A DNA stretch of 64,000 bases from Paracoccus tegillarcae (GTDB taxonomy: Bacteria; Pseudomonadota; Alphaproteobacteria; Rhodobacterales; Rhodobacteraceae): positions 2,377,001-2,441,000 of the forward strand of contig NZ_CP025408.1 in the NCBI RefSeq assembly GCF_002847305.1, given 5' to 3'. Positions 1 through 64,000 of the stretch are shown here, one piece after another; the first letter of the stretch is position 1; each line of letters opens with the position of its first letter. Below the pieces are notes generated by a model. It saw only the letters and a program-made list of their open reading frames with translations, was not told where the DNA came from and did not search any database. Made by a program: the position numbers and the translations under genes.

Positions 1-1
1 C

Positions 2-1198
2 CTGAAAATGGACCGCCGTCGTGGCAACATCGTTGTCTCGCGCCGCGCCATCCTGGAAGAAAGCCGTGCCGAACAGCGCGCCGAAGTCATCGCAAACCTG
101 ACCGAAGGCCAGACCGTCGACGGTGTGGTCAAGAACATCACCGAATACGGTGCGTTCGTCGATCTGGGCGGTGTTGACGGCCTGCTGCACGTCACCGACA
201 TGGCATGGCGCCGTGTGAATCATCCTTCGGAAATCCTGTCGATCGGTGAAACCGTCAAGGTTCAGGTCGTCAAGATCAACAAGGACAGCCACCGCATCAG
301 CCTGGGCATGAAGCAGCTGCAAGCCGATCCATGGGATTCGGTGATCGAGCAGTTCCCGCTGAACTCGGTCCATGCTGGCCGCGTGACCAACATCACCGAT
401 TACGGTGCCTTCGTCGAACTGGCGCCGGGTGTCGAGGGTCTGGTCCACGTGTCAGAAATGAGCTGGACCAAGAAAAACGTCCATCCGGGCAAGATCGTTT
501 CGACCTCGCAAGAAGTCGACGTCATGGTTCTGGAAATCGACGAAGCCAAGCGCCGTGTTTCGCTGGGTCTGAAACAGACCATGCGCAACCCGTGGGAGGT
601 CTTTGCCGAAACCCATCCGACCGGCACGCAGATCGAAGGAGAGGTCAAGTCGATCACCGAATTCGGCCTGTTCATCGGTCTGGAAGGCGATATCGACGGC
701 ATGGTTCACCTGTCCGACATCAGCTGGGACGCACGCGGCGAAGACGCGATCCAGGATTACCGCAAGGGCGATATGGTCCATGCCGTGGTTCAGGACGTTG
801 ATATCGAGAAAGAGCGTATCAGCCTGTCGATCAAGGCGCTTGAGAACGACCAGATGGCCGAGGCTGTCGATGGCGTCAAACGCGGCTCGATCGTCACGGT
901 CGAGGTCACCTCGATCGAGGATGGCGGCATCGAGGTGGAATATAACGGCGTCAAGTCGTTCATCCGCCGCAGCGATCTGGCACGCGACCGTCAGGACCAG
1001 CGCCCCGAGCGTTTCGGTGTTGGCGACAAGGTCGATGCCCGCGTCACCAATATCGACACCAAGACCCGCCGTCTGGGTCTGTCGATCAAGGCACGCGAGA
1101 TCGCCGAAGAGAAAGAAGCCGTCGAACAGTATGGCAGCTCGGATTCGGGCGCCTCGTTGGGCGACATCCTGGGCGCCGCGCTGAACAAGAACGACTGA
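2..1198 (+). CDS. rpsA: 30S ribosomal protein S1, 3' part (5' end outside window)
   Basis: Ribosomal protein S1 helps mRNA bind to the 30S subunit and start translation. The open frame runs in from the window edge (LK before the first visible Met), so the N-terminal part, roughly 160 residues by the usual S1 length, is missing. Four S1 RNA-binding repeats are visible, each with the 'G.V..I..YGAFVDL.GG..GL.H.S' pattern (about residues 35-105, 120-190, 205-275 and 290-365 of the visible part). The first visible block, MDRRRGNIVVSRR, is the conserved link before repeat 3 of full-length S1. A strong terminator follows 25 nt after the stop. Identification is secure; only completeness is limited. 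Confidence 0.97.
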   Translation: MKMDRRRGNIVVSRRAILEESRAEQRAEVIANLTEGQTVDGVVKNITEYGAFVDLGGVDGLLHVTDMAWRRVNHPSEILSIGETVKVQVVKINKDSHRISLGMKQLQADPWDSVIEQFPLNSVHAGRVTNITDYGAFVELAPGVEGLVHVSEMSWTKKNVHPGKIVSTSQEVDVMVLEIDEAKRRVSLGLKQTMRNPWEVFAETHPTGTQIEGEVKSITEFGLFIGLEGDIDGMVHLSDISWDARGEDAIQDYRKGDMVHAVVQDVDIEKERISLSIKALENDQMAEAVDGVKRGSIVTVEVTSIEDGGIEVEYNGVKSFIRRSDLARDRQDQRPERFGVGDKVDARVTNIDTKTRRLGLSIKAREIAEEKEAVEQYGSSDSGASLGDILGAALNKND

Positions 1199-1221
1199 TC
1201 CGCGCGATCCCTTGAGACTTG

Positions 1222-1259
1222 GCCCCGTCCCGGCAGATGCCGGGGCGGGGCTTTTCTTT
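1222..1259 (+). terminator. Rho-independent terminator of rpsA
   Basis: A 14-bp stem (GCCCCGTCCCGGCA paired with TGCCGGGGCGGGGC, one G-U pair) with a GA tip is followed by TTTTCTTT. It lies just after the rpsA stop. Confidence 0.9.
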
Positions 1260-1272
1260 GGAAGGGCCCAGG

Positions 1273-1304
1273 CTTGGACGGGCCTGGGCTTGAGCGGGCC
1301 TGGG
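1273..1304. repeat. Two tandem 16-bp copies between rpsA and the CoA-transferase genes
   Basis: CTTGGACGGGCCTGGG and CTTGAGCGGGCCTGGG sit head to tail and differ at two positions. They lie between the rpsA terminator and the convergent CoA-transferase stop. No function is evident. Confidence 0.6.
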
Positions 1305-1315
1305 CGGGGATTGGC

Positions 1316-1951
1316 TCAGACGTGGATAGGCGCGCCGGTCGCCGCCTGAACCTCGTCCAGAGCGTTGCCCGGCGTCAGTTCGACCAGCCGAAATCCCTCT
1401 GGAGCGATATCCAGCACCGCCAGATCCGTATAGACCCGCGCCACCACGGCAGGCCCGGTCAGCGGATAGGTGCAGCGGCGCAGCAGTTTCGGGCGGCCAT
1501 CGCGGTCCAGATGATCCATGATGATCAGTATGGTCGGCACCCCCGCGACCAGATCCATCGCACCGCCAACGGCTGGCGGGTGGCGTTGGTCCAGCGTCGC
1601 CCAATTGGCCAGATCGCCATTTTCGGCCACCTGAAAAGCACCCAGCACCGCGATATCGATATGCCCGCCGCGCATCATCGCAAAACTGTCGGTCTGTCCG
1701 AAATAGGACGCGCCGGGCAGGGCGGTGACAGGCCGTTTGCTGGCGTCGATCAACTCCGGGTCTTCTTGTCCGGCCGCCGGCGCGGGGCCTAGCGCGAGGA
1801 TACCGTTTTCTGAATGCAGGATCACGTCTCGGCCAGCCGGGATTTGCGCGGCGACGCGGCCGGGCTTGCCGATGCCCAGATTGACATAGGCGCCGTCGGG
1901 AATGTCGCGGGCCACGCGCGCGGCCAGTTCGATCTCGTTGCGCCGGTTCAT
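1316..1951 (-). CDS. 3-oxoacid/3-oxoadipate CoA-transferase, beta subunit
   Basis: The beta subunit of a two-subunit family I CoA-transferase, which moves CoA from succinyl-CoA to a 3-oxo acid (acetoacetate or 3-oxoadipate). The 211-residue length is normal. The N-terminal 'YVNLGIGKP' and the 'SENGIL' motif, whose Glu is the family's catalytic carboxylate, are both present (about residues 22-30 and 47-52). Its ATG overlaps the stop of the alpha-subunit gene by 4 bp, so the two are translationally coupled. The sequence alone does not separate the acetoacetate (ScoB/AtoA) from the 3-oxoadipate (PcaJ) type, and no catechol-pathway genes are nearby to decide it. Confidence 0.9.
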   Translation of the reverse strand: MNRRNEIELAARVARDIPDGAYVNLGIGKPGRVAAQIPAGRDVILHSENGILALGPAPAAGQEDPELIDASKRPVTALPGASYFGQTDSFAMMRGGHIDIAVLGAFQVAENGDLANWATLDQRHPPAVGGAMDLVAGVPTILIIMDHLDRDGRPKLLRRCTYPLTGPAVVARVYTDLAVLDIAPEGFRLVELTPGNALDEVQAATGAPIHV

Positions 1952-2616
1952 GGCCGGACCTCATAGGGGCAAAGGCGGTCGATGAAGATGCCGGGTGTGA
2001 CCACGCGTTCGGGGTCCAGCGGGGTCGTGGACAGGTGCCGCACCTCGGCGATGCTGCATCGCGCCGCCATCGCCATCACCGGGTTGAAGTTCCGCGCCGT
2101 CGCGTGAAAGGCAAGGTTGCCCCAACGGTCGCCCGTCTCGGCGCGAATCAGCGCGAAATCGGCGGGCAGCGGGGTCTCGAACACATGGCCGCGACCGTCG
2201 ATCATGCGGGTCTCTTTGTTGTCGGCCAGCATGGTGCCAAAGCCGGTGGGCGTGAAGAACCCGCCCAGCCCGGCGCCGGCGGCGCGCATGCGTTCGGCCA
2301 GCGTGCCTTGCGGCATGACCTCCAATTCGATTTCGCCTGCGGCATAACGGCGTTGCAGCCAGACCGATCCCGGCGTGCGCGGATAAGAACAGACCATCTT
2401 GCGAACCTGCCCCTGCATCAACAGGCGGGCGATGCCTGCCTCTGCTTCGCCGGCATTGTTCGAGATAATGGTCAGATCGCGCGCGCCTCGGTCGGCCAGC
2501 GCGTTCAGCAGGCCAAAGGGAATGCCGGCATTGCCGAACCCTCCCACCATCACCGATGCCCCGTCGGGGATCGCGGCGACGGCTTGCACGGGGTCAGGGA
2601 CGGTCTTGTCGATCAA
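1948..2616 (-). CDS. 3-oxoacid/3-oxoadipate CoA-transferase, alpha subunit
   Basis: The CoA-binding alpha subunit that pairs with the following gene. It shows the family signature 'MVGGFGNAGIP' (about residues 23-33) and 'ISNNAG', and ends with a typical 'VTPGIFIDRL' segment. The 222-residue length fits. The longest frame begins with TTG at 2616, with AAGGA about 10 nt upstream; an ATG at 2626 is in another frame, so TTG is the best visible start, though not certain. It is divergent from the transaminase gene across 226 bp, which should contain both promoters. Substrate is uncertain, as for the beta subunit. Confidence 0.88.
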   Translation of the reverse strand: MIDKTVPDPVQAVAAIPDGASVMVGGFGNAGIPFGLLNALADRGARDLTIISNNAGEAEAGIARLLMQGQVRKMVCSYPRTPGSVWLQRRYAAGEIELEVMPQGTLAERMRAAGAGLGGFFTPTGFGTMLADNKETRMIDGRGHVFETPLPADFALIRAETGDRWGNLAFHATARNFNPVMAMAARCSIAEVRHLSTTPLDPERVVTPGIFIDRLCPYEVRP

Positions 2617-2842
2617 GCGCGGTCATCCTTTCGTCGCCACTTGGCGGCACGTCCGGACAGGCTGCATCCGAACGTAAGCCCTTGTAAAGCGGCGGCGCCA
2701 GCCAAACTGCCAAGTTCAGCAGTCAGTTCGCCTGCCGGCCCGCCCGGCAATGGTCAGATCGCCCGCGCGAGCATGCTGCCCATTGCGCGGCCCTCGCCGC
2801 GGGGATAGCGTCGCGCCAAACCCGAACCCGGAGGTCCGTCTG

Positions 2843-4207
2843 ATGAACAAACCGCAAAGCTGGGAAGCGCGCGCCGACGAATATTCGCTGTATGGCTTTA
2901 CCGATTTGCCCAGTGTGCATCAGCGCGGTGCCGTGGTGGTGACACATGGCGAGGGCCCCTATGTCTTTGACGTGAATGGAAAACGTTATCTGGATGCGAA
3001 TTCGGGCCTGTGGAACATGGTCGCGGGCTTTGACCACAAGGGTCTGGCTGATGCGGCCAAGGCGCAATATGACCGGTTTCCCGGCTATCACGCCTTTTTC
3101 GGGCGGATGTCGGACCAGACGGTCATGCTGTCGGAAAAGCTGGTCGAGGTCTCGCCGTTCGAGCGCGGCAAGGTCTTTTATACCAATTCGGGCTCCGAGG
3201 CGAATGACACCATGGTCAAGATGCTGTGGTTCCTGCACGCATCCGAGGGCAAGCCGCAAAAGCGCAAGGTTCTGACCCGGTTCAACGCCTATCACGGCGT
3301 GACGGCAGTGTCGGCATCCATGACCGGCAAACCCTATAACGAGGTGTTCGGCCTGCCGCTGGACGGCTTCATCCACCTGACCTGCCCGCATTACTGGCGC
3401 TTTGGCGAAAAGGGCGAGACCGAGGAACAGTTCACGCAGCGCATGGCGCGCGAGTTGGAGGAAACCATCGAGCGCGAAGGGGCCGACACCATCGCGGGTT
3501 TCTTTGCCGAGCCGGTGATGGGTGCGGGCGGCGTGATCCCGCCATCCGAGGGCTATTTCCAGGCGATCCTGCCGATCCTGCGCAAACACGACATCCCGAT
3601 GATCTCGGACGAGGTGATCTGCGGTTTCGGGCGCACCGGGAACACCTGGGGCTGTCAGACCTATGATTTCATGCCCGACGCGATCATCTCGTCCAAGAAC
3701 CTGACCGCCGGGCTGTTCCCGATGGGTGCGGTGATCCTTGGGCCGGAACTGTCGGATCGTCTGCAGGCGGCCATCGAGAAGATCGAGGAATTCCCGCATG
3801 GCTTTACCGCCTCCGGTCACCCGGTTGGTTGCGCCATCGCGCTGAAGGCCATCGACGTGGTGATGAATGAGGGTCTGGCCGAGAATGTCAGACGTCTGGC
3901 CCCGCGGCTGGAGACAGGTCTGCGCGCGATCATGGAGCGGTCGAACCATATCGGAGAGTTGCGCGGCGTCGGTTTCATGTGGGCGCTGGAGGCGGTGAAG
4001 AACAAGGACACCGGCGAACCCTTTGATGGCTCGCTGTCGGTCAGCGAACGCATTGCCAATACCTGCACCGATCTGGGCCTGATCTGCCGCCCGCTTGGCC
4101 AGTCCATCGTGCTCTGCCCGCCCTTTATCCTGAACGAAGGGCAGATGGATGAGATGTTCGACAAGCTGGAACAGGCGCTGAAAAAGGTCTTTGCCGAGGT
4201 CGCATGA
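2843..4207 (+). CDS. Class III omega-transaminase (beta-alanine/amine:pyruvate type)
   Basis: A PLP-dependent fold-type I aminotransferase that transfers an amino group from an omega-amino acid or amine to pyruvate. The 454-residue protein is, from memory, very close along its whole length to the structurally studied (S)-selective omega-transaminase of Paracoccus denitrificans. PLP Schiff-base Lys285 lies in 'SSKNLTAG'; 'ISDEVICGFGRTG' carries the cofactor-binding Asp; 'TNSGSEAND' binds phosphate. The start at 2843 is chosen because GGAGG lies 8 nt upstream and the sequence then matches the family N-terminus; the frame extends upstream to 2750 without support. It overlaps the next gene by 4 bp. 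The natural substrate is not shown by the sequence. Confidence 0.92.
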   Translation: MNKPQSWEARADEYSLYGFTDLPSVHQRGAVVVTHGEGPYVFDVNGKRYLDANSGLWNMVAGFDHKGLADAAKAQYDRFPGYHAFFGRMSDQTVMLSEKLVEVSPFERGKVFYTNSGSEANDTMVKMLWFLHASEGKPQKRKVLTRFNAYHGVTAVSASMTGKPYNEVFGLPLDGFIHLTCPHYWRFGEKGETEEQFTQRMARELEETIEREGADTIAGFFAEPVMGAGGVIPPSEGYFQAILPILRKHDIPMISDEVICGFGRTGNTWGCQTYDFMPDAIISSKNLTAGLFPMGAVILGPELSDRLQAAIEKIEEFPHGFTASGHPVGCAIALKAIDVVMNEGLAENVRRLAPRLETGLRAIMERSNHIGELRGVGFMWALEAVKNKDTGEPFDGSLSVSERIANTCTDLGLICRPLGQSIVLCPPFILNEGQMDEMFDKLEQALKKVFAEVA

Positions 4208-4815
4208 GCCGCGATCCGGCGCGGGCCATCTACGCCGCCAACAGCGCAGAACTGGCGGCCAGATACGAGGAGATTTCGGTCTCGGGTCACTTCGCGCCGG
4301 TGATCGACCTGTTCCCGGCACCGCCGGCCCGGATAGCCGATATCGGCGCGGGCAGCGGCCGCGATGCCAGTTGGTTCGCGGAACTGGGGCATAAGGTCGT
4401 GGCGGCCGAACCCGTAGCGGAACTGCGCGCCGAGGCGATGCGCCGCCACCCCGATGCCGATGTCTGTTGGATCGCCGACGGGCTGCCGGATCTGGCCTTG
4501 CTGAGCGCGCGGCCCGGCTTTGACCTGCTGACCGTCAGCGCGGTCTGGCATCATGTCCCGCCCGACAACCGTGCCGACGCCATGCGTAATCTGGCAGCGT
4601 TGCTCGCGCCGGATGGGTTGCTGGTGATGTCCTTGCGCCACGGTCCCCTCGCGGTCGAACGCGGTGTGTTTCCGCCCGATGCAGGTGGCGCGATCGCGCT
4701 GGCCGAGGCGCAGGGCCTGCGATTGCAGAGGTGCGTCAGGGTTGATGCGCAGCAACAAGATAGCCGGCTTGCCGGGATAATCTGGGAATGGCTGGCTTTG
4801 TCACAGCAGCCTTGA
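4204..4815 (+). CDS. Class I SAM-dependent methyltransferase
   Basis: A small 203-residue methyltransferase with the class I motif 'IADIGAGSGRDASWF' (about residues 42-56, SAM binding), then an acidic residue at the end of strand 2 ('AAEP') and a 'VSAVWHHVP' post-III region. It resembles ubiE/Tam-like enzymes, but the substrate cannot be read from sequence. Its ATG overlaps the transaminase stop (ATGA), so the two genes are almost certainly co-translated. This suggests a role near the transaminase, but that is inference only. Confidence 0.85.
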   Translation: MSRDPARAIYAANSAELAARYEEISVSGHFAPVIDLFPAPPARIADIGAGSGRDASWFAELGHKVVAAEPVAELRAEAMRRHPDADVCWIADGLPDLALLSARPGFDLLTVSAVWHHVPPDNRADAMRNLAALLAPDGLLVMSLRHGPLAVERGVFPPDAGGAIALAEAQGLRLQRCVRVDAQQQDSRLAGIIWEWLALSQQP

Positions 4816-4879
4816 CCTGCAAAGCGGAGGGTGGCTGACTTCGCCATGCAGCCAGTCCTTTGCAAGCGGAGGAACGAAT

Positions 4880-5872
4880 ATGACGTCGCCGGTTTCAGAC
4901 AGCACCCCCTTGGACCCGCAGGACATCGACACGCCACTGACCGGCGCGGCGATCTTTCTGGTCGTCACCGTCGATCCCGTACAGGCGGCGCTTTCCACGG
5001 TTATTGATGCGCTGGACGGGCTGGAGGATCTGGTCAAGACCGTGGCCTTTCGCGATCAAGCCGCCACTTTGTCCTGCATCCTGGGCATCAGCCGCCCGGC
5101 CTGGGACCGTATGTCCCCCAATCACCGCCCCCGCGACCTGCGCCTGTTCAAGGAACTGAGGGGCGATGTGCATCACGCGCCGTCGACCCCGGGTGATCTG
5201 CTGTTTCATATCCGCTGCGCGCGGCAGGATATGTGTTTTGAACTGGAAAAGATGATCCTTGAAACGCTTGGCGATGCGGTGAACGTGGTCGATGAGGTCG
5301 TGGGTTTCCGCTATTTCGATGCGCGTGATCTGCTGGGCTTTGTTGATGGGACGGCCAATCCGACAGGCGTCGATCTGCCTCAGGCCACGCTGGTGACGGC
5401 AGACGAGGACGCGGATTTCGCGGGCGGCAGCTATGTCGTGGTGCAGAAATACCTGCATGATCTGGCCCGTTGGGAAAGGGTATCCAACCACCAGCAAGAG
5501 GCGATCATTGGCCGCACCAAGCTGGCCAATATCGAGCTGCCCGACGACTACGCCCCGCGCAAATCGCACAAGACGCTGAACACGGTCACCGATGCCTCGG
5601 GGGAAGAACTGGACATTCTGCGCGACAACATGCCCTTCGGCCGGGCTGGGCAGGGTGAGTTCGGGACCTATTTCATCGGCTATTCGCGCCGGCTTTGGGT
5701 GACGGAGAAGATGCTTCAGAACATGTTCATCGGCGATCCGCCCGGCGAATATGATCTGATCCTCGATTTCTCGACGCCGGTGACGGGCGTGACCTTTTTT
5801 GCGCCATCACGCCCCGCGCTGGCGCGGCTGGTCGAGACGGCAAATGCGCGCTTGGGCAAAGCCGCCGATTAG
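4880..5872 (+). CDS. DyP-type heme peroxidase (class B, YfeX-like)
   Basis: A dye-decolourising peroxidase: a heme enzyme using H2O2 to oxidise bulky substrates. The 330-residue protein has the diagnostic GxxDG motif in 'GFVDGTANP' (catalytic Asp), a His in 'RKSHKTLN' at the usual position of the proximal heme ligand, and the class-B end 'DNMPFG...GTYFIGYSRR...MLQNMFIGDPPG'. There is no signal peptide, so it should be cytoplasmic, and no encapsulin gene lies next to it. GGAGG stands 8 nt before the ATG. Its stop overlaps the convergent comEC stop by 3 bp. The physiological substrate is unknown. Confidence 0.93.
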   Translation: MTSPVSDSTPLDPQDIDTPLTGAAIFLVVTVDPVQAALSTVIDALDGLEDLVKTVAFRDQAATLSCILGISRPAWDRMSPNHRPRDLRLFKELRGDVHHAPSTPGDLLFHIRCARQDMCFELEKMILETLGDAVNVVDEVVGFRYFDARDLLGFVDGTANPTGVDLPQATLVTADEDADFAGGSYVVVQKYLHDLARWERVSNHQQEAIIGRTKLANIELPDDYAPRKSHKTLNTVTDASGEELDILRDNMPFGRAGQGEFGTYFIGYSRRLWVTEKMLQNMFIGDPPGEYDLILDFSTPVTGVTFFAPSRPALARLVETANARLGKAAD

Positions 5873-8070
5873 CGCTGCATCGTCCAGGGCCGCTGCCCGC
5901 CCATATCGGCGGTTGTGCGAAAGCGCGGCGCGCCGTCGGTGAAATCGACGCTTAGCGCGCCGGTTTCACGCAAGGATGTCAGGTCGATCAGGATGCAGCG
6001 CGGCTCGGTCCCGGCTGTGTCGCCGACCTTGTCACTGACAACCACGATCATGTTGGCAGTACAGTGCTCTGCGGCTGCCTCTGCCGCGCCTTTGCCGGTC
6101 AGATGGGTGATCCCCCAATCGGTGCCTGCAATCGCGGCCTGTCGTTCGCGCCGCTCGCCCGACCAGGCTGCGCGGGCGGCCGATTGTTCCTGCGTCGCGG
6201 CATCGCCATCCTCCAGCAGCCAGTTCTTTACCACGAATGACCCGCCTGATGATTTGGATACTGAACGTCCAGCGGGCGTCATCAACCCCACCGCCTCGCC
6301 CTCTGGCGCGATCAGCAGGGCGGGACGGCTGGACGTGATCCAGACCGCAAAGCCTGCCAGCACCAACGCGCAGCCAAAGGTGCAGCCCATGATCGACAGG
6401 CGCGGGGGGCCGCTTATCGGGTCACGCCGCCATGTCAGGATTGCCAGCACCGAGCCAACCCCAAGGCAAGGCAGAACGATCCCCGGCGGCAGCGCGATGG
6501 CGGTCACCGCCCCGTCCAGACCGGCAACAAAGCGGGCCACGGCCAGCATCCAGTTGGTGCCCAAACCCATCACCCACAGTGCCGGTCCCTCCAGCCCCAG
6601 AGGTGCCAGCAATGCCGCAATCACGCCTGCGGGCATCACCAGCGTTCCCATGACCGGCACCGCCAGCAGATTGGCCAGCAGTCCGTATTGCGCCATCCGG
6701 CTGAAATGCGCGGCGGCGATGGGCGCGGTGGCCATGCCCGCCACGAAGGACGAGACGACCAGCATCAGCACCGGCCGCAGCCACCACGGAATGTGCGGCG
6801 CGACGCGCGCCCAGGGACCATAGATCAGGATCAGGGCGATGGTGGCGGCAAAGCTCATCTGAAAGCCCGGCGATGACAGAGCCTCGGGGTTCAGGATCAG
6901 GATCAGCGTGGCCGCGATGGCGACGCTGCGCAGCGAGATGGCCCGCCGATCGACCAGAATCGCGGCCAGCATGACCGCCACCATGATAAAGGCGCGCTCG
7001 GTCGCGACGCCGCCGCCCGACAGCAGCAGATAGATCGCAGCCCCGGTCATCGCCAGCACGGCGGCGATCTTGTGGGCGGGCCAGCGCGGTCGCAGCCCGC
7101 CGGCCTGTGCGCCCACCAGCAGAAGCCGGCCTGACCCGTAGATAAAGCCGGCCAACATGCCCATATGCAGGCCCGAAATCGAGATGATATGATAAAGGTT
7201 CGACGCCCGCATGAGTTCATTCGTGGCCTCGGTAATACCGGATCGGTCGCCGGTCATCAGGGCTGCGGCGACCGCACCTGCCTGCCCTCCTATCCGGTCC
7301 TGAATGGCCCGTGCGACGCTGCGCTGCGCGCGGTGCATGACCCAGATGCCACCCTGCGGCGGTGCGACGGTCAGGATCGGGTTGCGCGTATACCCGACCG
7401 CGCCCAGGCCCTGAAACCAGGAAAAGCCACGAAAATCAAAGCTGCCCGGTGCGGCGGGACCGGGGGGCGGCGACAGGTGGCCCGTCAGCATGACCCGTTG
7501 TCCCGGTTCGGGCAGGTCGGTTGCGGCACGGTTCATCAGCGACAGCCTGACCTTGCCGGGGGTGCGCGCAGGCGACAGGTTCTGCAAGACGACCTGATCC
7601 AGCGTGATCCGCATCCGGTCGCGTCCAGAGCGGTCGATCTCGACCACCCGACCCTCGACCGCGCCATAATACCGCCACCCCAGCACCGGCGCGTCGACAC
7701 GCGCAGAGCGCAGACCGCTGACCGCAAACCCGCAGGCCACCAGCAGCACGGCCCAGGCCGACAGGCGCAGCACATCGGCGCTGTGCCAGCCGATGCGGCC
7801 GCTTTCGGCCATGAGTTGTGCCTGACGGCCGCAGGTCAGTGCAGCCAAACACAGCAGAACCAGCAGCCCGTAGGCCAGGCCCGCCGGTTGCACCGGCAGC
7901 GAAAACCATAGCCCGATCCCGACGGCCAGGCCCACCGGCACCCACGGCATCAGGCCCGCCCGCGCGGCGGCAGCGGGGCGGATCGGGCGGGTGCTGACCC
8001 GCTGCGGGCGCAGTTGGCCCTGGCTAAAGCCGGGCAGGGCGTGCCGGGCCGCGACCGTCGGGGCTGTCAA
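5869..8070 (-). CDS. comEC: ComEC/Rec2-type competence protein (DNA-uptake channel homologue)
   Basis: A polytopic inner-membrane protein of the ComEC/Rec2 family, which moves single-stranded DNA across the membrane in competent cells. An N-terminal DUF4131-like region with about three membrane segments is followed by the Competence domain, including '[16 protein letters not shown]' and several helices. The C-terminal domain lacks the HxHxDH metal motif of a full beta-lactamase-like nuclease domain. TTG at 8070 is chosen as start: GGAAGGAC stands about 8 nt upstream, and it leaves 118 bp for the divergent gltX promoter. Frames extending to 8211 would overlap gltX. No other competence genes are visible. 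Confidence 0.88.
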
Positions 8071-8188
8071 TTCTTGTCCTTCCCGTGCGGCTTCTCTATT
8101 CCTTCGCCCAAATCCTGCCACGGGCCGCCTTTCCAGAAGGTTAACGGCACCCAGGGCGCTGACCCGATTGCCACCAGAAGGCTGTTCC

Positions 8189-9592
8189 ATGTCCGACACC
8201 CAGATCGTCACCCGCTTTGCCCCTTCGCCGACCGGCTACCTGCATGTCGGGGGTGCGCGGACGGCGCTGTTCAACTGGCTTTATGCCCGTGGGAGGGGTG
8301 GCCGGTTCCTGCTGCGGATCGAGGATACCGACCGCGCGCGCTCTACCCCCGAGGCGACCGAGGCGTTGCTGAAGGGCTTGCAATGGCTTGGCCTGGACTG
8401 GGATGCAGAGCCGGTCAGCCAGTTCGAGGGCCGTGACCGCCACGCCGAGGTTGCGCGCGCGATGTTGGATAACGGTGCCGCCTATCGCTGCTATTCGACG
8501 CCTCAGGAGATCGCCGAATGGCGCGAATCGCATCCGCGCCAACCTTTCCCCAGCCCGTGGCGGGATGCTGATGCCGCGGATCGGCCGGCGGATGCGCCTT
8601 ACGCGATCCGTTTGCGCGCGCCGCGCGAGGGCGAAACCGTGATTGACGATCAGGTGCAGGGCGAGGTGCGCTTTGCCAATGATCAGCTTGATGACATGGT
8701 TCTGTTACGTTCGGATGGCACGCCGGTCTATATGCTGGCGGTGGTGGTGGATGATCACGACATGGGCGTTACCCATGTCATCCGTGGTGACGATCACCTG
8801 ACAAATGCGGCGCGGCAGGTTCAGGTCTTTGATGCAATGGGTTGGCAACGTCCGGTTTTCGCGCATATCCCGCTGATCCACGGCGAAGACGGCAAGAAGC
8901 TGTCGAAACGGCACGGCGCGGTTGGCCTGCACGAGTTTGCGGCGCTTGGCTATCCGGCGGTCGCGATGCGGAACTATCTGGCGCGGCTTGGCTGGAGCCA
9001 TGGCGATGACGAGCTGTTCAGCGATGCGCAGGCGCGCGAATGGTTCGATCTGTCGGGAATCGGGCGTGCACCGGCGCGGCTGGACTTCAAGAAACTGGAA
9101 CATGTAAGCGGCTGGCATATCGGTCAGATGGATGATGCCGCGCTGTTGGACGAAATTCGTGCGTTTTTGGCAGAGACAAATCAGCCCGATCTGAACGAGG
9201 TTCAGACGTCACGTTTGGAACCGGCGCTATCGGTATTGAAAGAAAAAGCAAAAACCCTGCCGGCCCTGCTGGATCAGGGGCGCTTTGCACTGATCGACCG
9301 GCCTGTCGATATCGAGGATAAGGCAGCAAAGGCGCTGGATACGGTATCCCGTGGTATGCTGAAATCATTGACTGCCGCACTGCAGCATGCTAGCTGGTCG
9401 CGAGACGATCTTGAGGAAGCCGCCAAGACCGTAGCCGAGGAAAACGGTGTCGGCCTGCGCAAGGTCGCAGCGCCGGTTCGGGCGGCTCTGGCCGGTCGGA
9501 GTTCGACCCCGAGTGTGTTCGATATGATGTTGGCGCTTGGCCGCGACGAAACGCTGGCCCGGCTTAACGATCAGTTGGTTCAGGCAGGCTGA
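8189..9592 (+). CDS. gltX: Glutamyl-tRNA synthetase
   Basis: A class I aminoacyl-tRNA synthetase that charges tRNA-Glu. It has the HIGH-type motif 'HVGG' at residues 19-22 within '[12 protein letters not shown]', and the KMSKS-type loop KLSKR at 237-241. The 467-residue length is typical of the alphaproteobacterial enzyme. The start at 8189 has AGAAGG 7 nt upstream and gives the standard '[16 protein letters not shown]' N-terminus; earlier in-frame starts from 7991 would lie in comEC. It is followed at 68 bp by gltA in the same direction, a pairing common in Rhodobacterales. Confidence 0.97.
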
Positions 9593-9660
9593 GATCTGTG
9601 TCCTAACCCGGTGCGCCGTTCTGTTCAGGGCGCCCGCATAGTCGAAAGAGGGAGTACCGT

Positions 9661-10953
9661 ATGGCCGATACCAAATCCGCAACCTTGACGCTGGACGGCA
9701 AGTCCGTTGACCTGCCGATCCTGAAGCCGACAATCGGCCCCGAAGTGGTCGATATCCGCAAGCTTTATGGTCAGGCGGATGTTTTCACCTATGACCCCGG
9801 TTTCACGTCGACCGCCAGCTGCGATTCGACCATCACCTTCATCGATGGCGACAAGGGCGAACTGTGGTATCGCGGCTACCCGATCGAGCAGCTTGCCAAG
9901 AATTCGCACTATCTGGAAGTGTGCTACCTGCTGCTTTACGGGGAATTGCCGGATGAGGGCCAACTCGAGGATTTCGAGAACCGCGTGACCCATCACACGA
10001 TGGTCCACGAGCAGATGAACAATTTCTTCCGTGGTTTCCGCCGGGACGCGCATCCGATGGCAACGATGGTCGGCGTTGTGGGCGCGATGTCAGCCTTTTA
10101 TCATGACAGCACCGACATCGCCGATCCCTGGCAGCGCGAAGTCGCAGCAATCCGGCTGATCGCCAAACTGCCGACGATTGCCGCGATGGCCTATAAATAC
10201 TCGATCGGCCAGCCCTTCGTTTATCCGCAGAACGATCTGGATTACGCGTCGAATTTCCTGAACATGTGCTTCTCGGTTCCGGCGACGAAATATACCCCCG
10301 ATCCGGCCCTGGCGCGCGCCATGGACCGCATCTTCACGCTGCATGCCGATCACGAACAGAACGCATCGACCTCGACCGTACGTTTGGCCGGGTCGTCGGG
10401 TGCCAACCCGTTTGCCTGTATCGCGGCGGGTATCGCTTGTCTCTGGGGTCCGGCACATGGTGGCGCCAACCAGGCGGCGCTGGAGATGCTGCAACAGATC
10501 GGCAGCGTCGACCGCATTCCGGAATACATCAAGCGGGCCAAGGACAAGGATGATCCCTTCCGCCTGATGGGCTTTGGCCACCGGGTCTACAAGAACTTTG
10601 ACCCGCGCGCGAAGGTGATGAAGGAATCGGCTGACGAGGTTCTGGACCTGCTGGGCATCGAGAATAACGAGACCCTGAAAGTCGCCAAGGAACTGGAAAA
10701 GATCGCGCTCGAGGACGATTACTTCGTTTCGAAAAAGCTGTATCCGAACGTCGATTTCTATTCCGGCATCATCCTGTCGGCCATGGGCTTCCCGACCTCG
10801 ATGTTCACGCCGATCTTTGCGCTGTCGCGCACGGTGGGCTGGATCGCCCAGTGGAAGGAAATGATCGCCGATCCGCAAAACAAGATTGGCCGTCCGCGCC
10901 AGCTTTATGTGGGCAGCGGCAAGCGGGACTATATCACGGTCAGTGATCGCTGA
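9661..10953 (+). CDS. gltA: Citrate synthase
   Basis: Type II (hexameric-type) citrate synthase, condensing acetyl-CoA and oxaloacetate at the entry of the TCA cycle. It spans 430 residues. The catalytic '[13 protein letters not shown]' block has His307; the substrate-binding region '[12 protein letters not shown]' and the C-terminal 'RPRQLYVG' are present. GGGAG lies 6 nt before the ATG, and a sharp rho-independent terminator follows the stop. In the local biology it uses the oxaloacetate that the nearby beta-hydroxyaspartate cycle would make, but there is no operon link. Confidence 0.98.
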
Positions 10954-10961
10954 ACTTGATG

Positions 10962-10986
10962 AAAAGGCCCCCTCGGGGGCCTTTTT
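10962..10986 (+). terminator. Rho-independent terminator of gltA
   Basis: AAAAGGCCCCC and GGGGGCCTTTTT pair across a two-base tip, ending in a T-run, eight bases after the gltA stop. Confidence 0.92.
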
Positions 10987-11083
10987 GCTATGCGGCCGCA
11001 AAGACCGCTGACGCCTGCGATTCTCGTTGAAATGCTGATCAAAGCACAGCATATTGGGGCCAACGAGCAGATGAAGCATAAAC

Positions 11084-11605
11084 ATGGTAAAAACCGGGAT
11101 GCGGATAAGATTGGTCACTTCGGTGGCATTGGTGGCGGTGCTTTTGACCGCTTGCGGGGGCGATTCCAGTAGCGGTCGGCGCAGTTCCAAAAGCGACCTG
11201 AACTGCATGGAGCGCGCGATCTTTTTCGAAGCGAACAGATCCAGCCGCACCGGCATGATCGCGGTCGGCAACGTGGTGATGAACCGCGTGGCCTCGGATG
11301 ATTTCCCAAATACGGTCTGCGGCGTGGTGGGGCAAAAGAACCAGTTCGCCCCCGGAGTGATGACGCGTCAGATGAACTCCAAGGCGCTGCCCGATGTCCA
11401 AGAGGCTGCGGTCGCCGTGCTACGTGGCGAGCGGGCCCCGGGGGTCGGAAATGCCCGGTTCTTCCACACCTATGGCTACCGCTTTTCCTATGACAACATG
11501 CATTACGTGCTGACCGCGGGCGGAAATTCGTTCTACGAGAAACGGAAAAGCCGTCTGGTAACGCAACGCGTACCGCTGCGGCCGGTGGACGGCATCGGTC
11601 GGTAA
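11084..11605 (+). CDS. Lipoprotein cell-wall hydrolase (SleB-like Hydrolase_2 domain)
   Basis: A 173-residue exported protein with a hydrophobic signal and a lipobox-like 'LLTAC' at residues 20-24, so probably a lipoprotein. The mature part (about 38-165) is a Hydrolase_2/SleB domain: 'CMERAIFFEAN' carries the expected catalytic Glu, then 'VGNVVMNRV', 'QFAPG' and 'ARFFHTYGYRF'. Family members cleave or remodel peptidoglycan. The start could also be the internal ATG at 11099; neither has a strong Shine-Dalgarno. It lies alone between the gltA terminator and the convergent gatB. Confidence 0.85.
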   Translation: MVKTGMRIRLVTSVALVAVLLTACGGDSSSGRRSSKSDLNCMERAIFFEANRSSRTGMIAVGNVVMNRVASDDFPNTVCGVVGQKNQFAPGVMTRQMNSKALPDVQEAAVAVLRGERAPGVGNARFFHTYGYRFSYDNMHYVLTAGGNSFYEKRKSRLVTQRVPLRPVDGIGR

Positions 11606-11698
11606 GCCTGCGCCGTTTGCCGCGCGCGGGGGCTTCACAGCCGCGCGCGAGGGTGGGCTAAAGCTGGATCAAGGGTCGACGGACGAGCGACTCCGCCC

Positions 11699-13213
11699 TC
11701 ACCCGCCCAGCTTTTGTGCCACCAACTGCTGCACCGCTGCGGGGTTGGCCTTGCCGCCGGTGGCTTTCAGAACCTGACCCACGAACCAGCCTGCAAGCTT
11801 CGGGTTCTGCTTGGCCTTTTCGACCTGCTCAGGGTTTTCCGCGATGATCTTGTCGACGGCGGCTTCGATGGCGCCGAGGTCGGTGACCTGTTTCATGCCG
11901 CGGGTCTCGACGATTTCCGCCGGATCGCCGCCTTCGGACCACAGGATCTCGAACACGTCCTTGGCAATCTTGCCCGAGATGTCGCCCTTGGCGATCAGGT
12001 CGATCATGCCGCCCAGCTGTGCGGCTGCGATGGGCGAGGTCTCGACCGTCAGGTCCTCTTTGTTCAGGCGACCGAAAAGTTCATTGATGACCCAGTTCGC
12101 GGCCATCTTGCCGTCGCGGCCTTGCGCCACGGCCTCGAAATAATTGGCGTTCTCGACATCGGCGGTCAGCACGCCTGCGTCATATTCCGACAGGCCCATA
12201 TCCTTCACGAACCGCGCCTTTTTCTCATCGGGCAGCTCGGGCATGGCGCCAGCGATGTCATCGACCCAAGCTTGGTCGATTTCCAGCGGCAGCAGGTCGG
12301 GATCTGGGAAATAGCGGTAGTCATGCGCCTCTTCCTTGGACCGCATCGACCGCGTTTCGCCCTTGTCTGGATCGTACAGCCGGGTTTCCTGCGTGATGGT
12401 GCCGCCGTCTTCGATAATGGCGATCTGGCGGCGAGCCTCGACGTCGATGGCATGCTGGATAAAGCGCAACGAGTTCATGTTCTTGATTTCGCAGCGCGTG
12501 CCCAGATGGCCGAAATCGCCGGTTTCCATGAACTTCTCATAGTCGCCCGGCTTGCAGACGCTGACATTCACGTCGGCGCGCAGGTTGCCGTTCTGCATAT
12601 TGCCGTCGCAGGTGCCCAGATAGCGCATGATCTGGCGGATTTTCGACACATAGGCGGCGGCCTCTTCGGGGCCGCGAATATCGGGGCGGCTGACGATCTC
12701 CATCAGCGCGACGCCGGTGCGGTTCAGATCGACGAAGGACATGTTGGGGTCCATGTCGTGGACGGATTTGCCGGCATCCTGTTCCAGGTGGATCCGCTCG
12801 ATCCGCACGCGCCGCGCGACGCCCGGTCCCATGTCGACGATCACTTCGCCCTCACCGACGATGGGGTGGTAAAGCTGGCTGATCTGATAGCCCTGCGGCA
12901 GATCGGGGTAGAAGTAGTTCTTGCGATCAAACGCGCTGAAAAGATTGATCTGTGCTTTCAGGCCCAGGCCGGTTTTGACCGCCTGCGCCACGCAGAATTC
13001 GTTGATCACGGGCAACATGCCGGGCATCGCCGCATCGACAAAGGCCACATGGCTGTTCGGCTCTGCGCCAAAGCCGGTCGAGGCGCCGGAAAACAGCTTG
13101 GCGTTGCTGGCGACTTGCGCGTGCACCTCTAGCCCGATGACCAGTTCCCAATCCTGCTTGGCACCGGAAATCACCTTGGGTTCGGGGGCGGTAAAGGACA
13201 GGTGGTCGAGCAT
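11699..13213 (-). CDS. gatB: Aspartyl/glutamyl-tRNA amidotransferase subunit B
   Basis: The GatB kinase/tRNA-binding subunit of GatCAB, which converts misacylated Glu-tRNA-Gln (and Asp-tRNA-Asn) to the correct forms. The N-terminal '[13 protein letters not shown]' and '[19 protein letters not shown]' are hallmark motifs; the C-terminal YqeY-like tail runs to the end. ATG at 13213 gives a 504-residue protein of normal length with GAGG about 9 nt upstream; a frame extending to 13345 is not supported. gatA and gatC are not adjacent. It is divergent from the lytic transglycosylase over 287 bp, in which I see nothing beyond likely promoters. Confidence 0.97.
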
Positions 13214-13500
13214 GGGTTCAGGCCTCGCTAAGCTTTGGCCGGGTTTTACGGCAGCGCCGGGGGCGCGGCAAGGGTCGGGTGGCGGTTCGTCCGGCTGGAT
13301 GGGTCGTCGGTTAGCCTGGCGCAACCGGGGGTCTGAACGCGGCACTTGCCCGGCTGCGCGGTATCCGGACCCTTGCCGTCGCCCATAGGCCGATTATTGC
13401 CGAGCCAACTTAATGACAAAGCCTTTACCGATTAATCCGTATGCACATCGGGAAATATCGAATAGCGACGGGTGAAAGCCAACTACCAAAAAGCGCTCGA

Positions 13501-14157
13501 ATGCGGATTTCACTCAAGATTGCCGTCGTTTCCATGCTGGCCCTTGCGGCCGCGGGTTGTGAAAATACCACTCAGACTCAACAAGGCGATACGGCCCGGC
13601 CGCCTGCCGCGCCCCAGATCGAGCAGCCGGCGGTTGCCGCCTTTGCCTCGGCGCCTCAGGTGAACATGCGGTGGGATGCCAATGGCGGATCGGATGCCTG
13701 GACGCAGGCGACGCTGGCGGCGCTGGATCGGCACGGGGTGCAGATCATGGATCGCGTACCTTCGGATATCAGCGCCTATTGTCCCGGCTATGCCGAGCGC
13801 GGACCTTCGGGGCGGCGGGCGTTCTGGGCCGGGCTGCTGTCGGCGCTGGCCAAGCACGAAAGCACCTATAACCCGCAGGCCAAGGGTGGCGGCGGCAAAT
13901 GGCTGGGTCTGATGCAGATCTCGCCTGCGACATGGAAGGGCTATGGCTGCTCGGGCGGGATGCTGAACGGGGCGGACAACATGGCCTGCGCCGTCAAGAT
14001 CATGTCCAGGCAGGTGTCGCGCGACAATGCCGTCGCGCGGGCCGGCGGCAACTGGCGCGGTGTGGCGCGAGACTGGGCGCCGATGCGCAGTTCCGCCAAG
14101 CGCGCCGATATTGCCGCCTGGACCAGCCAGCAAAGCTACTGCCAGTCGCCGGCCTGA
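13501..14157 (+). CDS. Lipoprotein lytic transglycosylase (SLT domain)
   Basis: A 218-residue peptidoglycan lytic enzyme. The N-terminus 'MRISLKIAVVSMLALAAAGC' is a lipoprotein signal with Cys20 as the lipid site; a Pro/Ala/Gln-rich linker runs to about residue 55. The SLT fold follows: 'SALAKHESTYNPQA' with the catalytic Glu, then 'WLGLMQISPATWKGYGC' and 'NMACAVKIM'. The ATG at 13501 is preferred to 13441 because it places the signal at the N-terminus. The stop overlaps the ATG of the next gene, so the two are likely co-translated. It should act in the periplasm at the outer membrane. Confidence 0.87.
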   Translation: MRISLKIAVVSMLALAAAGCENTTQTQQGDTARPPAAPQIEQPAVAAFASAPQVNMRWDANGGSDAWTQATLAALDRHGVQIMDRVPSDISAYCPGYAERGPSGRRAFWAGLLSALAKHESTYNPQAKGGGGKWLGLMQISPATWKGYGCSGGMLNGADNMACAVKIMSRQVSRDNAVARAGGNWRGVARDWAPMRSSAKRADIAAWTSQQSYCQSPA

Positions 14158-14522
14158 TGGCTGGCCTGACGGTTTACGACAAGATCATCAGTGACCGGGG
14201 CTCTCGCTATGCGGTCAGCGGCGGGCCTGTCCGCGACCGCGATGGGGTCGATGCACTGCTGGCGCAGTTGAAGCGATCCAAGCGGTTTCAGAAAGCCACG
14301 CATAACAGTTGGGCCGCGATCCTGTCGGGCGAGCCGGTCAAGGATGACGATGGCGAAAGCGGCGCTGGCCAGTTGATGCTGCAAATGCTGCAGCGCGCAG
14401 GCGTGGACGATCACGTCGTGATTGTCACGCGCTGGTATGGCGGCAAGCATCTGGGCGGCGATCGTTTCCGCCATGTCGCCGATGCCGTGCGGCATTATCT
14501 GGATCGGTTGGACGCGACTTAG
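14157..14522 (+). CDS. IMPACT/YigZ (UPF0029) family protein
   Basis: A 121-residue protein matching the N-terminal half of YigZ/IMPACT: 'GEPVKDDDGESGAGQLML' and 'HVVIVTRWYGGKHLGGDRF', the UPF0029 signature. Typical YigZ is about 200 residues with a second ferredoxin-like domain, which is absent here; short single-domain forms exist. The cellular role of bacterial members is not settled. Its start overlaps the transglycosylase stop (TGATG), suggesting one transcript, although a functional link between the two is not obvious. Confidence 0.8.
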   Translation: MAGLTVYDKIISDRGSRYAVSGGPVRDRDGVDALLAQLKRSKRFQKATHNSWAAILSGEPVKDDDGESGAGQLMLQMLQRAGVDDHVVIVTRWYGGKHLGGDRFRHVADAVRHYLDRLDAT

Positions 14523-14614
14523 CCCTGACCGATGCGCCGAATGCTGGGGAAAAACCTGCTGGCCTATGCCTCATGCGTCAGTAAGATGCGGACGGTATAC
14601 CAATGAGGATCTCT

Positions 14615-15904
14615 ATGGATTTCGTGACGCGGGTGGCCACCATGATCGGTGGCGTGATGGTGAAAATGCGTCGGGGTTCGGCGCCCAAGGTGCAAGCCAT
14701 GGGCGATGCGCCCGATATCCCCGAAGCGAAGAAACAGGGCGTCATGACGCTGAAAATGCCCACAGCCAAGGGCTGGGATGATGGTCACATGCCGCAGGCC
14801 GCGCCGGGGTTGCAGGTCAATGCCTTTGCCAGCGGGCTGGATCACCCGCGCTGGATCGAGGTGCTGCCCAATGGCGATGTGCTGGTGGCCGAGGCGCTGC
14901 AGATCGAACGCCCGCCCAGAGGCTTGTTTGACCGCGCGATGGTCGGCACGATGAAGCGCGCCAATGCGATGGGCCAAAGCGCCAATCGCATCTCTTTGTG
15001 GCGCGATCCTGATGGCGATGGCACCGCCGAAGAACGCCATGATTTTCTGACCGATCTGAACCAGCCCTTCGGCATGGCTCTGGTCGATGGCACGTTCTAT
15101 GTCGGCAATACCGACGGTATCGTTGCCTATCCCTATACCGATGGGGACGACCGGATCAGCGGCGAGGGCCGCAAACTGGTCGATTTCAAGCCGGGCGGTC
15201 ACTGGACCCGCAGCCTGATCGTCAGCCCCGATCGCAGCAAGATCTATGCCGGTGTCGGTTCGCAGACGAATATCGGCGATCAGGGGCTTGCCGCCGAGGA
15301 AGGGCGCGCCTCGATCTGGGAACTGGATCTGGCAACCGGCGACGCGCGAGAATTCGCAACCGGCTTGCGCAACCCGGTCGGGCTGGCGTGGGAGCCAGTC
15401 GATGGCAAGCTATGGACGGTGGTGAACGAACGCGACGGGCTGGGCGATGAGACGCCGCCTGACTATCTGACATCGGTTCAGGATGGCGGGTTCTATGGTT
15501 GGCCCTACAGCTATTGGGGCAAAATCGTCGATGATCGGGTGCAGCAGGACGCTGATCTGGTCGCCCGCGCGATCCAGCCCGACTATGCGCTTGGCGGGCA
15601 TACCGCCTCGCTTGGTCTGTGCTGGATGCCAGAAGGCACGCTGCCCGGATTTGGCGATGGGATGGTCATTGGTCAGCACGGGTCGTGGAACCGTTCGACC
15701 CTGTCGGGATACCGGCTGATCTTTGTGCCCTTTGCGGATGGCAAGCCCTCGGGTGCGCCGCACGATATTCTGTCGGGCTTTCTGTCCCCTGATGAACAGT
15801 TTTCCTATGGTCGCCCGGTTGGTGTCGTGATTGGTCCGGACGGCCACTCGCTGCTGATGGCGGATGACGTGGGCAATATCATCTGGCGGGTGACCGGCGC
15901 GTGA
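14615..15904 (+). CDS. PQQ-type sugar/sorbosone dehydrogenase family protein
   Basis: A six-bladed beta-propeller of the soluble glucose/L-sorbosone dehydrogenase family, usually PQQ-dependent. Blade motifs include 'HPRWIEVLPNGDVLVAEA', 'LVDGTFYVGNTDGIVAYPY', 'ATGLRNPVGLAWEP' and 'GDGMVIGQHGSWNRS'. The start at 14615 is chosen because TGAGGA precedes it by 6 nt; an ATG at 14603 is possible. The N-terminal 60 residues carry a weakly hydrophobic stretch rather than a clear signal peptide, so location is uncertain. It converges on bhcR with only 7 bp between stops. Substrate and PQQ use are inferred from family only. Confidence 0.8.
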   Translation: MDFVTRVATMIGGVMVKMRRGSAPKVQAMGDAPDIPEAKKQGVMTLKMPTAKGWDDGHMPQAAPGLQVNAFASGLDHPRWIEVLPNGDVLVAEALQIERPPRGLFDRAMVGTMKRANAMGQSANRISLWRDPDGDGTAEERHDFLTDLNQPFGMALVDGTFYVGNTDGIVAYPYTDGDDRISGEGRKLVDFKPGGHWTRSLIVSPDRSKIYAGVGSQTNIGDQGLAAEEGRASIWELDLATGDAREFATGLRNPVGLAWEPVDGKLWTVVNERDGLGDETPPDYLTSVQDGGFYGWPYSYWGKIVDDRVQQDADLVARAIQPDYALGGHTASLGLCWMPEGTLPGFGDGMVIGQHGSWNRSTLSGYRLIFVPFADGKPSGAPHDILSGFLSPDEQFSYGRPVGVVIGPDGHSLLMADDVGNIIWRVTGA

Positions 15905-15911
15905 GCACGCG

Positions 15912-16757
15912 CTAACCCTCGGACGCCGCAATCCCGCCGATGGCCGTTGTCAGTTCTGCCGCTGCGGCGATGACCGGGCGGCACAGCTGGTCAATCTGAT
16001 CGCGGCTGACCCGGCTGGTCGGCCCCGAGACCGAGATACCGGCAATCGCCTCGCCATTCATGTCAAAGACCGGAGCGGCGATGCAGCGCATGCCGGCGTT
16101 TCTTTCCTCGTTGTCCACCGCAAAGCCCGAGGCGCGGGCCGAGGCGAGATCGCGCAGCAATGCGGGACCGTCGGTGATGGTGTGGCTGGTATACGCGCTC
16201 AGCGCGGCATCCGTCAGCCAGCGATCCAGCCGGTCCTTGTCCATATGCGCCAATAGCGCCTTGCCGATGCCCGAACAGTGCATCGGTGAAATCGTTCCGG
16301 GCGGAAAGAAGGCCCGGATACTTGCGTGGGTCTCGACCTGGCTGAGAAACAGGACGCCGCCTTCCTTTTCGATGGCCAGATTGGCGGTCTCTCCGGTCGC
16401 CTCCATCAGCTTGCGCAGCACCGGGCGGGCGCGATCCACCAGACTTGTCCGACGCAGAAAGCGGGCACCGATGACAAAGGCGCGCGGACCGATATGCCAG
16501 ACCTGTTCGGCCGCATCGAATTCGACCAGCCCGCGACCTTCCAGCGTGACAAGGATGCGGTAGACGGTGGCTGGCGACTGGCCCATCTCGCTGGCGATGG
16601 TGGTCAGTGCCTTGCCTTGCGCCTGACTGAGATAATCCAGCACCGCCATGGCGCGATCCAGCGATTTGATGGTGTTCTGGTCGGTCTTGTCGTCCCAGTC
16701 ACGCGGCCTGCCACGGGCCCTGCGCGCACCGGTTTCACGATTATCCTGCGAGGCCAT
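15912..16757 (-). CDS. bhcR: IclR-family regulator of the beta-hydroxyaspartate cycle
   Basis: A 281-residue IclR-type regulator. An N-terminal winged helix-turn-helix (about residues 30-90, 'TTIASEMGQSPATVYRILVTL') is followed by the IclR effector domain ('GIGKALLAHM', 'GMRCIAAPVFDMNGEAIAGISVSGPTSR'). Its position, divergent from bhcA, matches the described BhcR, whose DNA binding responds to glyoxylate in Paracoccus denitrificans. Its promoter, with -35 TTGTCA and -10 TATTAT, is overlapped by a perfect palindrome, suggesting autoregulation. A charged Arg/Asp-rich N-terminal tail (about 25 residues) precedes the HTH. Confidence 0.93.
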   Translation of the reverse strand: MASQDNRETGARRARGRPRDWDDKTDQNTIKSLDRAMAVLDYLSQAQGKALTTIASEMGQSPATVYRILVTLEGRGLVEFDAAEQVWHIGPRAFVIGARFLRRTSLVDRARPVLRKLMEATGETANLAIEKEGGVLFLSQVETHASIRAFFPPGTISPMHCSGIGKALLAHMDKDRLDRWLTDAALSAYTSHTITDGPALLRDLASARASGFAVDNEERNAGMRCIAAPVFDMNGEAIAGISVSGPTSRVSRDQIDQLCRPVIAAAAELTTAIGGIAASEG

Positions 16758-16787
16758 AAACAGTCCCGGTAATTAATTGAAAGACGA

Positions 16788-16802
16788 TTTCATAATATGA
16801 AA
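16788..16802. promoter_or_regulatory. Candidate BhcR operator 1 (overlaps bhcR -10)
   Basis: TTTCAT-AAT-ATGAAA is a perfect 6-bp inverted repeat with a 3-bp centre, covering the -10 element of the bhcR promoter. IclR-type regulators bind short palindromes of about this size. Assignment to BhcR is inference from position. Confidence 0.6.
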
Positions 16803-16820
16803 AATGCAACATGCTGACAA
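16792..16820 (-). promoter_or_regulatory. Sigma-70 promoter of bhcR
   Basis: On the minus strand, TTGTCA (16815-16820) and TATTAT (16792-16797) are separated by exactly 17 bp, in the AT-rich spacer upstream of bhcR. It is one of the best consensus promoters in the window. Confidence 0.7.
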
Positions 16821-16849
16821 CGAATAATTTTTGCGACCTGAGACCAGAC

Positions 16850-16864
16850 TGAAAAACATTTTCA
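16850..16864. promoter_or_regulatory. Candidate BhcR operator 2 (bhcA side)
   Basis: TGAAAA-ACA-TTTTCA is a perfect 15-bp palindrome with the layout of the IclR-family box (TGGAAATNATTTCCA in E. coli). Its centre lies 69 bp before the bhcA start and 62 bp from operator 1. A weak -35 TTGCGA (16831) with AAACAT 17 bp downstream would place it over the bhcA -10 region; that promoter is tentative. Confidence 0.65.
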
Positions 16865-16925
16865 AAAAAGTTGGGGTGTGTGCGCAGCTTGGTTATGGTC
16901 GTCTGGCTGACCTAAGGAGATCGTC

Positions 16926-18116
16926 ATGAGCTTTCAGAATCCTGTTTTCATTCCGGGGCCGACCAATATCCCCGAGAACCTGCGCAAGGCTTGCGACATG
17001 CCGACGATCGACCATCGGTCGCCCTTGTTCGGGCAGATCCTGCATCCCGCCCGCTGCGGTGTTCGCAAGGTTCTGAAAAGCGACAAGGCCGAGGTTTTCA
17101 TCTTTCCCTCGACCGGCACCGGTGGCTGGGAAACGGCGCTTAGCAATACACTGTCGGCAGGCGACCGGGTTCTGGCCGCGCGCAACGGCATGTTTTCGCA
17201 TCGCTGGATCGACATGTGCCAGCGCCACGGGCTTGATGTCGAGATCGTCGAGACGCCCTGGGGCAGGGGACTGCCTGCGGATCGCTATGAAGAGATCCTG
17301 ACGGCGGATAAGGAACACCGGATCAAGGCGGTTCTGGCGACGCATAACGAAACCGCAACCGGCGTGACATCCGACATTGCGGCCGTGCGCCGCGCGCTGG
17401 ATGCGGCAGGCCATCCTGCGATGCTGTTCGTCGATGGTGTCAGTTCCATCGGGTCGATGGATTTTCGGTTTGACGACTGGGGTATCGATGTTGCCGTCAC
17501 CGGCTCGCAAAAGGGCTTTATGCTCAGTGCGGGTCTCGCGATTGTGGGTTTCAGTCCCAAGGCGCTGGAGGCGACCGAGACGGCGACCCTGCCGCGCACC
17601 TTCTTTGATGTGCATGACATGGCCAGGGGATACGCCAATAACGCCTATCCCTATACCCCGGCGGTGGGCCTGCTGAACGGGTTGAACATATCCTGCCGGA
17701 TGCTGCTGGATGAGGGGCTGGAGAACGTCTTTGCCCGCCACCACCGCATCGCCCAGGGCGTGCGTGCCGCGATCGGGGCATGGGGCCTGGACCTCTGCGC
17801 TGTGGATCCGTCGGTTTATTCCGACACGGTCAGCGCGATCCGTACGCCTGAGGGGTTCGACGCCACCGCCATCGTGAACCATGCGGCCAACACCTATGGC
17901 GTCGCATTCGGCACCGGGCTGGGCGAGGTTGCGGGCAAGGTGTTCCGTATCGGCCATCTGGGCAGCATGACCGATGTCATGATGTTGTCAGGGATCGCCA
18001 CCGCCGAGATGTGCATGGCCGACCTGGGGCTGGATATCCGTCTGGGTTCGGGCGTCGCAGCCGCACAGGACTATTACCGCAGCAATCCTGCAATCGCGCA
18101 CAGGGACGCCGCGTGA
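16926..18116 (+). CDS. bhcA: L-aspartate:glyoxylate aminotransferase
   Basis: First enzyme of the beta-hydroxyaspartate cycle: it makes glycine from glyoxylate using aspartate as amino donor, giving oxaloacetate. The 396-residue protein is a class V, fold-type I PLP aminotransferase of the serine-glyoxylate type ('FIPGPTNIPENLRKA', 'FPSTGTGGWETAL'). PLP Lys196 lies in 'TGSQKGFML', and Asp/Val in 'FVDGVSSIGS' contact the cofactor. AAGGAGA stands 5 nt before ATG. It begins the bhcABCD run, with a 1-base stop/start overlap into bhcB. The gene order and the whole set support this specific assignment over generic serine-glyoxylate aminotransferase. Confidence 0.95.
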   Translation: MSFQNPVFIPGPTNIPENLRKACDMPTIDHRSPLFGQILHPARCGVRKVLKSDKAEVFIFPSTGTGGWETALSNTLSAGDRVLAARNGMFSHRWIDMCQRHGLDVEIVETPWGRGLPADRYEEILTADKEHRIKAVLATHNETATGVTSDIAAVRRALDAAGHPAMLFVDGVSSIGSMDFRFDDWGIDVAVTGSQKGFMLSAGLAIVGFSPKALEATETATLPRTFFDVHDMARGYANNAYPYTPAVGLLNGLNISCRMLLDEGLENVFARHHRIAQGVRAAIGAWGLDLCAVDPSVYSDTVSAIRTPEGFDATAIVNHAANTYGVAFGTGLGEVAGKVFRIGHLGSMTDVMMLSGIATAEMCMADLGLDIRLGSGVAAAQDYYRSNPAIAHRDAA

Positions 18117-19072
18117 TGGATATCCCCAGCTATCAGGACATGCTGGCCGCGCATGAGCGGATCAGGCCGCATATCCGCCTGACCCCGGTGCTGCAATCGG
18201 ATCACCTGAACGCGCTAAGTGGCGCGCGGCTGTTCTTCAAGTGCGAAAACCTGCAAGAGCCGGGCGCATTCAAGGTGCGCGGCGCCACCAATGCGGTGTT
18301 CAGCCTTGACCGCGACCGCGCCGCTGCGGGTGTTGCGACGCATTCGTCTGGCAACCACGCGCTGTGTCTCAGCTATGCCGCCGGGTTGCGCGGCATTCCC
18401 TGCAATGTAGTCATGCCGCACACCGCGCCCGAGGCCAAAAAGGACGCGGTGCGCCGCTATGGCGGCACGATCACCGAATGCGAGCCATCGACCTCATCTC
18501 GCGAGGAAACCTTTGCCAGGGTGCAGGCCCGGACCGGCAGCGAGTTCGTGCACCCCTATAACGATCCGCGCGTGATCGCGGGACAGGGCACTTGCGCAAA
18601 GGAACTGATCGAGCAGACCGGCGGCCTGGATATCGTCACCGCGCCCATCGGTGGCGGCGGGATGATCTCGGGCACCTGCCTGACGCTGGCGAAACTGGCC
18701 CCGGATACGCAGGTCATCGCCGCAGAGCCGGAACAGGCCGACGATGCCTATCGCAGTTTCAAGGCCGGGCAGCTGATCGCAGATGATGCGCCGCAGACCG
18801 TGGCCGATGGTCTGAAAGTGCCGCTGAAGGATCTGACCTGGCATTTCGTGTCAAACCATGTGTCCGACATCCTGACCGTATCCGAGCAGGAAATCGTCGA
18901 CGCCATGCGGCTTGGCTGGAAATATCTGCGCCTCGTGATCGAGCCCTCCAGCGCCGTTCCGCTGGCCGCAATTCTCAAGAATGCCGAGCGTTTCAAGGAC
19001 AAGCGCGTCGGTGTCATCATCACTGGCGGCAATGTCGATCTTGACCGCCTGCCCTGGACCGAAGGAGCCTGA
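18116..19072 (+). CDS. bhcB: beta-Hydroxyaspartate dehydratase
   Basis: Third step of the cycle: removes water from (2R,3S)-beta-hydroxyaspartate to give iminosuccinate. A 318-residue fold-type II PLP enzyme of the threonine/serine dehydratase family, without the C-terminal ACT domain of biosynthetic threonine deaminase. PLP Lys53 is in 'PGAFKVRGA'; 'HSSGNHALCLSYAA' and 'IGGGGMISGTCL' (phosphate-binding glycines) are present. Start at 18116 overlaps the bhcA stop (TGATG); an in-frame extension to 18011 lies inside bhcA. Three bases separate it from bhcC. Confidence 0.94.
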   Translation: MDIPSYQDMLAAHERIRPHIRLTPVLQSDHLNALSGARLFFKCENLQEPGAFKVRGATNAVFSLDRDRAAAGVATHSSGNHALCLSYAAGLRGIPCNVVMPHTAPEAKKDAVRRYGGTITECEPSTSSREETFARVQARTGSEFVHPYNDPRVIAGQGTCAKELIEQTGGLDIVTAPIGGGGMISGTCLTLAKLAPDTQVIAAEPEQADDAYRSFKAGQLIADDAPQTVADGLKVPLKDLTWHFVSNHVSDILTVSEQEIVDAMRLGWKYLRLVIEPSSAVPLAAILKNAERFKDKRVGVIITGGNVDLDRLPWTEGA

Positions 19073-19075
19073 GCC

Positions 19076-20239
19076 ATGAACGCAGCCGTCAAATTCGAGG
19101 ATCTTCAGGTCGGTTTCGACATTCCCGCCCGTCCGGGCATGGACGAGGCCGACATTCAGACCCCCTGTCTGGTGCTGGATCTGGATGCGCTGGAACGCAA
19201 CATCAAGAAGATGGGCGACTATGCCCGCGCGCATGGGATGCGGCACCGGGTCCATGGCAAGATGCACAAATCCGTCGATGTGGCCAAATTGCAGGAACGT
19301 CTGGGCGGCGCGGTTGGCGTTTGCTGTCAGAAAGTGTCCGAGGCCGAGGTGTTCGTGCGCGGCGGGATCAAGGATGTGCTGGTGTCCAACCAGGTCCGCG
19401 ATCCGCAAAAGATCGACCGACTGGCGCAATTGCCGAAACTGGGCAGCAGTGTCATCGTCTGTGTCGATGATCCGGCCAATGTGGACGAACTGTCCCAGGC
19501 CGCGCAGAAGCATGGCACGGAATTGCAGGTGCTTGTCGAAATCGACTGTGGTGCCGGGCGTTGCGGTGTAACGACCTCAGAGGCCGTGGTCGAGATCGCC
19601 AAAGCCGTCGAACAGGCGCCGAACCTGCGCTTTTCGGGCATTCAGGCCTATCAGGGCGCGATGCAACATCTGGACAGCTACGAGGCGCGCAAGCAAAAGC
19701 TGGACATCGCCATCGCGCAGGTCAAGGACGCGGTCGCGGCGTTGAAAGCCGAGGGGCTGGAGGCGGAACTGGTCTCTGGCGGCGGCACCGGCAGCTATTA
19801 CTTCGAGTCCGATTCCGGCGTCTATAACGAGCTGCAATGCGGGTCCTACGCCTTCATGGATGCCGATTATGGCCGCATTCTGGATCAGGACGGCAAGCGG
19901 ATCGATCAGGGTGAATGGGAAAACGCCTTCTTTATCCTGACCCAGGTCATGAGCCATGCCAAACCGGACAAGGCCATCTGCGACGCAGGCCTCAAGGCGC
20001 AATCCGTCGATAGTGGCCTGCCGGTGATCTATGGCCGCGACGATGTCGAATATATCAAATGTTCCGATGAACACGGCGTGATTGCCGACCCGGATGGTGT
20101 GCTGAAGGTGGGCGACAAGCTGCGGCTGGTGCCGGGCCATTGCGACCCGACGGCCAATGTCCACGACTGGTATGTCGGTGTCAGGAACGGCAAGGCCGAA
20201 ACGCTGTGGCCGGTCTCGGCGCGCGGCAAGGCGTATTGA
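19076..20239 (+). CDS. bhcC: beta-Hydroxyaspartate aldolase
   Basis: Second step: condenses glycine and glyoxylate to beta-hydroxyaspartate, the carbon-joining reaction of the cycle. The 387-residue protein belongs to the D-threonine aldolase-like (alanine racemase-fold, type III) PLP enzymes. Lys62 in 'HGKMHKS' is the expected Schiff-base residue, and the C-terminal 'PGHCDPTANVHDWY' holds the divalent-metal His and Cys/Asp ligands. It follows bhcB after 3 bp and is separated from bhcD by 104 bp that contain a hairpin. Confidence 0.95.
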   Translation: MNAAVKFEDLQVGFDIPARPGMDEADIQTPCLVLDLDALERNIKKMGDYARAHGMRHRVHGKMHKSVDVAKLQERLGGAVGVCCQKVSEAEVFVRGGIKDVLVSNQVRDPQKIDRLAQLPKLGSSVIVCVDDPANVDELSQAAQKHGTELQVLVEIDCGAGRCGVTTSEAVVEIAKAVEQAPNLRFSGIQAYQGAMQHLDSYEARKQKLDIAIAQVKDAVAALKAEGLEAELVSGGGTGSYYFESDSGVYNELQCGSYAFMDADYGRILDQDGKRIDQGEWENAFFILTQVMSHAKPDKAICDAGLKAQSVDSGLPVIYGRDDVEYIKCSDEHGVIADPDGVLKVGDKLRLVPGHCDPTANVHDWYVGVRNGKAETLWPVSARGKAY

Positions 20240-20291
20240 CCAATCCCGCGCGTAGACCGGGCGGGACCCCACCGTAGATGACAGCCCCTGC

Positions 20292-20332
20292 GTCTGGCCC
20301 TCGCGTCAGGCGCAAGGCGGGCTGCCCCAGAC
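20292..20332 (+). other. Hairpin between bhcC and bhcD
   Basis: GTCTGG (20292-20297) pairs with CCAGAC (20327-20332) around a GC-rich loop that can fold further. Its 3' arm ends directly before the AGGAA ribosome site of bhcD. It could tune bhcD translation or protect the mRNA end; this is inference. Confidence 0.4.
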
Positions 20333-20343
20333 AGGAACATGAC

Positions 20344-21309
20344 ATGCTGATCGTAGCCGAACGCGAGATCGCGAACCTGATGACCCAAGAGGCCGCCTTT
20401 GACGCGGTGGAAAAGGTGTTTGCGGCGATGGCTGCGGGGGATGCCCGCAACTTCCCCGTCGTGCGAGAGGCGATCGGGCATGAGGACGCGCTTTACGGCT
20501 TCAAGGGCGGGTTCGACCGTGCGGGTCTGGCGCTTGGGCTCAAGGCGGGGGGCTATTGGCCCAACAATCTGGAAAAGCGCGGGCTGATCAATCACCAGTC
20601 GACGATCTTTCTGTTCGATCCCGATACCGGCAAGGTCAGGTCGATGGTCGGCGGCAATCTGCTGACCGCGCTGCGGACGGCGGCGGCCTCGGCCGTTTCG
20701 ATCAGCCATCTGGCGCGCGCCGATGCCCGTGTTCTGGGCATGGTCGGCGCGGGCCATCAGGCGACGTTCCAACTGCGCGCCGCGCTGAAACAGCGCAGCT
20801 TTGACAAGGTCATCGGCTGGAACCTGCATCCCGAAATGCTGCCGAACCTCGAAGCCGTGGCGACGCAGGCCGGGCTGCCCTTTGAGGCGGTCGAGCTGGA
20901 TGGCATGGTCGCGGCGGATGTGATCATCTCGATCACCTCATCCTTCGATGCGATCCTGAGCGCAGATCAGGTCAGCCCCGGCACGCATATCGCCTGCATG
21001 GGCACGGATACCAAGGGCAAGCAGGAACTCGATCCCCGCATATTGGCGGGCGCAGCGGTGTTCACTGATGAGGTTGCGCAATCGGTCGCGCTTGGCGAGG
21101 CCCAGCACGCCGTCGCCCGGGGCCTGATCAAGCCATCCGACATCACGCAGCTTGGTGCGGTGATCAACGGCACGCATGAAGGGCGCAGTTCGGATGATCA
21201 GATCACGCTGTTTGACGGCACAGGGGTCGGGTTGCAGGATCTGGCTGTGGCGGCTGCCGTGGTCGATCTGGCGGTTGAGGCAGGCGTGGCCATCGAGGTC
21301 GATTTCTGA
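20344..21309 (+). CDS. bhcD: Iminosuccinate reductase
   Basis: Last step: reduces iminosuccinate with NADH to L-aspartate, closing the cycle so that aspartate can donate its amino group again to glyoxylate. A 321-residue member of the ornithine cyclodeaminase/mu-crystallin family, with the Rossmann 'GMVGAGHQATFQLRA' (about residues 136-150) and the active-site region 'GLALGLKAGGYWPNN'. The start at 20344 has AGGAA 6 nt upstream; the frame extends to 20278 without support. It ends the operon; an imperfect stem-loop follows before murB. Confidence 0.94.
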   Translation: MLIVAEREIANLMTQEAAFDAVEKVFAAMAAGDARNFPVVREAIGHEDALYGFKGGFDRAGLALGLKAGGYWPNNLEKRGLINHQSTIFLFDPDTGKVRSMVGGNLLTALRTAAASAVSISHLARADARVLGMVGAGHQATFQLRAALKQRSFDKVIGWNLHPEMLPNLEAVATQAGLPFEAVELDGMVAADVIISITSSFDAILSADQVSPGTHIACMGTDTKGKQELDPRILAGAAVFTDEVAQSVALGEAQHAVARGLIKPSDITQLGAVINGTHEGRSSDDQITLFDGTGVGLQDLAVAAAVVDLAVEAGVAIEVDF

Positions 21310-21329
21310 GGCGATGATCGCTGCGGGCG

Positions 21330-21375
21330 GCCCGTCCCGCCTGGCCAAGATCACCCACGACCAAGGCGGACGGGC
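21330..21375 (+). terminator. Stem-loop after bhcD (weak terminator candidate)
   Basis: GCCCGTCC plus GCCTGG (21330-21344) pair with CCAAGGC plus GGACGGGC (21361-21375), with small bulges. No T-run follows, so termination is uncertain and some read-through into murB is possible. Confidence 0.4.
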
Positions 21376-21446
21376 GGGATGGCCCACGCCGTGCCGCGCT
21401 ACACCATCATGTTGACGACCTGCGCGGGCAGCACTACCAGCAGCGG

Positions 21447-22391
21447 ATGACCCAGAATTTACCCGATACTCGCGGCGTGCTGACGCCGAACCGGCCGCTG
21501 GATGGCCTGACATGGCTGCGTGTTGGCGGCCCCGCCGACTGGCTGTTCCAGCCTGCCGATCCCGAAGATCTGGCCTCGTTCCTTGCGCAGCTGGAACCGG
21601 ATGTCCCGGTCTTTCCGATCGGTGTTGGCAGCAATCTGATCGTTCGCGACGGCGGCATCCGCGGTGTGGTGATCCGGCTCGGTCGCGCGTTCAATGGCAT
21701 CGCGGTTGAAGGCGACACGGTGACCGCCGGCGCTGCGGCGCTGGATGCGCATGTGGCCCGGCGCGCGGCTGATGCCGGCCTGGATTTGACCTTCTTGCGC
21801 ACCATTCCGGGCAGTATCGGCGGCGCCGTGCGGATGAACGCCGGCTGTTATGGCAGCTATGTCGCCGACCATCTGATCGAGGCCGTGGCCGTCACGCGCG
21901 ACGGCCAGCAGGTCACGCTTGGCCCCGATGATCTGCGCTTTGCCTATCGCCATTCCGAACTGCCGGCTGATTGGGTTCTGACCGAGGCGCGCTTTCGCGC
22001 CGGCAAGGGCGATCCGGATGCGCTGCACGCGAAGATGGCGGATCAACTGGCCAAACGCGACGAAACACAGCCGACCAAGGATCGCAGCGCCGGATCCACC
22101 TTTCGCAATCCCGCCGGTTTCAGCAGCACCGGACGCGCAGACGATACGCATGAGTTGAAGGCCTGGTCGCTCATTGATGCGGCAGGTCTGCGCGGGCATA
22201 GCTGGGGCGGGGCGCAGATGTCGGAAAAGCACCCGAATTTCCTGCTGAACACAGGCGGTGCGACGGCGGCCGAGCTAGAGGAACTGGGCGAACTGGTGCG
22301 CCGCCGCGTGATGGAAGAAAGCGGCCTTGATCTGCAATGGGAGGTGATCCGCGTTGGCGATCCCCTGCCCGAGGACGCCCCGGCGGACTGA
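21447..22391 (+). CDS. murB: UDP-N-acetylenolpyruvoylglucosamine reductase
   Basis: FAD/NADPH enzyme completing UDP-MurNAc synthesis in the cytoplasm. The 314 residues include the FAD domain ('[19 protein letters not shown]', '[16 protein letters not shown]'), the catalytic Ser in '[11 protein letters not shown]' and the C-terminal Glu region '[15 protein letters not shown]'. It is a type I MurB. In most Rhodobacterales murC (and murG) stand directly upstream; here the preceding gene is bhcD. The 137-bp gap before murB shows no strong Shine-Dalgarno. It leads murB-ddl-ftsQ-ftsA-ftsZ. Confidence 0.96.
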
Positions 22392-22500
22392 TGCGAAAAA
22401 AATGGGCTTTTGCGATTCAGGCTTTGCGGCTAAGGTAAGTGTGTAGTTAATTATTATCGCGCAGGATCGGGTCGAACCCGGCCGTGCGAAACCGAAAGAA

Positions 22501-22517
22501 GCCCGGACAAACCGGGC
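22501..22517 (+). other. Hairpin in the ddl leader
   Basis: GCCCGG-ACAAA-CCGGGC is a perfect 6-bp stem 15 nt before the ddl start. A second small hairpin, CGGGT-CGA-ACCCG, lies just upstream (about 22468-22480). The AT-rich TTAATTATTAT at 22447 may be part of an internal promoter. Confidence 0.4.
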
Positions 22518-22532
22518 GCGAAAGGCGAAATC

Positions 22533-23468
22533 GTGGCGGGCAGGTCGAGCAGGACAGCCCACACCGTAGCCGTTCTGATGGGCGGACCCTCGGCTGAACG
22601 CGAGGTGTCTCTGTCCTCGGGGCGCGAATGCGCAAATGCGCTGCGGGTGGCGGGTTACACAGTCATCGAGGTCGAACTCGGGTCGCAGCGCGGCGCCGAA
22701 ATCGTGACACGGCTTGCCGATGTCGCGCCTGATGTCGTGTTCAATGCGCTGCACGGCCCCCTGGGCGAGGATGGCTGTGTGCAGGGCGTGCTGGAATGGC
22801 TGGGTCTGCCCTATACACATTCGGGTGTGCTGGCTTCGGCGCTGGCGATGGACAAGACGCGGGCCAAGGATGCGTTTCGCGCGGCTTGCCTGCCGGTGGT
22901 CGAAAGCATCATCGCCGATCGAGACGAGGTGCGCAGCCGCCATGTGATGCCGGCGCCCTATGTGGTCAAGCCGAATGACGAGGGCTCCAGTGTCGGGGTG
23001 TATATCGTGCATGCCGAGAATAACGGCCCGCCTGCGCTGGACGACAAGATGCCGTCGCGGGTCATGGTCGAAACCTATGCGCCGGGGCGCGAGCTGACCA
23101 CCACCGTGATGGGCGACCGGGCGCTGGAGGTGACCGAGATCATCGTCGAAGGCTGGTACGATTACGACGCCAAGTACAAACCCGGCGGCTCGCGCCATGT
23201 GATCCCCGCCGAAATCCCCGCCGAGATCCGCTCTGCCTGCCTGGACATGGCAGTGCGCGCCCATGACGCCTTGGGCTGCAACGGCCTCAGCCGCACCGAT
23301 TTCCGTTGGGATGAAACGCGCGGTCTGGACGGGCTGATCATCCTCGAGGTGAACACCCAGCCCGGCATGACGCCCACCTCGCTGGCGCCCGAACAGGCTG
23401 CCCATGCGGGTCATGATTTCCCCGCGCTGATGCGCTGGATGATCGAGGATGCGCTATGTCGAGCATGA
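22533..23468 (+). CDS. ddl: D-alanine--D-alanine ligase
   Basis: ATP-grasp enzyme making the D-Ala-D-Ala dipeptide for peptidoglycan. Family motifs: '[17 protein letters not shown]' at the N-terminus, '[17 protein letters not shown]' (ATP binding), '[17 protein letters not shown]', and '[20 protein letters not shown]' with the Mg ligands. The 311-residue frame begins with GTG at 22533; an AAGGCG stands 7 nt before it. Its 3' end overlaps ftsQ by up to 13 bp, showing tight coupling to the division genes. Confidence 0.96.
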
Positions 23469-24376
23469 CCGATCACAACGCACCGCCCAAGCGCAAGCGC
23501 GATCCCGCGCCCTCGCGTCTGGCCTATCGGCTGGAGCGGATGTGGCTGACGCCGCTTTATCGGCGGGTGTTTCGCGTCGGGCTGCCGGCCTTTGTGCTGG
23601 CCATGAGCGTGGGCATCTGGCTGTCGGACGAGGATCGCCGCGCGGCGCTGTCGGATGGCATCACCGGGATGGTCGACAAGGTCCAAAGCCGCGACGAATT
23701 TCAGGTCCGCATGATGACGGTCGAGGGTGCCTCGCCCGCGGTCGACAAGGCTTTGCGGGCGATGCTGCCGGTCGATCTGCCGGCCTCTAGTTTTGACATC
23801 GACCTGACCGCGCTGCGGCTGCAGGTGATCGCGCTGGATGCAGTTGAAAAGATCGAATTGCGGATCAAGCCGGGTGGCATCCTGTCGGCGGTGGTGACCG
23901 AACGAGTGCCGGTGATGCTGTGGCGTCATGCGCGCGGTATCGACATGCTGGACAAGGCAGGCCACCGCGTTGCCGGTGTGACCGCGCGCGAGATGCGCCC
24001 TGACCTGCCCATTATCGCCGGAGACGGGGCCGATCAGGCCGCCCATGAGGCGCTGGCGCTGATCGACGCCGCCGGCCCGGTCCTGCCGCGCCTGCGCGGT
24101 TTGCAGCGGCAGGGCGAGCGGCGATGGGATGTGGTGCTGGATCATGGCCAGCGCATCCTTTTGCCGGAAACCGATGCCGTTCGCGCCCTTGAGCGGGCCA
24201 TAGAGATGCAGCGTCAGCAGGATCTGCTGGGCCGCGATATCAGCGTGATCGACCTGCGCGACCCGGCCCGGCCGGTGGTTCGTATGGGCGTCGACGCACG
24301 CAACACAATTCGCGGCGCGCGCGGCCTGCCCCTGCTGGGGCCGGACGGGCAGCTTTTGCCGGATGATGAGGGATAG
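23456..24376 (+). CDS. ftsQ: Cell division protein FtsQ
   Basis: Bitopic divisome protein linking early and late division proteins. A cytoplasmic basic tail of about 40 residues is followed by one membrane helix ('[16 protein letters not shown]', about 42-58), then the POTRA domain (about 80-150) and the FtsQ beta domain. The 306-residue count starts at 23456, 13 bp inside ddl; ATG at 23465 overlapping the ddl stop as ATGA is equally plausible. A proline/basic-rich N-terminus is normal for alphaproteobacteria. It is followed by ftsA after 15 bp. Confidence 0.95.
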
Positions 24377-24391
24377 GGAGGCCAGAACCCA

Positions 24392-25726
24392 ATGACCGAG
24401 CTTTACCAGACGCAGCGCGCCATGCGGAACATGCGCCGTGCCGCCATGCAGCGGGGCGTGGTGGGCATTCTGGACATCGGCACCTCGAAGATTGCCTGTC
24501 TGGTGCTGAAATTCGACGGCTCGGAGGTCTCGCGAGAGGCTGATGGCGTCGGTCCGATGGCCGGGCAGGCCAATTTCCGGGTGATCGGAGCGGCGACGAC
24601 GCAATCGCGCGGCATGCGTTACGGCGAGATCGACACGATGGCCGAAACGGAACGCGCCGTGCGCACCGTCGTGGCCGCGGCGCAAAAGATGGCCGGTGTG
24701 CGGGTCGATCACGTCATTGCCTGCCTGTCGGGCGGAAGGCCTTCGTCTTATGGGCTGGCGGGGGAAATCTCGCTCGAGCAGGGCAAGGTCACCGAACATG
24801 ATGTGGCCTCGGTGCTGGCCGCCTGCGATGTGCCGGATTTCGGACGCGGGCGCGAGGTGTTGCACGCGCAGCCGGTGAATTTCGCGGTTGATCACCGCAG
24901 CGGGCTAAGCGATCCGCGCGAACATTCCGGCAATATGCTGGCCTGCGACATGCATGTGCTGACCGTGGACGGCGATGCCATCGGCAATCTGATCCACTGC
25001 ATCCGGCGCTGCGATCTGGAACTGGCCGGTATCGCCAGCGCCTCTTATGCGTCGGGCCGGGCCAGTCTGGTCGAGGACGAACAGGAACTGGGCGCGGCCT
25101 GCATCGATCTGGGCGGCGGCGGGACCGGCGTGTCGATCTTTATCAAGAAGCACATGATCTATGCCGATTGGGTGCGCATCGGCGGGCATCTGATCACGCA
25201 GGATATCAGTCAGGGCCTGCGCGTGCCCTATGCTGTGGCAGAGCGTCTCAAGACCCTGAACGGCGGTGTCGAGGCGACGGGCCGTGATGATCGCGATCTG
25301 ATTGCGGTCGGCGGCGAAACGGGCGATTGGGAATCCGACCGGCGCAGCGTCAGCCGTGGCGACGTGATCGGGGTCATGCGTCCCCGGGTCGAGGAAATTC
25401 TGGAAGAGGTGCGTCAGCGTCTGGATGCGGCAGGCTTTGATTCGCTGCCCAGTCAACAGATCGTGCTGACCGGCGGCGGCAGCCAGATCCCCGGCCTTGA
25501 CGGTCTGGCCACGCGCATCCTTGGACCGAATGTCCGCTGTGGGCGCCCGCTGCGAATCGATGGGCTGGCACATCAGCTGACCGACCCCAGTTTCAGCAGC
25601 GCGGTGGGCCTGGCGCTGTTCGCAGCCCATCCGCAGGACGAATGGTGGGATTTCGAGACCCCCGCCGACCGCTATCCCGCCCGCAGCCTGCGTCGCGCCT
25701 ATCGCTGGTTCAGGAACAACTGGTAA
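24392..25726 (+). CDS. ftsA: Cell division protein FtsA
   Basis: Actin-like ATPase that ties FtsZ filaments to the membrane. The 444 residues contain 'VGILDIGTSKIACLVLK' (phosphate 1), 'ACIDLGGGGTGVSIFI' (phosphate 2) and 'IVLTGGGSQIPGLDGLATRILG' (adenosine). The C-terminal 'RSLRRAYRWFRNNW' is an amphipathic membrane-targeting helix rich in Arg and Trp. GGGAGG lies 10 nt before the ATG. An N-terminal extension of about 20 residues before the ATPase core is common in this order. Confidence 0.97.
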   Translation: MTELYQTQRAMRNMRRAAMQRGVVGILDIGTSKIACLVLKFDGSEVSREADGVGPMAGQANFRVIGAATTQSRGMRYGEIDTMAETERAVRTVVAAAQKMAGVRVDHVIACLSGGRPSSYGLAGEISLEQGKVTEHDVASVLAACDVPDFGRGREVLHAQPVNFAVDHRSGLSDPREHSGNMLACDMHVLTVDGDAIGNLIHCIRRCDLELAGIASASYASGRASLVEDEQELGAACIDLGGGGTGVSIFIKKHMIYADWVRIGGHLITQDISQGLRVPYAVAERLKTLNGGVEATGRDDRDLIAVGGETGDWESDRRSVSRGDVIGVMRPRVEEILEEVRQRLDAAGFDSLPSQQIVLTGGGSQIPGLDGLATRILGPNVRCGRPLRIDGLAHQLTDPSFSSAVGLALFAAHPQDEWWDFETPADRYPARSLRRAYRWFRNNW

Positions 25727-25743
25727 GCGCTGACGAACACTCA

Positions 25744-25774
25744 ATATGTGGGGGCAGGGGGGTGCCCACCATAT
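25744..25774. other. Imperfect stem-loop in the ftsA-ftsZ spacer
   Basis: ATATGTGGGGGCA and TGCCCACCATAT form an imperfect inverted repeat with a G-rich loop, 18 bp after ftsA. The rest of the 223-bp spacer probably holds an ftsZ promoter; none stands out. Confidence 0.4.
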
Positions 25775-25949
25775 TCTGCTGTCTTGGCAAGATACCGCCG
25801 AAACACCCCATGAACACCGCCACATTTTGCGGTCGACCTGTGTTTTTCGGGTGACGCAGCGGGTCAATATCGCTACGATTGATCGGATAACGGGGGATTC
25901 GACCGGGTGGGCGGAAAAGCCCGGCAGACAGCGAAAACAGGCGGAAACC

Positions 25950-27587
25950 ATGAACCTCAATCTGATGATGAACGAAGAAGAAGAGCTGAAGCCGCGGATC
26001 ACCGTGTTCGGTGTCGGCGGAGCAGGCGGCAACGCGGTCAACAACATGATCGAAAAGCAGCTTGAAGGCGCTGAATTCGTGGTGGCGAATACCGATGCGC
26101 AGGCGCTGGCTGGCTCGAAGTCGGAACACCGTATCCAGATGGGGCCGAAGGTCACCGAAGGTCTGGGCGCGGGCGCGAAGCCCTCGATCGGGGCCAAGGC
26201 CGCCGAAGAGACCATCGAGGATATCGTCGATCATCTGATGGGCGCGCATATGTGCTTTATCACCGCCGGTATGGGCGGCGGCACCGGAACGGGCGCGGCC
26301 CCGATCATCGCGCAGGCCGCGCGTGAAATGGGTATCCTGACCGTTGGCGTCGTGACCAAGCCCTTCCAGTTCGAAGGCACCAAGCGGATGCGTCAGGCCG
26401 AAGAGGGCGTCGAGGCCCTGCAAAAGGTTGTCGACACACTGATCATCATTCCCAACCAGAACCTGTTCCGTCTGGCCAACGAAAAGACCACCTTCACCGA
26501 AGCCTTCGCCATGGCCGATGACGTGCTGTATCAAGGCGTCAAGGGCGTGACCGACCTGATGGTTCGTCCGGGCCTGATCAACCTCGACTTCGCCGACGTT
26601 CGCGCGGTGATGGACGAGATGGGCAAGGCCATGATGGGCACGGGCGAAGCCGCCGGCGAGAACCGCGCCGTCGAGGCCGCCGAGCGCGCCATTGCCAACC
26701 CGCTTCTGGACGAAATCAGCCTGAACGGTGCGCGTGGCGTGCTGATCAATGTCACCGGCGGTCACGACATGACCCTGTTCGAACTGGACGAGGCCGCGAA
26801 TATCATCCGCGACAAGGTGGATGGCGACGCGAATATCATCGTCGGCTCGACGCTGGATCCGTCAATGGAAGGCACGCTGCGCGTTTCGGTCGTTGCGACC
26901 GGCATCGATGCCGAGCCGGCCAGCGCCGAGATCCCGGCACCGCGCCGTGGCATGTCCGAGCCGCTGACCCAGAACCCGCCGGTCGCGCAGAAACCCGCCG
27001 CCGCAGAGGCCGAAAGCGATCTGCCGGTTCCGCCGCGCCGTGCGCCTGCACCCGTCGCTGCCGATACCGCCAGCGAAACGGCTGCGCAGCGCAAGGTCAT
27101 TGGCGACGACGACATGCCGCCCGCCGGCTGGAGCCGTCCGGCCAGCGCCGCTCAGCCCGCAGCAGCCGCACCTGCGGTTGAGGCAGATGACGAGTTGAGC
27201 AGCTATTTCACGCCCAAGGCGCCTGATCAGGATCGCGTGGCGGTCAAGCCCGAGGTGATGGCCCGGCTGCAGCGCGCGGTCGAACATCACGGCGAACGTC
27301 CTGGTCGTCAGGCAGCAGCGCCAGCGGCCGGACAGCCCAATGCAGGCGTCAATCCCAATGCGCAGCAAAGCCGCATGGGTGGTTTGGGCCGGCTGATCGA
27401 ACGTGTGGCGGGTCACAACGAGGCCCCCGCGCAAAAGCCGACCGCCAGCTCCATCGCCGAGCGGGTCAGCGAACGTGTCGCCACCCGCGCGCGTCAGGCC
27501 GAATCCGATTTCGACGATCTGGCCAGCCCGGACAACGCCGACGACAATGTCGAAATCCCGGCGTTTCTGCGCCGCCAGGCAAACTGA
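25950..27587 (+). CDS. ftsZ: Cell division protein FtsZ
   Basis: Tubulin-like GTPase forming the Z ring. The tubulin signature 'GGGTGTG' is at residues 109-115, and 'NTDAQAL' and '[11 protein letters not shown]' are conserved. The GTPase core ends near residue 320; a Pro/Ala-rich disordered linker of roughly 200 residues follows, ending in the conserved peptide '[10 protein letters not shown]' that binds FtsA and other partners. Total 545 residues, long as in other alphaproteobacteria. ATG 25950 has AGGCGGA 5 nt upstream; the frame continues upstream to 25746 but the extra residues are not FtsZ-like. Confidence 0.98.
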
Positions 27588-27622
27588 CCGCTCACGTTTT
27601 TGAGATAACAAAACCCGAAAGT

Positions 27623-27650
27623 GCCGCCTCGCGCGGCCCTTTTTTCTTTT
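27623..27650 (+). terminator. Rho-independent terminator of ftsZ
   Basis: GCCGC-CTCGC-GCGGC followed by CC and TTTTTTCTTTT, 36 bp after the ftsZ stop. It closes the murB-ftsZ run. Confidence 0.85.
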
Positions 27651-27814
27651 GTGTTCAGTTGATTGTAAGGCAGCAGGTCAACACTCATGCGCTATCTGCA
27701 TCGAATGTTTCAGGTCGTTACAAAACGTTAATTGAGTGCCGGGGGTGGTGCGCTTAGCTGACACTGTACCGGGGCGTTCTGTTCCCGGAAAAACAAAAAC
27801 GGGCAGGCAGAATC

Positions 27815-28750
27815 ATGCAGGCGACGATCAAAGACAAGGCTACTTTCGTGGGCGTGGGGTTGCACTCTGGTGCACCGGCGCGACTGACGATTCATCCCGC
27901 TGCTGCGGGACATGGCATCGTCTTTCGTCGCGTTGACCTGAAAGAAGGCGAGAATCAGATCGCCGCACGTTGGGATAATGTCACGCCATCGCAACTGTGC
28001 ACGCTGCTGGATAACGGGCAGGGCGCAACGCTGTCGACGGTCGAACATATCATGGCTGCGTTGGCCGGCACCGGCATTCATAATGCGTTGATCGAGGTTG
28101 ATGGGCCGGAAGTGCCGATCCTCGACGGCTCCAGCCAGTTGTTCGTGCGCGGCATTCTGCGTGCTGGCATCCGGATGCAGGGCCGGCCGCTGCGCGCGAT
28201 CCGCGTCCTGCGCCCGGTCGAGGTTCGCGACGGCGCGGCTTTTGCACGCCTGTCCCCCGCCGATCACCTTGAGATCGATTTCCAGATCGACTTTACCGAT
28301 GCCGCCATCGGCCATCAGGAAAAGCGGTTGGATATGGCCAATGGCGCCTTCCTGCGTGAATTGGCTGACAGCCGCACTTTTTGTCGGCAGTCGGATGTCG
28401 ATGCGATGCGGCAAAACGGGCTGGCGCTTGGCGGCACCTATGACAATGCGGTTGTGGTCGATGGTGCGCAGGTGCTGTCGCCCGGCGGGCTGCGCCATGC
28501 CGACGAGGCTGTTCGTCACAAGATGCTGGACGCGATGGGCGACCTGGCCCTGGCCGGCGCGCCGCTGCTGGCGCAATATACCGGCCATCGCGCGGGCCAT
28601 GCCATGACCAACCGGCTGCTGCGGGCTCTTTTTGCACAGCCAGACGCCTGGGAATGGGTGACTTGCTCGACCGATCTCGAGAATCGCCTGCCGGGCGCGG
28701 GTGTCGCGGCCTATGGTCCGATCTCTGGTCACGAGGCGGCGTTACGCTAA
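27815..28750 (+). CDS. lpxC: UDP-3-O-acyl-N-acetylglucosamine deacetylase
   Basis: Zinc deacetylase carrying out the committed step of lipid A synthesis. Zinc ligand His78 is in 'STVEHIMAAL', and the C-terminal 'VRHKMLDAMGDLALAG' carries the other His and Asp ligands. 'FVGVGLHSGAPARL' starts the first domain, and 'HRAGHAMTNRLLRAL' holds the catalytic His. The 311-residue length is normal. AGGCAG stands 7 nt before the ATG. It lies in its classic place after ftsZ but behind a terminator, so it has its own promoter in the 164 bp before it. Confidence 0.97.
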   Translation: MQATIKDKATFVGVGLHSGAPARLTIHPAAAGHGIVFRRVDLKEGENQIAARWDNVTPSQLCTLLDNGQGATLSTVEHIMAALAGTGIHNALIEVDGPEVPILDGSSQLFVRGILRAGIRMQGRPLRAIRVLRPVEVRDGAAFARLSPADHLEIDFQIDFTDAAIGHQEKRLDMANGAFLRELADSRTFCRQSDVDAMRQNGLALGGTYDNAVVVDGAQVLSPGGLRHADEAVRHKMLDAMGDLALAGAPLLAQYTGHRAGHAMTNRLLRALFAQPDAWEWVTCSTDLENRLPGAGVAAYGPISGHEAALR

Positions 28751-28874
28751 GGCGTTGCGCCCCCTTGCGAAAGCTGGCTCGAAATCAAGCGATTGCCATT
28801 TTGCGCCCCCTGATGTTCTGTGCTAGGACGACCGGGCCGTCGGGCGAAAGCACTGCGGTCACAAGACGGAATTG

Positions 28875-29744
28875 ATGGACAGAGTGACCATGGCGCGTTT
28901 GAAATCGTCAGCTTTTCTGATGGCAGTCCTGCTTGCGGCATCGGTAACGACCGGCTGCTCGCGTTTGGGTTTCGGTGAACCCGAGGCGCCAAGAAACCTG
29001 GAAAATTTCACGGCCGAGGAAATCTATCGGCGCGGCGAGTACGAGCTGGAAAACAGCCGCCGCCCCGAGGATGCGGTCTTTTATTTCAGCGAGATCGAGC
29101 GGCTATACCCCTATTCGGAATGGGCCAAGCGCGCCTTGATCATGCAGGCCTTTGGCTATCACCGCGCCACGAATTACGAAGAGGCGCGGGCGGCGGCACA
29201 GCGATTCATCGACACTTATCCGGGCGATGAGGATGCGGCTTATGCGCGATATCTGCTGGCGCTGTCCTATTACGATCAGATTGACGAGGTCGGTCGTGAT
29301 CAGGGCCTGACCTTCCAGGCGCTGCAGTCGCTGCGTGCGGTGATCGAGGAATATCCCAATACCGAATATGCGCGCAGTTCGATTCTCAAATTCGATCTGG
29401 CCTTTGACCATCTGGCCGCCAAGGAAATGGAAATCGGGCGCTATTACCTGAAACAGGGTCACAATACCGCCGCGATCAACCGATTCCGCGTTGTCGTCGA
29501 GGAGTTCCAGACCACCAGCCATACGCCCGAGGCGCTGATGCGTCTGGTCGAGGCCTATCTGGCCTTGGGCCTGAATGACGAGGCGCAAACGGCGGGCGCA
29601 ATTCTGGGCCATAACTTCCAGTCGTCGCCCTTCTATGAGGAAGCCTATGCGCAGCTGCGCGGCCGTGGATTGCCGGCCGAGGCGGCGGGCGATAGCTGGC
29701 TTACGAACATCTATCGCCAGGTGGTCCAAGGCCGCTGGCTGTAA
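28875..29744 (+). CDS. bamD: Outer-membrane assembly lipoprotein BamD
   Basis: Lipoprotein of the BAM complex (older name ComL) that helps insert beta-barrel proteins. The signal 'MARLKSSAFLMAVLLAASVTTGC' ends at the lipidated Cys; TPR-like helical repeats follow ('AEEIYRRGEYELENSRRPEDAVFYFSEI' split across repeat 1, then 'EEARAAAQRFIDTYPGDEDAAYARYLLALSYY'). The 289-residue count uses ATG 28875; TTG 28872 and ATG 28890 are alternatives, the last giving the tidiest signal peptide. It sits between lpxC and recN as in related genomes. Confidence 0.93.
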   Translation: MDRVTMARLKSSAFLMAVLLAASVTTGCSRLGFGEPEAPRNLENFTAEEIYRRGEYELENSRRPEDAVFYFSEIERLYPYSEWAKRALIMQAFGYHRATNYEEARAAAQRFIDTYPGDEDAAYARYLLALSYYDQIDEVGRDQGLTFQALQSLRAVIEEYPNTEYARSSILKFDLAFDHLAAKEMEIGRYYLKQGHNTAAINRFRVVVEEFQTTSHTPEALMRLVEAYLALGLNDEAQTAGAILGHNFQSSPFYEEAYAQLRGRGLPAEAAGDSWLTNIYRQVVQGRWL

Positions 29745-29756
29745 AAGGGTCTGGCG

Positions 29757-31400
29757 ATGCTTCGCCATCTGGACATTCGCAACATGCTGCTGATCGACCG
29801 GCTCGAACTGAGCTTTGGTCCCGGTCTGAATGTGCTCACCGGCGAGACCGGGGCGGGCAAGTCGATCCTGCTCGACTGTCTGGGTTTTGTTCTGGGCTGG
29901 CGAGGCCGCGCCGATCTGGTGCGGACAGGCGCCGATCAGGGCGAGGTGACGGCGGTGTTTGATCTGCCGCGCGACCATCCTGCGCGCGCCTTACTGGCCG
30001 AGGCCGGGATCACGCCAGAGGACGAATTGATCCTGCGCCGCGTCAATGGTGGCGACGGGCGCAAGACGGGATGGGTCAATGATCGCCGCGTTTCTGGCGA
30101 GGTGCTGCGGCAACTGTCCGATCTGCTGGTCGAATTGCACGGTCAGCATGACGACCGGGGCCTGTTGAACCCGCGTGGCCACCGCGCGTTGCTGGACGCC
30201 TTTGCCGGCACGGATCTGTCGAAAACACGGCGCAGCTGGGCCGCGCGACGCGAGGCACGGGCGGCGCTGGACGCAGCACATGCAGGGCTGGAGGCGGCGC
30301 GCAAGGAAGAGGATTTCCTGCGCCACGCGGTCAAGGAACTGGACGATCTGGCACCCGAACCCGGCGAAGAGGCGGCACTGGACACGGCCCGGCGCAGCAT
30401 GCAGGCGGCCGAACGTATCCGCGGGGATGTCGCGCGGGCGCTGCAAATTCTTGGGCCTGAGGGTGCCGAGGGTGCGATGTTGGACGCGAACCGCTGGCTG
30501 GAGGGCGCAGCCGAGCGGGCCGAGGGCCGGTTGGACCCGGCGATCGAGGCTTTGGCGCGCGCCCTGGTGGAATTGGGCGAGGCCGCGTCGGGCGTAGAAA
30601 CCGCGCTGTCGGCGCTGGATTTTGATCCACTGGCGCTGGAACGCACAGAGGAACGCCTGTTCGCCCTGCGCGGGCTGGCCCGCAAGCATGATGTTCTGGC
30701 CGATGATCTGGCCGGGTTGGCAGCCGAATTGCGCGACAGGCTGGATCGGATCGACGCGGGCGAAGATCAGATCGCGGCGTTGCGCGACGGTGTTGCAGCG
30801 GCTGATGCGGCCTATGACAAGGCTGCGGATGCGTTGCACGATCAGCGAGTGAAATCGGCACGTTTGCTAAACAAGGCGGTCGCCGCGGAACTGGCCCCGC
30901 TCAAGATGGAGCGTGCCGTCTTCGAGACGCGTATTGACCCGGCAGATCCCGGCCCAGAGGGCCGCGATACCGTCGCCTTTACGGTGGCAACCAATCCCGG
31001 TGCGCCCTCTGGTCCGCTGGACAAGATTGCCTCTGGCGGCGAGTTGTCGCGATTTCTGCTGGCGCTCAAGGTTTGTCTGGCACGCGGAAACGATGCACTG
31101 GTGCTGATCTTTGATGAGATCGACCGCGGCGTCGGCGGCGCCACAGCCGATGCTGTCGGGCGGCGGCTCAAACGGTTGTCAGAGGACACGCAGGTGCTGG
31201 TTGTGACGCACAGTCCGCAGGTCGCGGCACTGGGTCAGACACATTTTCAGGTGGCAAAATCGGTTGCCGATGGCATGACCACCAGCCGGGTCTTTCCGCT
31301 GGAGCCCAAGGCGCGCGTTGACGAAATCGCGCGGATGCTGGCAGGTGACAAGGTGTCAGACGCGGCGATCGAGGCCGCGCGTGCGCTGCTGGCCGGTTAG
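29757..31400 (+). CDS. recN: DNA repair protein RecN
   Basis: SMC-like ATPase for double-strand break repair. Walker A 'GETGAGKS' is at residues 29-36, a long coiled-coil middle (about 150-360) is Ala/Glu/Arg-rich, and the ABC signature 'SGGELSRF' begins at 426 with Walker B 'LVLIFDEIDRGVGG' downstream. The 547-residue length is standard. It begins 12 bp after bamD and is likely co-transcribed. I see no obvious SOS box (GAAC-N7-GAAC type) directly in front of it. Confidence 0.96.
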   Translation: MLRHLDIRNMLLIDRLELSFGPGLNVLTGETGAGKSILLDCLGFVLGWRGRADLVRTGADQGEVTAVFDLPRDHPARALLAEAGITPEDELILRRVNGGDGRKTGWVNDRRVSGEVLRQLSDLLVELHGQHDDRGLLNPRGHRALLDAFAGTDLSKTRRSWAARREARAALDAAHAGLEAARKEEDFLRHAVKELDDLAPEPGEEAALDTARRSMQAAERIRGDVARALQILGPEGAEGAMLDANRWLEGAAERAEGRLDPAIEALARALVELGEAASGVETALSALDFDPLALERTEERLFALRGLARKHDVLADDLAGLAAELRDRLDRIDAGEDQIAALRDGVAAADAAYDKAADALHDQRVKSARLLNKAVAAELAPLKMERAVFETRIDPADPGPEGRDTVAFTVATNPGAPSGPLDKIASGGELSRFLLALKVCLARGNDALVLIFDEIDRGVGGATADAVGRRLKRLSEDTQVLVVTHSPQVAALGQTHFQVAKSVADGMTTSRVFPLEPKARVDEIARMLAGDKVSDAAIEAARALLAG

Positions 31401-31427
31401 CATTGCAGGCAGAAGGTGCAGGCGTGC

Positions 31428-31820
31428 CTAGTCGAGAACTGCGTTCACCATCCGGATGACCGACAACAGACGGCCTGTCCGGGCGTCAATGCGGACCAGA
31501 CGGCTGTTCACAATCGCATAACGATTGCCTGGGGGCGGCGAGCCCAGGCCGTATAACCCCGGCTGGCTGATCACGTGAATGGCGCCGAATTCAAGCGTAT
31601 CGCCCACGGCCAGAGCGCGTTTCGTCGCGGCCTTTGCCTGTCCCGGCGGGACGCAGGGCGGATCTTTCTTGGCCAGACCGGGGGGGCAATTGGCGGCAAG
31701 GACCGATTGCTCGGCACCGGCGGATTTGTTGTGCTGTTTTTCCTTCGCAAAGCTGCCGCCGGGGGCCACCGCCATGGTGACAGCCAGAACAGCCGCGGTC
31801 GTCGCGCCAAGCCTGATCAT
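31428..31820 (-). CDS. Secreted RcnB-like small protein (paralogue A)
   Basis: A 130-residue exported protein: signal peptide 'MIRLGATTAAVLAVTMAVAPGGSFA' (cleavage after AxA-like SFA), a Lys/Pro-rich linker containing 'CPPGLAKKDPPCVPPGQAKAA', and a C-terminal domain of 60 residues ending 'LLSVIRMVNAVLD'. The layout resembles RcnB-type periplasmic proteins (pattern '.PP.G..Y..V...L.R.D..TG.LL.V'), known from nickel/cobalt balance, but the link is weak. Its C-terminal 60 residues are 26/60 identical, without gaps, to the next gene on the same strand, so they are tandem paralogues. Confidence 0.75.
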   Translation of the reverse strand: MIRLGATTAAVLAVTMAVAPGGSFAKEKQHNKSAGAEQSVLAANCPPGLAKKDPPCVPPGQAKAATKRALAVGDTLEFGAIHVISQPGLYGLGSPPPGNRYAIVNSRLVRIDARTGRLLSVIRMVNAVLD

Positions 31821-32015
31821 TTTTACTATCCTTGCTCGTTATCAACAGTGCAGCCTTTTTTGCGAGCTGCAGATTTCTTGCCTTATGGCAAAGCAACGAG
31901 ATTTGCGGGTTGGCGGTTCCGTGACGTCAGCCTTATCGCAAAAAACAGGCGAGGGGTGTGGCGCGCAACGCAGACCAACACGTCGCGGCAGCCATCACCG
32001 CCTGGATCGCTGGTT

Positions 32016-32330
32016 TCAATCAAGAATTTCGGATTGTGCGCGCAAGATCGACAACACCTTCAAGGTCTTGGGATCAACGCGGATCAACTGCCCGCCGGAC
32101 ACCGCATATTCGCTTTTTCCTACCTTGCGCCCCAGCCCGTAAAGGCCTGGCTCGGTAATGATGTGCAACTGACCAGCGCTAAGCACGTCGCCCACGGCGA
32201 TCGGCTTGTCCTTGCGTGGCTCTGCCGCCGCTGCGGCGTCATCGTGCGAGTGCGTCAAACCCGAGCCGCCAAGTATGGCAAGCCCGGTCGCGATCATAAA
32301 AGCCAGCGCGGTGGTGCGCAGGGAAGTCAT
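32016..32330 (-). CDS. Secreted RcnB-like small protein (paralogue B)
   Basis: A 104-residue exported protein with the signal 'MTSLRTTALAFMIATGLAIL' and a short His/Asp/Ala stretch ('THSHDDAAAAAEPRKDKP') before the shared domain. That domain keeps 'AVGD.L..G..H.I..PGLYGLG' and 'L.R.D..T...LS..R.....LD' seen in paralogue A. It lacks paralogue A's Cys/Pro linker. The His-rich spot could bind metal, but nothing else shows it. 195 bp separate the two genes, so each may have its own promoter. Function unknown. Confidence 0.75.
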   Translation of the reverse strand: MTSLRTTALAFMIATGLAILGGSGLTHSHDDAAAAAEPRKDKPIAVGDVLSAGQLHIITEPGLYGLGRKVGKSEYAVSGGQLIRVDPKTLKVLSILRAQSEILD

Positions 32331-32429
32331 GTTGTGCCTCTGGCAGATTTTGCCTAATCCATAAGGCCAACACTGGCTTTTCGGACAGGGTTCCCTTTCG
32401 TCAGTAAAAAATGCCCGACTGCGACAAAT

Positions 32430-33299
32430 TCACCCGTTTCTTTGCGTAAAACGGGGCAACATGGCAGAAAAATCACGCCCCCGGCCATCCTCGCGCTCGA
32501 CAAACTGCTCATACATGTCGCGGGCCTGCAGCCCCATCGGGGTCTCGGCACCCGCCGAACTGGCCGCGTCCTGCGCAAGATTGAGGTCTTTCAGCATCAA
32601 TTCTGCCGCAAAACCGGGCTGATAGTCGTTATCGGCAGGTGATTTGGGACCGATGCCGGGGGCGGGGCAATAGGCGTTCATGCTCCAACTGTAGCCGGAA
32701 CTTGTGGATACAACGTCGAACATCTTCTGCCGGTCCAGGCCCAGCTTGTCAGCCAGCGCAAAAGCCTCGCAGGTGGCGATCATCGTGACGCCAAGGATCA
32801 TGTTGTTGCAGATCTTGGCGGCCTGTCCTGCGCCGGCAGCGCCGCAATGCACGGCTTTCTGGCCCATGATCTCGAACAGCGGCTGCACGGTCGCGAACGC
32901 ATCATCCGATCCACCGACCATAAAGGTCAGGGTGCCTGCCTGCGCCCCGCCGATACCGCCGGAAACGGGCGCATCCAGCGCACCCAGTCCCGCGGCGTCG
33001 GCCTGTTCGGCCACGGCGCGCGCGCTGTCCACATCGACGGTCGAGCAGTCGCAGAGCACCGCGCCGCTGCGCATGCCGGGGATGATCTGATCCGCGACCG
33101 AACGCAGGATCTTGCCATTTGGCAGCATGGTGATGACCACATCCGCGCCGTCAGCCGCCGAGGCGGCGGTTTCGGCGGGCGTCACGCCATCTGGCATCGG
33201 CGCGGCGGTGTCAAAACCCGCGACCTGGTGCCCCGCTGCGGCCAGATTGGCGGCCATTGGCGCGCCCATATTTCCCAGTCCGATAAAGCCGATCTTCAT
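32430..33299 (-). CDS. mmsB: 3-Hydroxyisobutyrate dehydrogenase
   Basis: NAD-dependent enzyme of valine degradation, oxidising 3-hydroxyisobutyrate to methylmalonate semialdehyde. The 289-residue beta-hydroxyacid dehydrogenase has the N-terminal Rossmann 'IGFIGLGNMGAPMAANL', the substrate motif 'DAPVSGGIGGAQAGTLTFMVGG', the catalytic Lys in 'GAGQAAKICNNM', and 'YSWSMNAYCPAPG' near the C-terminus. ATG 33299 overlaps the hydrolase stop as ATGA, which argues against the 5-codon longer frame. Its product is the substrate of MmsA, encoded in the same cluster. Confidence 0.95.
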   Translation of the reverse strand: MKIGFIGLGNMGAPMAANLAAAGHQVAGFDTAAPMPDGVTPAETAASAADGADVVITMLPNGKILRSVADQIIPGMRSGAVLCDCSTVDVDSARAVAEQADAAGLGALDAPVSGGIGGAQAGTLTFMVGGSDDAFATVQPLFEIMGQKAVHCGAAGAGQAAKICNNMILGVTMIATCEAFALADKLGLDRQKMFDVVSTSSGYSWSMNAYCPAPGIGPKSPADNDYQPGFAAELMLKDLNLAQDAASSAGAETPMGLQARDMYEQFVEREDGRGRDFSAMLPRFTQRNG

Positions 33300-34303
33300 G
33301 CCTTGTCCTTCCATGTCAGTTCGTCATCGCCCAAAGAGGCAAGCATATCAGCGACCTTCTTGGTGCTGCCCGGCATTTTCCAGTTCGGGTTGCGGTCCTT
33401 GTCGATGATCTGGGCGCGAACGCCCTCGATGAAATCGCCCGCCTCGGTGGCGCGGTAGGTAAAGCGGTATTCGCGCGCCAGAGATTCCTGTATTTTCCTG
33501 TCGCCGCGTGCCGCGCGAACCATCGCCAGTCCTGCTGCCATCGACAGGGGCGAGTTCCGGCGAACCGGTTTCAGCCCGCCCTCGTCGCGGGCCCGCTCCA
33601 GCGCGTCGGTGATCTCAAGCAACGTGCTGCCGCCATAGGCGCTGAGGTCGCGGTCGGCCAGCGGTGCGGGTGGCGGTGTCTGCCCCTCGATCAGGCCGGC
33701 ATCGCCGGTTTTCTCAAGCTTGGCGATCAGCGCAGGCCATTCGGATTCGGGCAGATAGGTGTCGGCAAAGCCTGCGTGGATCGCATCACCCGGACCCATC
33801 CGGGCGCTGGTCAGCATCAGATATTCACCGATCCAGCCCGGCGCGCGTGACAACAGCCATGTCCCGCCGACATCCGGGATCATGCCAATGGTGCTTTCCG
33901 GCATCGCGATCTGGGTGGTGTCACCGACGATCCGGTGCTTTGCATGGCCGCCCACACCGACGCCCCCGCCCATCACAAAGCCCTGCATGAAGGCGATGAT
34001 TGGCTTGGGATAATCGGCGATGGCGGCGTTCATCCGATACTCATCGGCAAAAAAATCGCGCCCGATCTGATGGTTGCCGTCCAGTGCGCCGTGATAGATC
34101 GCGGCGATATCGCCGCCTGCGCAAAAGGCCCGATCACCCTCTGCGTCGATGATGATCAGATCGACAGCGTCGTCGTCGCGCCATGCGTTCAAGGCCCGGT
34201 GGATCGCGCGTGCCATCTCGTGGGTCAGCGCGTTCAGTGCCTTGGGGCGGGTAAAGGTGATGCGGCCTGCGCGGCCGGATATGCGTATGTCCAGATCGTC
34301 CAT
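33296..34303 (-). CDS. 3-Hydroxyisobutyryl-CoA hydrolase
   Basis: A crotonase-fold thioesterase (ECH_2 type, HIBCH) releasing free 3-hydroxyisobutyrate in valine breakdown. The 335 residues contain the oxyanion-hole segments 'AFCAGGDIAAIY' and 'GFVMGGGVGVGGH', the catalytic region 'MPESTIGMIPDVGGTW', and the HIBCH-specific end 'DFIEGVRAQIIDKDRNPNW'. These last features and the neighbours favour HIBCH over an enoyl-CoA hydratase. It is coupled to mmsB by a 4-bp overlap and follows the dehydrogenase by 3 bp. Confidence 0.93.
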   Translation of the reverse strand: MDDLDIRISGRAGRITFTRPKALNALTHEMARAIHRALNAWRDDDAVDLIIIDAEGDRAFCAGGDIAAIYHGALDGNHQIGRDFFADEYRMNAAIADYPKPIIAFMQGFVMGGGVGVGGHAKHRIVGDTTQIAMPESTIGMIPDVGGTWLLSRAPGWIGEYLMLTSARMGPGDAIHAGFADTYLPESEWPALIAKLEKTGDAGLIEGQTPPPAPLADRDLSAYGGSTLLEITDALERARDEGGLKPVRRNSPLSMAAGLAMVRAARGDRKIQESLAREYRFTYRATEAGDFIEGVRAQIIDKDRNPNWKMPGSTKKVADMLASLGDDELTWKDKA

Positions 34304-34306
34304 GTC

Positions 34307-35452
34307 CTACCCCCGTTCCGCCAGCAGCGCCCGGCCCACGATCAGTCGCATGATTTCATTCGTGCCCTCAAGGATCTGGTGGACGCGCAAATCGCGCACG
34401 ATCTTTTCGATCCCGTAATCCGCCAGATAGCCATAACCGCCGTGCAGTTGCAGGCACTGGTTGGCCACATCAAAGGCGCGGTCTGTGACGTAAAGCTTGG
34501 CCATGGCGCAGAACTTGGTTGCGTCGGGCGTACCCTGATCCATTTTCCACGCCGCTTGCCGCAGGAAGATGCGGGCAGATTGCAAGGCGGTCTCCATCTC
34601 GGCCAGCCGGAATTGCAGCGCCTGGAACTGGTCGATGCTTTTGCCGAATGCCTTGCGCTCGCCCATATAGGCAAGCGTCGCGTTCAGAGCCCCCTGTGCG
34701 CCGCCAAGTGCACCGGCGGCGATGTTCAGCCGGCCACCATCCAGGCCCGCCATGGCGTAGGTAAAGCCCTTGCCCTCGGTCCCTATCAGGTTCTCATGCG
34801 GCACCACGCAATCGTCGAACTGCACCTGCGATGTCGGCTGCGCCCGCCATCCCATCTTGTCCTCTAGCCCGCCAAAGCTCAGACCCGGCGTGCCGTCCTG
34901 AACGATCACGGTGCTGATGCCCTTGGGGCCGTCCTCGCCGGTGCGGACCATGGTGACATAGGCATCCGAGTAGCCGCCGCCCGAGATAAAGGCCTTGGTG
35001 CCGTTCAGCCGGTAACCTTCGTTGGTTTTCTCGGCCCGCGTGCGCAGGGCTGCGGCATCCGATCCGCTGCCGGGTTCCGTCAGGCAATAGCTGAAGATGG
35101 TTTCCATGCTGCACAGGGCCGGCAGCCATTTTTCCTTGGTCTCTGGTGCGCCGTATTTGTCGATCATGCCGCCGCACATGTTGTGGATCGACAGAAACGA
35201 GCCGACCGCCGGGTCGGCCATGGCCAGCGCCTCGAAGACCAGCGTCGCGTCCAGCCGCGAGAGGCCCGAGCCGCCATATTCCTCGCTGACATACAGCCCG
35301 CCAAAGCCCAGCTGCGCGGTCTCGGTCCACAGATCCTTGGGGATCGTGCCTTCGTCTTCCCATTTGCGCGAATTTGGCGCGATGCGGGTTTCGCCGAAAT
35401 CCCGTGCCATGTCGAAGATCGCCTGTTGCTCTTCGCTTAGTGCAAAATCCAT
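34307..35452 (-). CDS. Isobutyryl-CoA dehydrogenase (acyl-CoA dehydrogenase family)
   Basis: FAD enzyme oxidising isobutyryl-CoA to methacrylyl-CoA, feeding the valine route. The 381 residues show 'YCLTEPGSGSDAAALRTRA' and 'YRLNGTKAFISGGG' (FAD/substrate), 'RKAFGKSIDQFQALQF', and the C-terminal 'QLHGGYGYLADY' with 'QILEGTNEIMR', whose Glu is at the usual base position for short/branched-chain enzymes. Substrate is assigned from the operon with HIBCH, mmsB and mmsA. No methacrylyl-CoA hydratase is adjacent. Confidence 0.92.
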   Translation of the reverse strand: MDFALSEEQQAIFDMARDFGETRIAPNSRKWEDEGTIPKDLWTETAQLGFGGLYVSEEYGGSGLSRLDATLVFEALAMADPAVGSFLSIHNMCGGMIDKYGAPETKEKWLPALCSMETIFSYCLTEPGSGSDAAALRTRAEKTNEGYRLNGTKAFISGGGYSDAYVTMVRTGEDGPKGISTVIVQDGTPGLSFGGLEDKMGWRAQPTSQVQFDDCVVPHENLIGTEGKGFTYAMAGLDGGRLNIAAGALGGAQGALNATLAYMGERKAFGKSIDQFQALQFRLAEMETALQSARIFLRQAAWKMDQGTPDATKFCAMAKLYVTDRAFDVANQCLQLHGGYGYLADYGIEKIVRDLRVHQILEGTNEIMRLIVGRALLAERG

Positions 35453-35534
35453 CCGAAGCCTCCCCCTCTGTCGTCAAGAATTGAACAAGTGTTTAATTAT
35501 CAGATGTTGCGACAATGTTGCAAGCTTTGTGCTG

Positions 35535-36662
35535 TCAAAGGTCACGCGTATAATCCTCGATCAGGTCCATCACGACAGCGCGCAATGCCTCATCATGACT
35601 GGCGCCGGCGGCGATGGCACCGGCCATGACCTTGCGCTGGTGATCGGCGCTGGTGCCGGCGGCGACCAGATCGGGCAGGACCTCGATCTCGGCAGTGCTT
35701 TTCAACGCCTCGGCATCCTGAGCAACGATGGAAATCCATTCCTCGGCAAGCTGCGCGAAGGGCACGATGGCCTCGGCGCCGAAATCGATCAGCCCCTCAG
35801 ACGTGCCATAGCGTTGCGCGCGCCAGCGGTTTTCACCCAGCAGGAACGTGTCATATTGCCGCCAACGGTTGTTCTTGCGCGACAGCCGCCACAGCATCCG
35901 CATGGTCGCCTGCGTCAGGGCGGCCAATGTCAGCGCCCGGTCCAGACGCGGTGTTGCATCGCATATCCGGGTTTCCAGCGTCGGGAATTTGCCCGAGGGG
36001 CGCAGATCCCACCAGATCTTGGTCGCGTCCTCGATCACCCCCAGATTGGTCAGCGCGGCGACCGACCGTTCATAATCCGACCAACTGCCCAGATGCGGCG
36101 GCAGGCCGGTGCGGGGCAGATTGTCAAACACCGTCAGCCGGTAAGAGGCAAGGCCGGTATCCTCGCCCTGCCAGAACGGGCTGGAGGCCGAGATCGCCAG
36201 CAGATGCGGCAGAAAATAGGTGAACTGGTTCATCAGATCGATGCGCATGGCCTGATCGGGTATGCCCACATGGACATGCATTCCACAAATCAGCATGCGC
36301 CGCGCGACGCCGCCCAGATCTTGCGACAGCGCGTTATAGCGATCCTTGTCGGTGTGCATTTGATCGCGCCAGTTGGCAAAGGGATGGCAAGAGGCCGCGA
36401 TCGGGGCAAGGCCGTGTTTGGCTGCATGGCGCGCGATGTCACTTCGCAGCCCGCGCAGCTTGTCGCGTGCCTCGCCGATGGTTTTGCAGACCGGGGTGCC
36501 GATCTCGATCTGGCAGCGCAGGAATTCAGGGCTGACGCTATCGCCCAACTCGGCTCGCGCCATATTCATCATCGTATCGGGAACGGGTGCCAGCGCGCCG
36601 CTGTCGCGGTCGACCAGCAGATATTCCTCTTCGATGCCGATGGTAAAGTCAGGTTCGCTCAT
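35535..36662 (-). CDS. ybdK: YbdK-type carboxylate-amine ligase (GCS2 family)
   Basis: A 375-residue member of glutamate-cysteine ligase family 2. '[13 protein letters not shown]' at the N-terminus carries the metal-binding acidic residues; '[11 protein letters not shown]' and '[15 protein letters not shown]' are family blocks. E. coli YbdK has weak glutamate-cysteine ligase activity; the true role is unclear, though these proteins are sometimes proposed to supply gamma-glutamylcysteine. Start 36662 has GGAGGG 7 nt upstream. It lies, same strand, between mmsA and the acyl-CoA dehydrogenase, so it interrupts the valine genes without an obvious role there. Confidence 0.87.
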
Positions 36663-36717
36663 CGGTGACCCTCCCCGGTCAAGCAATCCCGAAATCCCGG
36701 CCCTGTGCAAGTCATCA

Positions 36718-36764
36718 CCGGGGGTGGGGGCACTGCCCCCGTCGCGTTCGGTGCGACCCCCCGG
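36718..36764. repeat. Palindromic intergenic element able to form a three-way junction
   Basis: Outer arms CCGGGGG (36718-36724) and CCCCCGG (36758-36764) enclose two perfect hairpins: GGGGGCA-C-TGCCCCC (36726-36740) and GTCGC-GTTCGGT-GCGAC (36741-36757). It lies between the mmsA stop and the ybdK start, and looks like the GC-rich palindromic units scattered through related genomes. It may also act as a terminator for mmsA. Confidence 0.6.
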
Positions 36765-36791
36765 GATGTGTCAGGACCAGGGCAGGGCCGT

Positions 36792-38291
36792 TCAGTCCAT
36801 GGCCTTGAAGTTGAACTCTCCGCCTTCCTTGATGCCCGAGGGCCAGCGCGCGGTCACGGTCTTGGTGCGCGTGTAAAAGCGGAAAGCATCCGGGCCGTGC
36901 TGGTTCAGGTCGCCAAAGCCGGATTTCTTCCAGCCGCCAAAGGTGTGATAGGCCAGCGGAACCGGGATCGGGACGTTGACGCCGACCATGCCGATATTGA
37001 TGCGGTTGGCAAAGTCGCGCGCGGTGTCGCCATCGCGGGTGAAGATCGCCGTGCCATTGCCGTATTCGTGGTCGATGGCCAGATTGATCGCCTCTTCATA
37101 GGTTTTGGCGCGGACGGTGGACAGCACCGGGCCGAAAATCTCGGTCTTGTAGATGTCCATCTCCGGGGTCACGCGGTCGAACAGGTGCGGCCCGACGAAG
37201 AACCCGTCTTCATAGCCTTGCAGATTGAAGTCGCGGCCATCGACGACCAGTTCGGCGCCCTGGTCGATGCCGGTTTGCACCAGCCGCAGCACGTTTTCCT
37301 TGGCGGCCTTGGTGACAACGGGGCCGTAATCCACGTCATCGCCAGCGGTCCAGGGGCCGACTTTCAGCTTTTCGATCCGCGGGACCAGCTTTTCGATCAG
37401 CGCATCGGCGGTTTCTTCGCCCACCGGCACCGCGACCGAGATCGCCATGCAGCGTTCGCCTGCCGCGCCGAATCCAGCGCCGATCAGTGCGTCAGCGGCC
37501 TGATCCAGATCGGCGTCGGGCATGATGATCATGTGGTTCTTGGCACCGCCGAAACATTGCGCGCGCTTGCCGGTCTTGGCGGCTTCTTCATATATATACT
37601 GCGCAATCGGGGTCGAACCGACAAAGCCCACGGCCTGAATGACCTCACTTTGCAGGATCGCGTCGACCGCGCCCTTGTCGCCGTTGACGACCTGCAAAAC
37701 GCCATCGGGCAGGCCGGCCTCTTGCAGCAATTTGCCCAGCATCAGCGGAACCGAGGGATCGCGCTCGGACGGTTTCAGGATCATCGCGTTGCCAGAGGCC
37801 AGCGCAGGCCCCATTTTCCACAGCGGGATCATGGCCGGAAAGTTGAAGGGCGTGATGCCCGCCACAACGCCAAGTGGCTGGCGCATGGAATACATGTCGA
37901 TGCCGGTGCCGGCCGAATCGGTAAAGTCGCCTTTCAGCAAATGCGGCGCACCAATGCAGAATTCGATGACTTCCAACCCGCGCTGCACGTCGCCCTTGGC
38001 ATCGGGAAAGGTCTTGCCGTGTTCGGCTGACAATGCCTCGGCCAGTTTGTCCATGTCGCGGTTCAGCAGCGTGACGAATTTCATCATCACACGCGCGCGT
38101 TTCTGCGGATTGGTCGCGCCCCAGGCTTTCTGCGCCTCAGCCGCGCTGGCGATGGCAGCATCCATTTCCTCGGTCGAGGCCAGCGGAACCTTGGCCTGAA
38201 CCTCACCCGTGGCGGGGTTGTAGACATCCGCGAAACGGTCGGACGTGCCTTTGGCTTCCTTGCCGTCGATCCAGTGATACAGCTCTTTCAT
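36792..38291 (-). CDS. mmsA: CoA-acylating methylmalonate-semialdehyde dehydrogenase
   Basis: Aldehyde-dehydrogenase-fold enzyme that turns methylmalonate semialdehyde, CoA and NAD into propionyl-CoA (valine) and malonate semialdehyde into acetyl-CoA. The 499 residues contain 'GITPFNFPAMIPLWK', 'GSTPIAQYIY', catalytic Cys281 in 'GERCMAI' and 'KTEIFGPVLS'. The Cys context and the start 'HWIDGKEAKGTS' mark the MmsA branch. ATG 38291 has AGGAGG 8 nt upstream; the frame runs on to 38723 through the LysR gene and is rejected. It is transcribed away from the LysR regulator. Confidence 0.96.
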   Translation of the reverse strand: MKELYHWIDGKEAKGTSDRFADVYNPATGEVQAKVPLASTEEMDAAIASAAEAQKAWGATNPQKRARVMMKFVTLLNRDMDKLAEALSAEHGKTFPDAKGDVQRGLEVIEFCIGAPHLLKGDFTDSAGTGIDMYSMRQPLGVVAGITPFNFPAMIPLWKMGPALASGNAMILKPSERDPSVPLMLGKLLQEAGLPDGVLQVVNGDKGAVDAILQSEVIQAVGFVGSTPIAQYIYEEAAKTGKRAQCFGGAKNHMIIMPDADLDQAADALIGAGFGAAGERCMAISVAVPVGEETADALIEKLVPRIEKLKVGPWTAGDDVDYGPVVTKAAKENVLRLVQTGIDQGAELVVDGRDFNLQGYEDGFFVGPHLFDRVTPEMDIYKTEIFGPVLSTVRAKTYEEAINLAIDHEYGNGTAIFTRDGDTARDFANRINIGMVGVNVPIPVPLAYHTFGGWKKSGFGDLNQHGPDAFRFYTRTKTVTARWPSGIKEGGEFNFKAMD

Positions 38292-38359
38292 GAGGTCCTC
38301 CTGAGAATTGGTTAGCGGGACAATAGCCTTGCGGAAATGCTGTAAAAAGGGGCAGTGTG

Positions 38360-38385
38360 GCAAAAGCGTTTTGCATAAATGCAAA
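38360..38385. promoter_or_regulatory. LysR-type operator between mmsA and its divergent regulator
   Basis: Two overlapping perfect palindromes: GCAAAA-GCG-TTTTGC (38360-38374) and TTTGCAT-AA-ATGCAAA (38370-38385), the second including a T-N11-A LysR motif. A possible mmsA -10 (TATTGT on the minus strand, 38320-38325) puts the main palindrome near -64, the classic LysR recognition position. Regulator identity is by position. Confidence 0.65.
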
Positions 38386-38395
38386 GGTTGGATCA

Positions 38396-39295
38396 TTGGA
38401 CTGGGACGATCTGAGGATTTTTCTGGGGGTCGCCCGCGCCGAAAGCCTGTCTGGCGCCGGGCGCAGGCTGGGAATGGATGCCTCGACCATGGGTCGGCGG
38501 GTCGCGCGGCTGGAACATGCCATCGGCGCCACGCTGTTTCTGAAAACACCGCAGGGCTACACGCTGACCGAAGAGGGAGCGCGCCTGATCCCCCATGCCG
38601 AAGCCGCCGAACAAGCCGCCGCCGCCGCCGCAGAGGCAACGGGCCGCGAGGCGGGCGTGGCGGGGCAGTTGCGAATCGGTGCGCCGGATGGTTGCGCCAA
38701 TTATCTGTTGCCGCAGGTCGCACGGTCGTTATGCGATGCGTATCCCGGCCTTGAGGTTCAGATCGTCGCGCTGCCGCGCGTCTTCAACCTGTCCAAGCGC
38801 GAAGCCGACATGGCCATCGGCGTATCGCCCCCGGAAACCGGACGTATCGTCGTGCAACGCCTGGTCGATTATCACCTGCATCTGGCCGCCCATCGCGACT
38901 ATCTGGACCGCAGCCCGCCACTGACCAGCCGCGAGGATCTGCGCCATCACCGTCTGATCGGCTATATCCCCGACATGATATTCGACCGAGAACTGGATTA
39001 TCTGGCCGAAACCGGGGTCGAGGCCGCGGCGATCAGTTCCAACTCGGTCTCGGTCCAGATGCAGGCGATACGTGCCGGCGCGGGGCTGGGCATCGTCCAT
39101 GATTTCGCGATTCCCTTTACGCCGGGTGTCGTGCCGGTGCTGACAGATGAGATTTCCTTGACCCGCAGTTTCTGGCTGTTGCGTCATGCCGATGACCGCG
39201 CCAGTCGCCGTATGACCCTGCTGGCCGAGTCGCTGGCACAGGCAATCCGCCGCGAAGTACAACGGCTAGAGGCCAAGGTCGCGGTTCAAACGTGA
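38396..39295 (+). CDS. LysR-family regulator, probably of the valine-degradation genes
   Basis: A 299-residue LysR-type regulator: N-terminal HTH (about residues 1-60, 'FLGVARAESLSGAGRRLGMDASTMGRRVARLE') written here only in part as 'ESLSGAGRRLGMDASTMGRR', then the periplasmic-binding-like effector domain. TTG 38396 is chosen as start because it yields the typical 'MDWDDLRIFL' beginning, has AAGG about 9 nt upstream, and leaves the operator outside the gene; GTG 38357 would place the operator inside. It is divergent from mmsA, which suggests control of that operon. The effector is unknown. Confidence 0.87.
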   Translation: MDWDDLRIFLGVARAESLSGAGRRLGMDASTMGRRVARLEHAIGATLFLKTPQGYTLTEEGARLIPHAEAAEQAAAAAAEATGREAGVAGQLRIGAPDGCANYLLPQVARSLCDAYPGLEVQIVALPRVFNLSKREADMAIGVSPPETGRIVVQRLVDYHLHLAAHRDYLDRSPPLTSREDLRHHRLIGYIPDMIFDRELDYLAETGVEAAAISSNSVSVQMQAIRAGAGLGIVHDFAIPFTPGVVPVLTDEISLTRSFWLLRHADDRASRRMTLLAESLAQAIRREVQRLEAKVAVQT

Positions 39296-39369
39296 TCGGT
39301 GGGCTTGACGGATCGCCAGAAGGCGAAAAAGATGAACACAACGTAGGCGCGAAAAAAAGGGAATAACCC

Positions 39370-39831
39370 ATGCTGGTCAATCAATTGCTGTCCATGAAAG
39401 GCGATGCGGGGAAAAAGGGGGTCGAAGGGGCGACGATCGCCACCGTCAAACCAACCGATACCATCGCCGAGGCTGTGCGCCTTTTGTCGGAAATGCGCAT
39501 CGGTGCGGTCGTGGTCTCCAGCGATGGCAAGAAACCCGAGGGCATTCTGTCAGAGCGCGATATCGTGCGTCAGTTGGGCAAGAATGGCGCATCGGTGATG
39601 GATAGCCAGATCAGCGAGTTGATGACCCGAGAGGTCCAGACCTGCACCAGATCCGAGGATGCGCTGGCCATTCTGGACCGCATGACCAAGGGCCGTTTTC
39701 GGCACCTGCCGGTGGTCGACGAAGATGGCAATATGCTGGGTGTCGTCTCGATCGGCGATGCGGTCAGCGGCCGGTTGAAGGAACTGGCGGCCGAGAAAGA
39801 GGCGCTGACCGGCATGATCATGGGTAACTGA
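39370..39831 (+). CDS. Two-CBS-domain protein
   Basis: A 153-residue protein made only of two CBS domains in tandem: 'TIATVKPTDTIAEAVRLLSEMRIGAVVV' (given in part) about residues 22-78, and 'ALAILDRMTKGRFRHLPVVDEDG' region about 90-143. Such stand-alone pairs bind adenosine nucleotides such as AMP or NADH and act as energy sensors or partners of other proteins. GGGAA precedes the ATG. It stands alone before coaD and its partner cannot be inferred. Confidence 0.9.
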   Translation: MLVNQLLSMKGDAGKKGVEGATIATVKPTDTIAEAVRLLSEMRIGAVVVSSDGKKPEGILSERDIVRQLGKNGASVMDSQISELMTREVQTCTRSEDALAILDRMTKGRFRHLPVVDEDGNMLGVVSIGDAVSGRLKELAAEKEALTGMIMGN

Positions 39832-39918
39832 GCCCGCCTGACCGGGGATAACGGGTTGAAATCGCCAGCCCAATGAGCATTCTCTGGCAACGGCGAGAAA
39901 CCGGAAGGAGCGCGGCTG

Positions 39919-40410
39919 ATGCGCATCGGGCTTTACCCTGGCACATTCGACCCCATCACATTGGGCCATGTCGATATCATCGAGCGTGCGATGGCGCTGG
40001 TGGATCGGTTGGTCATCGGCGTCGCGGTGAACAAGGACAAGCGGCCCTTGTTTGATCTGGACGAGCGGGTGGCGATGGTCACGCGGGAATGCGCCAGTAT
40101 CGCTGAAAAGACCGGCGGCGAGATTCTGGTTCACCCCTTTGACAACCTGCTGATCCACTGTGCCCGCGATGTCGGCGCCGGTGTGATCATTCGCGGCCTG
40201 CGGGCGGTGGCGGATTTCGAATACGAATTCCAGATGGTCGGCATGAACCGCGCCATGGATGCCAGCATCGAGACCGTGTTCATGATGGCGGATGCGCAAC
40301 GGCAGGCCATTGCCTCGCGGTTGGTGAAAGAGATCGCCCGGCTTGGTGGCGATGTGTCCAGATTCGTGACCGATGACGTTCGGACCGAATTGCTGGAACG
40401 GCTCAGGTAA
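39919..40410 (+). CDS. coaD: Phosphopantetheine adenylyltransferase
   Basis: Fourth step of CoA synthesis: adenylates 4'-phosphopantetheine. The 163-residue protein has the nucleotidyltransferase motif 'GLYPGTFDPITLGHVDII' (T/HxGH-like) and 'IIRGLRAVADFEYEFQM', plus the C-terminal 'SSR'-equivalent 'ASRLVKEIARLGGDVSRFV'. AAGGAG lies 8 nt before the ATG. It is short and complete; no operon partner is obvious. Confidence 0.97.
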   Translation: MRIGLYPGTFDPITLGHVDIIERAMALVDRLVIGVAVNKDKRPLFDLDERVAMVTRECASIAEKTGGEILVHPFDNLLIHCARDVGAGVIIRGLRAVADFEYEFQMVGMNRAMDASIETVFMMADAQRQAIASRLVKEIARLGGDVSRFVTDDVRTELLERLR

Positions 40411-40439
40411 ACCAGCTTTGTCAGCCAGATAGCGACGTG

Positions 40440-41282
40440 TCAGCGTGGTTTGCGCGCGGTCGCGGATGACATCAACTGACTGGCCTGCTCGCCAGGCATG
40501 GCGTCGGCGGCATAGGTAAAGGTGCCTTTGTCGCGCACCTCTTGTGCGGCACGCATCACTGCCCCCAATGCCGCGCGGGCGAAATATCCCCCGACGCTGA
40601 TGCGACGAACGCCTGCCTGCGCCAGATCGGCCACTGAAAAGCTGCCGTCGGTCAAACCCATCACAACATTTACAGGCCTGTCGACCGCCTGACAGACCTG
40701 CCTGATCGTCTGTAGATCGGGCAGGCCCGGCGCGTACAGCACATCCGCGCCAGCATCGGCAAAGGCCTGCAATCGTCGAATTGTATCGTCCAGATCCGGC
40801 TTGCCCCACAGATAGTTTTCCGCCCGTGCGGTCAGCAGAAAGGGCAGGTCGCGCGCAGCCTCGGCGGCGGCTGCAATCCTTTCGACGGCGAGGCCGTGAT
40901 CATGGATCGGATCGTCAGGATTGCCCGTCGCGTCCTCGATTGATCCGCCAACCAACCCGACTGCCGCCGACATGCGGATCGTTTCGGCGCAGTTTTCGGG
41001 TGAGGGGCCGAAACCGTCTTCAAGATCGGCCGAGACGGGCAGATCGGTCGCGGCAACGATCTCTGCTGCGTTGTCCAGAATCTCTGCTCGGGACAATGCC
41101 GCGCAGGAATCGCGACGCCCCTTTGAAAACGCATAGCCTGCACTGGTCGTCCCAAGAGCGTCGAAACCAAGACTGGCCAGCAGACGCGCCGATCCAGCAT
41201 CCCAGGGATTGGGCATGACGAAGGCGCCGTCATTGAAATGCAGCGCCTTGAAACGCTCGAATTTGTCAGCCTGATCGATCAT
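40440..41282 (-). CDS. Isocitrate lyase/PEP mutase superfamily enzyme
   Basis: A 280-residue TIM-barrel enzyme of the ICL/PEPM superfamily, similar to carboxyphosphonoenolpyruvate-mutase-like proteins. 'LGTTSAGYAFSKGRRDS' and 'PVSADLEDGFG' supply the expected metal-binding acidic residues; 'GGSIEDATGN' and 'TARAENYLWG' follow. The KKCGH loop of true isocitrate lyase is absent, so it is not the glyoxylate-cycle enzyme. Family members cleave or rearrange various C-C or C-P bonds; the substrate here is unknown. It converges on coaD. Confidence 0.85.
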   Translation of the reverse strand: MIDQADKFERFKALHFNDGAFVMPNPWDAGSARLLASLGFDALGTTSAGYAFSKGRRDSCAALSRAEILDNAAEIVAATDLPVSADLEDGFGPSPENCAETIRMSAAVGLVGGSIEDATGNPDDPIHDHGLAVERIAAAAEAARDLPFLLTARAENYLWGKPDLDDTIRRLQAFADAGADVLYAPGLPDLQTIRQVCQAVDRPVNVVMGLTDGSFSVADLAQAGVRRISVGGYFARAALGAVMRAAQEVRDKGTFTYAADAMPGEQASQLMSSATARKPR

Positions 41283-41398
41283 CTGCCGCTCCGATTTCTA
41301 TTTCCTGCATCTTAGATTGAAAAGAACAATTATGGAACATTGTTAAAGGGGTGGATGATGACCTGAGCGGAGCGCCCTGCTTGGGTGAACGCGAGCAA

Positions 41399-41426
41399 CA
41401 AAAAAGGGGACCCGAGGCCCCCTTTG
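41399..41426 (-). terminator. Rho-independent terminator after the bactofilin gene
   Basis: Read on the minus strand, AAAGGGG and CCCCTTTTTT form the stem and T-run around a CCTCGGGT-containing loop, 22 bp after the bactofilin stop. Confidence 0.8.
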
Positions 41427-41447
41427 TCGCGATCAGTGTAAGGTTGA

Positions 41448-41981
41448 TCAGCTTGCGGCCGTTGGTGGGGCCAGTTTTTTGGCGCCGTCACCGGCCAGAG
41501 GGTCGTCCTGACGCTGGACCGAACCTTCAAAATGCGCACCCGATTCGATGGCGATGGTCTTGTGCACGATGTCACCCTCGACCCGCGCAGTGGCAGACAG
41601 CCGGACTTTCAGGCCACGCACGCGGCCGATCACGCGGCCATTTACGATCACCTCGTCTGCGACAACCTCGCCCTTGATGGTGGCGCTTTCGCCGACGGTC
41701 AGTTGATGCGCGCGAATATCACCCTCGATATTGCCCTCGATCTGAATGTCGCCCTGGGTCCGGATGTTGCCGGTTACGGTCAGATCCGAGGACAGGACCG
41801 ACGGCGTCGTGCGTGCACGGGTAGCTGCAGGCGCCGGGGCAGCCGATTGGTCACCGCGATCGGCTGCGGCCGCCACAGGCGCGCCGCCTGCGGATTGCGC
41901 GTTGGCCTCGGCCTCTTTGCCGGGCGCGGGGGTGCCGGGATTACGGTTTCCAGTGTCGGTCACACGAGATTTAGTGAACAT
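41448..41981 (-). CDS. Bactofilin family cytoskeletal protein
   Basis: A 177-residue bactofilin: an Ala/Pro-rich disordered N-terminus of about 60 residues, then a right-handed beta-helix core (about 62-150) with regular 'GxIxGDIxxxxxxVxxxAxIxGxVxAxxVxVxGxVxG' spacing, then a short tail. Bactofilins polymerise without nucleotide and place cell-wall enzymes. Its start lies inside the 3' end of the M23 peptidase gene (11-bp overlap), and such pairs are known to cooperate in cell shape. It ends at a terminator. Confidence 0.93.
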   Translation of the reverse strand: MFTKSRVTDTGNRNPGTPAPGKEAEANAQSAGGAPVAAAADRGDQSAAPAPAATRARTTPSVLSSDLTVTGNIRTQGDIQIEGNIEGDIRAHQLTVGESATIKGEVVADEVIVNGRVIGRVRGLKVRLSATARVEGDIVHKTIAIESGAHFEGSVQRQDDPLAGDGAKKLAPPTAAS

Positions 41982-43293
41982 TGCTTGCCGCCTCGATAAA
42001 GCTCATAGGATTTACAGCCCGACCATTGACGCGAACCTCATAGTGCAGATGCGGCCCGGTCGAGCGTCCGGTATTGCCCATATCACCAATTCGCTCGCCT
42101 TGCGACACACGTTGTCCGGTCTTCACGCGAATTTTGGACAGGTGGCCATAGCGCGTTTCGGTGCCCAGCTCGTGCTTGATCTTGATCAGATTGCCATAAC
42201 CGCTTTGCCAGCCGGCAAAGGTCACGACACCGTCGCCGGGCGCAAGGATCGGCGTGCCGACCGGGCCTGCCATATCGATGCCTCCGTGCATCCGGCCCCA
42301 ACGGCGACCGAACCCAGAGGTATAGCGGAAGGCCGAAGTGACCGGCATGGCCAAGGGCAGTTTTTCGATGGCGATGCGGTAGGTGTTCATCTGATCCAGC
42401 GTCACGATGATCTGGTTTGCCTTGGTTTCGCCCTTGGAAATCGCGGCATTGCCATGGCTGGAATAGGCGATCGGGTTCAGCGGACCGCCCTGACCGGAAT
42501 AGCCCCTGCGGATGGTGCGCAGCAAATCGTCGGGATTCATGCCGACCGAGCGGAACACCTTGTTCAGCGGTTCGACCGAGATGTTAACCGCATCCTCAAG
42601 CTGGGCGAAGATTTCATCATGGCGGGCCAGAATCTGATCGCGTTCTACCGCGATTTCATCGGCGGTGATCTTGGCTTGCTTGGCCTCGGCCACGGCTTCT
42701 GCGCGTTCGGACGAGGCGTGCTTCAGCTCATCCGACAGAATATCGAGCGCAACCGAAAATTCCTGTGACCGGCCTGCCGACGGGATCGCCGCTGCCCCGT
42801 CCTCGGTCGATGCGGTCAGTGTTGCGGCCTGGTCCTGGGCGCTGTCACGTTCAACGATGGCATCACGCAGGGTCGACTGAACGACACCCATGCCTGTTTC
42901 CAACTCGCGCCGCGCCTCTTCCGAGGCCAGCAGTTGCGATTGCATCTTGGACACCTGGTCCAGCGCGACGGAAAAGCGATTCTGCGCTGCCGCGGCCTCG
43001 GCCGCGCGTGTGTCGCGTTCGGTCGACAGTTGCTCTAACCGCTGTTCAAAGGCCATCTGGGCACGGTTTATCTGGTCACGTGAGGAACCCGAACTGATCG
43101 AGTCGATCACCAGGATCGAACTGGCCAGGATCGCCCAACCGAAAACCAGCGTGGTGCCACCGATTGCCACCGCCTGCGTCAGGGGTTTAAGCCGAACAAA
43201 GCGTGTGCTGTCTTCTGAGCGCAGGAACAGCCGTTGCTCGGGCAGCCAGCGCTCAAGACCCGCGTTCAAACGGTGCGTGATTCCAAAAGCCAA
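41971..43293 (-). CDS. M23 (LytM) family peptidoglycan endopeptidase
   Basis: A membrane-anchored M23 metallopeptidase of about 440 residues. One transmembrane helix ('GGTTLVFGWAILASSILVI', about 45-63) precedes a long coiled coil (about 70-240). The C-terminal LytM domain has zinc/catalytic motifs 'MHGGIDMAGPVGTPI' (H..D) and 'GPHLHYEVRVNG' (HxH). TTG 43293 is the best start: GGGGG lies about 8 nt upstream, and the frame beyond it enters the regulator gene. The 11-bp overlap with bactofilin implies coupled expression and joint work on cell shape. Confidence 0.9.
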   Translation of the reverse strand: MAFGITHRLNAGLERWLPEQRLFLRSEDSTRFVRLKPLTQAVAIGGTTLVFGWAILASSILVIDSISSGSSRDQINRAQMAFEQRLEQLSTERDTRAAEAAAAQNRFSVALDQVSKMQSQLLASEEARRELETGMGVVQSTLRDAIVERDSAQDQAATLTASTEDGAAAIPSAGRSQEFSVALDILSDELKHASSERAEAVAEAKQAKITADEIAVERDQILARHDEIFAQLEDAVNISVEPLNKVFRSVGMNPDDLLRTIRRGYSGQGGPLNPIAYSSHGNAAISKGETKANQIIVTLDQMNTYRIAIEKLPLAMPVTSAFRYTSGFGRRWGRMHGGIDMAGPVGTPILAPGDGVVTFAGWQSGYGNLIKIKHELGTETRYGHLSKIRVKTGQRVSQGERIGDMGNTGRSTGPHLHYEVRVNGRAVNPMSFIEAASNVH

Positions 43294-43465
43294 TTTCTGC
43301 CCCCAGCCTGTGACGCCGCATTCTGCGAGGCGCCTTATCGTTCCAGTCTGGCTTTCGTAAACAGGGGCTGTGCTCTCATTGCAACATGTCAGGCGGCGTG
43401 CAGCATGCAGATGGGCAGAAACACGCCAGTTGCGGCGGATTCTTGCCGAGTCTGCGGGCCGGGCG

Positions 43466-44863
43466 TCAGGCGATTTCATAGGGCAGCGGTCCGTTGCGGT
43501 CGATGGGGATGCGCAAACCGCGATCAACCGGCGGCACCGAGCGCTGATGGCAGTCAGCACGTGGACAAATGCGACAGGAAATTCCGATGGGCTCGTAGGA
43601 ATGCGGATTTCCCAGATCCAGCCCATCCGCGTAGACCATGCCATTGGCATGGGTGATCTCGCATCCAAGGCCGATGGCGAATCGGCGAACCGGCGCGCCG
43701 TATGCGCCAGCAGGTTTTGACACGTCACGCGACAGCAGCAGATAGCGCACGTCGTCGGGGGTCTGCGCCAACTGCCGCAAAAAGCGTCGCGGCTGTTCAA
43801 AGGCCTGATGCACATTCCACAACGGGCAGGCGCCGCCGAAGCGCGCAAATTGCAGACGCGTCGCGGAATGGCGCTTGGTGATCGTGCCTGCCTGATCCAC
43901 CCGAACGAAAAAGAATGGCAGCCCCTTTTCGGCCGGGCGCTGCAAGGTCGACAGCCGATGCGCCACCTGCTCTAGCGAGGCATCGAACAGATGCGCCAGC
44001 CTTTCCAGATCATGCCGTTCCTGGCGCGCGGTCTGCAAAAAGACACGATAGGGCATCAGTGCGGCACCGGCGAAATAGTTCGCCAACCCGACTTTCGCGA
44101 TACTGCGCGCCGTTTCGCTGCGGAACCGCGCCAGATCCAGCGTCGCATCCAGCAGGTCTGCGTGACGGGTCAGCGCCACCTGATGCAACAGTTGAAAGCA
44201 GCGCGTCGCGGGTTCGGCGGCGCTGTTCATCAGCAGGTCCTGCCCCTCGCGCCGAAAAACGGTGCCGGGCGGCAGTTCGGTCAATTGCACGGTGATGCCT
44301 GATCCTGCCAGTGCGTGCTGTGCTCGTTGCCAGGGGTTGCCGCGTTGTCCGTCGGGGCAGGCAAAGTGTTCGGCGGCGCGGTCCACCGCATCAATATAAT
44401 TGTCGCAATAATGAAAGAAATCGCGAACCTCCTCCCAGGGGGCTGGGGTCGCGTTCTGGCCGGACGCGCCATAGGCCTCATCCAGCGCGGCCAGCCGTTC
44501 CTGCCCATCGCGATGGGCGCGGTAGAGGTCAAGAAAGGCGCGCGCAAGCACCGGGGCATTCGTCGCGGCCAGCCTGAGATCGGCCAGCGGTGGTGCGGCG
44601 TCAAAGACCGGATCGGCCAGCGCCTCTTGCATGTCGATCACCATCCGTTCGGCGTCGCCGGCCGACAAAGAGGTCAGGTCGATGCCGAATTCCTGCGCCA
44701 GACGCAGCAGCACACCCGCCGAAATGGGCCGGTGATTGTTCTCCATCTGCGAAAGATAGGGCAGGCTGATCCCTAGCCGTTCGGCAAAGGCGCGCTGGTT
44801 CAGCCCAGTCCGCGCCCGAATTTCGCGCAAGGATACACCGGCATAGATCTTTTGCACCGCCAT
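43466..44863 (-). CDS. ScfR-type short-chain fatty acyl-CoA regulator (XRE/DUF2083)
   Basis: A 465-residue regulator with an XRE helix-turn-helix (about 5-60, 'TGLNQRAFAERLGISLPYLSQ'), a middle IrrE-like region, and a DUF2083 C-terminus with a Cys cluster 'ISCRICPRADCHQRS'. Relatives (RamB, PccR) sense acyl-CoAs and control acetate, propionate or ethylmalonyl-CoA metabolism, and the PccR site is described as paired TTTGCAAA. Two such sites lie just upstream of this start, so autoregulation is likely. ATG 44863 has GGGGG 5 nt upstream; a frame to 44998 would cover the operator. Which acyl-CoA it senses is not shown. Confidence 0.9.
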   Translation of the reverse strand: MAVQKIYAGVSLREIRARTGLNQRAFAERLGISLPYLSQMENNHRPISAGVLLRLAQEFGIDLTSLSAGDAERMVIDMQEALADPVFDAAPPLADLRLAATNAPVLARAFLDLYRAHRDGQERLAALDEAYGASGQNATPAPWEEVRDFFHYCDNYIDAVDRAAEHFACPDGQRGNPWQRAQHALAGSGITVQLTELPPGTVFRREGQDLLMNSAAEPATRCFQLLHQVALTRHADLLDATLDLARFRSETARSIAKVGLANYFAGAALMPYRVFLQTARQERHDLERLAHLFDASLEQVAHRLSTLQRPAEKGLPFFFVRVDQAGTITKRHSATRLQFARFGGACPLWNVHQAFEQPRRFLRQLAQTPDDVRYLLLSRDVSKPAGAYGAPVRRFAIGLGCEITHANGMVYADGLDLGNPHSYEPIGISCRICPRADCHQRSVPPVDRGLRIPIDRNGPLPYEIA

Positions 44864-44875
44864 TTTGCCCCCAGA

Positions 44876-44908
44876 GGTTTGCAAACCCTGCTTTAGACTT
44901 TGCAAACC
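44876..44908. promoter_or_regulatory. Tandem TTTGCAAA operator of the ScfR-type regulator
   Basis: GGTTTGCAAACC (44876-44887, perfect 12-bp palindrome) and CTTTGCAAACC (44898-44908) place TTTGCAAA at 44878-44885 and 44899-44906. The centres are 21 bp apart, two helical turns, and 13-20 bp upstream of the start codon region. They match the motif reported for this regulator family. Confidence 0.8.
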
Positions 44909-45052
44909 GGTCGAGGCAAGGGCTGGCGTCGACAGTGCGACGGCAGCCAACGGTGGCAGCAAAAGGGACAAGAGCAAGGACAGGCAACGAAAGAACATGC
45001 CAGCAACATTAGCCGGAAAACCTTAAGAAACGATTGGCCGGTTCCGCCGGGA

Positions 45053-46249
45053 TCAGTCCGGCCTGTCCAGCACCTTCTGACGCCGGATCACCCACAGGAC
45101 GGACAGGATGGCGCCAAACGCCGACGCGGTCATGATGGCCAGCAAGGGGGCCGCCCCCGCGCCCTCTTTCAGCAGCGAGCCTGCGAGTGCCGACAAGGCC
45201 GCGCCACCCGCGATTGCCATGGCCCCGCCCAGCCCCGAGGCGGTTCCCGCAAGCTCGGGGCGGACGCTCATCATCCCGGCATTGGCACTGGGCAGCACCA
45301 GACCATTGCCCAGCCCCATGAACGCGATGGCACCGAAAAACAAAAGCGGCTGCCGCGCGCCGGCAAGATCAGCCGCCAGCGCACTGGCCAGCACGACGAA
45401 ACAGATCAGCGCGCCGACAAGGATCAGCCGGATCAGCCCGACCCGCGAGGAAAAACGGGCGGTCAGGAAATTGCCCAGCAGATAGCCGATCGAGGGTGCT
45501 GCAAAGTAATAGCCGACCTCTGCCGAACTCAGCCCGAACACGCGCTGGCCGACAAAGGGCGCACCGCCCAGATAGGCAAAAAACGTACCCGAGGTGAGGG
45601 TGGCGGTCAGGCAGTAGCCCCAGAATCGGATCGATCGCAGCACCAGCGGATAGTTGGCGATCTGCTGGCGCATCGGCACACCGCCCTCGCTTACGGTTTC
45701 GCCCATATCGCGCCAGGCCCAGACAAAGACGCCCAGCCCCAGCAGGCCCATCAGCGCGAAATTGGCGCGCCAGCCCACGGTTTCATCCAGCACACCGCCG
45801 ATCATCGGGGCGATCATCGGCACGACCGCCATGCCCATGGTGACATAGCCGATCATGCTGGCGGCGCGATCACCGCTGTACATGTCACGAATGGCCGCGC
45901 GGGGGATCAACATACCCACGGTGATGACAGCCTGTAGCATGCGAAAGGTCAGGAATACCGCCGCCGTCGTGGCCAGCAAGGTGCCAATGGTGGCCAGAAT
46001 GAAGATCGCGATCCCGCCCAGCATCACCGGGCGCCGGCCAAAACGGTCACTGAGCGGTCCGGCCAGCAATTGCAGGATGGCACTGGCGGCGATGTAGCCC
46101 GAGACCGAGATCTGCATCAGCGCATAGTCGACGCCGAAATCCAGCGCCATGCTGGGCAGTGACGGCAGAAAGACATTCATCGACAGCGCCGCCAGCCCCG
46201 ACAACGCCACCAGCGTCAGCATTTGCGGTGGTGTTCTGGCAGGGGTCAT
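45053..46249 (-). CDS. MFS multidrug/sulfonamide efflux transporter (Bcr/CflA type)
   Basis: A 398-residue inner-membrane proton antiporter with 12 predicted helices. 'LSMNVFLPSLPSMALDF' in helix 1, the A-motif 'GPLSDRFGRRPVML' between helices 2 and 3, and 'RMLQAVITVGMLIPRAAIRDMY' in helix 4 are typical of Bcr/CflA. ATG 46249 gives the normal N-terminus; the frame extends to 46417 through the end of dnaB. It follows dnaB by 61 bp on the same strand. Substrate not predictable. Confidence 0.92.
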   Translation of the reverse strand: MTPARTPPQMLTLVALSGLAALSMNVFLPSLPSMALDFGVDYALMQISVSGYIAASAILQLLAGPLSDRFGRRPVMLGGIAIFILATIGTLLATTAAVFLTFRMLQAVITVGMLIPRAAIRDMYSGDRAASMIGYVTMGMAVVPMIAPMIGGVLDETVGWRANFALMGLLGLGVFVWAWRDMGETVSEGGVPMRQQIANYPLVLRSIRFWGYCLTATLTSGTFFAYLGGAPFVGQRVFGLSSAEVGYYFAAPSIGYLLGNFLTARFSSRVGLIRLILVGALICFVVLASALAADLAGARQPLLFFGAIAFMGLGNGLVLPSANAGMMSVRPELAGTASGLGGAMAIAGGAALSALAGSLLKEGAGAAPLLAIMTASAFGAILSVLWVIRRQKVLDRPD

Positions 46250-46310
46250 GGCGCGGCTGTTAGTCGTTGAGGCAATGCGTGCAACACCACCGCCAAGCCG
46301 CGCCCGCGGG

Positions 46311-47798
46311 TCATGACCAGTCGCTTTGCCGGTCGCGCGCGAGGTTGCCAAAGCGGGTGAACTGGCCCTCGAAGGACAGTTCGACCGTGCCGATGGGGCC
46401 GTGACGCTGCTTGCCAAGGATGACCTCGGCCTTGCCGTGACAGGCCTCCATTTTCTGCTGCCACTCGGCCATCTTGTCCAACTCGTGATCGCCCGGCTTT
46501 TCGCGTTCCTTATAATATTCCTCGCGATAGACGAACATGACGATATCTGCGTCCTGCTCGATACTGCCCGATTCCCGCAGATCCGATAGCTGCGGGCGTT
46601 TGTCCTCGCGGTTTTCGACCTGACGACTCAGCTGCGACAGCGCGATGACGGGAATATTCAGTTCCTTGGCGATGGCCTTGAGGCCCTGCGTGATTTCGCT
46701 GATCTCATTGACCCGGCTGTCCTTGGCCGTGGCCGCGCGCAACAGCTGCAAATAGTCGACGATCAGCACATCCAGTCCATGCGTCCGTTTCAATTTGCGC
46801 GCGCGGGCGGCCATCTGGTTGATCGGCAGGGCCGGCGTGTCGTCGATATAAAGCGGACAGTTCTGCAAGGCATGTGCTGCCTCGACAAAGCGGCGGAACT
46901 CACCCTCATCCATGTCACCGCGGCGAATGCGTTCGCTCGGCACCTCTGAGGCCTCGGACAGGATCCGCGCCGCCAACTGTTCGGCCGACATTTCGAGACT
47001 GAAGAAACCGACCACGCCGCCCTGCACGCTGCCTTGGGTGCCGTCGGGCTTTTCGCCCTGCTTGTGCACCTTGGCGACGTTAAAGGCGATGTTGGTTGCC
47101 AGCGAGGTTTTCCCCATCGAGGGACGACCCGCCAGAATGATCAGGTCCGAATTGTTCAGACCACCGGTCTTGCGATCCAGATCGGTGAGCCCGGTAGAGA
47201 TCCCAGACAGTTCACCATCACGCTGATAGGCGGCGTTGGCAGCGTGAACCGCACCCGTTACCGCCTTGAGAAAGCTCTGAAACCCGCGTTCGGCCGTGCC
47301 CTGTTCACCCAGCTTGTAAAGGATCTGCTCGGCTGCGGTGATCTGCAATTCGGCATCATCATCCACTGCGACCGTAGCCGCGCGGGCGGAAATATCCTGA
47401 CCCAGGTTGATCAATTCTCGCCTGAGGGCGAATTCACGGATCATCTGCGCGTAATCGCGTGCGGCAAAGGCCGAAATCGCCGCGCCCGCGATCCGCGCCA
47501 GATAAGACGGCCCGCCCAGATCCTTGAGCCCGGCATCGCTTTCCATGAAAGCCTTGATGGTGACCGGGCTGGCGAGCGCGTTCTTGCGGATCCGTTCAGA
47601 ACAGATTTCGAAGATGCGGGTATGAACCGGCTCGTAGAAATGCTCGGGCTTGATGATCTGGCTGATGCGGTCGAACACGTCGTTATTGGTCAAGAGCGCG
47701 CCCAGCAACTGCTGTTCGGCCTCGATCGAGAAGGGGACAGTCTGTTCCTCGGCGTCCTGCGCGGCCTGTCTGATGGTAATTGCCGTCGCCTCTGCCAT
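46311..47798 (-). CDS. dnaB: Replicative DNA helicase
   Basis: Hexameric RecA-fold helicase unwinding DNA at the replication fork. The 495 residues comprise the N-terminal helical domain ('PFSIEAEQQLLGALLTNNDVFDR', quoted in part as PFSIEAEQQLLGAL), linker, and RecA core with Walker A 'AGRPSMGKTSLA' (about residue 210) and 'IVDYLQLLR' (Walker B). No intein. ATG 47798 starts 'MAEATAITIRQ'; a GTG two codons upstream is less likely. It is adjacent to pyrE with 97 bp between them. Confidence 0.97.
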   Translation of the reverse strand: MAEATAITIRQAAQDAEEQTVPFSIEAEQQLLGALLTNNDVFDRISQIIKPEHFYEPVHTRIFEICSERIRKNALASPVTIKAFMESDAGLKDLGGPSYLARIAGAAISAFAARDYAQMIREFALRRELINLGQDISARAATVAVDDDAELQITAAEQILYKLGEQGTAERGFQSFLKAVTGAVHAANAAYQRDGELSGISTGLTDLDRKTGGLNNSDLIILAGRPSMGKTSLATNIAFNVAKVHKQGEKPDGTQGSVQGGVVGFFSLEMSAEQLAARILSEASEVPSERIRRGDMDEGEFRRFVEAAHALQNCPLYIDDTPALPINQMAARARKLKRTHGLDVLIVDYLQLLRAATAKDSRVNEISEITQGLKAIAKELNIPVIALSQLSRQVENREDKRPQLSDLRESGSIEQDADIVMFVYREEYYKEREKPGDHELDKMAEWQQKMEACHGKAEVILGKQRHGPIGTVELSFEGQFTRFGNLARDRQSDWS

Positions 47799-47895
47799 GA
47801 ACACTGTCCCCGATTCTGATTGAGCGTCCTTATCTCATATCGGATATGGCCGGGTCTATCTGGATATCCTGTGGATAAGTTTCGCGGGCTGCGAC

Positions 47896-48567
47896 TTAGC
47901 CGTTCGCGTCCTGCCATCTGCGTGGGTTGGTCAGAAAGATTTCCACCTCGCGCAGCGTCTTGTCGTCGAAGGATTTCTGTTGACGCGCCTCGGCCAGGAC
48001 GTCCCACCAGGTGCACAGATGGTGCAGTGTGACGCCGTGATCGGACAGTTTCTGAACCGTCTCGGGAAAGATGCCGTAGTAAAAGATGACCGCCGTATGC
48101 GCGCATTCCGCGCCGGTTTCTCGGATGGCATCGACAAAGCTCAGCTTGCTGCCCCCATCGGTGGTGAGATCCTCGACCAGCAACACCCGCTGGCCCTCGG
48201 TCATCACACCTTCGATCCGCGCATTGCGGCCATAACCCTTTGGCTTTTTGCGCACATAGGTCATCGGCAGGCCAAGCCGTTCAGCCACCAGCGCGCCAAA
48301 CGGGATGCCTGCAGTTTCGCCACCCGCGACATTGTCGAAGGCCTCGAACCCGGCGTCGCGCATGACGGTTGCGGCCAGGAAATCCATCAGCGTCTGGCGC
48401 ACACGCGGAAAGCTGATGATGCGCCGGCAATCGACATAGGTTGGCCCCTTGAGGCCCGATGCATAGGTAAAGGGCTCAGCCGCGTTGAAATCGACGGCCT
48501 TGATTTCCAGCAGCATGCGCGCGGTGAGGCGGGCGATTTCGTCGCGCGAGGGGTAGGGCAGGCTCAT
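47896..48567 (-). CDS. pyrE: Orotate phosphoribosyltransferase
   Basis: Makes OMP from orotate and PRPP in pyrimidine synthesis. The 223-residue protein has the PRPP-binding motif '[15 protein letters not shown]' and '[13 protein letters not shown]'. It overlaps the pyrC stop by 4 bp (ATGA), so ATG 48567 is favoured over a 6-codon longer frame. The two form a pyrC-pyrE operon with consecutive-pathway enzymes (dihydroorotase, then orotate phosphoribosyltransferase after dihydroorotate oxidation elsewhere). Confidence 0.96.
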
Positions 48568-49607
48568 GCGTTCTCCTGATGCCAATAGAGCGGGAAACCG
48601 GGGTCGAAGACGGTGACCGTCTCATCGCCTGCCGTGATCTGCGCCGGATATTCAGCCGGGTCGTCACGGCGCGTCAGGGTGATACGGTCCTCATTCGCGG
48701 GCAGGCCGTAAAAGGCGGCGCCGTACAGGCTGGTAAACGCTTCCAGCCGGTCCAGCGCCCCATCGTCCTCGAAAACCTGAGCCAGGATCGACATGGTGTT
48801 TGGCGCAGTATAGCAGCCGGCGCAGCCGCAAGGTTGCAGCTTGGCGCTGTCAGGATGGGGCGCGCTGTCGGTGCCCAGAAAGAACCGGCCCTCACCGCTG
48901 GTCGCCGCGTCGCGCAGCGCCAGACGGTGCGATTCGCGCTTGGCCACAGGCAGGCAGTAGTAGTGCGGCCGGATGCCGCCTGACAGGATCGCATTGCGGT
49001 TGATCACCAGATGATGCGTGGTGATCGTCGCGCCCAGATCATCGCCGCCCAAGCGCGCATAGGCCACGCCCTCGCTGGTGGTGATGTGTTCCATGACAAC
49101 GCGCAAACCGGGCGTCTTGCGGCGGATCGGGTCCAGCACGCGATCGATAAAGACGGCCTCGCGGTCAAAGATGTCGACCTGCGGATCCGTCACCTCGCCG
49201 TGCACGCACATGGGAATTCCGGCCTCGGCCATGGCCTCGAGCACCGGGCGCACGAGGTCAAAATCCGTCACCCCGCTGGCGCTGTTGGTGGTGGCGCCGG
49301 CAGGATACAGTTTGACCGCGCGGATGATCCCGTCTCGATGCGCGGAGATGACATCGGCCGGATCCGTGGTGTCGGTCAGATACAGCGTCATCTGCGGCTG
49401 CATTGCGGCGCCCTCTGGCAAGGCGGCCAGAATACGGTCGCGATAGGCCGCTGCCTGTGCCCCTGTGACAACAGGCGGCACCAGATTGGGCATGATGATC
49501 GCACGGCCGAAACCGGCGGAATGCGGCGCAACGGCGCCCAGCATTGCGCCATCGCGCAGATGCAGGTGCCAATCATCGGGACGACGTAGGGTGATTTGTC
49601 GGGTCAT
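48564..49607 (-). CDS. pyrC: Dihydroorotase (class II)
   Basis: Zinc amidohydrolase closing the dihydroorotate ring. The 347 residues show '[13 protein letters not shown]' (HxH metal ligands), carbamylated Lys in '[12 protein letters not shown]', 'CVHGEVTD', '[10 protein letters not shown]' and 'LGTDSAPH'. These are class II dihydroorotase motifs as in E. coli PyrC. ATG 49607 begins '[13 protein letters not shown]'; a 12-codon longer frame has no match to the family. It heads the operon and is coupled to pyrE. Confidence 0.97.
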
Positions 49608-49730
49608 GCCTTGCCTGTAGCGCGTTGCAGGACCAAATGCCAAGCAAGAACCGGGTTGCCCAAAAGTGCTGGTTGTATCTCGATCTTGGAATATGCAGAA
49701 TTGTAAAAAAGGGAGGGGCAGGAGTAATGA

Positions 49731-50048
49731 ATGATGTCAAATACCAACGGTTTCATGCCTGATTCAGGGATGCCGCTGTCTCTCTGGGCACAGATGGTTC
49801 GACTTGGCTTCGAATCGCAGGTCGTGATCGGAATGCGGATGGCTGGGATGATGGGGCTGGCGGCTCACGCACCCAATGAAAACATGCGGATGATTACCGA
49901 AAAGATGGATGCGGCGCAGGAATCGCTACAGGCGAGCGTTCGTTCCGTGACGCGCGGAGATTCGGTCGACAAGGTGATGTCGGCGGCGCTGAGTCCCTAT
50001 TCAAAGCGGACCGGCGCAAACTCAAGGCGCCTGTCCAAAAGACGTTGA
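49731..50048 (+). CDS. Small Met-rich helical protein (phasin-like, unknown)
   Basis: A 105-residue protein with a Met-rich hydrophobic helix ('[18 protein letters not shown]', about 32-49) followed by an amphipathic helix ('[23 protein letters not shown]', partly quoted) and a basic tail '[13 protein letters not shown]'. Small proteins with this layout in Rhodobacterales resemble phasins and are sometimes labelled antifreeze proteins, a name I would not trust. AGGAG lies 7 nt before ATG 49731; another ATG at 49727 is out of frame. It is divergent from pyrC and convergent with gap. Function unknown. Confidence 0.7.
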
Positions 50049-50059
50049 TCTCAAAGTGA

Positions 50060-50091
50060 AAACGGGCCGCAGTTAAAGCTGCGGCCCGTTT
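50060..50091. terminator. Terminator between the phasin-like gene and gap
   Basis: AAACGGGCCGCAG and CTGCGGCCCGTTT form a perfect 13-bp stem with a TTAAAG loop. Being A-rich before and T-rich after, it can serve either direction, mainly the plus-strand gene. Confidence 0.8.
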
Positions 50092-50100
50092 CAATTCGGA

Positions 50101-50118
50101 AGCCCCCTGCCGGGGGCT
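50101..50118. terminator. Hairpin after gap
   Basis: AGCCCCC-TGCC-GGGGGCT, 12 bp from the gap stop. It probably ends the gap transcript on the minus strand, although the T-run there is poor. Confidence 0.5.
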
Positions 50119-50129
50119 GCGCCTTTTCC

Positions 50130-51131
50130 TCAGATCAGCTTGCCCATCGCAACGGCGGTATCCGACATGCGGTTCGAAAAGCCCCATTCATTGTCGTACC
50201 AGGTCAGGATACGGACCATATTGCCGTCCATCACCTTGGTTTGATCCATGTGGAAGATCGACGAATGCGGGTCATGGTTGAAGTCGATCGAGACATTGGG
50301 CTGGTCGGTATAGCCCAGAATGCCCTTCAGCGGACCATCGGCGGCAGCCCTGATCGCCTTGTTGACCTCTTCCACGCTGGTATCGCGATCGGCCTCGAAA
50401 ACCAGATCGACGACCGAGACGTTGGGTGTAGGTACCCGGATGGCCACGCCGTCCAGCTTACCGTTCAGTTCCGGCAGGACCAGGCCCACGGCCTTGGCGG
50501 CGCCGGTCGAGGTCGGGATCATCGATACAGCGGCAGCGCGGCCCCGGTACAGGTCCTTGTGCATGGTATCAAGCGTGGGCTGGTCGCCGGTATAGCTGTG
50601 GATGGTGGTCATGAAGCCCTTCTTGATGCCGATGGCATCGTTCAGGACCTTTGCGACCGGCGACAGGCAGTTCGTGGTGCAGCTGGCATTCGAGACGATC
50701 AGGTCGTCCTTGGTCAGCGTGTCGCTGTTGACGCCGTAAACGATGGTCTTGTCAGCGCCCTTCGAGGGGGCCGAAACCAGGACGCGGCTGGAACCGTTTT
50801 CCAGATGCACCTTGGCTTTTTCCTTGTCGGTGAAGATGCCGGTGCATTCCATGACCACATCGACATCGCCCCAGGGCAGTTCAGCCGGGTTGCGGATCGC
50901 GGTGACCTTTATCGGGCCGCGGCCCACGTCGATCGAATCGCCGTCGACGGTGACCGTGCCGGGGAACCGCCCATGCACGCTGTCAAAGCGGATCAGGTGG
51001 GCGTTGGTCTCGACCGGGCCCAGATCGTTGATCGCGATGACCTCGATATCGGTCCGGCCAGATTCGATGATGGCGCGAAGCACATTGCGCCCGATCCGCC
51101 CGAAACCGTTGATCGCTACCTTGACTGCCAT
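50130..51131 (-). CDS. gap: Glyceraldehyde-3-phosphate dehydrogenase (type I)
   Basis: NAD-linked glycolysis/gluconeogenesis enzyme. The 333 residues have '[14 protein letters not shown]' (NAD binding), catalytic Cys151 in '[10 protein letters not shown]', the substrate His in 'TIHSYTGDQ', and '[12 protein letters not shown]' near the end. GGAG lies 9 nt upstream of the ATG. The next gene upstream on this strand is a 47-residue membrane peptide. Confidence 0.98.
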
Positions 51132-51255
51132 TTTGGATACTCCGCCCAGATAAGTTTGGCCTCACTTAGCGCCGATCGGGAGGCGATGCAAATGCGTCGA
51201 CCGCTGCATTCGGTTCAGCCCAGTCCAGACGGCGCAAGAGGTGGCCGCGACAGAC

Positions 51256-51399
51256 CTATCGCCAAAAACTGAGCCATTCGACCAGCGCCGTAAATTGCTG
51301 CGCCAGAAAAAGCGGTATCCCCCAATGCAACAGGTAGTGATCCGCCAAGAGCAGTGCGACGATCATCAGGGCGAGGACAAGGGCAATGCGGTTTGTCAT
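51256..51399 (-). CDS. 47-residue single-span membrane protein next to gap
   Basis: A complete minus-strand frame, ATG 51397-51399 to TAG 51256-51258. It begins 'MTNRIALVLALMIVALLLAD' (one transmembrane helix, about residues 5-19), continues 'HYLLHWGIPLFLAQQFTALV' and ends 'EWLSFWR'. From memory, short proteins of this shape with a C-terminal W..FWR stand beside gap in other Rhodobacterales, which argues for a real gene. The Shine-Dalgarno is weak (AGAGACAG). It lies 124 bp before gap on the same strand. Function unknown. Confidence 0.7.
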   Translation of the reverse strand: MTNRIALVLALMIVALLLADHYLLHWGIPLFLAQQFTALVEWLSFWR

Positions 51400-51456
51400 T
51401 CTGTCTCTGCTAGGCCAGAAGCGCGGCGGATCGCAAGCCTTGGACTGGTGGGTTGA

Positions 51457-52479
51457 TCAGGCGATCTGCTCTTCTTCATCCTCGATCACGACAAAACTCA
51501 GTTCGCCGGTGTCGACCAGCAACCGGATCGTGGTCACCACCTCTGACATGGCGTCCTCGGCATCGCGCGGGCGAACCTTGCCAATGCTCTCTATCTCGCC
51601 GCGAAGGTTGTCGGACATGCGTTGTGGCAGGTTGGTCAGGATAAACTCAACCGCCTCACCATAGAGGTCCGTTGCGCCGGCAAGTGCGCGCACCAGCAGG
51701 TCACTGTCGACATCGCGAACGATGCGCGGAATGTCGCGCGGTTCGATCCGCGCGGGGATATGGCGGAAGGTAAAGATCGCCTTGCGGACGCCCCCTGCGA
51801 ACAGCGCATCCTGCTGATCCAGCCCTTCCAGAACTGCATCGCGCAGCTCTGCGGTGGCAAAATTCAGGATCGCGCCGACCCGTTCGACCGCTGGTGTTTC
51901 AATGGCGGGGCGGGGCAGGGCGTCGGCCGCCTGCAGCAGGACCAGACCGATCCGATGCAGGGTCTGACGGGTGATGTCGCCCGTCAACGACATGGCCAGC
52001 GCGATGGAGCGCGCGCGGTCGCGGGGCAGTTTGCCGAACACCTCTGATGCCTTGCTGACCGGCAGTTTCGACAGCATCAATGCCGCGACCTCCACGGCCT
52101 CGCTATTGGCAAGTGCGACCAGTTTTTCTGCTGCAAGCGCGCCGATTCGATCCCATGGATCGCCCCGACCGCTCAGCGCGGCAACGCGGCGCAGGCGGTC
52201 GGTGGTGTCGTCGGACAGCTGCTGGCCCAGGATATCCAGCGTCGCATCCAGATCGCCCGGAAAGGTCACCCCGATACGTTCCAGAGAATCGCAGAATTCG
52301 GTGATCACCGCATCCCGGGTCGTGCGGTCGATCAGCTGCATTGCCGCCATTTCCTGCGTCAGCAATTCCTGCGCATCACCATCCAGAGCCGATAGTGGCA
52401 GTTCCTCTTGTCCGTCCAGCAACAGCTTGACGATGACAGCTGCCTTTTGCCGCGAGGTTAGGGCCGTGAGGCTGATCAT
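51457..52479 (-). CDS. Stand-alone FliG-like protein
   Basis: A 340-residue protein with the layout of the flagellar switch protein FliG: N-terminal helical domain ('SRQKAAVIVKLLL', about 8-20), a middle domain ('LPVSKASEVFGKLPRDRARSIALAM'-type ARM repeat, quoted in part), and a C-terminal domain with 'PRDIPRIVRDVDSDLLVRAL' and 'LPQRMSDNLRGEIESIG', the conserved torque-region pattern. No other flagellar gene is in the window. ATG 52479 has GGGGA 7 nt upstream. It lies between the 47-residue membrane protein and purB on the same strand. Whether it works in a flagellum or elsewhere is unknown. Confidence 0.85.
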   Translation of the reverse strand: MISLTALTSRQKAAVIVKLLLDGQEELPLSALDGDAQELLTQEMAAMQLIDRTTRDAVITEFCDSLERIGVTFPGDLDATLDILGQQLSDDTTDRLRRVAALSGRGDPWDRIGALAAEKLVALANSEAVEVAALMLSKLPVSKASEVFGKLPRDRARSIALAMSLTGDITRQTLHRIGLVLLQAADALPRPAIETPAVERVGAILNFATAELRDAVLEGLDQQDALFAGGVRKAIFTFRHIPARIEPRDIPRIVRDVDSDLLVRALAGATDLYGEAVEFILTNLPQRMSDNLRGEIESIGKVRPRDAEDAMSEVVTTIRLLVDTGELSFVVIEDEEEQIA

Positions 52480-52553
52480 ACGCATTTCCCCGATCAATCG
52501 TTCACGGGAACATTGCCAGAACTTTCCTAATGTTGGGTTAGCTCATGCGGGGT

Positions 52554-53870
52554 TTATTTCTCCGCAGTTGAATCGAATACCCGCGAAAAGATCGTGTCGA
52601 CATGTTTGGTATGATAGCCCAGATCGAACTTTTCCTCGATCTCGGCCGGGCTCAGCGCCGACGTTACCTCTGCGTCGCTCAGCAATTCTTCCTTGAAATC
52701 CTTGCCTTCTTCCCAGACTTTCATGGCGTTTCGCTGCACCAACCGGTAAGCATCCTCGCGCGATACACCGGCCTGGGTCAGCGCAAGAAGGACGCGCTGG
52801 CTCATGACCAGACCCCTAAACTTGTTCATATTTGCCAGCATGGTTTCGGGATAGACGACCAGTTTGTCGATCACACCTGCCAGCCGGTTCAGCGCGAAAT
52901 CCAGCGTGATGGTCGCGTCAGGCGCGATGCCGCGTTCGACCGACGAATGCGAGATATCGCGCTCATGCCACAGCGCCACGTTCTCCATGGCCGGCACCAC
53001 CGTCATGCGGACCAGACGGGCAAGCCCGGTCAGGTTCTCGGTCAGGACCGGATTACGCTTGTGCGGCATGGCGCTGGACCCTTTTTGGCCGGGGCTGAAG
53101 AATTCCTCGGCCTCCAGCACCTCGGTGCGCTGCATGTGACGGATCTCGAGGGCGACGTTTTCGACCGACGAGGCGATGACGCCGAGCGTGGCAAAGAACA
53201 TCGCATGGCGGTCGCGCGGGATCACCTGCGTCGAAATCGGCTCGGGACGCAGGCCCATCTCGGCACAGACATGCTCTTCGACCGCCGGGTCGATATTCGC
53301 GAAGGTGCCGACAGCGCCGGAAACCGCGCCGGTTGCGATTTCCCAACGGGCCTTTTCCAGTCGGTTCCGGTTGCGATCCATTTCCGCATAGAACCGCGCG
53401 AATGTCAGGCCAAGCGTCGTCGGCTCGGCATGGATGCCGTGGCTGCGCCCGATGCGAACGGTGTCCTTGTGCTCATGGGCGCGGCGTTTCAGCGCGGCCA
53501 GAACCTTGTCCAGATCGGCCAGCAGAATATCGGCGGCGCGCACCAGTTGCACATTCAGCGTCGTGTCCAGCACGTCAGAGCTGGTCATGCCCTGGTGCAC
53601 AAAGCGGGCTTCGTCGCTGCCGATGATCTCGGCCAGATGGGTCAGAAAGGCGATCACGTCATGCTTGGTGACAGCCTCGATCTCGTCAATCCGGGCGACG
53701 TCGAATTCAACGTCCTTTGCCTTCCACACCGCAGCCGCGCTTTCGGCAGGGATCACCCCCAGCTTGGCCTGCGCGTCGCAGGCATGAGCCTCGATCTCGT
53801 ACCAGATGCGGAACTTGGTCTCGGGCGACCAGATTGCGGTCATTTCGGGGCGGGCATAGCGGGGGATCAT
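52554..53870 (-). CDS. purB: Adenylosuccinate lyase
   Basis: Fumarase-superfamily enzyme acting twice in purine synthesis (SAICAR and adenylosuccinate cleavage). The 438 residues contain the signature 'GSSAMPHKRNP' (about 265), 'GMTSSDVLDTTL', and 'RSHGIHAEPTTLG' with a catalytic His. The start 'MIPRYARPEM' is the standard one. It stands alone; 126 bp divergent from the next gene. Confidence 0.97.
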   Translation of the reverse strand: MIPRYARPEMTAIWSPETKFRIWYEIEAHACDAQAKLGVIPAESAAAVWKAKDVEFDVARIDEIEAVTKHDVIAFLTHLAEIIGSDEARFVHQGMTSSDVLDTTLNVQLVRAADILLADLDKVLAALKRRAHEHKDTVRIGRSHGIHAEPTTLGLTFARFYAEMDRNRNRLEKARWEIATGAVSGAVGTFANIDPAVEEHVCAEMGLRPEPISTQVIPRDRHAMFFATLGVIASSVENVALEIRHMQRTEVLEAEEFFSPGQKGSSAMPHKRNPVLTENLTGLARLVRMTVVPAMENVALWHERDISHSSVERGIAPDATITLDFALNRLAGVIDKLVVYPETMLANMNKFRGLVMSQRVLLALTQAGVSREDAYRLVQRNAMKVWEEGKDFKEELLSDAEVTSALSPAEIEEKFDLGYHTKHVDTIFSRVFDSTAEK

Positions 53871-53996
53871 CAGTGAGCTCCTTCTGGCTTGGCGCGGGCA
53901 TAACGGCAGAGCCGCCGAGGAGCAAGATTTTGCAGCAGACGGAACATTCCGCCGCGCTGATGGGTTGAGGGGACAACCCTATCTGCAAGGTGCGCC

Positions 53997-54704
53997 ATGC
54001 CGACTGACAACGATCCGCAATATCATCGACTGAACGCCAATCGCTATGGCCAGGAACGCCAGAGCCACGCGTCCTACAAGCATCGTCCGATGCTTTCCTC
54101 GCGTATCCCGCCATCAGAGCCCGGGCCCTATGAGGGCACGCAGAGCCGCGATGGCTCGCTGACCAACAAGCTGCTGTTCTGGGGTGGCGCGGGCGTTCTG
54201 GCCGCTGCCACGACCGCGGCGGCCGTGCTGGCGGCGCGCAAACTGACCGACGCCATATCCGGCGACGATAGCGGTGGCGCATTGACACGGCATCAGCAGC
54301 AGCCGCTGGCCCCGCGTTTCGCCGATCTGGATGAAAAAGAACGCAAAAGCATTCGCCGCCGCGACCGAGATCGTGCGCAGCGCGAACGCAACCGGGTCTC
54401 CAGAATGCGTGCGATGGCTGCGCGTGAACGTGTTACCCCGCGCCAGAACTTTGCCCGCGACATGACCGATCAAGCCAGCAACCTTTCAGGCAGCCTGAAC
54501 GGGCTGGTGGGGTCGCTGACCGGCGCTATGGCGGGCTTTCGCCAGGTGGCCGGGCAGGCCGGCGGCATCATGCGTGAATTTTCGGATGCGGCCGACGCGG
54601 TGCGCGGCTTTCTGGATCGCCCGCAAGAGCGCCAGCCAGACCGCGACCGAAATTCCGACGAGGGCCGGTCACCGGACCGCGACGACCGCACGCATCGGCT
54701 TTGA
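53997..54704 (+). CDS. Unknown single-span membrane protein
   Basis: A 235-residue protein of no family I recognise. A polar N-terminus (about 55 residues) precedes one membrane helix 'LLFWGGAGVLAAATTAAAVLAA' region (about 58-80); then a very basic Arg/Glu-rich stretch ('RRRDRDRAQRERNRVSRMRA', about 120-140), an amphipathic helical part (about 155-200) and a charged Asp/Arg tail. It begins 126 bp divergent from purB and ends 18 bp before the YihY gene, so the two are likely co-transcribed. Confidence 0.65.
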   Translation: MPTDNDPQYHRLNANRYGQERQSHASYKHRPMLSSRIPPSEPGPYEGTQSRDGSLTNKLLFWGGAGVLAAATTAAAVLAARKLTDAISGDDSGGALTRHQQQPLAPRFADLDEKERKSIRRRDRDRAQRERNRVSRMRAMAARERVTPRQNFARDMTDQASNLSGSLNGLVGSLTGAMAGFRQVAGQAGGIMREFSDAADAVRGFLDRPQERQPDRDRNSDEGRSPDRDDRTHRL

Positions 54705-54722
54705 TCCGGCGCTGAGACAGGG

Positions 54723-55838
54723 ATGACTGAGCCGAAAGCAACCACCACCGATTCGGTCCTCGACGCGTTTTTTGGCGAGTTGGACGATCAGACTCGCCAA
54801 AAATTCAACATCGGCCCGCGCAAGACCTCGCGGGCCGATCGTCTGCAAAGCTGGCGACGCCGCAAGGCCGGGCTGGACTTCAGTCAGCCCCTGCCAGAGC
54901 CAGAGCAGGTCGGCCCGCCCGACGCGGCCAAAACGCCCGCGCAATTGGACGGGCGTGATTGGCTGTCCATCGCCAAGCGAGCCTCGACCCAGATCGGTGA
55001 AGACCGGGTGCCGGCTGTTGCAGCCGGCGTTACCTTTTATGCGCTGCTGGCGATGTTCCCGGCGCTGACGGCCTTTATCTCGATCTATGGCCTTTTTGCC
55101 GATCCGCAGAAGATCATCGACAATTTCGAGATGCTCAGCCGCTTTGTTCCAACCGGGGCGCTGAACATCATTCTGGATCAGACCACGGCGATCACATCTG
55201 CCCCGCAGGCGGCGCTGTCATTTGCCTCTGTGTTGGGTCTGCTGGTTGCCTTCTATTCGGCCAATGGGGGCACCAAGGCGATGATTTCGGCGATGAATAT
55301 CGCCTGGTTTCAAAAGGAAAAGCGCGGCTTCCTGCGGCTGAACCTGCTGGCCATGTGCTTTACCGTGGGGGGCGCGTTGCTGGTCGTGTCGATGTTCAGC
55401 CTGATCGCCCTGCTGCCTGCGGTCTTCAGCTATCTGCCGCTGGATCAGTATTCGACCAGAGTGGTGTCCTGGTTGCGTTGGCCGATCATCTTTACGGCGG
55501 TGCTGTTCGCGCTGGCGGTATTCTACCGCTATGGTCCAAGTCGCCGCAGCGCGCGCTGGCACTGGATCTCGCCGGGTGCGATATTTGCCGCCGTAGGGCT
55601 GGGCCTCGCCTCGTTGCTGTTTTCCTGGTACGCATCGAATATTGCCAATTACAACCAGACCTATGGCTCGCTTGGTGCGGTGATCGGTCTGATGATGTGG
55701 CTTTGGATCGCATCGATGGTGGTCATTGTCGGCGCAGAGATCAATTCCGAGGTCGAACGCCAGATCAAGATCGAAAACGAGATCCCGGTGCCCGGCGATC
55801 CCGAAGCCGACGAGGATGGCTCGAAAGAACTGGCCTGA
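54723..55838 (+). CDS. YihY/BrkB (virulence factor BrkB) family membrane protein
   Basis: A 371-residue inner-membrane protein with six hydrophobic helices in the core (about 85-345). Family marks: 'AAGVTFYALLAMFPALTAFI', 'AFYSANGGTKAMISAMN', and 'GSLGAVIGLMMWLWIASMVV' with 'GAEINSEVER' at the end. An N-terminal 75-residue cytoplasmic extension is unusual in length. YihY proteins are often called ribonuclease BN in error; their role is unclear, with suggestions of transport or lipid export. It probably shares a transcript with the unknown upstream gene. Confidence 0.88.
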   Translation: MTEPKATTTDSVLDAFFGELDDQTRQKFNIGPRKTSRADRLQSWRRRKAGLDFSQPLPEPEQVGPPDAAKTPAQLDGRDWLSIAKRASTQIGEDRVPAVAAGVTFYALLAMFPALTAFISIYGLFADPQKIIDNFEMLSRFVPTGALNIILDQTTAITSAPQAALSFASVLGLLVAFYSANGGTKAMISAMNIAWFQKEKRGFLRLNLLAMCFTVGGALLVVSMFSLIALLPAVFSYLPLDQYSTRVVSWLRWPIIFTAVLFALAVFYRYGPSRRSARWHWISPGAIFAAVGLGLASLLFSWYASNIANYNQTYGSLGAVIGLMMWLWIASMVVIVGAEINSEVERQIKIENEIPVPGDPEADEDGSKELA

Positions 55839-55983
55839 CGCGGGTTGGCGGTCTCGCGGCCGTCCACCGGTCCAGCCGCCCTTGGCGCGCCGCTGGTGGC
55901 ACCAGCCGAACCTTCGCAGGATCGGGGCCGCTAAGCTGTAGGTTACTGGCAGCCTGCCCGTATCATTGCCCGTCAACGCCTTG

Positions 55984-56023
55984 ACGCAGAAAAGAAAAAG
56001 GCCCCGCCAAGATGGCGAGGCCT
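55984..56023 (-). terminator. Rho-independent terminator of tig
   Basis: On the minus strand AGGCCTCGCC pairs with GGCGGGGCCT (one mismatch) around a five-base loop, followed by TTTTTCTTTT. Confidence 0.85.
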
Positions 56024-56045
56024 GTTGTCTTTCCGGGGCGTGAGC

Positions 56046-57380
56046 TTACAGCTCGTCCAGCGCCTCGACAGCCTTTTCCAGATCCTCTTTCGAGACTTCC
56101 TTGTCCTCGACCTTCGCGCCTTCGGCGATGTGATCGACAACCTTGTCTTCAAAGATGGGCGCACGCAGCTGCTGCTGAGCCTGCTGGTTCTGCTGGACGA
56201 ATTCAAAGAACGCACGTTCCTGGCCCGGATACTGGCGCGCGGCGGTCATCACGGCCTGCGTCATTTCCTGATCGCTGACGCTGACTTCTGCCTTTTGCCC
56301 GATATCGGCCAAGAGCAGACCCAGACGCACGCGGCGTTCTGCCAGTTTCTTGTGCTCGTCCGTCGCTTCGATCGAATCGTGGTTGTGGTCCTGAACGTCA
56401 GGGTTTTCCTCGTGCCACAGCTGGTGCGCGATCTGGCCTGCCTCGGCATCGACCAGCGATTGGGGCAGATCAAAGCTGACCAGACCGTCCAATTGATCCA
56501 GCAGAGCACGCTTCATCACCGCGCGCGACGCGCCGGCATACTCGGCCTCGAGGCGCTCGCTGATCTGTGCCTTCAGGCCGTCCAGATCGTCAGCGCCGAA
56601 TTTCTTGGCCAGTTCGTCGTCGATCTCGGCCTCTTTCGGGGCTTTCACGGCCTTGACGGTGGTCTCGAAAATGGCGTCCTTGCCGGCCAGATGCGGCGCG
56701 CCGTATTCTTCGGGGAATTTCACCTCGACCTTGACCTCGTCACCGGCTTTCACGCCGACCAGCTGTTCCTCGAAACCGGGAATGAAGCTGCCCGAGCCCA
56801 GAACCAGCGGATAGTCCTCGGCGGCGCCGCCTTCAAAGGCCTCGCCATCAACCATGCCCTTGAAGTCGATCACGATCTGATCGCCATCCTTGGCTTTCGA
56901 GCCCTTCTTGCGGTCGTCGAAATTCTGGGCGTTCTTTGCCAGGTTGGTCAGCGCCTCGGTGATCTGCTCGTCGCCGGCTTTCACTTTCAGACGCTCAAGC
57001 TTGATCTTCGACAGATCCAGTTCCGGGATCTCGGGCAGGGCTTCGTACTGGACGTTGACGACGACATCGTCGCCCTCTTTCCAGTTTTCGCCATTTTCCA
57101 TCTCGATCTTGGGCTGGGTCGCAGGGCGGTCGCCCGATGTCTGCAGATGCTCGCTCAGCGCACCGTCGATGGATTCCTGCATGGCTTCGCCCATCAGGCG
57201 CTGGCCGAACTGTTTCTTCAGCAGTGCCATCGGCACCTTGCCCTTGCGAAAGCCCTTCATCTCGACTTCGGGCTGGGCCTCTTTCAGCTTGCCGTCGACC
57301 TTGCTGGCCAATTCATCGCCGGTCAGCGTGATCTGATAGCCGCGCGCAAGACCTTCGTTCTGGGTTTCCTTGACCTGCAT
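56046..57380 (-). CDS. tig: Trigger factor
   Basis: Ribosome-bound chaperone and peptidyl-prolyl isomerase. The 444 residues hold the ribosome-binding loop 'GFRKGKVPM' (about 43-51), the FKBP-like domain (about 165-245, '[11 protein letters not shown]...') and the helical C-domain. ATG 57380 has AAGGGAAG 5 nt upstream. An in-frame extension to 57431 reads through the tRNA-Leu gene and is false. The tRNA lies only 21 bp upstream on the same strand. A terminator follows the stop. Confidence 0.97.
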
Positions 57381-57401
57381 CGTCTTCCCTTCATCAATCT
57401 T

Positions 57402-57486
57402 TGGTGCGGGTGGAGGGACTTGAACCCCCACGCCTTGCGGCGCCAGAACCTAAATCTGGTGCGTCTACCAATTTCGCCACACCCGC
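57402..57486 (-). tRNA. tRNA-Leu (anticodon UAG)
   Basis: The acceptor arms GCGGGTG and CACCCGC pair, followed by A and an encoded CCA. The anticodon stem CCAGA/TCTGG encloses TTTAGGT, so the anticodon is TAG. The variable arm CGCCGCAAGGCG is a long stem as in class II tRNAs, and the T-loop TTCAAGT is normal. It reads CUN leucine codons. Total 85 nt. It is transcribed toward tig. Confidence 0.97.
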
Positions 57487-57688
57487 ATATGTCAAACGGG
57501 CGGACCGTTGGCCCGCCACGAGAATTCGCGCCCTCTTAGCAAAGCCTGCCAGCGGGTGCGAGGGGATTCTTGCGTCGGCCCGTCTCAGCCAGGCGGCAGA
57601 CGCAACGCCACCGGGCGTTGCGGGCGCGGGGCGCGCAACATGCACGTCGGCGTGAAGGGATCAGACCCAGCAAACACTGGGTTTGGCG

Positions 57689-57743
57689 CCGCACAGCCCG
57701 TACACAGCGCGTGCACAGGGCGTACACAACCTGTACACAGGCT
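57689..57743. repeat. 11-bp tandem repeat array upstream of tRNA-Leu
   Basis: Four uninterrupted units, GTACACAGCGC, GTGCACAGGGC, GTACACAACCT and GTACACAGGCT (57700-57743), with a fifth degenerate copy CCGCACAGCCC before them. The core is GTACACAG; the period of 11 bp is close to one helical turn. It lies 40 bp after the NAD(P)HX-repair stop and about 200 bp before tRNA-Leu. Confidence 0.8.
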
Positions 57744-57783
57744 GCGCGCGCTGGGTATGGGTCATCGGCAACGAAAACCCCGA

Positions 57784-59421
57784 TCACGCCCGCAGATCGC
57801 GGAAGACAGCGGGAATCTGTTCGGGCAGATCATCGGCGATCAGACCGGGGCCAAAGCGGCGGGCGGCGGCGGCATGCAGCCATGCGCCGGTCGCGGCGGC
57901 GTCGAGCGGGGGCAGGCCGCGTGCCAGCAGGCCGGTGATCAGCCCGGCCAGCACATCGCCGGAACCTGCGGTGGCGAGCCACGGAACGTCAAAGGCGGAG
58001 TGGATGATGGCGCGGCCATCGGGTGCCGCGATGACGGTATCGGGGCCTTTCAGCAGAACGACCGCACCGCTGCGCGCGGCGGCCTCGCGGGCGGCGTCGA
58101 GCTTGGAATAGGCCGGGCCGGTTCTTGGCTTTTCCCCAAGCCTTTCGGTCAGATCGGGAAACAATCGCGCGAATTCGCCCAGATGCGGCGTCAGCACGCA
58201 GCCCTGATGCAAATCAGTCAGCCCGATCTCGGCCAGTGCGCTGAGCGCATCGGCGTCCAGAACCGCCGGGCGTTTCGACTTCAGAAGCGATGGCAGCAAA
58301 GCCGTAGCGCGGTCGATGCCGCAGCCGGGGCCGATGCAGAGCGCGGTGATCCGTCCATCCGTCAATAGATCATCCAGCGTGGCGGCGTCGTCGATCCCCC
58401 GCCGCATCAGCGCATCGGGCGGGCCGCCATGGTCGATCATTGCCGATCGCGGCGGGGCAAGAGTGACCAGACCGGCCCCGACCCTCAGCGCCGCGCGCGC
58501 AGCCAGCCGCGCCGCGCCGCCCCGTGCGATGCCCCCCGCCAGAACAAGCGCGTGCCCGTGGCCGAATTTGTGATCCGACGTGGCATGTCGTTTGGTAAGC
58601 CATTCGGCCTGTTTCTTGCCGGCCAAGGCGAAGCGTCGATTGTCGGGAATGTCGAAGATTGGCCAGTCCGCGGTGAGGGCAGCGGGTCGCTGGACCTCGA
58701 GGGCTTTGCCATCTGCAATCTCGCGCCTTTGGGTGACGCGCCAATGCGCAAGGCCGATATCCGCGATAACCAGACGGCCGCAGCAATCCGGCCCAAGCCC
58801 CAGCAGATGGCCGGGCTTTGGGCTGTCGAAGGCAACCGTCATCACCGCGCGAAGCTCTAAGTCGCCTGCGACGCGCGATTGGCCAAGGAAAAACCCGCTA
58901 TCGAGGCACAGCCCGCTGGGACAATCCACAGATACGATCCTTGGCCGGTAATAGGCCCAATCGCCGCCCCAGCCGCCCATATGCAACAGGATTGAAGCAA
59001 TGTCTTCCTGCGGTGCTCGCGTCAGGCCAGTGCCGAAGATCGCATCGACATAGACATCGCTGCTTTCGCCGCGGCGGCGCAACTCGGCCTCGGTCAGCGG
59101 CAGGATCGGGCCGATCTTGGCCCATTGCCGCTTCACCTCGGCCGCATCCGCGCCCGGGCTGTTATCCATGCCCAGCACGCGGACCTGCCAGCCCGCGTGG
59201 TGCAGCAGGCGCGCGATGACATAGCCGTCGCCGCCATTGTTTCCCGGCCCGCAAAGCACGGTGACACGCCCCGGTTTCGGCCAGCGCAGGCGAATCTGTC
59301 CGGCAACCGCCGTGCCTGCACGTTCCATCAGTTGCAGGCCGGTGACCTCGCCGCTGGCCATCGCCGCGGATTCGATGGCGCGCATTTGGGCTGTGGTCAG
59401 GATTTCAGTGCCGGTCAGCAT
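57784..59421 (-). CDS. Bifunctional NAD(P)H-hydrate epimerase/dehydratase
   Basis: Repairs damaged NAD(P)H hydrates. The N-terminal epimerase domain (about 1-215) has 'VLCGPGNNGGDGYVIARLL'; the C-terminal ADP/ATP-dependent dehydratase domain (about 235-540) has 'HALVLAGGIARGGAARLAARAALR' (partly quoted) and 'GSGDVLAGLITGLLARG'. The fused 545-residue form (YjeF/Nnr) is the common bacterial arrangement. It is divergent from glnB over 163 bp. The C-terminus is complete. Confidence 0.94.
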   Translation of the reverse strand: MLTGTEILTTAQMRAIESAAMASGEVTGLQLMERAGTAVAGQIRLRWPKPGRVTVLCGPGNNGGDGYVIARLLHHAGWQVRVLGMDNSPGADAAEVKRQWAKIGPILPLTEAELRRRGESSDVYVDAIFGTGLTRAPQEDIASILLHMGGWGGDWAYYRPRIVSVDCPSGLCLDSGFFLGQSRVAGDLELRAVMTVAFDSPKPGHLLGLGPDCCGRLVIADIGLAHWRVTQRREIADGKALEVQRPAALTADWPIFDIPDNRRFALAGKKQAEWLTKRHATSDHKFGHGHALVLAGGIARGGAARLAARAALRVGAGLVTLAPPRSAMIDHGGPPDALMRRGIDDAATLDDLLTDGRITALCIGPGCGIDRATALLPSLLKSKRPAVLDADALSALAEIGLTDLHQGCVLTPHLGEFARLFPDLTERLGEKPRTGPAYSKLDAAREAAARSGAVVLLKGPDTVIAAPDGRAIIHSAFDVPWLATAGSGDVLAGLITGLLARGLPPLDAAATGAWLHAAAARRFGPGLIADDLPEQIPAVFRDLRA

Positions 59422-59434
59422 CTTGTTTGCCTAA

Positions 59435-59923
<489 letters not shown>

Positions 59924-59991
59924 AACGCCGGAAACAATTGAATTGGCGGCCCGGGCTTTGTTCCGGGCCGGGCTATGAAGAAAGGGAAGTG

Positions 59992-61398
59992 ATGAAAGTC
60001 AAAGACGTCATGGAGTTGCTGAAGTCGGAAGAGGTCGAATATGTCGACGTTCGCTTTACCGACCCCAAAGGCAAATTGCAGCATGTCACGCTGATCATCG
60101 ATGAAATCAGCGAAGAGTTCTTCGAAGAAGGGTTCATGTTCGATGGCTCGTCCATCGCGGGCTGGAAATCGATCGACCAATCAGACATGAAGCTGATCCC
60201 CGATCCCGCCAGCGCCTATATCGACCCGTTCTACGCCGAAAAGACGCTGTGCGTGCATTGCAATGTGGTCGAGCCTGACACTGGCGAACCCTATGCCCGC
60301 GATCCTCGCGGCACGGCCGTCAAGGCCGAGGCCTATCTGAAATCCACCGGCATCGGTGACGTTTCCTATTGGGGCCCCGAGGCCGAGTTCTTTCTGTTCG
60401 ACGATGTTCGCTATTCGGTCACCCCGCAAAAGGTCGCGTTTCAGATCGACGCGGCTGACGCGGCCTGGAACACCGACGCGGAATTCGAGATGGGCAACCA
60501 GGGACACCGCGCCGGCCACAAGGGCGGCTATTTCCCGGTAAACCCGATCGATGCGGCGCAGGATATCCGCGGCGAAATGCTGTCGACGATGAAGCGCATC
60601 GGCATGAAGGTCGACAAGCACCACCACGAGGTTGCCAGCGCGCAGCACGAGCTGGGCATGATCTTTGGCACGCTGGTCGAGCAGGCCGACAATCAGCAGA
60701 AATACAAGTATGTCATCCACAACGTGGCCCATGCATACGGCAAGTCGGCGACCTTCATGCCCAAGCCGATGAAGGGTGATAACGGCTCGGGGATGCATGT
60801 GAACATGTCGATCTGGAAAGACGGCAAGCCGGTCTTTGCGGGCGACAAATACGCTGATCTGTCGCAAGAGGCCCTGTGGTTCATCGGCGGCATTCTGAAG
60901 CATGCCAAGGCGCTGAATGCGCTGACCAACCCGTCGACCAACAGCTACAAGCGCCTGATCCCCGGCTTTGAGGCCCCAGTTCTGCGGGCCTATTCGGCGC
61001 GGAACCGTTCGGGCTGCGTGCGTATCCCGTGGACCGAATCGCCCAAGGCCAAGCGCGTCGAGGCCCGTTTCCCCGATCCGGCGGCGAACCCCTATCTGTG
61101 CTTTGCCGCATTGCTGATGGCCGGTCTGGACGGCATCAAGAACAAGATCGATCCGGGCCCGGCATCGGACAAGGATCTCTACGATCTGCCGCCCGAAGAG
61201 CTGGCAGAGATCCCGACCGTTTGCGGTTCCTTGCGCGAGGCGCTGGAAGAGCTGGAAAAAGACATGGACTTCCTGCTGCAGGGCGACGTCTTTACCCGCG
61301 ATCAGCTGGAAGGCTACATGGCCCTGAAATGGGAAGAGGTCTACGCCTATGAGCACACGCCTCACCCGGTCGAATACATGATGTATTACTCGGTCTGA
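59992..61398 (+). CDS. glnA: Glutamine synthetase (type I)
   Basis: Dodecameric enzyme making glutamine from glutamate, ammonia and ATP. The 468 residues include '[19 protein letters not shown]', '[15 protein letters not shown]' (ammonia/glutamate site) and the adenylylation site Tyr397 in '[10 protein letters not shown]'. ATG 59992 has AGGGAAG 5 nt upstream. It is expressed with P-II, which controls its adenylylation. A strong terminator follows. Confidence 0.98.
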
Positions 61399-61415
61399 TC
61401 AGCGGATCGGATCAA

Positions 61416-61446
61416 AAAAGAGGGGCGCTTTCGGGCGCCCCTTTTT
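61416..61446 (+). terminator. Rho-independent terminator of glnA
   Basis: AAAAG, then GGGGCGC-TTTCGG-GCGCCCC and TTTTT, starting 17 bp after the stop. Confidence 0.9.
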
Positions 61447-61531
61447 CGTTCCTGGTGTTTTCGAAATCTCTGCGGTGCCGGCCGTTCAACCTGACCGAAA
61501 GCAGATGATTCCCCGTCCGCCTTGCGTGGCC

Positions 61532-62524
61532 TCAGGCGACGCCCTGCAGGGTGCGGTTGTTCTTTGCGTGGCGTTCGATCAGCTTTTTCTGCTGGCGCAG
61601 ATGCGGGATATGGCGCGCGGGCTGGGGCTGATAGTCCAGCCGGGCCAGTTCGGGAAAGATCATCAGGATCTCGGCCCTGGCCTCGCGGCCGATCGCCCGC
61701 AACGCCTCGGGGCCGGTATAGAGGCTTTCGGTCGAAACGCCCTCTGCGACGATGATCTCGTGCTGGTCGAACAGCAGATGCAGATAGGTGACCTCGCTCA
61801 CCTCATCATCGACGAAGATGCCCGGCAGCTCGGTCAGACGAATGGCGGCCACCAGCACTTCGGGCGCGCCAAACATCCGCTGCGCAATCTTGGATTTTAC
61901 CAGCACCCGATGCTGGCGCGATACCAGCAGATCCTGCTGCGGCAGGCCGTCGCCCAAAGCGCCCGCCAGGATACGCACCGGGCGCAGTCTGGGTTCGCGC
62001 TGCAGCGCAGCCGCGCCATAGTTGCGGCGCCCAGCCCAACGGATGCTGCGCGCGACCATTGTGCCATCGGCCTCGACCAGAACGTCATCGCCCGCTGCCA
62101 GGTGCTCGATGGCGACCTTGCCCTCAGGCGTTGCGACCATGGTGCCCATGGTAAAGCAGGGGGGACCGAAGGCGGCGGTGGTTATCCCGGCTTCTGTGGG
62201 AGAGGCGGTCGAACTCAGAAATGTCGCGTTCTGCGGCAGAGTCGAACCGTCTGTCGGCGTAAATACGGTACGCCCATCTGCCAGATAAAAGGTCGTGCCG
62301 GTAAACGTCTGCTGCCCGCCGCCTTCCAGGGTGACGGTTATGGTGTCGCCGGGATAGGATGCGCCGATGTCCACCCCGTCGATCGCATCGCCGCTGAAAC
62401 GATTGATCAAACCGTTGTCGTTCTGATCCGTTATATTGAAACGCGACACGGGCAATGCTGTGCCAGGGGCAGGTGGGTCAGACGCGTCGATCGACCAGAA
62501 CTGATCTGAAAATGTCGTTGGCAT
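61532..62524 (-). CDS. Hint-domain (Hedgehog/intein) protein
   Basis: A 330-residue protein with a C-terminal Hint module. About residues 1-120 are a Thr/Asp/Gly-rich beta-sheet region ('DTITVTLEGGGQQTFTGTTF', 'LADGRTVFTPTDGSTLPQNA'), as seen before Hint domains in secreted proteins of this order. The Hint block begins 'CFTMGTMVATPEG' with the nucleophilic Cys, then 'AIEHLAAGDDVLVEADG' and 'SRQHRVLV' (block F-like His). Such domains can self-splice or self-cleave. No N-terminal signal peptide is seen and no type I secretion genes are adjacent. Function unknown. Confidence 0.82.
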   Translation of the reverse strand: MPTTFSDQFWSIDASDPPAPGTALPVSRFNITDQNDNGLINRFSGDAIDGVDIGASYPGDTITVTLEGGGQQTFTGTTFYLADGRTVFTPTDGSTLPQNATFLSSTASPTEAGITTAAFGPPCFTMGTMVATPEGKVAIEHLAAGDDVLVEADGTMVARSIRWAGRRNYGAAALQREPRLRPVRILAGALGDGLPQQDLLVSRQHRVLVKSKIAQRMFGAPEVLVAAIRLTELPGIFVDDEVSEVTYLHLLFDQHEIIVAEGVSTESLYTGPEALRAIGREARAEILMIFPELARLDYQPQPARHIPHLRQQKKLIERHAKNNRTLQGVA

Positions 62525-62703
62525 TGCATCGCTCGCTCGAGAGTTTCGGTAAGGGCATCTGCTTTTGTGAGTGCCGCGTTAGCGCGTTAAGCACTATAAA
62601 ACAATACTAATTTGTTCAGAAATGGGGCTTTTCCGTTTTGTGGGGAACAGGTCCCGATATCCAGATGCATGCAGATGCCGCGATAAGTTACTGCCATGAA
62701 TGC

Positions 62704-62730
62704 AAAAAACAGCGCAGATGACTGCGCTGC
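62704..62730 (-). terminator. Rho-independent terminator of the LLM oxidoreductase gene
   Basis: On the minus strand CAGCGCAG-TCAT-CTGCGCTG is a perfect 8-bp stem followed by TTTTTT, about 30 bp after the stop. Confidence 0.85.
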
Positions 62731-62759
62731 TTTTCATAGTTGCACAGGCCCGCGGCCCC

Positions 62760-63779
62760 TTAGCGCCAGCCCAGTTCCGGCGCGACATGGGTCAGGATGC
62801 TTTCGATCACATGAGCGTTGTAATCGACCCCCAGCATGTTCGGAACGGTCAAGAGCAGCGTATCGGCCTCGGCGATGCCTTCGTCTTCGCGCAACTGTTC
62901 GATCAGCTTGTCCGGCTGGGCGGCATAGCCGCGCCCGAAGATCGCGCGCATGTCATCGATCACACCGATCTGGTCGCCATCCTTGCTGCCATTGCCGAAA
63001 TAGTAACGGTCCTGATCGTTCATCAGCGCAAAGATCGAGCGGCTGACCGAAACGCGCGGGGTGCGGTCATGCCCGGCCTCGTCCCATGCGTTGCGAAAGG
63101 CACGGATCTGGCGGGCCTGCTGGATGTGAAACGGCTCGCCCGTCTCATCGGCCTTCAGGGTCGAACTTTGCAGGTTCATCCCCATCTGCGCGGCCCAGAC
63201 CGCCGTGGCATCAGAGGCGGCACCCCACCAGATGCGATCGCGCAACCCCGGCGAATGCGGTTCCAGCCGCAACAGGCCGGGCGGGTTCGGGAACATCGGG
63301 CGCGGATTGGGCTTGGCAAAGCCCTCGCCCTGCAACGCGTCAAGAAAGACCTGCGTGTGGCGCCGGGCCATATCGGCATCGGTTTCACCCTCGCCGGGCT
63401 GATACCCGAAATGCCGCCAGCCATCGATCACCTGCTCGGGGCTGCCTCGGCTGATCCCCAGTTGCAGCCGCCCACCCGAAATCAGGTCGGCGGATCCAGC
63501 GTCCTCGATCATGTAAAGCGGGTTTTCATACCGCATGTCGATGACCCCGGTGCCGATCTCGATCTTGCTGGTGCGCGCGCCAATGGCCGAGAGCAGCGGA
63601 AAGGGCGAGGCAAGTTGACGGGCGAAATGGTGCACCCGGAAATAGGCGCCATCAAGGCCCAGTTCTTCGGCCGCGACGGCCAGATCGATGGATTGCAACA
63701 GCACGTCTTGCGCCGTCTTGACCTGCGAGCCGCGCTCGGGCGACCAATGACCAAATGACAGAAATCCGATCTTCTTCAT
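62760..63779 (-). CDS. LLM-class flavin-dependent oxidoreductase
   Basis: A 339-residue luciferase-like TIM-barrel monooxygenase. 'IGFLSFGHWSPERGS' starts the barrel, 'YFRVHHFARQLASPF' and 'IEIGTGVIDMRYENPLYMIEDAG' (partly quoted) form the flavin site, and 'RLQLGISRGSPEQVI' follows. It uses FMNH2 or F420; the alphaproteobacterial forms use FMN. ATG 63779 has GAGGTGA about 8 nt upstream. The substrate is not evident. It is on the same strand as the acyltransferase upstream, 121 bp away. Confidence 0.88.
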   Translation of the reverse strand: MKKIGFLSFGHWSPERGSQVKTAQDVLLQSIDLAVAAEELGLDGAYFRVHHFARQLASPFPLLSAIGARTSKIEIGTGVIDMRYENPLYMIEDAGSADLISGGRLQLGISRGSPEQVIDGWRHFGYQPGEGETDADMARRHTQVFLDALQGEGFAKPNPRPMFPNPPGLLRLEPHSPGLRDRIWWGAASDATAVWAAQMGMNLQSSTLKADETGEPFHIQQARQIRAFRNAWDEAGHDRTPRVSVSRSIFALMNDQDRYYFGNGSKDGDQIGVIDDMRAIFGRGYAAQPDKLIEQLREDEGIAEADTLLLTVPNMLGVDYNAHVIESILTHVAPELGWR

Positions 63780-63900
63780 GACGTCACCTCTGAAAGACAG
63801 GGCGCGTGACGCGGCCCTTTGATCCCCAATTTGGGGACCGGCATCCGGCACTCAAGGCGGCCCGCCGTGCAGCTGCGCGCAATGAGTGTGCGAGGTCGCG

Positions 63901-64000
63901 CTATTGAAGCTGTTTCCAGCGACGGTGAATCCAGAACCACTGATGCATGTGCTGACGCACCAGCCGTTCCAGATCGTCGTTCAGGGCCTGCATCATCTCG
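63901..64000 (-). CDS. Lipid A acyltransferase (LpxL/HtrB type), C-terminal fragment
   Basis: The last 32 codons of a minus-strand gene running off the window, ending in TAG 63901-63903. They read '...LERLVRQHMHQWFWIHRRWK' plus three residues; 'QWFW.HRRWK' is the characteristic C-terminus of lysophospholipid/lauroyl acyltransferases that finish lipid A. Only this tail is visible, so the exact member (LpxL or another) is not known. Confidence 0.7.
   Translation of the reverse strand, partial: EMMQALNDDLERLVRQHMHQWFWIHRRWKQLQ

Follow-up and report, generated by a model that had tools for sequence, protein, structure and literature searches.

The bhc locus of Paracoccus tegillarcae is a complete, ordinary copy of a known glyoxylate-assimilation operon. 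It lies at 15912-21309 of the window, the 64,000-nucleotide stretch of contig NZ_CP025408.1 that we analyzed, and judged by its sequence it belongs to the roseobacter-type bhc lineage, being more like the copies in marine roseobacters, and not to the P. denitrificans type. The pathway itself is already known; new beyond an earlier sequence-only reading are the roseobacter-type lineage, two candidate operators, and a predicted intercistronic hairpin.

The claim of a complete bhcR-bhcABCD cluster was borne out by five intact open reading frames (ORFs), each scoring above the cut-off of its NCBIfam equivalog model. bhcA (16926..18116, 396 aa; NF045640, 755 bits, cut-off 650) encodes the L-aspartate--glyoxylate aminotransferase, bhcB (18116..19072, 318 aa; NF045641, 576 bits, cut-off 550) the beta-hydroxyaspartate dehydratase, bhcC (19076..20239, 387 aa; NF045642, 764 bits, cut-off 690) the 3-hydroxy-D-aspartate aldolase, and bhcD (20344..21309, 321 aa; NF045643, 577 bits, cut-off 500) the iminosuccinate reductase. 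All four genes lie on the plus strand in the known order A-B-C-D, and the bhcB ATG shares one base with the bhcA stop codon. The IclR-family regulator of the cycle, bhcR (15912..16757, minus strand, 281 aa; NF045644, 400 bits, cut-off 350), is divergent and separated from bhcA by 168 bp. The bhcD ORF as mechanically called opens at 20278; its start was set at 20344 because this position aligns with the solved enzyme 6RQA. P. denitrificans has the same five genes by equivalog model, with bhcR and bhcA likewise divergent (PMC11323563, section 5), and most bhc loci compared share this gene order and a divergent bhcR.

The cofactor lysines noticed in the sequence-only reading are in place, at position 196 within GSQKG of BhcA, 53 within GAFKVRG of BhcB, and 62 within HGKMHK of BhcC, as is the Rossmann motif of BhcD (GAGHQA). 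Alignment to the P. denitrificans proteins, a check proposed at that time, was made for BhcC and BhcD: their top solved relatives were 6QKB (80% identity over 387 aa) and 6RQA (68%), both of which we take to be P. denitrificans proteins. By equivalog scores against cut-offs, the five-gene match is far beyond chance. We also considered whether the genes are a generic cluster of PLP enzymes and a cyclodeaminase (serine-glyoxylate aminotransferase, threonine dehydratase, D-threonine aldolase, and ornithine cyclodeaminase) that does not act as a beta-hydroxyaspartate cycle. Each protein does belong to a broad superfamily (Pfam Aminotran_5, PALP, Ala_racemase_N/D-ser_dehydrat, and OCD_Mu_crystall), and BhcB clears its cut-off by just 26 bits. 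However, all five proteins, the four enzymes among them, score above the Bhc cut-offs and below those of the generic families shown, so the placement among generic dehydratases, cyclodeaminases, or aminotransferases against which the earlier reading had set its claim was not found. The next-best NCBIfam families (166 bits for BhcA, 348 for BhcB, 29 for BhcC, 184 for BhcD, and 194 for BhcR) all fell below their own cut-offs, and the gene order and divergent BhcR match other bhc loci. We consider a generic cluster extremely improbable. Generic-family identity is rejected on the NCBIfam margins. In a BhcB tree with six PALP paralogs from the same genome none fell within the BhcB clade; only two of the six extracted ORFs align with BhcB (blastp, E 1e-5), and the tree was given no weight because others are probably in wrong frames. 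The corresponding BhcA tree had two outgroups only.

A functional beta-hydroxyaspartate cycle operon, with dual-operator control by BhcR and tuning by the bhcC-bhcD hairpin as its presumed regulation, is almost certainly the right joint explanation of these sequences. The order of the cycle steps is that of the characterized P. denitrificans system, and by orthology with that system we infer the individual reactions. BhcA would convert glyoxylate to glycine with L-aspartate as amino donor, BhcC would join glycine to a second glyoxylate to give 3-hydroxyaspartate, BhcB would dehydrate this to iminosuccinate, and BhcD would reduce iminosuccinate to aspartate, for a net conversion of two glyoxylate to oxaloacetate with no CO2 lost. 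Glyoxylate would be supplied from glycolate by a GlcDEF-like oxidase whose genes lie elsewhere in the genome. GlcD-, GlcE-, and GlcF-like genes are contiguous on L132; GlcF scores 431 bits against a cut-off of 333, and GlcD (520 against 897 and 439 against 568 bits) and GlcE (231 against 284) are below their NCBIfam cut-offs. No Gcl scored over its cut-off. In P. tegillarcae, the ORFs of at least 200 aa next to glcDEF include no evident glcR-like gene, unlike in P. denitrificans, where glcR adjoins these genes (PMC11323563, section 6).

The bhc system is known and not rare in the genus. In agreement with the sequence-only reading, which had described the cycle as known in Paracoccus, BhcC was over its cut-off in 78 of 125 genus genomes, P. 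tegillarcae included. The roseobacter type occurs in 10 of the 77 BhcD-bearing Paracoccus genomes, and a single clade of all Paracoccus bhc loci was rejected (p-AU 1e-5). The bhcC stop codon overlaps or abuts the bhcD start codon in 21/21 P. denitrificans-type loci, and 6QKB and 6RQA group inside this clade, whereas the P. tegillarcae locus lies in the other clade and has a bhcC-bhcD gap of 104 bp with a predicted hairpin. By path in the concatenated tree, the closest rows include Tropicimonas marinistellae (L009) and Palleronia sediminis (L012), roseobacter-type loci with a bhcC-bhcD gap of similar length, a hairpin, and both intergenic palindromes at the same places. The surroundings of the roseobacter-type loci differ, with 0/10 P. 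tegillarcae flanking genes found in the flanks (up to 10 kb) of L008-L087.

A roseobacter-like placement could also result from ancient paralogy followed by differential loss within Paracoccus, as opposed to horizontal transfer. Two bhc loci come from Rhodobacteraceae bacterium KLH11 (L040 and L042), the BhcD type differs between two strains of Ruegeria lacuscaerulensis (65% versus 81%; L035 and L036), and the highest BhcA-D identity to the P. tegillarcae locus, 86%, is to a row of the same genus (L153). Against these observations, no second BhcD was found in any of the 10 same-genus roseobacter-type genomes at E 1e-60, and one clade of P. tegillarcae and six other roseobacter-type Paracoccus rows was rejected (p-AU 0.003) for a set that includes P. 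homiensis, whose bhc locus groups with Ruegeria. We regard paralogy as unlikely.

Two perfect palindromes of the form TGAAA-N5-TTTCA lie 72 bp from each other in the bhcR-bhcA gap. The first candidate BhcR operator, O_R (TGAAAGACGATTTCA, 16778..16792), lies at the -10/start region of a predicted bhcR promoter (16792..16820, minus strand; TTGTCA-17-TATTAT, 10 of 12), whose -10 hexamer shares one base with it. This promoter prediction is weak evidence alone because two promoter-like sites were found and 1.6 are expected by chance. The second, O_A (TGAAAAACATTTTCA, 16850..16864), lies upstream of bhcA and is followed by an A-tract; a putative weak bhcA promoter (16871..16899, plus strand; TTGGGG-17-TATGGT) was located by eye and is below the promoter-scan threshold. 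The O_R-O_A spacing is about seven helical turns. The 3.95 Mb genome holds five perfect copies of the palindrome, two of them in this gap, and no copies of a reversed control pattern. Of the other three, one, at 612001, lies where two convergent ORFs end (one carbonic anhydrase-like, the other mutase-like), one is at 3511511 inside a PurD-like ORF, and one at 3708951 inside a vWA-like ORF, these names being by-eye readings of translations and not family searches. Because no other perfect copy is in an evident promoter position, we propose no wider BhcR regulon from perfect copies.

In a comparison across loci, 55 of 67 bhc intergenic regions contained the palindrome at 9/10 or higher, versus a shuffle mean of 2.4. 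We examined 30 roseobacter-type loci hand-chosen from a 41-leaf clade, leaving out L056 and L058, which gave no BhcR, and L008, L010, L011, L022, L042, L051, L059, L062, and L069. In 30/30 of these, the bhcR-side site begins 145-150 bases ahead of bhcA, and the two sites are 71-73 bp apart in 22/22 with both palindromes. The arms are invariant and the 5-base spacer is variable, the exception being the first T of the O_R right arm. O_A falls below 8/10 in 8/30 of the selected loci and in 7/10 of the same-genus genomes of roseobacter type. Among nine further wider-clade members with BhcR, O_R reached at least 8/10 in 2/9 and O_A in 8/9, with the O_R search range shortened for L051, L062, and L069; with other boundaries, bhcR-side sites of at least 8/10 were found in L011 (at a different distance), L051, and L062. 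The bhcR-side palindrome, full in P. tegillarcae, reaches at least 8/10 in only 2/19 P. denitrificans-type loci. A literature search for BhcR operators returned unrelated papers alone.

The 104-bp bhcC-bhcD intercistronic region (20240..20343, plus strand) contains a predicted GC-rich hairpin at 20282-20324. The predicted fold of the region has an energy of -43.6 kcal/mol, with a z of -1.5 that is not significant alone. In an alignment of 20 selected loci the hairpin shows compensatory changes, with a score reached by 0/500 shuffles and no slid control. No Rfam match was found within 14000-24000, and terminators were reported no more often than in shuffles. G076 (L174) and G011 (L175) are same-genus genomes of the usual, P. 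denitrificans side: the former has O_R at 9/10, O_A at 8/10, and a gap of 17 bp, the latter O_A at 9/10 and a hairpin within a gap of 73 bp. Because of these two, the operators and the gap do not cleanly split the two types.

The palindromes and the hairpin might instead be chance features or neutral relics of descent, with BhcR binding elsewhere in the intergenic region. The loci are related and their counts not independent, the motif was first noticed in P. tegillarcae and counted afterwards, and picking sites at 8 of 10 favors conserved arms; in addition, O_A is missing from some loci as noted above, promoter-like sites are no commoner than in shuffles, and the loci for the hairpin alignment were hand-picked. 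Neutral relics nevertheless fit poorly with the fixed positions of the sites, with constant arms (bar that one T) around a variable spacer, with the rarity of perfect copies in the genome, and with the covariation score of the hairpin. We find this explanation rather doubtful, and favor regulatory roles for the operators and hairpin, to which their conservation points.

The top solved match of the BhcR ligand domain is the acetate operon repressor IclR, and E. coli IclR shares both regulator family and ligand class with BhcR. The consensus of E. coli IclR, TGGAAATNATTTCCA, is close to the bhcR-bhcA palindrome motif. By eye, in an alignment with IclR, 8/9 of the ligand-site residues given for P. 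denitrificans BhcR in Table 1 of PMC11323563 match in P. tegillarcae; at the ninth, position 143 of IclR, Ser stands in place of Thr. E. coli IclR represses aceBAK, whereas BhcR is a reported activator of bhcABCD (PMC11323563, section 5). From the operator layout, glyoxylate-sensing BhcR would repress its own gene when bound to O_R at the bhcR promoter and activate bhcA when bound to O_A upstream of the weak bhcA promoter; the hairpin may tune bhcD at the message level, through dose or stability. In the usual type, overlapping stop and start codons would couple bhcD to bhcC translation. We tentatively suggest, at somewhat less than even likelihood, that a minority of Paracoccus separately acquired a roseobacter-type operon with a two-operator BhcR switch and a hairpin that sets bhcD apart from bhcABC, the usual type having retained the bhcA-side palindrome only, with bhcC-bhcD translational coupling.

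BhcR activates bhcABCD in vivo, yet its binding is weakened by glyoxylate in vitro, and the authors propose two BhcR sites but report one palindrome (PMC11323563). In P. tegillarcae, two palindromes are visible at both places demanded by this dual-site proposal. The model is directly testable because the palindromes are at the required places and related loci have one or both. That bhcC and bhcD are joined in two ways, through a gap with a hairpin or through a stop codon overlapping the start, points to a difference in bhcD dosing between the types, which would be relevant for transplanting the beta-hydroxyaspartate cycle into other hosts.

The five genes of the beta-hydroxyaspartate cycle locus, bhcR on the reverse strand and bhcABCD on the forward strand (15912-21309), lie where the sequence-only reading had placed them, and the three lysines it had named (Lys196 in BhcA, Lys53 in BhcB, Lys62 in BhcC) and the GAGHQA motif were found in the proteins. 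Its claim of a complete set also holds, as each of the five proteins scored above the NCBIfam equivalog cut-off of its own Bhc family. The margin was smallest for BhcB (576 bits, cut-off 550), whose second family, threo-3-hydroxy-L-aspartate ammonia-lyase, reached 348 bits against a cut-off of 452. The top solved relatives of BhcC and BhcD were the D-3-hydroxyaspartate aldolase 6QKB (80% identity over 387 positions) and the iminosuccinate reductase 6RQA (68% over 321 positions), both of which we take to be P. denitrificans proteins; alignment to 6RQA puts the bhcD start at 20344. BhcA, BhcB and BhcR were closest to 6PK1 (serine-glyoxylate aminotransferase), 6LUT (probable serine racemase) and the ligand domain of IclR, the repressor of the acetate operon, respectively, and among the solved-structure matches listed for them (for BhcB, the best 60 of 117) none was named BhcA, BhcB or BhcR. 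The earlier find of the known bhc system is correct and complete, and ordinary within the genus.

BhcC exceeded its cut-off in 78 of 125 same-genus genomes, including the 3.95-Mb genome from which the window was taken (contig C1, 2377001-2441000). Among named bacterial genomes at least 587 stretches encode a relative, 80 of which were kept for comparison, and the locus is not rare. A record titled Spirulina subsalsa FACHB-351, a cyanobacterium (L041), carries bhcB and bhcC 80-84% identical to those of the window, likely as contamination from a companion bacterium.

A FastTree phylogeny of concatenated BhcA-D from 89 loci placed 21 of the 27 Paracoccus loci other than the window in one clade, hereafter the P. 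denitrificans type. In 20 of these loci the bhcC stop and the bhcD ATG share one base, and in the twenty-first they abut; the 6QKB and 6RQA proteins group within this clade (support 1.0 for the set of seven). The remaining six and the window were placed among roseobacters and their relatives; in the window, bhcC and bhcD are 104 bp apart. With IQ-TREE (quick search, LG+G4, 50 of the 89 rows), monophyly of the 28 Paracoccus rows, the window among them, was rejected (p-AU 9.6e-6), as was a clade of the window and the roseobacter-type Paracoccus rows (p-AU 0.003, for the full six only). An overly simple reading is cautioned against by L153, a same-genus row with higher identity to the window than any other (86%). 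BhcD was detected in 77 of the 125 same-genus genomes at E 1e-60; ten, counting the window, are at least 83% identical to the window, and identity does not exceed 73% in the remaining 67. A roseobacter-type locus in Paracoccus is more simply explained by transfer, but may instead reflect differential loss.

The bhcC-bhcD gap of the window has a predicted fold of -43.6 kcal/mol (z -1.5), and 32 of 59 folded gaps had z values at or below -2.0 (60 shuffles per gap). We aligned 20 gaps of our own choosing from roseobacter-type loci, omitting those that aligned poorly (for example L018, L024, L026 and L028). An 8-pair stem was retained in 94.4% of cells, with compensatory changes at five of the eight pairs. 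None of 500 shuffles reached the covariation score and every slid control was lower; the number of compensatory pairs was matched by 3 of 500 shuffles. Several of the omitted gaps also fold, into hairpins of different sequence. We infer that the hairpin may act in message stability or partial termination ahead of bhcD. In L011 and L048 the gaps span about 1.6-1.7 kb, room for an inserted gene.

Downstream, 137 bp (21310-21446) separate the end of bhcD from murB, which is followed by ddl and by ORFs that we take to be ftsQ/ftsA/ftsZ/lpxC-like; family search supported the identities of MurB and Ddl. In this genome murC lies about 84 kb downstream of murB, and in the same-genus genome G124 (L158) a single ORF separates murB from a murC-like ORF, read by eye, on its upstream side. 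BhcC (above cut-off) and MurB share a contig in 24 other same-genus genomes, in none less than 40 kb apart, and are on separate contigs in the rest. The division cluster is split in this genome, and the bhc-murB adjacency marks a local rearrangement rather than a functional link. On the other side, an ORF adjoining bhcR (14603-15904) resembles, in our reading, a PQQ-type sugar dehydrogenase; no NCBIfam model matched it at its cut-off.

Elsewhere in the genome, glcD-, glcE- and glcF-like genes are contiguous at about 320.7-324.5 kb (4706-8483 of the stretch L132); GlcF exceeded its cut-off, and GlcD and GlcE were best matches below theirs. Whereas the accessible part of PMC11323563 describes a glcR-glcDEF arrangement in P. 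denitrificans, no GntR-type neighbour was evident here among ORFs of at least 200 aa, and control of this cluster may differ from that in P. denitrificans. No glyoxylate carboligase exceeded the cut-off in the genome (359 bits at best, against 711), and malate synthase G passed its own (1022 bits against 989). Judging from this gene content, net growth on glyoxylate likely runs via the bhc cycle.

The 168-bp bhcR-bhcA region contains two TGAAA-N5-TTTCA palindromes, TGAAAGACGATTTCA on the bhcR side (16778-16792) and TGAAAAACATTTTCA on the bhcA side (16850-16864). A site with at least 9 of 10 arm matches was present in 55 of 67 regions (shuffle mean 2.4, highest 4, 30 sets), and 26 of the 67 had two such matches, wherever these lay (mean 0.03, highest 1, 30 sets); these and the following counts are not independent, because the palindrome was seen in the window before it was counted, the score decided which sites were picked, and the loci share ancestry. 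Across 30 roseobacter-type loci that we picked, a bhcR-side site scoring at least 8 occurred in all 30 (mean 1.6, highest 6, 200 sets) and a bhcA-side site in 22 (mean 1.2, highest 5, 200 sets), with a start-to-start spacing of 71-73 bp in all 22 loci having both. Nine further members of this clade had the bhcR-side site in two cases and the bhcA-side site in eight. The ten same-genus roseobacter-type genomes all had a bhcR-side site of 9 or 10, and only three had a bhcA-side site of at least 8. For the P. denitrificans type, 19 of the 21 loci were counted, two being without a usable region: the bhcA-side site scored at least 8 in 11 and at least 7 in all 19, usually in a TGGAAA/TTTCCA- or GCGAAA-like form (that of L146 is shaped otherwise), and the bhcR-side site reached 8 in only two, no more than shuffled sets gave (mean 0.6, highest 4). 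The case for the palindromes as candidate BhcR operators is strongest in their fixed positions and in the variability of the spacer.

The -10 hexamer of the predicted bhcR promoter shares one base with the bhcR-side palindrome. A near-invariant TATGAAAAA (16795-16804 and equivalents) follows this palindrome in the 28 anchored roseobacter-type loci and may represent either the -10 region of bhcR or a third half-site. Leaving PMC11323563 aside, titles and abstract openings, drawn from a collection with few subscription papers, showed no paper on the two lineages, the paired palindromes or the hairpin. In the accessible text of PMC11323563, BhcR is reported to be an activator of the bhc cluster whose DNA binding is weakened by glyoxylate; a dual BhcR site is proposed there, yet one palindrome is named, upstream of the bhcA -35. 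The regulatory layout of the window makes the open BhcR question easy to test.
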